Shown here: positions 1 through 33,580 of the stretch, in pieces | Position numbering within the stretch: the stretch's first letter is position 1 | How the letters are laid out: the number at the start of each line of letters is the position of its first letter | Assembly (NCBI GenBank): GCA_017446685.1 | Contig: JAFSQI010000089.1 | Span: 1-33,580 of the forward strand | DNA from: Butyrivibrio sp. | GTDB lineage: Bacteria; Bacillota; Clostridia; Lachnospirales; Lachnospiraceae | Direction of reading: 5' to 3' | DNA: 33,580 bases | Notes under the pieces: generated by a model | What the model was told of the DNA's origin: nothing | Seen by the model: the letters and a program-made list of their open reading frames with translations, nothing else | Database searches by the model: none | Translations under genes and position numbers: made by a program

Positions 1-445
1 AACAGAGAGAGGTATTACAGAGCCTACACCTACTTTCTCAGCTTGCTTCGGACAGGCATTCCTTGAGCTTCATCCTACAAAGTATGCTCAGGAACTTGTT
101 AAGAAGATGGAGAAGTCAGGAGCTAAGGCATACCTTGTAAATACAGGTTGGAATGGAACTGGCAAGAGAATTTCTATCAAGGATACTCGTGGAATCATCG
201 ATGCTATTCTTAATGGAGATGTTCTTAAGGCTGAGACAAAGAAGATTCCTTACTTCGATTTCGAAGTTCCTACATCTCTTCCCGGAGTTGATCCTGCAAT
301 TCTTGATCCTAGAGATACATATGCTAATGCTTCTGAGTGGGAAGAGAAGGCAAAGGATCTTGCTGCAAGATTCCAGAAGAACTTTGTTAAGTACACAGGC
401 AATGAGGCTGGTAAGGCTCTTGTAGCTGCAGGCCCACAGCTTTAA
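1..445 (+). CDS. pckA: Phosphoenolpyruvate carboxykinase (ATP), 3' part
   Basis: This is the C-terminal part of ATP-dependent PEP carboxykinase, which interconverts oxaloacetate plus ATP with PEP, CO2 and ADP in the cytoplasm. The gene enters from the left edge, and the reading frame begins at base 2. The visible protein opens with [17 protein letters not shown], matching the conserved late segment of the family, followed by [14 protein letters not shown] and the [17 protein letters not shown] stretch that is highly typical of PckA. About 147 residues are seen, against roughly 530 for the full enzyme. The nucleotide-binding P-loop and metal ligands lie off the window. The frame closes with TAA at 443-445, followed by a strong terminator. 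In anaerobes of this kind the enzyme often works in the carboxylating direction during fermentation, but that is family knowledge and not visible here. Confidence 0.96.
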
Positions 446-477
446 TTTCTTAACGAAGAATTATTTATTAAATAAAT

Positions 478-499
478 AGGGCTTATGAAAATGAGCCCT
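478..499 (+). other. Small stem-loop after pckA
   Basis: A 6-bp perfect stem (AGGGCT at 478-483, AGCCCT at 494-499) encloses a 10-base loop just after the pckA stop and is followed by an A-rich stretch, not a T run. It lies 8 bases upstream of the true terminator and may protect the 3' end or be incidental. Confidence 0.35.
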
Positions 500-506
500 T
501 AAAAAG

Positions 507-547
507 AGAAGTAACAGCTGTTAATAGCAGGGTTACTTCTTTTTTTA
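507..547 (+). terminator. Rho-independent terminator of pckA
   Basis: A perfect 9-bp stem (AGAAGTAAC at 507-515, GTTACTTCT at 532-540) is followed directly by seven T residues. The 16-base loop contains a further GCT/AGC pairing. It lies about 60 bases after the pckA stop on the same strand. Confidence 0.85.
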
Positions 548-573
548 TTGTACAAAACGTGATTGATAATTAT

Positions 574-611
574 AAAAAAACAGACCATGCGTTTTTGAGA
601 CATGGCCTGTA
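574..611 (-). terminator. Rho-independent terminator of pyrG
   Basis: Read on the minus strand, ACAGGCCATG pairs with CATGGTCTGT (one mismatch) around a loop of about 10 bases, followed by a run of seven or more T residues (plus-strand A run at 574-580). It lies about 120 bases downstream of the pyrG stop and faces the pckA terminator. Confidence 0.75.
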
Positions 612-643
612 GATTTTATGTGATAGAAACCGTACTGGACTAG

Positions 644-711
644 CTTTCATCTTTAGATGAAAGTGTATCTGGCGAAGCCAGATTTTTGCGGGAAATTTCC
701 GCTTTTGCCCG
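644..711. repeat. Cluster of compact hairpins between pyrG and its terminator
   Basis: Three palindromes lie in 68 bases. The first is CTTTCATCT/AGATGAAAG (644-652/655-663). The second is ATCTGGC-GAA-GCCAGAT (667-683), built on the very stable GCGAAGC triloop core and followed by five T on the plus strand. The third is TTGCGGG/CCCGCAA (about 686-713) with an inner GCGG/CCGC option. They sit in the 3' untranslated region of pyrG. The arrangement resembles REP-like palindromic elements, but no second copy is visible in this window, so that label is inference. Confidence 0.45.
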
Positions 712-728
712 CAAGAAGTCATAGATAA

Positions 729-2339
729 TTACTTTGTAGTTTCATGTTCCAATGAAGCACGAATAAATCCGGAGAAGAGCGGGTGTGGTCTGTTTGGCCT
801 TGATTTGAGCTCCGGATGAGCCTGTGTAGCCATATGGAACATGTTTGAAGGAAGTTCAATCATCTCAACAATACGTCCGTCAGGAGAAAGACCACAAAGC
901 TTCATGCCATTCTGAACAAGCACGTTTCTGTAATCATTGTTAACTTCATATCTGTGACGATGACGTTCTGTAATGTTTTCTGAACCAAAGAGCTGGTAAG
1001 CCTTGGATTCTTTATCCAGAACACAAGGATATGAGCCAAGACGTAATGTTCCGCCGATATCCTCTACACCATTCTGATCAGGCAGAAGGGCAATCATAGG
1101 ATGTGTTGTGTTAGGGTCAAATTCAATTGAATGAGCATCATTATAGCCGATAACATTTCTTGCAAATTCGATGATTGCGAGCTGCATTCCAAGGCAAAGA
1201 CCTAGGAAAGGGATGTTATTTTCTCTTGCGTATTTAATAGAAGTAATCATTCCTTCAATTCCGCGGTCACCAAAACCACCCGGAACAATAACTCCATCAA
1301 CGTCTGAAAGAATATCTGCTACGTTGTCAGCATTAACTTCTTCTGAATCTACCCACTTTATATCAACTGCAGTCTGATTTGATATTCCGCCATGTTTGAG
1401 AGCCTCTACAACAGAAATGTAGGCATCATGAAGCTGTGTATATTTTCCAACAAGAGCAACTTTGACTTCGTGCTTGAGTGAATAAAGAGTATCAACCATT
1501 GCCTTCCAATCTGTAAGATCAGGTTCAGGACAATTGAGGTTCAGGCACTCACAAGCGACCTGAGCCAAATGTTCTTTTTCCATGGCGAGCGGAGCTTCGT
1601 AAAGATACTCAAGATCCATGTTGTTGAGTACGTGGCTGGAAGGAACATTACAGAAGAGAGCAATCTTATCTTTTGTTTCCTGATTAAGCTCGATTTCTGT
1701 ACGGCATACGATTACATCAGGCTGAAGTCCCATTCCCTGCATAGTCTTAACTGCAGACTGGGTAGGCTTTGTCTTGATTTCTTGTGAGCAGCGAAGATAA
1801 GGAATAAGAGAAACAAGGATAAGCATTGCATTCTCATGTCCAACTTCATGCTGGAACTGTCTGATTGCCTCAAGGAAAGGCTGAGATTCGATATCTCCGA
1901 CAGTGCCACCTACTTCGATAATTGCGATACGTGTTTCATCATCTGTAAAGTTTCTGTAGAATTTGCTCTTTATTTCATTGGTGATGTGAGGGATAACCTG
2001 TACTGTGCGTCCGCCATAATCACCGCGACGCTCTTTCTGCAAAACAGACCAGTAAATCTTACCGGTAGTAACGTTTGAATTTTTATCCAGATTCTCGTCA
2101 ATGAATCTTTCATAGTGACCAAGATCGAGGTCAGTTTCGGTACCATCTTCAGTGACGAAAACTTCTCCGTGCTGAACAGGGTTCATGGTTCCTGGATCAA
2201 TATTGATATAAGGGTCAAATTTTTGCATGGTGACTTTATATCCACGAGCCTTGAGAAGTCTTCCGAGCGAAGCAGCGGTAATTCCCTTTCCAAGACCTGA
2301 TACAACACCACCAGTCACAAAGATGTACTTAACAGCCAT
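729..2339 (-). CDS. pyrG: CTP synthase (glutamine-hydrolysing)
   Basis: CTP synthase makes CTP from UTP, ATP and glutamine, the last step of de novo pyrimidine nucleotide synthesis. The 536-residue length is normal. The N-terminal synthetase domain (about residues 1-270) starts [17 protein letters not shown], the family P-loop signature, followed by [16 protein letters not shown] and the [13 protein letters not shown] segment. The C-terminal class I glutamine amidotransferase domain (about 290-536) contains GGFGDRG, the nucleophile elbow LGLCLGMQ with the catalytic Cys, and the HPE catalytic His/Glu near the end. The ATG at 2339 has a strong Shine-Dalgarno (AGGAGG) about 8 bases upstream. The gene stands alone on the minus strand between pckA and ftsH. 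No leader terminator or C-rich reiterative start like that of Bacillus pyrG was recognised, although two TATAAT-like boxes occur on the minus strand (around 2406-2411 and 2430-2435). Confidence 0.97.
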
Positions 2340-2501
2340 TTAAAATTTCCTCCTGATTATTGACGAGACGATATTTGATAGTAAATTGATTAATCGACTA
2401 TAATGATTATAGCCACAAAACAAAGAACTATTATAGCTTTTAAATTTAATAAAATCTAGATGCTTTCAGAAAATTCTTTATAAAACTTTCAGAATATTGA
2501 A

Positions 2502-2530
2502 TTGAATTATTTAATTGTGCGCGATATAAT
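2502..2530 (+). promoter_or_regulatory. Sigma-A-type promoter for ftsH
   Basis: TTGAAT (2502-2507) and a perfect TATAAT (2525-2530) are separated by exactly 17 bases, which would start a transcript near 2537 and give a leader of about 78 bases before ftsH. This is the best promoter-like sequence seen in the window. Confidence 0.6.
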
Positions 2531-2614
2531 GATATGATATAGGGTTAATAGTGAAAAAGTAAGTGTTTAAAGAAATGCACAACAATATTATAAAATAAAG
2601 AAAGAAAAAAGGAT

Positions 2615-4828
2615 ATGGATAATAATCAAAATCAAAGAAATAATAATCCGCTGGGTGACGGATCAAATTCACCAAGAAGGCAGAATATCATTCTACTTTT
2701 GGTTGCTGCCCTGGTTACTATGGTCTGCATGACTTATTTTTTGAGAGCTTTTTCGGAAAATACCAATCGGGAAATTTCTTATACTGAGTTTATCAGTATG
2801 GTAGATAATGGGGAAGTTGAGAGTGTTGTTATTGAAGATGACAGGATTGACATTTATCCGAAAGTTACCAAGGAAGAAGATCAGTTGGGAATCGGCTATT
2901 CCTATTGGGCAGGAACAAATACAGTCACATATTATACGGGAAAAGCTGAGGAGGATACTGATCTTACAAAGAGAATGCTTGATGCCGGAGTTGAGGTTTC
3001 CAGCCAGGTTCCGGATAATTCAGGAGTGATTCTTACATTTCTTTTATATTATGTTGCTCCGATTCTTCTAATGTGGTTTATTTTGTCACTTATTTTCAGA
3101 AGAATGGGAAAAGGCGGCGGACCTCTCAGTGTTGGTAAGAGCAATGCCAAGGTTTATGTACAGAAGGAAACCGGAATTACGTTTAAAGATGTAGCAGGTG
3201 AAGATGAGGCAAAAGAGTCTCTTGTGGAAGTGGTTGATTTCCTTCATAACCCTGCAAAGTATGCCAAGATAGGTGCAAAGCTTCCCAAAGGAGCTCTTCT
3301 TGTAGGACCTCCCGGAACAGGTAAGACACTTCTTGCAAAGGCTGTGGCAGGTGAGGCACATGTTCCATTTTATTCACTTGCAGGTTCTGATTTCATTGAG
3401 CTATATGTAGGTGTTGGTGCAAGCCGTGTGAGAGATCTTTTCAATGAGGCCAGCAAAAATGCGCCTTGTATTATATTCATAGACGAGATAGATGCTATCG
3501 GAAGAAGTCGTGACAATAAGTATGGCGGCGGAAATGAAGAGAGAGAGCAGACACTTAACCAGCTTCTTTCAGAGATGGATGGATTTGATTCATCAAAGGG
3601 TGTTCTGATTCTTGGAGCCACAAACAGACCTGAAATTCTTGACAAGGCGCTTCTTCGTCCCGGTCGTTTTGATAGACGAATCATTGTTGATAAGCCTGAT
3701 CTTAAGGGAAGAGAAGAAATTCTTAAGGTTCATTCCAAGGATGTTAAAATGGATGAGACCGTTGATCTTAAGGGAATCGCTCTTGCAACCAGCGGCGCAG
3801 TTGGTTCAGATCTTGCCAACATGATAAATGAAGCAGCAATCAATGCAGTTAAGGCTCACAGAGAGTATGTTTGCCAGCAGGATCTTATGGAAGCTGTTGA
3901 GCAGGTTCTTGTAGGAAAAGAGAAGAAAGACAGAATCCTTAGCAAAGAGGAAAGAAAGATTGTTTCCTACCATGAAGTTGGACATGCACTTATCAGTGCG
4001 GTTCAAAAGAATACAGAACCGGTTCAGAAGATTACGATTGTTCCAAGAACAATGGGAGCTTTGGGCTATGTTATGCAGGTGCCTGAGGATGAAAAATATC
4101 TTCAGACAAAGGATGAAATTATTGATGATATTATTGTTTCACTCGGTGGACGTGCGGCGGAAGAGGTTATTTTCAATACTGTAACAACAGGTGCTGAGAA
4201 TGATATCGAGAAGGCAACCAATATGGCGCGCAGCATGATCACAATGTTCGGTATGAGTGATAAATTCGGACTTATGCAGCTTGAATCTGTTCAGAACAGA
4301 TATCTTGACGGAAACAGAGTTCTTAATTGCTCAGATCAGACAGCAGCAGAGGTCGATATCGAGGTTCAGAAGCTTCTTGCTGAATGCTACGAAAAGGCTA
4401 AGCAGATTATTAGAGATCATCTTGATGCTATGGATAAGATCGCTCAGTTCCTTATTGAAAAAGAGACAATTACCGGTAAGGAATTCATGAGAATTTACAG
4501 AGAAGTTTACAATATTCCCGAGCCTACAGAAGAAGAGATGGAAGCTGCAAAGCATGGAAGAATTTACGCTACACGTGCAGAATCAGCTCTTGTAGGTGAG
4601 AATGTTCCAGTAAAGAAAAAGGAAGAGCCAAAAGAAGATAATCAGTCTTCTCAGCAGGCATGGCAGCCGGGAGCTGTATACAACCAGCAGGAGCAGAGTG
4701 AAACAAGTGTTGATTCTAATTCAGATCATGATGAAAATGTTGAGTCATCCAATACTGATTCAGATATTACTTCTTCTGAAAGCACTGGAAGATTTTCACA
4801 TGTACCGGCAGATTTTGATAAAGAGTAA
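2615..4828 (+). CDS. ftsH: ATP-dependent zinc metalloprotease FtsH
   Basis: FtsH is a membrane-anchored AAA+ protease that unfolds and degrades membrane and short-lived cytosolic proteins as a hexamer. The 737-residue protein has two membrane segments (about 24-44 and 138-160) flanking the extracytoplasmic domain. The AAA+ module follows, with Walker A GPPGTGKT (231-238), Walker B IIFIDEIDAIG and a second-region-of-homology ATNRPEILDKALLRPGRFDRR. The M41 peptidase zinc motif HEVGH is at 453-457, and the third ligand lies probably in GAENDIEKA. About 80 residues of Ser/Glu/Asp/Gln-rich tail after residue 655 make it longer than the usual 610-650. The ATG at 2615 has only a close AAAAAGG element (2-3 bases away), so the start is less certain than the family call. 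It is apparently transcribed from its own promoter and ended by the hairpin at 4866-4898. Confidence 0.97.
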   Translation: MDNNQNQRNNNPLGDGSNSPRRQNIILLLVAALVTMVCMTYFLRAFSENTNREISYTEFISMVDNGEVESVVIEDDRIDIYPKVTKEEDQLGIGYSYWAGTNTVTYYTGKAEEDTDLTKRMLDAGVEVSSQVPDNSGVILTFLLYYVAPILLMWFILSLIFRRMGKGGGPLSVGKSNAKVYVQKETGITFKDVAGEDEAKESLVEVVDFLHNPAKYAKIGAKLPKGALLVGPPGTGKTLLAKAVAGEAHVPFYSLAGSDFIELYVGVGASRVRDLFNEASKNAPCIIFIDEIDAIGRSRDNKYGGGNEEREQTLNQLLSEMDGFDSSKGVLILGATNRPEILDKALLRPGRFDRRIIVDKPDLKGREEILKVHSKDVKMDETVDLKGIALATSGAVGSDLANMINEAAINAVKAHREYVCQQDLMEAVEQVLVGKEKKDRILSKEERKIVSYHEVGHALISAVQKNTEPVQKITIVPRTMGALGYVMQVPEDEKYLQTKDEIIDDIIVSLGGRAAEEVIFNTVTTGAENDIEKATNMARSMITMFGMSDKFGLMQLESVQNRYLDGNRVLNCSDQTAAEVDIEVQKLLAECYEKAKQIIRDHLDAMDKIAQFLIEKETITGKEFMRIYREVYNIPEPTEEEMEAAKHGRIYATRAESALVGENVPVKKKEEPKEDNQSSQQAWQPGAVYNQQEQSETSVDSNSDHDENVESSNTDSDITSSESTGRFSHVPADFDKE

Positions 4829-4865
4829 CAAATACAAAAAGTGACTTAAGTTTTTATTGACTATA

Positions 4866-4898
4866 ATCCCAGGCTCAATAATAGAGCTTGGGATTTTT
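4866..4898 (+). terminator. Terminator between ftsH and uvrC, inside the uvrC leader
   Basis: An 11-bp stem with one G-T pair (ATCCCAGGCTC at 4866-4876, GAGCTTGGGAT at 4884-4894) and a 7-base loop is followed by five T residues. It begins 37 bases after the ftsH stop and ends only 12 bases before the uvrC ATG, so it should end ftsH transcripts while also occupying the uvrC leader. Confidence 0.75.
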
Positions 4899-4910
4899 AC
4901 GAAGAAAATA

Positions 4911-6797
4911 ATGAGTAATTTTGATATAAAAGAAGAATTAAAAAAACTTCCAAACAAACCGGGAGTTTATATAATGCGAGATGTAAATGACACAATTATG
5001 TATGTTGGTAAAGCTATAAACCTTCATAATCGTGTCAGATCATATTTTAGAACCAATATTGGCAGGGGACCTCAGATTGATCAGATGGTAAAACAGATTG
5101 ACAGGTTCGAGTATATTGTTACCGATTCAGAGCTCGAAGCGCTTGTTCTGGAAAATAATCTGATAAAAGAAAATTCTCCCAGATACAATACTCTTTTAAA
5201 AGATGATAAGACATATCCATATATTAAAGTAACAGTAGCTGAGGAGTATCCGAGAGTTCTTTTTTCAAGACTTATGAAAAAAGATAAGTCGAGGTATTTT
5301 GGGCCATTTACCAGCGCAGCGGCGGTAAAGGATACTATTGATCTTATTAATAAGATTTTTGGACTTAGAACCTGTAACAGAGTTCTTCCGCGTGATATCG
5401 GATTGGAAAGGCCCTGTCTCAACTATCATATGAAACAATGCTGTGGTCCATGTACGGGAGTAGTGTCAAAAGAGGAATACAGAAAACGTATTGATCAGGC
5501 GCTTGAGTTTTTAAATGGCAACTATGGAATTATCATGAAGGATCTTCAGGAAAAAATGGAAGCTGCTTCAGAAGAACTTGATTTTGAATCGGCTGCAAAG
5601 TACAGAGATTTATTAGAGAGCGTAAGAGTGGTAGCTCAAAAGCAGAAAATGACGGATTCTTCAATGGAAGACAAGGACATTGTTGCAATAGCTTCCGATG
5701 ATAAAGATGCGGTAGTTCAGGTATTTTTTGTCAGGGACGGAAGACTGATAGGACGTGAGCATTTTTATATGACACATGTGTCTGAAAACCCTCAAAGCGA
5801 GATTTTGTTAAACTTTGTAAAACAGTTTTATGCAGGAACACCTTTTATTCCGAGAGAACTTTTGCTGCCTGAGCCTATAGAAGATATGGATGTCATTGAG
5901 AAGTGGCTTACTCAGAGGAAGGGCAGCAGGGTATATATAACAGTGCCTGAACGTGGTCAGAAAGAAAAACTTATGGAGCTTGCCGCTCAGAATGCGGAAC
6001 TTGTTCTTTCCAAGGATAAGGAGAGAATAAAGAGGGAAGAAGGCAGGACAATAGGTGCTGTAAAAGAAATTGAAAAATTACTCGGTATAAAAGGGCTTAA
6101 CCGAATGGAAGCTTATGATATCTCGAATATAAGCGGCTTTGCAAATGTCGGCTCTATGGTTGTGTACGAAAAGGGTAAGCCCAAAAAGAGTGATTACAGG
6201 AAATTCAGAATAAAATCTGTTGCAGGACCTGATGATTATGCCTGCATGCATGAAGTACTTACGAGACGTCTTTTACATGGTATAGAAGAAAAGCATGATC
6301 TTGAAGTAAGAGACATTGATGCACAATATGGAAGCTTTACAAAATTCCCTGATCTGATTCTAATGGATGGAGGAAGAGGACAGGTAAATATATGTCTTCA
6401 GGTTCTTGATGAGCTTGGTATAAAAATTCCGGTATGCGGCATGGTAAAGGACGATAATCACAGAACAAGAGGTTTATATTTTAATAATGTCGAGCTTCCG
6501 ATTGATACAAGATCGGAAGGTTTTAAGCTGATCACAAGAATTCAGGATGAAGCCCATAGATTTGCCATTGAATATCACAGGTCTTTGAGAAGTAAATCAC
6601 AGGTAAAGAGCTCTCTTGATGATATACCTGGAATAGGACCTTCCAGAAGAAAAGCGCTCATGAGGTATTTTAAGTCAATTGATGATATTCGAAATGCAAG
6701 TGTTGAAGAACTTTCAAGGATACCTGAAATACCTGAAAACATTGCAAGACAGATATTTGATTTTTTTGAAAAGAAGTCACAAGCCAATGAGCAATAA
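4911..6797 (+). CDS. uvrC: UvrABC excinuclease subunit C
   Basis: UvrC makes the dual incisions around DNA lesions in nucleotide excision repair after UvrA/UvrB recognition. From the ATG at 4911 the product is 628 residues. It has an N-terminal GIY-YIG nuclease (KPGVYIMRD...MYVGKA, about 16-95) for the 3' cut and a cysteine cluster C155/C169/C177/C181 whose spacing fits the Fe-S site known in UvrC. A UVR motif (about 205-240) binds UvrB. The RNase H-like endonuclease includes EAYDISN and [10 protein letters not shown], and the C-terminal tandem helix-hairpin-helix starts [14 protein letters not shown]. An in-frame TTG at 4857 would extend the protein by 18 residues across the terminator hairpin, so I reject it, because homologues begin near [14 protein letters not shown]. 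The ribosome site is weak (GAAGAAA). It may head the hprK-whiA cluster. Confidence 0.96.
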
Positions 6798-6847
6798 GTA
6801 CAAAATTAATTGCTGTAAATTTAAGTCTGTGTTATATTTGAGATGAT

Positions 6848-6889
6848 GCGCAAAACAAGGGAATAATTTTAAATTTTTGCGTTGCTTTT
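6848..6889 (+). terminator. Weak stem-loop upstream of hprK
   Basis: CGCAAAA (6849-6855) pairs with TTTTGCG (6875-6881) around a 19-base AT-rich loop, followed by TTGCTTTTT. It could be a weak or partial terminator after uvrC. The stem is A/T-rich, so function is uncertain. Confidence 0.3.
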
Positions 6890-6918
6890 TACAAATTTGT
6901 TTTTTATAGGGGGACAAT

Positions 6919-7863
6919 ATGGCAAGTGTTAGTTTAAAAACCATCATTGAAAAAATGAAGCTTGAAAATCTTACTCCTGAACTTGATATCAAGAAAATCA
7001 GGATAAGTCAGCCTGATATTAATAGGCCGGCGCTTCAGCTTGCAGGATATTTTGAGCACTTTGAGGCAACCAGACTGCAGATAATCGGTTTTGTTGAGTA
7101 TACCTATATGGAATCAATGCCGGATGAGAAGAAAGAGGAAATGTACAGAGAGTTTTTGTCTTTTGATATACCGGGAGTTGTATTCTGCAGAGAACTGACA
7201 CCTGACCCTCTGTTTTTAAAAATCGCAGTAGAAGAAAAAGTTCCTGTACTTATTACAAAGAAGTCAACCTCAGCATTTATGGCTGAGATAATCAGATGGC
7301 TTAATGTTAAGCTTGCTCCGTGCATTTCTATCCATGGTGTTCTTGTGGATATTTATGGTGTCGGTGTACTTATAACAGGTGAGAGTGGAATTGGTAAATC
7401 TGAGACAGCTATAGAGCTTATCAAGAGAGGTCATCGTCTGGTTTCAGATGATGTAGTTGAACTTAGAAGGGTAAGTGAGGAGACTTTAATTGGAACCGCA
7501 CCTGATATTACCAAGCATTTTATTGAAATGAGAGGCGTAGGCATCATTGATGTTAAAACTCTTTATGGTGTATCAAGTGTAAGAGAAACCCAGAATATAG
7601 ATCTTGTTATCAAGTTGGAAGATTGGGACAAGGACAAGGAATATGACAGACTTGGTCTTGAAGAAGAGTATACAGAATATTTGGGCAATAAGGTAGTATG
7701 TCATCGTATTCCTATTCGTCCGGGAAGAAATCTTGCTGTTATCTGTGAATCGGCAGCAGTCAACCATAGACAGAAGGCAATGGGATATAATGCTGCGCAG
7801 GAACTTTACAATAGAGTTCAGAATTCACTTGCAAGAAGACGTAACGAAGAGGATGATGACTAA
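6919..7863 (+). CDS. hprK: HPr kinase/phosphorylase
   Basis: The bifunctional HPrK/P phosphorylates Ser46 of HPr or Crh using ATP or pyrophosphate and removes it by phosphorolysis. It is the sensor of Gram-positive carbon catabolite control. Length (314) is normal. The N-terminal domain (about 1-130) is followed by the catalytic domain, with the family His at 139 (SIHGV), P-loop GESGIGKS (154-161), the DD pair in LVSDDVVEL, and the HPrK signature EMRGVGIIDV near 205-214. The ATG at 6919 has a strong AGGGGG site 5-6 bases upstream. It lies 24 bases from the ROK kinase gene. Its likely substrate is encoded 4 kb downstream (11765-12022), which keeps Ser46 but lacks His15, so this enzyme may act in a circuit that does not need PTS phosphotransfer. 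Confidence 0.97.
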   Translation: MASVSLKTIIEKMKLENLTPELDIKKIRISQPDINRPALQLAGYFEHFEATRLQIIGFVEYTYMESMPDEKKEEMYREFLSFDIPGVVFCRELTPDPLFLKIAVEEKVPVLITKKSTSAFMAEIIRWLNVKLAPCISIHGVLVDIYGVGVLITGESGIGKSETAIELIKRGHRLVSDDVVELRRVSEETLIGTAPDITKHFIEMRGVGIIDVKTLYGVSSVRETQNIDLVIKLEDWDKDKEYDRLGLEEEYTEYLGNKVVCHRIPIRPGRNLAVICESAAVNHRQKAMGYNAAQELYNRVQNSLARRRNEEDDD

Positions 7864-7887
7864 TTATATAGGAAAGAGGAAATAATA

Positions 7888-8823
7888 ATGGCAAGATACG
7901 TATTTGGTGTTGATGTAGGTGGAACAACGGCCAAGATTGGACTTCTTACTGAAAGTGGTGAGAAGGTGGATTTTTGGGAAATTCCCACCAGAACAGAAAA
8001 TAATGGAGAATATATTCTTTCAGATGTTGCTGACGCAATAAGAAGCAAAATGAAGGAAAGAAATATTGATGATTCGGATGTAGTCGGAGCCGGAATAGGA
8101 GTTCCAGGCGCTGTTAATATTGATGGTAACTGCTATCAGGCAGTTAATCTTGGATGGGAGAAGGTTAATGTAGTAAATGAACTTCATTCCAAGTTAAAAC
8201 TTCCTGTAAAAGCCGGTAATGATGCAAATGTAGCAGCACTTGGCGAAGCCTGGAAGGGCGGCGGTCAGGGCTATCAGAATATGCTTTTGGTGACTCTTGG
8301 AACAGGTGTTGGTGGTGGAATCATCATTGAAGGAAAGATTCTGACAGGTGCGAAGGGATCTGGCGGTGAGATTGGTCACATTCATCTTGATGATAATGAG
8401 TATGAGGCTTGCGGCTGTGGCAATCATGGATGTTTTGAGCAATATGCAAGTGCCACAGGTGCAGTCAGACTAGCAAAGAGAATACTTGCTGCTTCTGATG
8501 AACCCAGCATCTTAAGAGATATGGAATTTGAATGTAAGGATATTTTTGATGCAGCCAAAAAGGGTGATAAGGTTGCATGTGATATTGCTCAGCATTATGG
8601 CTATTATCTGGGAAAGGGAATTGCAATTACTGCAAGTGTTATTAATCCGGAAATAATCGTAATAGGTGGCGGAGTATCAAAAGCAGGGGATATCCTCTTT
8701 GATCTTTTAAAACCAAGTTTTGAAAAATATGTATTCCCTGGATGCAAAGATGCAAAGTTTGCTCTTGCAAAACTTGGAAATGATGCAGGTGTATATGGTG
8801 CTGCAAAGATGGTGCTGTACTAA
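7888..8823 (+). CDS. glcK: ROK-family glucokinase
   Basis: This is a sugar kinase of the ROK family, most likely ATP-dependent glucokinase feeding glycolysis. The 311-residue protein starts with the phosphate-binding motif DVGGTTAKIG (9-18) and contains the catalytic Asp in AGNDANVAALGE. It also has GTGVGGGIIIEGKI and the ROK zinc site: His in GEIGHIHLD plus C175-G-C177-G-x-x-G-C182-F-E. The C-terminal ATP-side motif is PEIIVIGGGVSKAG. There is no N-terminal helix-turn-helix, so it is an enzyme, not a ROK repressor. GGAAAGAGG lies about 9 bases before the ATG. Its place between hprK and murB links glucose phosphorylation with the HPrK signal and with sugar supply to the cell wall. Preference for glucose over mannose or allose is inferred from family and length. 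Confidence 0.9.
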   Translation: MARYVFGVDVGGTTAKIGLLTESGEKVDFWEIPTRTENNGEYILSDVADAIRSKMKERNIDDSDVVGAGIGVPGAVNIDGNCYQAVNLGWEKVNVVNELHSKLKLPVKAGNDANVAALGEAWKGGGQGYQNMLLVTLGTGVGGGIIIEGKILTGAKGSGGEIGHIHLDDNEYEACGCGNHGCFEQYASATGAVRLAKRILAASDEPSILRDMEFECKDIFDAAKKGDKVACDIAQHYGYYLGKGIAITASVINPEIIVIGGGVSKAGDILFDLLKPSFEKYVFPGCKDAKFALAKLGNDAGVYGAAKMVLY

Positions 8824-8838
8824 TTTCAGGAGAATGTT

Positions 8839-9750
8839 TTGAATCAGGATATAATAAATGCTTTAAGTGACATAATTCCAAAGGATTATCTTTTTACTAA
8901 TGAGAAAATGTCTAAGCATACAACATTCAGGACGGGCGGAGCTGCTAAGGTTTTTGTGTGTCCTGAGAATGTTGAACAGCTTCAAAAAACAGTTAAGCTT
9001 TTGGAAAAAGCGGAAACTGAATATTTTATATTGGGAAACGGGAGTAATCTCTTGGTTTCTGATACAGGTTATGATGGAGTAATAATATCACTTAGGAATT
9101 TTGCCGATATACATTTGGACGATGAAAACGTGATTTTTTCAGAGGCAGGGGCGATGAATTCAGCCATTGCCTCTTTTGCAAGGGATAATTCTCTTACAGG
9201 ATTTGAATTTGCAGCCGGTATTCCGGGAACAATAGGCGGCGCAATGATAATGAATGCGGGAGCCTACGGCGGTGAGATGAAACTTGTAACAAAAGCTGTT
9301 AAGGTTATGACCTCTGAAGGTGAGTGCATCAGATTAGATAATGCAGCAATGAGGTTTGGCTACAGGACAAGTGCGCTCAAAGGAAAGAAATATATTGTTC
9401 TATCAGTTTTACTGGAACTTGAAAAGGGCAGTGCGCCTGAAATTTCAGAAAAGATGCAGGAACTTGCACTTAAAAGAAAAGAAAAGCAGCCTTTGGAATT
9501 TCCAAGCGCAGGATCAACGTTTAAGAGACCTGAGGGTTATTTTGCCGGAAAACTTATAGAAGATGCCGGGCTTAGAGGTTATTCTGTAGGAAATGCGCAA
9601 GTTTCAGAGAAACATTGTGGTTTTGTAGTAAATAAAGGTGGAGCAACTTCTTCTGACATTTTCAAACTTATAGAGGATGTAAAAAGCAAGGTATTTGAAG
9701 ATGCAGGTATTATGCTGGAACCTGAAGTTATTATGCTTGGAAAGTTTTAA
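8839..9750 (+). CDS. murB: UDP-N-acetylenolpyruvoylglucosamine reductase
   Basis: MurB is the FAD enzyme that uses NADPH to reduce UDP-GlcNAc-enolpyruvate to UDP-MurNAc, the second committed step of peptidoglycan synthesis. At 303 residues it matches the shorter type found in Gram-positives. FAD-domain motifs are HTTFRTGGAAKVFV, LGNGSNLLVSD and AGIPGTIGGAMIMNAGAYGG. The substrate domain has FGYRTS, PSAGSTFKRP (with the proton-donor Ser) and AGKLIEDAGLRG, ending with the late Glu segment MLEPEVIML. The start is TTG at 8839, chosen because AGGAG sits 6-7 bases upstream and the frame begins 15 bases after the ROK kinase stop. Translational coupling to the upstream gene is likely. Confidence 0.95.
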   Translation: MNQDIINALSDIIPKDYLFTNEKMSKHTTFRTGGAAKVFVCPENVEQLQKTVKLLEKAETEYFILGNGSNLLVSDTGYDGVIISLRNFADIHLDDENVIFSEAGAMNSAIASFARDNSLTGFEFAAGIPGTIGGAMIMNAGAYGGEMKLVTKAVKVMTSEGECIRLDNAAMRFGYRTSALKGKKYIVLSVLLELEKGSAPEISEKMQELALKRKEKQPLEFPSAGSTFKRPEGYFAGKLIEDAGLRGYSVGNAQVSEKHCGFVVNKGGATSSDIFKLIEDVKSKVFEDAGIMLEPEVIMLGKF

Positions 9751-9842
9751 GTAATTGCATGTATGTCAGGTACATTTTGGGCAAGTATACAAGTAGGTCT
9801 CTTGATTAATTTACTTTTTCGGAAAAGTGACAAGGAGCAAAA

Positions 9843-10718
9843 ATGAGATTTGTTATAGTTACAGGAATGAGCGGTGGAGGTAAGTCCACAGCTATACACA
9901 TGTTGGAAGATGCAGGATATTACTGTGTAGATAATCTTCCGGTTTCGCTTTTTGAAAAATTTGCAGAGCTTATAACGATGCCTGACAATGAAATTAATAA
10001 GGTTGTGCTTGGTATTGATGCAAGAGCCGGACAGGCTTTTGAAGAAGTTGCCGGAATGATTGACAAGCTAAAAGAACGTGGCGTGATGGTTGAAGTTCTC
10101 TATATGGACTGCAGTGATAAGGTTCTAATCAAGCGCTATAAAGAAACCCGTAGAGTTCATCCTATGAATGTTAATGACACGGGAAGGCGTATAGAGGATG
10201 GAATTGCCAAGGAAAGAGAAGTTCTTGCTGAGATAAAAAAGAGAGCGGATTATATTATAGATTCGTCTCGTCTTTTGACAAGAGAACTTAAGGAAGAATT
10301 GGACAAAATTTTTGTACAAAATGAGAGCTATAATTCACTCATGGTAACAATTCTTTCTTTTGGATTTAAATACGGAATTCCTTCAGACGCGGATTTGGTG
10401 TTTGATGTAAGATTTTTGCCAAATCCATATTACATAGATGAGTTGAAGCATCAGACAGGAAATGATAAGCCGGTACAGGATTATGTAAAAAGCTTTGATG
10501 CTTGTGGAGAGTTTTTGGATAAATTGACTGATATGTTGCAGTTCCTTATTCCCGGATATGTACAGGAAGGAAAGTATCAGTTAGTTGTCGGAATAGGATG
10601 CACGGGTGGACAGCATAGAAGTGTTACTATAGCTAATGAGTTGTATAATCGTTTAAAAAATTGTGGTGGTAATTTTGGAATAAAAATTTTGCATAGGGAT
10701 GTTAAACAGGCAAAGTGA
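9843..10718 (+). CDS. rapZ: RNase adapter/nucleotide-binding protein RapZ (YvcJ)
   Basis: RapZ/YvcJ is a P-loop ATP/GTPase. In enterobacteria it controls glucosamine-6-phosphate synthase through small-RNA decay, and in Bacillus YvcJ affects competence. The 291-residue protein has Walker A GMSGGGKST (8-16), the early YCVDNLPV motif, DARAG in the Walker B region, and the C-terminal domain signature GIGCTGGQHRSV. AAGGAG stands 6 bases before the ATG. In the 92-base gap from murB a small perfect hairpin (ACTTTT-TCGG-AAAAGT) lies just upstream of the ribosome site. The stop is 3 bases before the whiA ATG, so the two are probably translationally coupled. The yvcK gene usual at this point in Bacillus is absent. 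Confidence 0.95.
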   Translation: MRFVIVTGMSGGGKSTAIHMLEDAGYYCVDNLPVSLFEKFAELITMPDNEINKVVLGIDARAGQAFEEVAGMIDKLKERGVMVEVLYMDCSDKVLIKRYKETRRVHPMNVNDTGRRIEDGIAKEREVLAEIKKRADYIIDSSRLLTRELKEELDKIFVQNESYNSLMVTILSFGFKYGIPSDADLVFDVRFLPNPYYIDELKHQTGNDKPVQDYVKSFDACGEFLDKLTDMLQFLIPGYVQEGKYQLVVGIGCTGGQHRSVTIANELYNRLKNCGGNFGIKILHRDVKQAK

Positions 10719-10721
10719 ACT

Positions 10722-11666
10722 ATGTCTTTTTCAGCAGAAGTTAAAGAGGAGCTTTCAAAACATATTGGAACATCACGGCACTGCCAGTTAGCTGAAATAG
10801 CTGCAATAATAGAGTGTGCAGGATATCTTTCTGAAGATGACGGGAAATATACGTTGTACATTCAGGCTGATAATGTGCTGGTGGCTAGAAAGTTCTTTAC
10901 ATTATTAAAAAAAGCATTTAATATAGGAACTAGCATTTTGGAGGAAATACCTGACATAAAGGAAAATGGTCGTGTATACAGGCCTGTTATGCAGGATGGC
11001 AAGGATTTGCGTTCTGTTCTGGGAGCAATTAAGTTGCTGGATGCTGATGGAAATATCCTTGACATTCAAAATGGCGTAAGTTCGATGGTTACCAGAAATA
11101 CTTGTTGTAAGAGAGCATTTCTGCGTGATTCTTTTTTATGTTTAGGCTCAATAAGTGATCCAAATAAAGGATATCATCTTGAATATGTATGCATAAATGA
11201 AATGCAGGCCAGGCATCTGCAGGACATGATAGAAAGCTTTGATATAGAAGCCAAAATTGTAATTAGAAAGAAGTATTATGTCCTATATATTAAAGAAGGA
11301 TCAGGTATTGTAGATCTTCTGAATATTATGGAAGCGCCGGTTAGTCTTATGAATCTTGAGAATCTTCGCATTGTCAAAGAAATGAGAAATTCCATTAACA
11401 GGCGAGTTAATTGCGAAGTGGCAAATATTACGAAAACGGTTAATGCGGCTTCCAAGCAAATAGAAGATATTACTTATATAAAAGACCATTACGGTTTTGA
11501 TAATTTGCAGACAAATTTAAGAGAAATGGCTGAGGTTAGATTGGAAAATCCAGAGGCTACGCTTGTAGAACTTGGGAGAATGCTTGACCCGGTTGTGGGT
11601 AAATCAGGAGTTAACCATAGACTTAGAAAATTGAGCGATTTGGCCGATAAGCTTAGAGGAAATTAA
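10722..11666 (+). CDS. whiA: DNA-binding protein WhiA
   Basis: WhiA is a conserved Gram-positive protein with a degenerate LAGLIDADG homing-endonuclease fold plus a helix-turn-helix. It is a sporulation transcription factor in Streptomyces and affects cell division and chromosome segregation in Bacillus. The 314-residue product begins MSFSAEVKEELSKH, the family signature. The LAGLIDADG-like core covers about 20-200 (KRAFLRDSFLCLGSISDP...YHLEY), and the C-terminal HTH about 225-310 (LREMAEVRLENPEATLVELG, then GKSGVNHRLRKL). It starts 3 bases after rapZ. It is followed by a structured leader and the HPr-like gene, an order common in clostridia. Confidence 0.96.
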   Translation: MSFSAEVKEELSKHIGTSRHCQLAEIAAIIECAGYLSEDDGKYTLYIQADNVLVARKFFTLLKKAFNIGTSILEEIPDIKENGRVYRPVMQDGKDLRSVLGAIKLLDADGNILDIQNGVSSMVTRNTCCKRAFLRDSFLCLGSISDPNKGYHLEYVCINEMQARHLQDMIESFDIEAKIVIRKKYYVLYIKEGSGIVDLLNIMEAPVSLMNLENLRIVKEMRNSINRRVNCEVANITKTVNAASKQIEDITYIKDHYGFDNLQTNLREMAEVRLENPEATLVELGRMLDPVVGKSGVNHRLRKLSDLADKLRGN

Positions 11667-11702
11667 GAACAATTAATTATTCAGACATAAATATGCTAAT
11701 TA

Positions 11703-11738
11703 GTTACTGAAACAAGGTGCATGCCAGGGAACAGTAAC
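11703..11738 (+). promoter_or_regulatory. Stem-loop in the leader of the HPr-like gene
   Basis: GTTACTG (11703-11709) pairs with CAGTAAC (11732-11738), and the enclosed 22 bases contain a GCATGC self-complement. It ends 14 bases before the AGGAGGGG ribosome site of the downstream gene. No long T run directly follows, so it looks more like a leader structure or processing site than a strong terminator. I could not match it to a known riboswitch class. Confidence 0.35.
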
Positions 11739-11764
11739 GTACCATTATTTTTAGGAGGGGAATT

Positions 11765-12022
11765 ATGATCACAAAATCTATCGAAATCAAACTAAAGGGC
11801 GGTCTTGAGGCAAGACCTGTTGCAGAGCTAGTTCAGCTTGCAAGCAAATATGACAGCACACTTTACATTGAGGCTCAGTCAAAGAAAGTAAATGCCAAGA
11901 GCATTATGGGAATGATGACACTCAATCTTAATTCCGGAGAGGCAGTTACAGTTATTGCTGATGGAAGTGATGAGACAGAAGCTGTCGCTGATATGGAGAA
12001 TTTCCTTCAGGGAAACAAATAA
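11765..12022 (+). CDS. HPr-family protein, Crh-like (Glu15 replaces catalytic His15)
   Basis: This 85-residue HPr-fold protein aligns throughout with PTS phosphocarrier HPr, but the active-site motif reads GLEARPVAEL where HPr has GLHARP. The codon at position 15 is GAG (Glu), so it cannot accept phosphate from Enzyme I at N1 of histidine. The second site is intact: Ser46 within NAKSIMGMM, the target of HPr kinase. This is the same logic as Bacillus Crh, which has Gln15, and the protein may be a corepressor-type signal for CcpA or a metabolic regulator. A strong AGGAGGGG site precedes the ATG by 4 bases. Its neighbours hprK, rapZ and whiA fit a PTS-independent regulatory circuit. A ptsH annotation is likely in automated pipelines and would mislead about function. 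Confidence 0.93.
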   Translation: MITKSIEIKLKGGLEARPVAELVQLASKYDSTLYIEAQSKKVNAKSIMGMMTLNLNSGEAVTVIADGSDETEAVADMENFLQGNK

Positions 12023-12040
12023 TACCCTATAAAAGGGAGG

Positions 12041-12087
12041 ATGCCAGGTAAGCTTCCTTACCTGGCATATTATGAAAAAGTTTTTTT
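12041..12087 (+). terminator. Terminator after the HPr-like gene
   Basis: A perfect 12-bp stem (ATGCCAGGTAAG at 12041-12052, CTTACCTGGCAT at 12057-12068) with a 4-base loop starts 18 bases after the stop. The T7 run begins 12 bases after the stem. It is strong as a hairpin but slightly offset from the T tract. Confidence 0.7.
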
Positions 12088-12129
12088 AATTTGGTATTGT
12101 CTTAACTCATCTGACAATATTATATTAAC

Positions 12130-12237
12130 AAGAGAGTATGTCTAAAAGATGATTCTGAGTAACCATTCTTTTAAAGATTTGTAAACAAATTATGAACAGC
12201 ACTATGTAAATAAATTGCATGGTGCTGTTTTTCTTTT
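12130..12237 (+). ncRNA. Possible small RNA in the gap before the surface-protein modules
   Basis: No coding frame is visible here, yet the stretch has its own possible promoter (TTGTCT at 12097-12102, 18 bases, TATATT at 12121-12126), an internal stem-loop (TAAAAGA at 12143-12149 pairing with TCTTTTA at 12167-12173) and a good intrinsic terminator at its end. Together these would make a transcript of about 100 bases. This is inference from layout only, and no RNA family was recognised. Confidence 0.3.
12196..12237 (+). terminator. Second intrinsic terminator in the 12.0-12.5 kb gap
   Basis: ACAGCACTATG (12196-12206) pairs with CATGGTGCTGT (12218-12228), 11 bp with one T-G pair and an 11-base loop, followed by TTTTTCTTTT. 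It is separate from the HPr-like gene terminator 150 bases upstream and insulates the surface-protein module. Confidence 0.7.
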
Positions 12238-12479
12238 ATAAAAAAGTGTTTTGAAAGCGAGAAAAATTTTCACTTAATTGTTTACGCCTTCTAATACAAA
12301 ATCTAGACTTAATCGTCGAAAATCACCACAAAATCTATGCGTAGTCACAATTTAATAGAAAATTAATAAATAATCAGTGTATTAATAATGAAAAAAAGTT
12401 TAAAATTGTGTGTAGAAATTGTGAAAAAAAGTTCACAGAAATGCTTCCAAAAGTGTTTCTTCATATTTAGGGGATTGAA
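12238..12479 (+). promoter_or_regulatory. AT-rich upstream region of the first surface-protein module
   Basis: This stretch of about 240 bases has no gene. It contains two AATTGTG boxes (12404-12410 and 12417-12423) with the larger core GTTTAAAATTGTG at 12398-12410. A near-identical GTTTAAATTGTG recurs at 21143-21154 upstream of the second module, there facing an inverted CACAAT (21165-21170). A shared regulator site is possible. No convincing -35/-10 pair was found. The first small gene follows an AGGGG ribosome site. Confidence 0.35.
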
Positions 12480-12716
12480 ATGAGAACAAATAGTCAACAA
12501 AGTAATGGCTTTGAAGAATGCAAAAAGAGAAAAGGTACTTTTGTTGTAAAAGTAGAGTATTGTCAAAACGGTACGTGGCAAGGAAATGTGACCTGGGCTG
12601 AAGAAAACAAGTCACAAAGGTTTAGAAGTGGATTAGAGCTTATAAGAATGATGGACGAAATTTTGGAGCAGGCAGAAATAATTCAAAAATCAGAAATAAA
12701 CGAAAATTTTATTTGA
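12480..12716 (+). CDS. Small conserved protein, partner of the giant surface protein (copy 1)
   Basis: This 78-residue protein has no signal peptide and no membrane segment, and I do not recognise the family. It is clearly paralogous to the 76-residue product at 21237-21467. The shared core reads KGTFVVKVE-x-CQN-x-TWQG-x-V-x-WA-x-ENKSQ-x-F-RS, then an amphipathic helix ELIRMMDE. The core looks like a small beta domain followed by one helix. The start is ATG 12480 with AGGGG 6 bases upstream. It ends 24 bases before the ATG of the giant surface-protein gene, and the same pairing is repeated downstream, so it probably works with that protein, for example as a cytosolic regulator or export helper. 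That role is inference from context only. Confidence 0.85.
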   Translation: MRTNSQQSNGFEECKKRKGTFVVKVEYCQNGTWQGNVTWAEENKSQRFRSGLELIRMMDEILEQAEIIQKSEINENFI

Positions 12717-12740
12717 TAAATTTTTTTGGAGGGAGAAAAA

Positions 12741-15700
12741 ATGAGTAGAAAAAAGAACAAAGTACTTGCATTTATTCTCGCTGTTGCTATGGTCGTAACT
12801 TCGTTTGGAAGCGATCTGGCAGTTACAAGAGCGTATGCTGTTGAAAGCGAAGAAGACTTGGAAGAACTCAAAAGTCGTGACATTGCGACTGCAGATTGGG
12901 AAGTGATTCCTGATGGCGAACAGGATAATTCAGCTGTATCATCGGCTACAGAGGGAGTGGTTAATGATGCAATAGAGGATGCCGCAGTAACAGCTTCAGA
13001 GGCTGAAGAAAGTTCAGCGGTTTCTGATACAACGGTGACAGAAGCTGTAATCGATAACTCTGATGTTTTAGATAGTACAGAGGCTTCTGCGAGTCTTTTA
13101 AGTTCAGACGTGAATTTGAATGCGGCAACAAGTTTTTCAAGTTCAGAGGAAGATTTGGAAGCTTCTGCAAGTCTCTCAAGTTCAGGAGAAGACTTAGAGG
13201 CTTCTGCGAGTCTTTCAAGCTCACAAGATGAATCAGGAGCAGCATGTTCTTCTTTAGAAGAAAAAAATGTGACTGTAGAATATAGAGCGACTAAGGGTGG
13301 AAGCGTTTCTGTATCGAAAGAGACAGTTAATATTCTGGATGAGAAGGCTGAGTTTAAAGGAGCAACAGCGACAGCTTGGAATGATGAATATAAGTTCGTG
13401 GATTGGACTGATGAAGATGGAAACCAGATTAGTACAGAATCTACTATTATTCCAAGCGACATTTCAGAGGATAAGATTTATACTGCAAACTTTATAGCAG
13501 TTGAAGATATTTCTGATAAAATGCCCGGTATTGAAAAAGAGGGAGTTCATGAAGGCGGAGTAGTTGTATCTGTTAAGGCTGAAGAAGGTATTTTTCCAGC
13601 TGGAACAGAAGTGGTAATAACTGCGGTTTCAGATGAGCAGGCGCTTGATACTGCCAAAGATGCGCTTGGAGAAAATATTACAGTAGCAAAGGGTGTAGAT
13701 ATAAGTTTTGTATATGAAGGTAATGAAATTCAGCCTGCTGATTTTAACTATGTACATGTGACACTCGCTCTTGAGGAAAACCTTGAGGGAGATAATTTTA
13801 GTGTGCTTCATGACCATGGAAGTGAAGTTGATGTAATTGAAGCAGAAGTATCAAAAGATGAAGATGGTAAAGTTGAGAGTGTTGAATTTGATACAAATGA
13901 GTTTTCAATTTTCATTATTGCCGGTGATGGGGAAAATTCTTCTACTGATACTGACGATGGAAGAGCTGTTGCAACAATAAGATTTTATAAAGAAGAAATC
14001 AATTCAGGATCCAATGAGGTTATTTTCGAAAAATTGGTTAAAAAGGGAGATGCAGTAGCAAATCCTGGTATTCCAACAATAAAAGATAATCAAGAATTCA
14101 TCGGATGGTATATAGATGGTGATAACAGCAATGAATCAAATAGGGTTTCTTTTTCTCCATCGGATGAGGATCCATCAAGTTCATATATAGTTGATCATGT
14201 TGTACAGGATGAAATAATAGAAGTATATCCTGTAATCAGGTCAACTTATTATGTAACATTTATTGGAAGTGACGGAGAAATTGCCAGAGTTAAACAGGTA
14301 ATAGTTAATAAGGAAGAAGATAAAACACTTGATCTGTCCAATATTACGATTCCAGCACCTGCAGGGAGAGCTTTCAAGGGATGGTCAACGGAAAAAGATA
14401 ATGAAGAAAAAATTGTTTCTTCAATCAATGTTACAACTGACAGTTTAATGCTTTATGCCATTATTGTAGATGCGTTTTGGATTAGATTCGAAGGAAATGT
14501 TTGCGGCGGATGGGGTTCAACCTATACAGGTCCGGTTTTTGTTGAAAATGGTGATACGTTAAGATATGCACTTTCAAAAGTTACAACAGTACCTGAAAGA
14601 ACGGGATATACCTTTAAAGGCTGGTCTTTTTATAATGAAGTAAATAATACTGTTCTTACAGAGGCAGATCTTGATACTGAAATACAGGATGTTTCAGAAA
14701 CATTTCTTGATAAGAAAAAAGATGAATTGTATCTCTATGCTGTTTGGACACCGAATGATAAAACAAAGTTGACAATAATTGAATGGCATCAGAATGCTAC
14801 TCTTGATGGGTATGACTATGCAAAAAACTGGGTATTTGAAGGAGCTACAGGAGTAACAACAAATAGTACAGTTACAGTTGCTGAGAGTAAAGGTAAAGTT
14901 GTTGTATCTACATCTAAGGATGGTGCTGTTAAAACGATAGATAAGTTTGAAACAGGATTTAATTATGATACTTCATTAGGAAGCTACTATACTATAAAAA
15001 ATTCAGAAGAGGAAAAGAACGAACAGGGAGAAATAATAGGTAATAAGGATACTACAATAGTAGAAGCCACTGGCGATACTGTTGTTAATATCTATGTTCA
15101 GCGTAAAGAAATCAAGGTTGAATTTAAATTATTAGAATGGGTATATAAGCAGACGAATGATAATTACGGAAGTCTGTATGGTCTTGTTGGCGGAAATTAT
15201 GTTGAACTGGGTAAATATGGTAATTCTTGGTATTATTATGGTGGGCAATATAGGGGTAAAAGATACAAAAAGTCATTAGAGCCAACAGATTATAAGATTT
15301 TTACCGGCAAATATGGACAAACTTATTCACAGACAAATCAAAGCTGGCCAAGTGAGTATCAATGGTATGAAGAATATGATCAAGATGGTGTTAAAGGAAC
15401 ACACTATACATTTCTTGATTCGTTCCTGTTGGATCAGACTCTTTACGGAGAAGCAGCTGAATCAGTAGGACATACCTTCTATCACTATAAACAGAATATT
15501 GATGGAAGTTATTCACTGGATGGGACAGCAACAACTACAGTTACCGGTAAGGGCGGAAAATTTGGATTTACTGATAAGTATAATGCTTTTTCCGTATCCA
15601 GATATCTTCAGGCGGGAAGTCTTATAAATACAAATTGGCAAACATGGAAAAAATGTCATGACGATTTGGCTAATCCAAGCGGAGAGGGAGATTATAGTAT

Positions 15701-18700
15701 AGATTTAAAAGATGGAGATAATCTTTATATTCTCCACGAAAGGCATAAATTTGATCTCACGCTTAGAGTTTTTGACCCTGTATCCGGAAATGAAACTGAT
15801 ACAACAATTAGCGGAATTCCATATGAACAGGTTTTAAACGATAATTCTAAGGTTGCTCCGTATGCAAAGGCCGACTATACTCCTGGAAAAAAGCAGGGAT
15901 ATTCATTCGGATGGTACAAGGATCCGTTAGGAACAACCCCGTTTGATTTTTCAATGCAAATGCCTGATGGCGGTGCTGTGGCTTACGGAATTTATAAACC
16001 AGTCGAGTACACAATCACACTTATTCCGGATGGCGGAACTTTTGTTGCTGGTTTGGCGGGATTAAATGGAAAAGATCCTGCAACATTTATGATTAAATCA
16101 ACCGAAGAAGTTGATCGAAATAACCTGATTACAGGTATTAAGAAAGATAACTATGAGCTTACCGGATGGTATTATCCTAATGGACAAGAGTTTAAATATG
16201 GACGTGTGACAGAAGATACAACACTTATAGCTGTTTGGAGATATCAAGGATATACCAAAGTGGTATACAAAGCAGGTGATCACTTTAGTTTTGATGGTGG
16301 AAAAAAGGAGTTTATTCCGGATTATAACTATGCGACAGATTCATCAGTTGTAGTGGCTGCACCTCCAACAACTACGATAAACGATGAAGTAAACAAAAAG
16401 TATTATACTTTTATTGGATGGGAAGTAAAAGGAAATCAAGGAAAAACCTATTATCCCAATGATGTATTTACTATTAATTCTAAATTGATTGATGCCGGAG
16501 AAGAAAGGTCTGGAGTCAGATATGTTGTTGTAAATGCGGTTTATAAGGAGACAGGTGAGCCAGGTGGAGAGGATGAAAAAACTTTAATAATTTATGATCC
16601 TAATATTGCGGGTCAAGGTGCTGACGCAGGGCAGGCACAAATCACTGAATCACAATTAAAGGTTAATAAATCTATAACTGTCAGAGGAGCAACATTTACA
16701 AAAGCGCGTTATAAGCAGACTTCCTGGAATACTAGCCCTGACGGTAGCGGGCTTACAGTTAATTTTAAGGATAGTTTGAATGCAGCTACAATTATTGGAG
16801 CTGATAATGTTAACAGAGCTGGAAATAGTAATGCAAATATTCTCTATGCACAGTATGAACCTGTTGAACTGGTTGTTGAAATTAAAGGAAGCAGCATAGA
16901 GTGTCCTTATAATAACGAATGGATAACTAATAAAGAATATACAATAAATTCAGCAACTTATTATGATGCGAACGATAACAAAGTAACTGTATTTGATTTT
17001 ACCATTGAAAATGTAAATTATAAGGGAAGTGGTATAAAAGAAAAAGATGTTAAGCTAGATGCAAATAACAAAGTTATAGCTTACGAAATTGCTCTATCAG
17101 CGAATGACTTTGAACCTAAAAATAGTGCATATCAAAATGTACGTTTTGTTATTGATCCTAATAACAGCAAACTTAAACTGACAATTAATAAAAGAAAAGT
17201 AACGCTTACATCAGCAACTGCTGAAAAAGAATACAACGGAAGTCCTCTTACTAAAAATGCGCAGACAGATATTGCCGTAACAGAAGATGGTTTTGCCGAT
17301 GGAGAAGGCGCAACATACGATATAACAGGAAGCCAGACAATTGTAGGGAGTAGCGAAAATAGTTTCACGTATACATTAAATACAGGTACAAAAGCTGATA
17401 ACTATGAAATAACAAAAGTCTATGGTACTCTTACAGTAAAGAACAGAGGAGCAAAGTATAAGATTACAGTAAAGGCAAACAGTAATGTAATCAAATACGA
17501 TGGTAGCCCAAAGACAGTAGAAGGCTTAGAAACAACCAGTTTTTCCATAGACGATAATACGTATACAGTAAGTGGACTAAGCGCATCAGCCAGCGGAACA
17601 GATGCGGGAACTTACCCTTCAAATGTTATAGGAACACCGGTAGTAAAAGATGCAAATAACAATGATGTTACTAGTCAGTTTGCAGTAGGTACAGAAAACG
17701 GACAACTTTCAATTGAAAAGAGAAAAGTAACGCTTGAATCAGCAAGTGCTGAACAAAAATACAATGGAAAACCTCTTACTAAAAATGCGCAGACAGATAT
17801 TACCGTAACAGACGATGGTTTTGCCGATGGAGAAGGCGCAACATACAATATAACAGGAAGCCAGACGATTGTAGGAAAAAGCAAAAATACTTTCACTTAT
17901 TCTTTAAATGAAGGTACAAAAGCGGACAACTATACAATTGTACCGAAGGAAGGAGAACTTGAAGTTAAACCGCTTTCCGACAATGAAAAACTTGAAATAA
18001 CAGTACAAGCAAATAGCGGAACGTTTGATTTTGACGGAAAGCCGAAAACAGTTTCAGGATTTAAAGACAATAGCTATACAATAAATGATGCAGTATTTAC
18101 CGTAGAAAATCTGGTGGCTTCGAGAACAGAAACAAATGCGAATGAGTCAGGATATTATGTAGAAATAACTGGAACTGAAGTGGTAAAAGATGCCGACGGT
18201 AATGATGTAACAGCACAATTTAAAGTAAATAAAAATCGAGGTCTTCTTGTAATCAATAAGAGATATGTTTCTCTTACATCAGCAAGTGGATCAAAGGAAT
18301 ATGATGGATCACCGCTTACCAAAAATGAGTTGACGGATATTTTGGTAGGTGGAGATGGTTTTGCTGAGAATGATGGAGCTACATATAACATCACTGGAAG
18401 TCAGACGTTAGTTGGATCTAGTCCTAACAAGTTTACTTATAAGCTTAACGAAGGAACTTTACTAAGCAATTATACTATTGAACCATTTGAAGGAATGCTA
18501 ACAGTTACGAATCGTGAAGCAAAATATGAGATTACTGTAGAGGCAAAAAGTAAAGAGGATAAATATACTGGAGAAAATCATACAGTATCAGGACTAAAAG
18601 AGACTACATTTGATGTGGCAGGACACAAATATACAGTAAGCGGGTTAAATGCATCAGCCAGCGGAACAGATGCCGGAGCATATCCATCCAATATAACAGG

Positions 18701-21086
18701 AACTGCGGTTGTAAAGGATAAAGATGGAAATGACGTAACAAGTCAGTTCGCAGTTAAAACAACAGCAGGAAAACTTGTTATAAAACAGAGAGAAGTACTG
18801 CTTACATCAGCAAGTGATACTAAAATGTATGATGGAAAACCTCTTACTAGAAATGCGCAGACAGATATTACTGTAACAGGTGATGGTTTTGTTAAAGATG
18901 ATGGAGCTACATATAACATTACCGGAAGTCAGACTATTGTAGGAACAAGTGCTAATGAATTTACTTATACTTTAAGTGAAGGAACAAAATCATCTAACTA
19001 CAAAATTGATAAAAAGGAGGGAAATCTTACAGTAACAAACCGAGATGCAAAGTATGAGATTACAGTAAAGGCAAACAGTAATGTATTCAAATACGATGGT
19101 AGCCCAAAGACAGTAGAAGGATTAGAAACAACAAACTTTATTGTTGAGGGAAATGCATTTACGGTTGAAGGTCTTACTGCATCAGAAACTCAAACAAATG
19201 CAAATGAATCAGGATATACTGTAAATGTTATCGGAACAGCAATTGTAAAGGATGCTGATGGCAACGATGTTACAGATCAGTTTGCAGTAACACCGGAAAA
19301 CGGAAAGCTTGTAATCAATAAGAGAAAGGTTACACTTACTTCTGCAACTGATGAAAAAGAATATGATGGAAAGCCTCTTACTAGAAATGCGCAGACAGAT
19401 GTTTTGGTATCCGAAGATGGTTTTGCTGGCGATGAAGGAGCAACATACCTGATTACAGGAAGCCAGACGCTTGTTGGAAACAGTGAAAATATTTTTACTT
19501 ACGTTTTAAATGCAGGAACGAAGAAAGAAAACTATGAAATAACTCCAGCCTACGGTACGCTCACTGTAAAAAACAGGGATGCAAAGTATGAGATTACAGT
19601 TGAGGCATTGAGCTTGAATGAAACATATAACGGAAAACCAAAGGCTGTTGATGGCTTAAAAGAATCAACCGTTTCTGTAAATGGTCAGAAATTCAAAGTA
19701 AGTGGTTTGACAGCGAAAGGAGAAGGAACAAACGCAGGAAGTTATCCGGTTAATGTTATTGGTACTGCAGCAGTATTGGATGAAGACGGAAATGATGTAA
19801 CTAGTCAGTTCTCTGTAAAAACAAAAAATGGAATAATTAATATTGAAAAGGCAAAACTTACAGTTGAAACTCAGAGTGCTGAAAAGGAGTATGACGGTCG
19901 ACCTCTTACTGCAAAAGGAAAAATAACTGGATTGGTAAATGATGAAACAGTTACTTTTACAGTTACAGGCTCACAGACATCAGTTAATGAAGGAACCCCT
20001 CACGAAAATAACAATACTTATTCCCTTCTGTTTGATGGTACAGCAAAGGCTGATAACTACGAAATAACAGAAAAAATAGGTACACTTACAGTCAAAAACC
20101 GTACAAACAAGTATGTTGTTAGTGCACAAACAGATGATGTTACCATTACATACGATGGGTTAAGTCACGGAAACTTTGATTTTAGATTAGAGGCTAAGAA
20201 CAATAATTTATTAATGAATATGGTTCAGCCTGTAACAGATTTCTTTAACAATCTATTCTCATTGGTTGTAAATGGAATGGATAAGACTTCTGAAATATCC
20301 ATAGTTGCGGATGGTATGACTTATAAAGTTACCGGTGTCAAAGTTGCTACAGAAGCTACAGATGCTGGAAAATATGCAATGAAAATGGATTTTGACGAAG
20401 CTAAAGTAATAGACGCAGAGAATAATATTGTAACAGACCAGTTTAGCTTTGAAGAAGACAAAATGGGTATTCTTACAATTGAAAAGGCGCCTATAACAAT
20501 TACAACAGGATCGGCAACTAAGACATATGATGGAACCCCTCTTACAAGTCCTGATGCACAAATTGATGGACTTGTAAACGGAGAAACAGCAAGTGTAGTA
20601 GCAACAGGGACACAGACATTAGTAGGTAGTAGTGAAAATAGTTACGTAATTAGCTGGGGAGAAACTAAGTCAGATAACTATGAGATAAGTGAAAAACTAG
20701 GAACTCTGGTTATCACGGATGCGTCGACACCAACGCCAACACCTACACCTACACCAACACCGACACCTACACCAACACCAACGCCAACACCAACGCCGAC
20801 ACCTACACCAACACCGGCACCTACACCAACACCGGCACCTACACCGGCGCCGACTCCTGCAGCACCAGTACCGGTTCAGGTAGCTGATCAAGCGGTTCTC
20901 GGAGCTAGAAGAACAGACGGAGGTACAGGAAATGCCAGTGGGCAGGCAGTCCTTGGTGCTAGAAGAGGCAAGACGGAAGATGAAACAAATGAAAGCGCAA
21001 GAGTAATAGCTATAATTGTTTCAGCAGTGGCAGCAATTTCCTTATTAATTTTAGGAAAAAGGAAAGAGGACGAAGAAACAAAATAA
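12741..21086 (+). CDS. Giant repeat-rich secreted surface protein (MBG/YDG domains), copy 1
   Basis: This 2781-residue protein is probably an adhesin or cell-surface fibre. It has a signal peptide (1-33, cleavage after RAYA), then a Ser/Glu/Ala-rich segment (34-175) with EASASLSSS repeats. An InlB-like divergent B repeat follows (about 179-253, [11 protein letters not shown]...FVDWTDEDG). A conserved [18 protein letters not shown] domain (about 260-395) and Listeria-Bacteroides-type beta-grasp repeats (FIGWY, FKGWS) extend to about 675. A long central region reaches 1375. Alternating MBG/YDG modules cover about 1375-2659. The end has a TP-rich stretch, VLGARR twice (V2719 and V2737), one membrane helix and KRKEDEETK. 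There is no LPXTG motif and no sortase gene nearby. The start is ATG 12741 with GGAGGG 7 bases upstream; a TTG at 12726 is rejected. The frame is intact throughout. Ligand and attachment mechanism are unknown. Confidence 0.93.
13149..13226 (+). repeat. 39-bp tandem repeat encoding [12 protein letters not shown]
   Basis: Two adjacent 39-base units (13149-13187 and 13188-13226) encode near-identical 13-residue Ser-rich segments, and a degenerate relative (EASASLLSS) lies just upstream. The unit is a multiple of three, so copy-number change would keep the frame. The segment lies just after the signal peptide of the giant protein. Confidence 0.75.
17193..20718 (+). repeat. Tandem MBG/YDG supermodules (A1-B1 to A6-B6, then A7)
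   Basis: Two module types alternate. Type A (about 85 residues) carries [23 protein letters not shown] and NYEI..GTLTV. Type B (about 90 residues) carries [23 protein letters not shown] and [13 protein letters not shown]. Type A starts at 17193, 17721, 18261, 18789, 19323, 19851 and 20487, giving a period of 528-540 bases except the last pair (636). Some copies are almost identical at DNA level: A1 with A2 around [10 protein letters not shown], and B1 with B4 around [17 protein letters not shown]. The second giant protein has only one B-like and one A-like unit at the matching place. Confidence 0.9.
20727..20874 (+). repeat. Thr-Pro dipeptide repeat (wall-spanning stretch)
   Basis: About 48 codons alternate Thr and Pro, drifting to Ala-Pro near the end, built on 6-base units of the ACACCA/ACACCG kind. 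It separates the MBG array from the VLGARR-membrane segment and probably crosses the cell wall. It is prone to slippage in whole codon pairs. Confidence 0.9.
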
Positions 21087-21103
21087 AGAAAATATTGATT
21101 TTG

Positions 21104-21136
21104 GAGGCTGATCAAATGATCAGCCTCTATTTTTTT
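21104..21136 (+). terminator. Terminator after giant surface gene 1
   Basis: A perfect 10-bp stem (GAGGCTGATC at 21104-21113, GATCAGCCTC at 21118-21127) with loop AAAT is followed by TATTTTTTT. It begins 17 bases after the stop and closes the first module. Confidence 0.92.
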
Positions 21137-21185
21137 AAATGTGTTTAAATTGTGAATGAACATACACAATTAGATGAAAATATGA

Positions 21186-21215
21186 TTGGTTTTATGATTG
21201 TTGATTTTTTATAAT
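21186..21215 (+). promoter_or_regulatory. Promoter for the second surface-protein module
   Basis: TTGGTT (21186-21191) and TATAAT (21210-21215) are 18 bases apart, giving a predicted leader of about 15 bases before ATG 21237, just enough to hold the GGGGG ribosome site. Upstream lies ATTGTG(21149-21154)...CACAAT(21165-21170), a possible operator that shares its core with the region before the first module. Confidence 0.5.
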
Positions 21216-21236
21216 ATTTGACGTTGGGGGATAAAG

Positions 21237-21467
21237 ATGAAAAAGGAAAATATGATAAAAAATAGTAATACTGATAATTCTAAAAAAAACGGGACTTTTA
21301 TAGTAAAGGTTGAAAAATGTCAGAATGAAACCTGGCAGGGGCAGGTTATTTGGGCAGATGAAAACAAATCCCAGTACTTTAGAAGCGCAATGGAACTTAT
21401 AAAGATGATGGATAATGCATTGCAGAAAAGGCAAATGATAGAAAATATAGATAGAAAATATAGATAG
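21237..21467 (+). CDS. Small conserved protein, partner of the giant surface protein (copy 2)
   Basis: This 76-residue paralogue of the 12480-12716 product has the same core (NGTFIVKVE, CQN, TWQG, WADENKSQ, FRSAMELIKMMD). The N-terminal 17 and C-terminal 10 residues differ, while the middle is strongly conserved, which supports a real protein under selection. There is no signal peptide. GGGGG precedes ATG 21237 by 6 bases. The last residues (about ENIDRKYR) and the stop are encoded by a 13-base tandem repeat running into the intergenic gap. The gene is followed 61 bases later by the second giant surface-protein gene. Function is not recognised. Confidence 0.85.
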   Translation: MKKENMIKNSNTDNSKKNGTFIVKVEKCQNETWQGQVIWADENKSQYFRSAMELIKMMDNALQKRQMIENIDRKYR

Positions 21468-21485
21468 AAAATATAGATAGAAAAG
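21438..21485 (+). repeat. 13-bp tandem repeat across the end of the small gene
   Basis: The unit ATAGAAAATATAG occurs three times in direct succession (21438-21450, 21451-21463, 21464-21476), followed by a partial unit (to 21485). The array covers the last codons and stop of the small gene and the leader of the giant gene. Because 13 is not a multiple of 3, slippage would change the small protein's C-terminus. Confidence 0.9.
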
Positions 21486-21528
21486 TATCTGTTTAAAATA
21501 GATTTTGTGGAGGAGAGGTAGAAAGAGG

Positions 21529-24500
21529 ATGAAAAAGAAAAAGAATGTAATTTCGATTCTTCTTGCGCTTGCACTTATTACTACTTCATTTGGTAGTGAT
21601 TATGGAGCATCAAGGGCTTACGCTATTGAAAACGAAGATGGAATGCAGAATATAGCAGAAGACGAAATTAAAACAGTCGAGTGGGAAAAAGTACTTGAAG
21701 ATGGTGACAGCTTAAACGAAGCATCCGGGACATTGTCAGAATCAAGTGAAATGGAAGTAAATGAGGATTTTGAGTCTGATATATCGACAGAATCAGAGTC
21801 ATCTGTAGATGATTCTATAGCTGCAAGCTCAGAATATGTCGAGGGAGTGATAGCATCTGATTCTTCCGAAGAAATATCAAATTGTGAAGCTGCAGAAACA
21901 TCTAGCGACTCAAACGAAGGTTCTTCAGTATATGCAGCAGAAGAAGCTTCAAGTGATGCGACTGAAGGCATTTCTAATGATGCCAGTGGGGAAGCTTCTT
22001 TGGAAGAAAAGCTGGTTACTATAAGCTATAATGCTACAAAGGGTGGTTCAGTTTCAAATAGAAAAGAAACTATAAACCTTAATTCCAGTGAATCTATTCC
22101 AGAGGGTGCTACAGCAACACCGTGGAATGATGAATATGCATTTACATATTGGACAGATGAAGACGGAAACCAGATTTCATCGGAGGCAACGTTAGTACCT
22201 GATGAGGTTACAGAGGATACAGTCTATACAGCTAACTTTGTTTCAATAGAAACAATTTCAGATACAATGCCAGCTATTGTGGTAAATGATGTACATAAGG
22301 GTGGATTTATTGTGTCGGTAAATGCGGAGGAAGGACTTTTTCCTGCAGGTACAGAAGTTGTTATTACAGAGATATCCGATTCACAGGCACTTGATACTGC
22401 CAAGGATACTCTTGGAGATACAGTTACATCTGCAAAAGCAGTAGATATAAAGTTTGTTTATGGTGAAAATGAAATACAGCCTGTTGATTTTCAGTATGTT
22501 CATATTTCACTTTCTCTTGAAGATACAATTGAAGGCGAATCTTTCACAGTCCTCCATGAGCATGCAGGTGACGTAAAAGAGATAAAGAATGCTAACGTAA
22601 GTACAGAAGATGTTAACAATGATTCTTCTGATAATACACAAATTGCTACAGCGGCAGAATTTGATGTAAATCAATTTTCTATTTTTATTATTGCCGGACA
22701 AGGTGACAATTCAAGCGATGACTCGGATGATGGCAGATCAGTTGCAACAATCAGGTTTTACAAAGATTTAAAGGATTCCTCCGATAATGAAATAATCTTT
22801 GAAAAGAAAGTAAAGCAGGGAGATACTATTTTAAATCCCGGAATGCCCCAAATTTCAGATAATCAGGAGTTTGTGGGATGGTATATAGAAGGCGATACAA
22901 CAAGCGAAGATAATAAAATCGCTTTTTCACCATCAGATGATAATCCAAAGAGTACATATACAATAGGATATGTACAGCAGGATGCAGAGGTCAATGTATA
23001 TCCGGTTGTCAGAACATCATATTATATTACTTTTGTTGGTTCAGATGGCGAGATTATAAAAGTTATTAAAGTAACTGTAGAAAACGAAGAAGACAAATAC
23101 TATGATGTTACAACAGAAGAAGCAACTGCCGGAGCAGGAAAAGAGTTCAAAGGTTGGTCAACTGTAAAAGGTGATTTAAACAGCATTGTAAAAACAGTTG
23201 ATGTAACACAGGGAAATCTGATCTTGTACGCAACAGTAGTAGATGCTTATTGGATAAGATTTGATGGAAATGGAAGTGGATCTACATACACGGATCCTGT
23301 ATATGCAGAAAATGGCGAAACACTTAAAACTGCATTAAATAGAGTTGCTTCTGTCCCTGAAAGAACAGGCTATGAATTTAAAGGCTGGTCTTTTGGAAAG
23401 TCATCAGATAATAAAGTGCTTACTGAAGATGAATTAAATACCCAGATTCAGGATGTAGCAACTTTAGACAATGAGAAAAAGGAACTATATCTTTATGCAG
23501 TATGGCAGGCTAAAGATAAAACAAAGATAACAATTATTGAATGGCATCAGAATATAACTTTAGATGATTATGATTATGCTAACAGCTATGAAAAAGAAGT
23601 AACAGCGGGAAGTACAATAAGTGTATTGGAAGATAACGGGAAAGTTACTATTAGTACTTCTGCAGGTGACGATGATATTGTAATAAGTAGTTTTTCAAAG
23701 GGATTTACATATGACAAATCAAATGGAAGCTACTATACAATTACAGAAACAGAGAGCGATGCTGCTGGAAATGTAGTCAATAAAGATACATCGATTGCAG
23801 ATGCATCCGGTAATACTGTTGTAAATATCTATGAACAGCGTGAAAAGATCACGTTGACCTTTAAAATATATAAGGATGGAGAATGGACAACATATAAAAC
23901 TATTACCAAAGGATATGGACAAACTTTGGATACTACTGATAGCAAATGGCCGGATGAGTATAGTTGGTATGTTAGTTATGAAGGAAGCAAAACAAAAGGT
24001 ACGCATGTAACTTTTTTGAATGCCCTTTTGTTTGATCTGACAATGTATGGTGAGGCTAATCCTACATCTGGTCATAAGTTCTATCATTTCAAACAGAATA
24101 TTGACGGAACTTATGATATTGATGAGTCTATGGCAACGAATGTAGGAATTGGACCGGGTGATGGTTTTGATTTTTACGATAAATATAATGCCTTTTCTGT
24201 AGTAAGATATTTAAAGGCATCAAGTATCACAAATACCGATTGGGAAAACTGGAATCAGTGCTATGATTCACAGAAAAACTCTGTAGGAACAGGTGATACA
24301 AAAACAAAGTTGGCAAAAGATGATAACCTATATATTCTTCATGAGAGACATAAGTTTGATCTTGTTCTTAAAATAACAGATCCTGTAACAGGAGAAGTTA
24401 AAGAGGAAAAGGTAACAGATATACCATTTGAGCAGGTATTGGAAGACAATACTGATGTTCAGGAAAAAAGATATGCGGAAGAAGGATATACTCCTGAGGA

Positions 24501-26478
24501 AAAGCAGGGATATACATTTGCATGGTATAAAGATCCTACAGGCACAACAAAATTTGACTTTTCAATGCAGATGCCGGATGGAGGAGTTGTTGCATATGGT
24601 ATTTATAGACCGGTGACTTATGAAATAAGACTCCATCCAAACGGAGGTGAGTTTATATCTGGTTTACAAGATGCTGAGTATAATGTAAGTGGCGCGGACG
24701 AAGATCTTTCTTCAAGAAGTATTTATGTATTGTCAACTCAGGATGTAGAACGCAATAAGCTTTTAACAGGAATTAAAAAAGATGGCTATGAGTTTGTGGG
24801 CTGGTTTTACAACACAGAAAACAATAATGAGTTTAAATATGGAAGAGTAACTGAGTTTACAGATCTTGTTGCTTTATGGCGCAGCCAGGGATATACAAAG
24901 GTTGTATTTAAAGCAGGAGAACATGGAAGTTATGCGGGCAATGAGAAAGAATATATTCCAGAATACAACTATGCCACAAATTCTGCAGTGGTTGTTGCTG
25001 CACCACCAACTCATATTTTAAATGACGAAGAAAATAAGAAGTACTATACATTTATCGGTTGGGAAATTCAGGGAAATGATGGAACCATTTTCTACCCCAA
25101 TGATGCATTTACTATCGAAGACAAAATAATCAATGCCGGTGAAATTAGAGTTGAGAATGGTAAAGAAATAAGATATGTTGTGGCCAATGCAGTATATCTG
25201 GAAAGTAGCGAACCAGGTGGTGTTGATGAGCTTACATCAATTATCTATGATCCTAATATTGAAGTTGCAGGAGCTGATTTTGGTCAGAGCCAGGTAAAAG
25301 AAGATAATAATCTGAAAATCAATAATAGTGTAAAGGCAAAGGAAGCTCTTTTTACAAAGAAAGGTTACATACAGACATCATGGAATACAATGCCTGACGG
25401 AACTGGTCTTGAAGTACCTCTTGGTGCAGAAATAGCGGCTGATAATATTGATAGAATTAAAAACAGTAAGAGTAATATTCTTTATGCGCAATATGAAGCT
25501 GCCCAGATAACTGTAGAAATAGAGGGAACAACTAAAGAAGAAACTTATAATGGTAAAGAATATACAAATGCTGATTATATAGTTTCAAGAGCTTATTATT
25601 TTGATAATGCAGGTAGAGAAATAGCTATTAATAAAGATGACCTGGCTATCAATTACATTGGCGATGGTGTCAAGGGAACGGATGTAAAACTTGACAGTAA
25701 AGGCAATATAATAGCATATGAAGAGGTGATTGCAGCAACAGATTTTGAATCAAAATCTGTGCGATATCCAAAGGTTTCTTTCAAGATTTCAGATAATAAC
25801 CTGTTAAAGCTTAAAATATCTCCTAAGCAGCTTAGTGTAACAACTGGTTCAGCAAAGAAAAAATACGATGGAACGGCAATTACAAATTCAGTAACGACAG
25901 TTTCTGGACTTGTAGATGGTGAGACGGCAATAGCTGTTGCGACAGGTTCACAAACTGAAGTCGGAATCAGTCAAAACAGTTATTATATGTCGTGGGGTAC
26001 GGCTAAGAAAACGAACTATATTGTTGCTATAGAGAAACTTGGAACTTTGGAAATTTACGATGATAGTGTGCCGGTAGATCCGACACCTACGCCGGTAGAT
26101 CCGACACCAACACCGGTAGATCCAACACCAACGCCGGTAGATCCGACACCAACACCGGTAGATCCGACACCTACACCAGTGGATTCTACACCGACATCTA
26201 GTGTTACAGAGTCAGATACATCTTTAACGCCGGAAATAGAATCAGAACCTGTTGCATCTGTTGTTATTCCGGTACCTGTGGTTGATCAGGCAGTGTTAGG
26301 GGCCAGAAGAGAGACAATAAGTAGTATTGATTTGCCGGAAGTACTCGGAGCAAGAAGACCAAGTACTGAGGATGAGACAAATGATACTGCAAGAATGGTT
26401 GTTGTAGTGATTGCAGCAGGCATAGTAATAACACTACTTTTAGCTGGCAAAAGAAAAAAAGAAAACGAAAAACAGTAA
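21529..26478 (+). CDS. Giant secreted surface protein, copy 2 (short form)
   Basis: This 1649-residue paralogue of the 2781-residue protein is collinear with it. The signal peptide is 1-32 (cleavage after RAYA), followed by an acidic Ser-rich segment to about 160. The InlB-like repeat follows (GGSVSNRKETI...[11 protein letters not shown], about 163-238), then the conserved [13 protein letters not shown] domain and the beta-grasp FVGWY and FKGWS repeats. The same [24 protein letters not shown] and SMQMPDGG blocks form the central region. Near the C-terminus it has one B-like unit and one A-like unit (GSAKKKYDGTAIT), then six PVD(P/S)TPT repeats. VLGARR occurs twice (26293-26310 and 26341-26358), then a membrane helix and KRKKENEKQ. 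The start is ATG 21529 with AGAGG 10 bases upstream; TTG 21505 is rejected. There is no LPXTG. It is probably a surface adhesin. Confidence 0.92.
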   Translation: MKKKKNVISILLALALITTSFGSDYGASRAYAIENEDGMQNIAEDEIKTVEWEKVLEDGDSLNEASGTLSESSEMEVNEDFESDISTESESSVDDSIAASSEYVEGVIASDSSEEISNCEAAETSSDSNEGSSVYAAEEASSDATEGISNDASGEASLEEKLVTISYNATKGGSVSNRKETINLNSSESIPEGATATPWNDEYAFTYWTDEDGNQISSEATLVPDEVTEDTVYTANFVSIETISDTMPAIVVNDVHKGGFIVSVNAEEGLFPAGTEVVITEISDSQALDTAKDTLGDTVTSAKAVDIKFVYGENEIQPVDFQYVHISLSLEDTIEGESFTVLHEHAGDVKEIKNANVSTEDVNNDSSDNTQIATAAEFDVNQFSIFIIAGQGDNSSDDSDDGRSVATIRFYKDLKDSSDNEIIFEKKVKQGDTILNPGMPQISDNQEFVGWYIEGDTTSEDNKIAFSPSDDNPKSTYTIGYVQQDAEVNVYPVVRTSYYITFVGSDGEIIKVIKVTVENEEDKYYDVTTEEATAGAGKEFKGWSTVKGDLNSIVKTVDVTQGNLILYATVVDAYWIRFDGNGSGSTYTDPVYAENGETLKTALNRVASVPERTGYEFKGWSFGKSSDNKVLTEDELNTQIQDVATLDNEKKELYLYAVWQAKDKTKITIIEWHQNITLDDYDYANSYEKEVTAGSTISVLEDNGKVTISTSAGDDDIVISSFSKGFTYDKSNGSYYTITETESDAAGNVVNKDTSIADASGNTVVNIYEQREKITLTFKIYKDGEWTTYKTITKGYGQTLDTTDSKWPDEYSWYVSYEGSKTKGTHVTFLNALLFDLTMYGEANPTSGHKFYHFKQNIDGTYDIDESMATNVGIGPGDGFDFYDKYNAFSVVRYLKASSITNTDWENWNQCYDSQKNSVGTGDTKTKLAKDDNLYILHERHKFDLVLKITDPVTGEVKEEKVTDIPFEQVLEDNTDVQEKRYAEEGYTPEEKQGYTFAWYKDPTGTTKFDFSMQMPDGGVVAYGIYRPVTYEIRLHPNGGEFISGLQDAEYNVSGADEDLSSRSIYVLSTQDVERNKLLTGIKKDGYEFVGWFYNTENNNEFKYGRVTEFTDLVALWRSQGYTKVVFKAGEHGSYAGNEKEYIPEYNYATNSAVVVAAPPTHILNDEENKKYYTFIGWEIQGNDGTIFYPNDAFTIEDKIINAGEIRVENGKEIRYVVANAVYLESSEPGGVDELTSIIYDPNIEVAGADFGQSQVKEDNNLKINNSVKAKEALFTKKGYIQTSWNTMPDGTGLEVPLGAEIAADNIDRIKNSKSNILYAQYEAAQITVEIEGTTKEETYNGKEYTNADYIVSRAYYFDNAGREIAINKDDLAINYIGDGVKGTDVKLDSKGNIIAYEEVIAATDFESKSVRYPKVSFKISDNNLLKLKISPKQLSVTTGSAKKKYDGTAITNSVTTVSGLVDGETAIAVATGSQTEVGISQNSYYMSWGTAKKTNYIVAIEKLGTLEIYDDSVPVDPTPTPVDPTPTPVDPTPTPVDPTPTPVDPTPTPVDSTPTSSVTESDTSLTPEIESEPVASVVIPVPVVDQAVLGARRETISSIDLPEVLGARRPSTEDETNDTARMVVVVIAAGIVITLLLAGKRKKENEKQ
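26071..26196 (+). repeat. 21-bp tandem repeat encoding PVDPTPT
   Basis: Six head-to-tail 21-base units encode five PVDPTPT and one PVDSTPT heptapeptides. The units differ at a few third positions only. It replaces the TP dipeptide stretch of the first giant protein at the same position before the VLGARR segment. Confidence 0.95.
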
Positions 26479-26494
26479 ATTTTTTCAAAAATAA

Positions 26495-26530
26495 AGGTGG
26501 GAAGTCATATAAGTGGCTGCCCACTTTTTT
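26495..26530 (+). terminator. Terminator after giant surface gene 2
   Basis: GTGGG (26497-26501) pairs with CCCAC (26520-26524), with a further inner pairing AGTCA/TGGCT, and is followed by six T residues. It closes the second module 17 bases after the stop. Confidence 0.8.
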
Positions 26531-26586
26531 ACTTTGTGATATCATTAAATTAGTACTTCATGAAAAAAACCGGAGGCAAAACCGTT

Positions 26587-27576
26587 TTGCTAAAAGAAAT
26601 TCTTTTTATATTAAAAGAAAGCACAATAAATGACAGTGAGCTATATGGGGAGTTTGAGCGGACTGCATCGTATATTGAAGAGAACAATTTTATAGTAAAA
26701 ATACAAAGTGAAGAATCGGATAAATGGATTGCGACATACGAAAAAGGAAATTTAGAAGATGATTTAGAACAGTGTTCTTGTGTGAGTAATGAAGATGGAA
26801 ACATTGCTATTTCTAAAGAAAAAATTCTAGTGGTGTGTGATAATCCTGAAAAGGCAAAAGAGCTTTCAAAGCGTGGTTTTTACTGTATAGGAGTGCAGCA
26901 CAAGCAAAATACAAATGATGAATTTACTGAAGTAAAATATGTTTTTACAGAATTAGAAGAAGTAGATATAGATTCTTTTGTAAAGGTATATCAGAGATAT
27001 GCAAACGAGCCGTGGGAAGTTATAAAAACTGACAGGCTTATTATTCGTGAGACAACAGTTGATGATGTTGATGAATTTTATAAACTGTATAAAGAACCGG
27101 AAATGACTCAGTATATGGAAGGATTATTTGAAAATCCTGAGGATGAAAAACGTTATCAGAAAGACTACATTGAAAAAGTATATGGACTTTTGGGATTTGG
27201 AGTCTGGACACTGGTAAAGGCATCAGACAATACGGTTATAGGAAGAGCCGGATATTCCATAAGAAATGGATTTGATGAAATAGAACTAGGTTTTTTGATA
27301 GGAAAAAAATATCAAAGACAAGGCTATGCATTTGAGGCATGTAAAGCAATTCTGGAATATGGGCGAGATGTCTTGAATTTTGATAAGGTTCAGACCCTTG
27401 TGAAAAAAGAAAATCAAATATCCATAAATTTATGTAAAAAGCTTGGATTTAAGGAAATAGAGGAAGTGACAGTGGAAGAAAATATTTATGGTAACGGATA
27501 CAGTGGTCCCGATACGGTGAATTTCAGCGAAGCAAAGTATGGCAAGTATTTAAAGATGGATATTCAATTGAACTAA
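26587..27576 (+). CDS. GNAT N-acetyltransferase with extra N-terminal domain
   Basis: The C-terminal half (about residues 145-329 from this start) is a RimJ/RimL-type GNAT acetyltransferase that would move acetyl from acetyl-CoA to an amine. It shows TDRLIIRETTVDDVDEFY, IGRAGYSIRNG, ELGFLIGKKYQRQGYAFEA (acetyl-CoA loop) and ISINLCKKLGFKEIEE. The N-terminal 140 residues hold a Rossmann/HAD-like segment (KILVVCDNPEKAKELSKRGF) without a recognised active site. I recall similar fusions in Lachnospiraceae. The start is uncertain. ATG 26560 has no ribosome site, while TTG 26587 has GGAGG 10 bases upstream, so I prefer TTG; the ATG would add 9 residues (MKKTGGKTV). The acceptor substrate is unknown. 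It stands alone between terminators. Confidence 0.8.
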   Translation: MLKEILFILKESTINDSELYGEFERTASYIEENNFIVKIQSEESDKWIATYEKGNLEDDLEQCSCVSNEDGNIAISKEKILVVCDNPEKAKELSKRGFYCIGVQHKQNTNDEFTEVKYVFTELEEVDIDSFVKVYQRYANEPWEVIKTDRLIIRETTVDDVDEFYKLYKEPEMTQYMEGLFENPEDEKRYQKDYIEKVYGLLGFGVWTLVKASDNTVIGRAGYSIRNGFDEIELGFLIGKKYQRQGYAFEACKAILEYGRDVLNFDKVQTLVKKENQISINLCKKLGFKEIEEVTVEENIYGNGYSGPDTVNFSEAKYGKYLKMDIQLN

Positions 27577-27694
27577 AAAGAAATAAAAAAAAACAAACAT
27601 AAAAATTAATTTCAAGAAAATAATGCGATTTTTATAGATATTTTTAGGTTAATACTGTAATATAAAAACGGTAGTGCAAAGAGAATGTAGAGAA

Positions 27695-27739
27695 ATAGGT
27701 ACAAAGAGCGTGGGAATGTTCTTAGTGGAGGGTACCTAT
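27695..27739 (+). promoter_or_regulatory. Leader hairpin before the Na/Pi cotransporter gene
   Basis: ATAGGTAC (27695-27702) and GTACCTAT (27732-27739) form a perfect 8-bp stem around a 29-base loop, ending one base before the CGGAGG ribosome site. Such placement can control translation. The left arm sequence (GTAGA..ATAGGTACAAA) recurs before the histidine kinase gene at about 29683-29698, but without the right arm. Confidence 0.4.
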
Positions 27740-27750
27740 ACGGAGGAAAA

Positions 27751-29544
27751 ATGAGTTCAATTGAAATGTTCAGCTTAGTAGCAGGTGTAGTTGGCGGACT
27801 TGCCATGTTCCTTTATGGAATGAATGTAATGAGCGGTGGTCTTACAAAAATGGCAGGAGGAAAGCTGGAGAGCGTCCTCGCAAGCGTGACAAAGCACCCG
27901 TTTATTGCTTATCTTTTTGGTGTAGGTGTAACTGCACTGGTACAATCTTCGTCAGCCTCAACCGTAATGGTTGTTGGTCTTGTTAATTCAGGAATCATGA
28001 CTTTAAAGCAGGCAGTCAGTGTAATACTTGGTGCTAACCTTGGTACTACTTTTACAGCCTGGCTTCTTTCGCTAAATGCAATCAGCAGCGACAACTTTAT
28101 TATAAATCTGTTAAAGCCTGCATCTTTTACGCCATTCCTGGCACTTGCAGGTATCGGTCTTTATATGTTTTCCAAAGACGAAAAAAAGAAAAATATTGGT
28201 ACGATTCTGCTTGGATTCTCAGTGCTGATGTTTGGAATGACATCGATGTCAAGTGCAGTATCACCGCTTAAGGAGGTTGACTCATTTAAAGCATTCCTTA
28301 CTACCTTCAGTAATCCGATTGTTGGTTTCCTTGTAGGTATTGCATTTACAATGATAATCCAGAGTTCTGCCGGAACAATAGGTGTACTTCAGGCATTATC
28401 TCTTTCTGTCAAGGTAAGGTACAGCATGGCAATACCTGTAGTAATCGGAGCAGAGGTGGGAACCTGCATTACAGCAATTCTTTCATCCCTTGGAGCCAAC
28501 AAAAACGGTAAAAGAACAGCACTTATGCATTTATATTTCAATGTTATAAAGGCAGTATCCTTTATGACGATATTCTATACTTTAAATGCGATTTTCAGTT
28601 TTGAATTTATGAATGATAAAATCGGAATGGTGGGAATTGCGGGGATACATACACTTGTAAACCTTATTGCAACACCGCTTATGCTGCCATTTGCAGAAGT
28701 CCTTGTAAAACTTGCACTTAAGACGATTCCTATTGATGATAAGGAGAAAAAAGAGCAGGAGGAGCAGGAAGGCATTCGTACACTCGATCCTCGATTTTTG
28801 TCCAACCCTCCATTTGCGCTTGAGCAGGCGAGACTTGCAGCTATCACAATGGCAAATATGTCAAAGGAATCACTGGATAAGGCAATCGCTCTTATAACTG
28901 AATATGATGAAGCGGCAGCAGGAGAAGTTGATTATCTTGAGCGCAAGATTGATCAGTACGAAGATCAGCTCGGAACTTATCTTATGAAGATAAATGCGCA
29001 TCATCTTTCAGTTACCGACAGCCATACGCTTTCTCTTTTGCTTCACTGCATAACAGACTATGAGCGTATAAGTGATCATGCCCTCAATATCATGCAAAAG
29101 GCAAAAGGAATGTCTGAGAATCAACGCACGTTTTCTCCAAAGGCGCAGTCTGAGATGGATATCTTTGCATCTGCCGTAAAAGAGATAATGGATCTGGCTA
29201 TAAAGGCTTTTGAGAATCAGGATGTAACTCTTGCAAAGACAATTGAGCCGCTGGAAGAAACCATTGACGGAATCAATATGGAAGTTAAGCGCCGCCATAT
29301 CAGAAGACTCAGAAAAGGGAAATGTACAATAGAGCAGGGCTTTGACCTTAGTGACATCGGAACGGACTACGAGAGAATTGCAGATCATTGCAGCAATATA
29401 GCAGTCGGAATAATAGAAGTTAATGATGATATGTATGAGGCGCATGAATACATTGAGACGCTGAAGGCAGAGAAGTCCGAGAACTTTGAGCAGGCAGTTG
29501 ATTACTATGAAAGAAAGTACAAATTGCCGGCAGTTAAATTCTAA
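27751..29544 (+). CDS. Na+/phosphate cotransporter with PhoU domain
   Basis: This is a member of the NptA/YjbB (Na/Pi-cotransporter II-related) family that moves inorganic phosphate across the membrane with sodium. The 597-residue protein has two inverted membrane repeats (about 10-150 and 180-325), each carrying the family QSS motif: QSSSAS at 65-70 and QSSAG at 204-208. A cytosolic PhoU-like helical domain follows (about 350-580; ALLITEYDEAAAGEVDYLER-type helices, ITDYERISDHALNI and GTDYERIADHCSNI as the two metal-binding E/D-x-x-x-D repeats). A strong CGGAGG sits 5 bases before ATG 27751. The direction of transport in this family can be import or export. No pst or pho genes lie nearby, so the role is inferred from family. 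Confidence 0.9.
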   Translation: MSSIEMFSLVAGVVGGLAMFLYGMNVMSGGLTKMAGGKLESVLASVTKHPFIAYLFGVGVTALVQSSSASTVMVVGLVNSGIMTLKQAVSVILGANLGTTFTAWLLSLNAISSDNFIINLLKPASFTPFLALAGIGLYMFSKDEKKKNIGTILLGFSVLMFGMTSMSSAVSPLKEVDSFKAFLTTFSNPIVGFLVGIAFTMIIQSSAGTIGVLQALSLSVKVRYSMAIPVVIGAEVGTCITAILSSLGANKNGKRTALMHLYFNVIKAVSFMTIFYTLNAIFSFEFMNDKIGMVGIAGIHTLVNLIATPLMLPFAEVLVKLALKTIPIDDKEKKEQEEQEGIRTLDPRFLSNPPFALEQARLAAITMANMSKESLDKAIALITEYDEAAAGEVDYLERKIDQYEDQLGTYLMKINAHHLSVTDSHTLSLLLHCITDYERISDHALNIMQKAKGMSENQRTFSPKAQSEMDIFASAVKEIMDLAIKAFENQDVTLAKTIEPLEETIDGINMEVKRRHIRRLRKGKCTIEQGFDLSDIGTDYERIADHCSNIAVGIIEVNDDMYEAHEYIETLKAEKSENFEQAVDYYERKYKLPAVKF

Positions 29545-29605
29545 AAAAACATAATATTTGCATCACTAAAATGATAATATTATAAGTAGGGATATTTTGC
29601 GTTAG

Positions 29606-29674
29606 AAAACCATATGAGAACATGATCCAGAAGAGAGGGCGGTTTTTTTACATAATAAACTCTACTTGCCGCCC
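29606..29674 (+). other. Possible structured region between cotransporter and histidine kinase genes
   Basis: GGGCGG (29637-29642) pairs with CCGCCC (29669-29674) around a 26-base loop that begins with seven T residues. Alternatively AAAACC (29606-29611) can pair with GGTTTT (29641-29646), placing the T run as a weak terminator for the cotransporter gene. The two pairings exclude each other, which would suit an attenuator, but neither is strong. Confidence 0.3.
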
Positions 29675-29716
29675 GGAATGTTGTAGAATAGGTACAAAAT
29701 GAACCGGAGGCAAAAT

Positions 29717-32700
29717 ATGAAGGGTGCAAATACAAAAAAGATTATGGCGCTGGCTATAATTGGAAGTGCCGCAGTAGTTGCAATTATGGTTTTGGGGACC
29801 ATATGGACAGGTAAAAGTGCAAGCTCCGGCACAAAGAAGGCTGTCAGAAATGTAAGCATTTTATATCTTGAAGAGCTGGCAGGCAGAAGAGAACAGGTTG
29901 TGGCATCAACATTGAATGACTATATCAGTGATCTTGATGTGGCAATTGGTCTTATGACGCCAAATGATCTTTCCAGCAAAGAGAATCTTCAGGAATACCA
30001 GCTTAGAATGAAGCAGCTTTATGGGCTTGAGAAATTTGCCTTTATAGATGAAAACGGTCTTATATATACCTCAAGGGGAACAAGAACGGATATAGACCAG
30101 TACCGGTTTGATTATGAATCAATCACAGGTCCCGAGGTCTCACTAAAGGGCGAGGATGGTGACAATACAAAGGTTGTCATTGCAGTGCCTACAGATCGCC
30201 TGCCCTATGAGGGGCACTATCTTGTTGCCTGTTTCATGGAGATTGACATGGAGAGCATGCTGGAAAATCTCTCATTTGAATCAGGTTCCAACAATGTAAC
30301 TTTCTGCAATATTTACACTCCTGACGGATATTCGCTCACCAATATGGTACTTGGAGGGCTAGCACGTGAGGACAACCTTCTGGCAGCTCTTAAAAATGCT
30401 GATTTTGAAGAAGGCGATAATTTTGGATCTGTTAAAGAAAACTTTGAAAACGGACGGACAGGAGTAGTTTCTTTTACCTATAACGGCATTCAGGAGACCT
30501 TGTACTATGTACCTGTGCATAAAACAAACTGGATGCTGACATATCTTATAAGAGAAAGCGTTATAAGTCAGCAGATTGATGAAATATCTGAGGGAATCAT
30601 ACTAAGAAGTCTTATGCTGGCATTTCTTACGACGCTTGTTCTCGTCGGTGTATTTTCCATGATGCTTATTCAGACAAGGAAAGCTGCCAAACTTATCCTT
30701 GAAAAAGAAACGTCGGAGGTCATGCAGCAGGAGCTGGAAGAGCGGATTGCCCTGCAGGATGAACTGATTGAACAGGAGAAACAAAGGGCGAGACTTGACA
30801 GAATGATAAATGCCCTGGCATCAGATTACAGGAGTGTATATTATGTCAATTTAAGCAAAGATACAGCAACGTGTTTCAGCAATGATGATGTGAATGATAA
30901 TATCAGCAAGGATGATGTGTTTTCTTTCTCGGAAGGTTTCACCGAATATGCAAACAAGTATGTTTCGGAGGATTACAGGGAGCAGTTTCTTGAATTCATT
31001 AAACCTGAGAATATTCGAAAGGGACTTAAGGAAAGCGCAATTATAGCGTACAGATATCTTGTAATCAAAGATGGTAACGAGAGCTATGAGATGCTCCGTA
31101 TGGCTGATGCCAAAACCGGCTCCTCAAAGGATACGGATTTGGTAAATTCAATAGGTGTCGGATTTACGGATATCGACGAGGAGATGCGGGATTCCCTTGC
31201 CAAAAATCAGGCTCTTTCCGATGCCCTTAAGACTGCTGAAGAGGCAAGCAGGGCAAAGACTGTATTTTTATCAAGCATGAGTCATGAGATACGCACGCCA
31301 ATGAATGCGATTATAGGACTGGACTCCCTTGCTCTCAATGAGCCGGATATTTCCGAAACTACAAAAGACTATCTGGAAAAGATTGGAAGCAGCGCACAGC
31401 ATCTTCTTAGTCTGATAAATGACATTCTCGATATGTCAAGGATTGAATCCGGACGAATGGTGTTAAAGAATGAAGAGTTTGCTTTTTCCAAGCTTATTGA
31501 ACAGATAAATGTAATATTCAGCGGTCAGTGTCAGGAAAAAGGGCTTGAGTACAATTGCCACATAAAAGGACAATTGTGTGATTATTATATTGGTGATGAT
31601 GTAAAGCTGAGGCAGGTGCTTATTAATATACTTGGAAATGCAGTAAAGTTCACTCCTGAAGGCGGAAATGTGGAATTTGCCGTGGAAAAGACAGGCGGAT
31701 TTGGAGACAGGTCCGTACTCCAGTTCAGGATAAAGGATACAGGAATCGGAATGAGCAAAGATTATCTGCCTCAAATCTTTGATGCCTTCAGTCAGGAAAA
31801 TTCAGGGACTACTAACAAATACGGCAGCTCTGGCCTTGGTATGGCAATCACAAAGAGAATTGTCGAGATGATGAACGGAGAGATAACTGTAGAGAGTGAA
31901 AAGAATGTCGGTACAACCTTCACAGTAAATGTAACTCTTAAGGATTCTGACAGAAAGCTCTCGGATGACGGTGATGATTTTGATATTCATCCGGAGGATA
32001 TGAAGGTTTTGATAATAGATGATGATCCTCTTGCCTGCGACCAGGCAAAGCTTGTTATGAATCAGGCAGGAATCGAAGCAGAGTCTGCAGTGTCAGGAAG
32101 CCAGGCGCTTGATATGGTAAGGCTTTCTCAGGCAAGGCAGGAGCCTTACAATCTGATTATAGTTGACTGGCAGATGCCGGAGATGGATGGAGTAGAGACC
32201 ACCAAAAACATACGCTCTATGATCGGAGCAGATACTGCGGTAATAATTCTGACAGCCTATAGCTGGGATGATATATATGAAGAGGCTACTTCTGCAGGCG
32301 TTGACAGCTTTATAGCCAAGCCTCTTTTTACCGAGAATCTTTTTACCGAGTTTAAGAATGTATTAAAAAAGAAAAAAATTGCCTCTGAAAAGAACCATAA
32401 TAAAGCGAATCTGGAGGGGAGACATCTGATTTTGGCTGAGGATATTGAAGTAAATGCCCAGATTATGATGAAGATTCTGTCCATGAGAAAGATAGAGGTT
32501 GATCATGCTGCAAACGGAAGAGAAGCACTTGATTTGTACATGGATAAGCCTGAGGGATATTATGATGCAATTCTAATGGATATGCGAATGCCTGAGATGG
32601 ATGGACTTACAGCCACCAGAAATATCAGAGCATCAGGAAGGAGCGACAGTGCTACAATACCGGTCATTGCTCTGACAGCGAATGCCTTTGACGAGGATGT

Positions 32701-32797
32701 ACAGCAAAGCCTTCAGGCAGGACTTAATGCGCACCTCAGTAAACCAGTGGAACCGGCAGTATTATTTGATACATTGGAAAATCTCATAAAAACGTGA
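29717..32797 (+). CDS. Hybrid sensor histidine kinase with two receiver domains
   Basis: This 1026-residue membrane hybrid kinase starts at ATG 29717, with GGAGG 6 bases upstream; ATG 29699 lacks a site and adds six residues. It has a membrane helix 9-29, an extracytoplasmic CACHE-like sensor (about 32-290; FAFIDENGLIYTSRG is typical), a second helix (about 298-320), a coiled coil (about 325-370) and a PAS-like domain (about 375-480). HisKA has phospho-acceptor His523 in SHEIRTPMNAI. HATPase has the N box (LINILGNAVKF, near 634) and G boxes DTGIGM and GLGMAI. REC1 carries Asp817 (DWQMPEMDG) and REC2 Asp955 (DMRMPEMDG), both with conserved Lys in AKP/SKP. No HPt or DNA-binding output is present, so phosphate must pass to a partner elsewhere. 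The ligand is unknown. Confidence 0.93.
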   Translation: MKGANTKKIMALAIIGSAAVVAIMVLGTIWTGKSASSGTKKAVRNVSILYLEELAGRREQVVASTLNDYISDLDVAIGLMTPNDLSSKENLQEYQLRMKQLYGLEKFAFIDENGLIYTSRGTRTDIDQYRFDYESITGPEVSLKGEDGDNTKVVIAVPTDRLPYEGHYLVACFMEIDMESMLENLSFESGSNNVTFCNIYTPDGYSLTNMVLGGLAREDNLLAALKNADFEEGDNFGSVKENFENGRTGVVSFTYNGIQETLYYVPVHKTNWMLTYLIRESVISQQIDEISEGIILRSLMLAFLTTLVLVGVFSMMLIQTRKAAKLILEKETSEVMQQELEERIALQDELIEQEKQRARLDRMINALASDYRSVYYVNLSKDTATCFSNDDVNDNISKDDVFSFSEGFTEYANKYVSEDYREQFLEFIKPENIRKGLKESAIIAYRYLVIKDGNESYEMLRMADAKTGSSKDTDLVNSIGVGFTDIDEEMRDSLAKNQALSDALKTAEEASRAKTVFLSSMSHEIRTPMNAIIGLDSLALNEPDISETTKDYLEKIGSSAQHLLSLINDILDMSRIESGRMVLKNEEFAFSKLIEQINVIFSGQCQEKGLEYNCHIKGQLCDYYIGDDVKLRQVLINILGNAVKFTPEGGNVEFAVEKTGGFGDRSVLQFRIKDTGIGMSKDYLPQIFDAFSQENSGTTNKYGSSGLGMAITKRIVEMMNGEITVESEKNVGTTFTVNVTLKDSDRKLSDDGDDFDIHPEDMKVLIIDDDPLACDQAKLVMNQAGIEAESAVSGSQALDMVRLSQARQEPYNLIIVDWQMPEMDGVETTKNIRSMIGADTAVIILTAYSWDDIYEEATSAGVDSFIAKPLFTENLFTEFKNVLKKKKIASEKNHNKANLEGRHLILAEDIEVNAQIMMKILSMRKIEVDHAANGREALDLYMDKPEGYYDAILMDMRMPEMDGLTATRNIRASGRSDSATIPVIALTANAFDEDVQQSLQAGLNAHLSKPVEPAVLFDTLENLIKT

Positions 32798-32881
32798 TTA
32801 TAAAAATAATCCTTTCGCTAAGTTAAAGCAACACTTACAGAGTTTGTGGTGACATAGTACTAAAATATAATTTAGATTTAT

Positions 32882-32910
32882 GAGGAAGCAATCAGACTGA
32901 TTGCTTCCTC
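32882..32910. terminator. Perfect 13-bp hairpin lacking a T tract
   Basis: GAGGAAGCAATCA (32882-32894) and TGATTGCTTCCTC (32898-32910) are exact complements around a 3-base loop. It lies 84 bases after the histidine kinase stop, as a terminator would, but the following bases are ATTACCAAG, not T. The T tract may have been lost where a foreign or decayed segment joins. Confidence 0.45.
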
Positions 32911-33148
32911 ATTACCAAGATACAAAAGACAGTTGCTTAGATGGCAAAAGACTTTTTGAAGATATTACGTATCCGGATAGCATGGGCCATACTTTTATTG
33001 CAATCCCTGACGGAAGTTATCTATATTCTGAAGATGGTAAGGAAGAATTAATGGGGGAGCATTTTGTCATCAGAGATGGTGGTATCGTATGACATGCCAA
33101 GTGCTTAGAAAGAAACTGCAGGAATTGGCTAATATTCCACAGATTTAG
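32901..33148 (+). pseudogene. Unrecognised short reading frames, probably a gene remnant
   Basis: The 370 bases between the histidine kinase and the NUDIX gene (32798-33167) hold the hairpin above and an open frame to TGA at 33090-33092. Its peptide (ITYPDSMGHTFIAIPDGSYL...EHFVIRDGG) looks protein-like but has no ATG or ribosome site, and its only start is a TTG inside the hairpin. A second frame overlaps the stop (ATGA at 33089) and runs 19 codons to TAG at 33146 (RKKLQELANIPQI). This looks like the 3' end of a lost gene followed by a fragment of another, but a tiny real gene cannot be excluded. I do not recognise either family. Confidence 0.35.
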
Positions 33149-33167
33149 GATAAAGGAGACGATTGAA

Positions 33168-33580
33168 ATGGAGTATGATTGTGGATTTACCAATGACAAT
33201 AAATGGTTTAGATATCGCGCAGCGGCCATTATTGTTGAGAATGGATGTGTTCTTTTTGCGGGGAACGAGAAGGATGATTATTACTACTCTATTGGTGGGG
33301 CTGTGCATATGGGAGAAACCGCTGAAGATGCTGTTAAAAGAGAAGTGTATGAAGAAACCGGCGTTGCTTATGAGATAGATCATCTTGCGGTGATTCACGA
33401 AAACTTCTTTAATGAAAACCAAGGGGCATTAAAGGGAATGGATTGTCATGAGATTGCGATGTATTTCCTGATGAAATCAAAGGGAACTCAGGAACTTTAT
33501 AGTGATAGTTATACCCAAGGGGTAAAGGAAAATATGTATTGGCTCCCGATTGATGAGCTTGATAAATACAAAGCTTTTCC
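33168..33580 (+). CDS. NUDIX hydrolase, 5' part (runs off the window)
   Basis: The NUDIX fold hydrolyses nucleoside diphosphates linked to another group. The frame starts at ATG 33168 with AAGGAG 9 bases upstream and stays open to the right edge (137 codons seen). The NUDIX box is complete: GGAVHMGETAEDAVKREVYE then ETGV, matching G-x5-E-x7-RE-U-x-EE-x-G-U. Before it come FRYRAAAIIVENGCVLFAG and YYYSIGGAV, the usual first strands. After it comes an HEIAMYFLM strand and a late WLPIDELDKY, also typical. It could be a house-cleaning or ADP-ribose-type enzyme, and the substrate cannot be told from what is visible. Confidence 0.9.
   Translation, partial: MEYDCGFTNDNKWFRYRAAAIIVENGCVLFAGNEKDDYYYSIGGAVHMGETAEDAVKREVYEETGVAYEIDHLAVIHENFFNENQGALKGMDCHEIAMYFLMKSKGTQELYSDSYTQGVKENMYWLPIDELDKYKAF

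Follow-up and report, generated by a model that had tools for sequence, protein, structure and literature searches.

A small protein family linked to a BTAD/SARP-like regulator and to large secreted proteins in Butyrivibrio and related bacteria

The stretch of DNA analyzed here, referred to as the window, is an entire contig (G000:C42) of 33,580 bases from a 3.24-Mb draft genome of a Butyrivibrio sp. It contains two adjacent modules, each composed of a small gene followed by a gene for a giant surface protein (Table 1). The original prediction that this arrangement is a duplicated unit is borne out, as both modules are real and paralogous, with module 1 extending from position 12480 to 21129 and module 2 from position 21181 to 26526. 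None of the 13 terminator-like sites found in the window is located between the small gene and the giant gene of either module. A strong terminator had been expected to close each module, and this is the case after giant A (12 pairs) but not after giant B, where the stem is weaker (6 pairs). Module 1 is preceded by an HPr gene, and this upstream stretch gave blastn matches to six related loci (L125, L118, L056, L095, L039, and L244). In the relatives, the position behind HPr is occupied by a small gene or by a giant; where a small gene is present, the next gene encodes a large secreted protein in L056, L118, and L125, whereas L039 and L095 have a gene for a 309-amino-acid protein there. This pattern resembles a shuffled cassette site.

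Table 1. Positions of the features of modules 1 and 2 within the window
Feature	Position	Strand	Description
HPr (ptsH-like) gene	11765..12022	+	Upstream of module 1; PF00381, E 5.6e-28
Palindrome TTGTGAA-N6-TTCACA	12419..12437	.	Upstream of module 1
Small gene A, 78 aa	12480..12716	+	Beta-beta-beta-alpha domain at residues about 21-60
Giant A, about 2781 aa	12741..21086	+	Signal peptide, List_Bact_rpt, MBG repeats, PT-rich stretch, C-terminal VLGARR-type anchor
Module 1 intrinsic terminator	21102..21129	+	12 pairs, T-run after
Module 2 direct-repeat promoter	21181..21215	+	TATGAT 21181-21186, N6, TATGAT 21193-21198, 11 nt, TATAAT 21210-21215; exact match
Small gene B, 76 aa	21237..21467	+	Domain as in small gene A
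Giant B, about 1649 aa	21529..26478	+	Signal peptide, List_Bact_rpt and InlB-like repeats, PT-rich stretch, VLGARR-type anchor
Module 2 weak terminator-like stem	26511..26526	+	6 pairs

The open reading frames of the giants span positions 12726 to 21086 and 21505 to 26478 and open at TTG codons (12726 and 21505, respectively); the ATG codons at 12741 and 21529 are preferred as starts, because both are preceded by a GGAGG-type site and the signal peptide begins there. Giants A and B share 50% identity over 1591 amino acids, with their N-terminal parts aligned and additional MBG repeats present in giant A. Each has a signal peptide, called by reading and a hydrophobicity rule, as well as List_Bact_rpt/MBG-type repeats and a C-terminal hydrophobic stretch with a basic tail. 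List_Bact_rpt scored above the Pfam cut-off in both proteins and MBG_2 in giant A only, and one region of giant B is 34 to 41% identical to MBG-containing stretches of giant A. Of the earlier description of both giants as secreted MBG-type proteins, the secretion signal is found in both and the MBG assignment at cut-off level in giant A only. No match to Gram_pos_anchor was obtained at an E value of ≤1 in either giant, and the C terminus carries VLGARR..T[ED]D rather than LPXTG. A common C-terminal signal, VLGA.R..VLGARR..T[ED]D.T[ND] with a hydrophobic stretch and a KKKEEE-type tail, was seen in both giants and in the giants of loci L038 to L134, and this signal may mark a separate anchoring route. 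Four List_Bact_rpt proteins are listed among the cell-surface proteins of Butyrivibrio proteoclasticus B316 in section 10 of PMC2914790.

Small proteins A and B are 63% identical over 54 amino acids (E 3e-26), and their ends diverge. For the 46-codon core of the two genes, dN was 0.21 and dS was saturated, giving no estimate (NG86 returned -1), a combination that fits purifying selection and agrees with the prediction of a conserved core between divergent ends. Neither protein has a family above cut-off, PilZ included, in Pfam or NCBIfam, and a PDB sequence search returned only a chance-level match and designed helical proteins, the latter aligned with the helix at a best E of 7.9e-6. An AlphaFold2 model has a beta-beta-beta-alpha core with a pLDDT of >90, and this core occurs twice in a related two-domain protein. 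From 92 single-domain and 57 two-domain genes, the domain consensus T-F-[IV]-[VI]-x-V ... Q-N-x-[TS]-W-Q-G-x-V-x-W ... F-R-S-x-L-E-L ... D was derived, in which the R of F-R-S is variable in the two-domain group. HicB-like, dsRBD, and PUR folds were among those considered for the small protein, and the structural matches were weak, with none being significant. A small protein that binds nucleic acid, be it the mRNA of its operon or DNA, and by itself autoregulates translation or transcription is in our view quite unlikely: weak structural hits are common for proteins of this size, a search of the window with Rfam at gathering thresholds produced no match, and the association described below follows a regulator protein.

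A total of 149 hits placed the small domain in 60 of the 79 genomes of the genus; in the host family, it was found in 58 of 299 genomes, corresponding to 57 of 298 genera. The small gene is, as predicted, real and conserved. It is also present in loci with titles naming Oscillospiraceae, Gemmiger, and Fournierella, the latter two of which we take to belong to the Oscillospiraceae. Judged from these sequence comparisons, the small gene is a member of an undescribed protein family of gut bacteria. The genome of the window has a third small-gene locus on contig C115, consisting of a single-domain gene and a two-domain gene. Behind this third small gene and the two-domain gene, positions 5080 to 11531 of locus L006 encode an alpha/beta hydrolase, GH28, a pectinesterase, a ribonuclease, and barstar, a pectin-related set that includes a barnase-barstar-like pair.

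It had been proposed that the function of the small protein is tied to the giant encoded behind it. Within the genus set, a single-domain gene is followed by a gene for a large secreted protein in 57 of 92 cases, compared to 60 of 886 other genes, when other small-domain genes are skipped; these 57 comprise 55 secreted proteins of at least 500 amino acids and 2 that are cut by a contig end. Behind the remaining 35 single-domain genes, we found 19 shorter secreted or membrane-anchored proteins (part of which are the alpha/beta hydrolase that comes after a two-domain gene), 11 proteins not called secreted, 3 opposite-strand genes, and 2 contig ends, with all secretion calls following a simple hydrophobicity rule that misses some proteins, e.g., in L058. 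None of the 57 two-domain genes of the genus precedes a giant. Of the named related loci, 78 in total, 43 are titled Butyrivibrio; in the other 35, a giant comes next for 8 of the 14 single-domain genes and for 17 of the 33 two-domain genes, against a background of 28 of 356. Viewed from the giants, the common signal peptide was found in 91 proteins among the matches listed (down to E 1.7e-10); a small gene lies at most 1.2 kb upstream in 55 of these, and none was detected there for the other 36. The signal-peptide profile derives from 33 giants that neighbor small genes and that are all within the 55 positives, and among the 58 giants outside this building set, 22 have an upstream small gene. 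The pairing is thus strong but not obligatory. The proposed tie to the giant is upheld by the enrichment behind single-domain genes, but the exclusivity of the pairing is not, given the 35 of 92 single-domain genes with another or an unresolved next gene, the two-domain genes, and the 36 giants that stand alone. Likewise, homologues located mostly away from large secreted proteins, which would speak against such a tie, are not the rule for single-domain proteins and are the rule for two-domain proteins in the genus.

These numbers bear on the possibility that the small protein acts in the cytosol as a chaperone or export pilot dedicated to the giant of the next gene. The operon pairing just described, the separate small paralogue in each module, and the overlapping or closely spaced small and downstream genes in other genera would all be expected of such a factor. 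We nonetheless consider it unlikely, as 36 of 91 giants of the same class lack an upstream small gene, which was confirmed by a profile search that found no small domain in 20 loci fetched from these 36, and as syntenic locus L244 has HPr and then a giant with no small gene between them. In addition, relatives also precede genes that do not encode surface proteins, and fusion and tight linkage to a DNA-binding regulator, as described next, are unexpected for a chaperone.

Outside Butyrivibrio, many small genes lie beside a gene for a BTAD protein of about 410 to 430 amino acids. Across 299 genomes of 298 genera, 54 have both the small domain and this regulator, 4 have the small domain only, 17 have the regulator only, and 224 have neither (Fisher 2.6e-39); the regulator is thus present in 54 of 58 genomes with the small domain versus 17 of 241 without it, at a homologue threshold (E ≤ 1e-20) that was set after the tables were seen. 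The small-domain and regulator searches each drew 299 genomes, and the handles listed agree, identity of the full sets being assumed. Within the genus, whose genomes are not independent of each other, the corresponding counts in 79 genomes are 55 with small domain and BTAD, 5 with the small domain only, 6 with BTAD only, and 13 with neither, and they become 38, 0, 2, and 6 in the 46 genomes that are at least 94% complete, a cut also set after the tables were seen. The two genes are physically close as well: of the 56 genomes outside the genus that have the small domain, 39 have it within 2 kb of the regulator, and both genes share a strand in 53 of 62 pairs. Among the 35 loci not titled Butyrivibrio, several of which come from one genome (e.g., L203, L228, and L233), 19 have a same-strand regulator and 16 have none, the latter including 3 loci with ≤1.1 kb of sequence upstream of the first small gene. 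Counted from the end of the regulator gene, a small-domain gene starts at -20 to +540 nt in 16 of the 19; of the other three, one is a fusion and two have gaps, of 1.65 and 3.4 kb. This fusion (L232/L137, a single case from one genome) joins Trans_reg_C, BTAD, and the small domain in one protein of 605 amino acids.

The genome of the window encodes exactly one BTAD protein, P0006, which is a homologue of the small-gene-linked regulators and whose contig (C2) carries no small gene. Its BTAD domain scored 42.9 bits with PF03704 (cut-off, 22.1). Trans_reg_C was not listed for P0006 at E ≤ 0.001; four homologues scored 28.1 and 27.3 bits, which is above the cut-off of 26.2, and 24.8 and 21.1 bits, which is below. 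By weak profile hits, the tail of the regulator is GGDEF-like, and the GGDEF/GGEEF catalytic motif was present in 0 of 46 aligned regulator rows (four genes appear twice, giving about 42 regulators), which usually have [SN]xxQ[FY] at this position. Two side observations concern the regulator locus. Directly behind the regulator gene of the window's genome, starting at about position 2706 of L255, lies a gene that resembles a RelA/SpoT-type synthetase, as read by eye from the sequence, and in a Pygmaiobacter MAG (L186:6551-7412), a regulator homologue with a shortened frame (287 amino acids) adjoins a two-domain gene.

A common promoter architecture was identified upstream of the small genes. 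The repeat ATGAT-N7-ATGAT is present upstream of 73 of 92 single-domain genes and 11 of 59 two-domain entries, the latter including two overlapping duplicates and some that share the promoter of a preceding single-domain gene; with periods of 11 to 13 allowed, all 84 have a period of 12. In mononucleotide shuffles of the upstream regions, the repeat was found in 12 of 3020. Of the upstream regions, 55 of 148 from the genus and 10 of 67 from other genera have an exact 6-mer repeat with a period of 12, followed after 11 nt by TANNNT, compared to 0 to 2 in the genus and 0 in other genera for each other period from 8 to 16. The distance from the repeat to the -10 element is most often 11 nt in the genus (55 regions, compared to 28 at 10 nt and 21 at 12 nt); in other genera, where the hexamer differs and the period is unchanged, distances of 10 and 11 nt are equally frequent (10 of 67 each). 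Across the 79 genomes, 346 sites with the full pattern were counted, versus 37 for a reversed control, from which a minority of the sites is expected to be due to chance. Site density was 1.46 per Mb in genomes with BTAD versus 0.58 in those without and 1.54 with the small domain versus 0.40 without. The genome of the window has four ATGAT-N7-ATGAT-N11-TANNNT sites (control, 0), which precede small gene B, the small gene on C115, a giant on C111 that lacks a small gene, and, on C46, a glycosyltransferase-like gene. Together, the regulator and the common promoter repeat, neither of which was part of the original prediction, explain the association of small gene and giant better than the pairing itself does, and of its two guesses for the small protein, control of expression or of export, the former is the better one.

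The repeat is absent upstream of module 1, which may answer to another regulator. The palindrome found there is the sole match to TTGTGAA-N6-TTCACA in the 3.24-Mb genome (control, 0) and is also present upstream of the giant in L244; it is a possible operator of such another regulator.

The repeat also marks genes other than small genes and giants. In 20 further motif loci, which were chosen by eye among the matches listed, away from small genes and giants and favoring strong -10 elements, it is followed by secreted-looking proteins in 14 cases, by PilZ or PilZ-like proteins ahead of a secreted giant in 2, and by an EAL-histidine kinase protein, an acyltransferase-like protein, a glycosyltransferase-like protein, and an ambiguous gene in 1 case each. 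For proteins without a Pfam scan, the names endonuclease III, acyltransferase, glycosyltransferase, chemoreceptor, and pilin are presumptive. The PilZ gene of L301 is above cut-off, the PilZ-like gene of L302 has no Pfam hit, and together with the EAL-histidine kinase gene behind the repeat in L291, they hint at cyclic di-GMP control. Such sites, before other surface genes, the EAL-histidine kinase gene, and a PilZ gene ahead of a secreted giant, provide a parallel for a surface operon headed by a sensor gene, and in line with this, the small protein could be an independent effector or ligand sensor that merely belongs to the same regulon as the regulator. This seems improbable to us, since the co-occurrence in 54 of 58 genomes and, outside the genus, the adjacency in 39 of 56 are tighter than would be expected for an ordinary target gene and since a regulator gene is in one case fused to the small domain.

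Genome comparison at the sequence level establishes the family, its coupling to the regulator by co-occurrence, adjacency, and one fusion, the common promoter architecture, and the link of the single-domain genes to large secreted proteins. What we consider reasonably probable, though far from certain, is that the small protein acts in the cytosol as a regulatory partner, within a surface-protein regulon governed by one BTAD/SARP-like regulator, rather than as a dedicated export factor; the small family probably helps control when cells make surface proteins. In the mechanism that we propose, the regulator, with its putative winged-helix-like N terminus, its BTAD, and a GGDEF-like tail lacking GGDEF, would bind the two direct repeats with a 12-bp period just before the -10 element (TATGAT-N6-TATGAT in Butyrivibrio), recruit polymerase, and activate operons headed by a small-domain gene or directly by a surface-protein gene. 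The small beta-beta-beta-alpha protein, as the first product of such an operon, would then bind the regulator and tune its activity, most likely as feedback or as an adaptor for a signal read by the GGDEF-like tail, and the effect on the regulator may be activation or repression. SARP activators bind direct repeats near the -10 element (PMC10936776), in a geometry that resembles the one here without being identical, and the small protein is the first product of many putative target operons and in one case is fused to the regulator; the proposed mechanism is the simplest reading. Module 2 fits the proposed mechanism fully. Several points count against it: module 1 has no repeat; the operator geometry differs from that of known SARP operators, with 10 and 11 nt to the -10 element being equally frequent in other genera; P0006 is encoded on a contig without a small gene; 4 of the 58 small-domain genomes lack a regulator at E ≤ 1e-20, as do 16 of the 35 loci not titled Butyrivibrio; the fusion is a single case; two-domain genes of the genus never precede a giant (0 of 57) and seldom have the repeat (11 of 59); and some giants have the repeat but no small gene.

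The regulator and the repeat-containing surface proteins are of known kinds, and neither the small family nor its coupling to the regulator nor the promoter architecture was found described in Pfam, NCBIfam, Rfam, or the open-access literature searched in one library. To our knowledge, it is largely unknown how large adhesins and pili are switched on and off in rumen and gut Clostridia. If the proposed mechanism is true, one regulator class, one operator architecture, and one unnamed family would give direct access to surface attachment in roughly one in five of the genera sampled from the host family (57 of 298). SARP-type regulation is best known from antibiotic clusters and would then extend from these to surface proteins. 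A more far-reaching version, which we offer tentatively and hold to be somewhat doubtful, is a widespread and as yet undescribed three-part switch of Lachnospiraceae and Oscillospiraceae, made up of a SARP-like activator whose GGDEF-like sensor tail is catalytically dead, a family of one- and two-domain beta-beta-beta-alpha partners that bind the activator, and a 12-bp direct-repeat promoter; this switch would determine how giant surface proteins, pili, and matrix genes are expressed and may respond to cyclic di-GMP or another nucleotide.

Several known systems invite comparison. For the List_Bact_rpt proteins of B. proteoclasticus B316, section 10 of PMC2914790 names no small partner, promoter, or regulator. 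The regulator tail, GGDEF-like by weak profile hits, differs from diguanylate cyclases in lacking the catalytic motif. Sortase-type pilus operons are resembled by L232, in which Cna_B and SpaA proteins with an LPXTG anchor are encoded behind the regulator fusion (Pfam), and by L221, in which a two-domain gene precedes a VWA surface protein (Pfam), with others being similar by reading only; in contrast, the window and most of the genus have a List_Bact_rpt/MBG-type giant with a VLGARR-type C terminus downstream. No description of the small family in pilus operons was found in the open-access literature searched. The PilZ-headed surface operons, seen in two loci of the genus (L301 and L302), have the same promoter repeat followed by a secreted giant, but the PilZ domain is unrelated to the small domain. 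A further parallel is provided by the SARP family (AfsR-type activators), which combines BTAD with a winged-helix N terminus, as the regulator described here probably does, and has direct repeats beside the -10 element; NCBIfam weakly names AfsR for the regulator of L198, far below cut-off. According to PMC10936776, SARP operators have a period of 11 or 22 bp with the 3' repeat 8 bp from the -10 element, compared to a period of 12 and 11 nt for the repeats that the regulator would bind here. The regulator described here further differs from SARPs in occurring in Clostridia-type hosts, in its association with surface-protein rather than antibiotic operons, and in having a GGDEF-like tail and a putative small partner protein.
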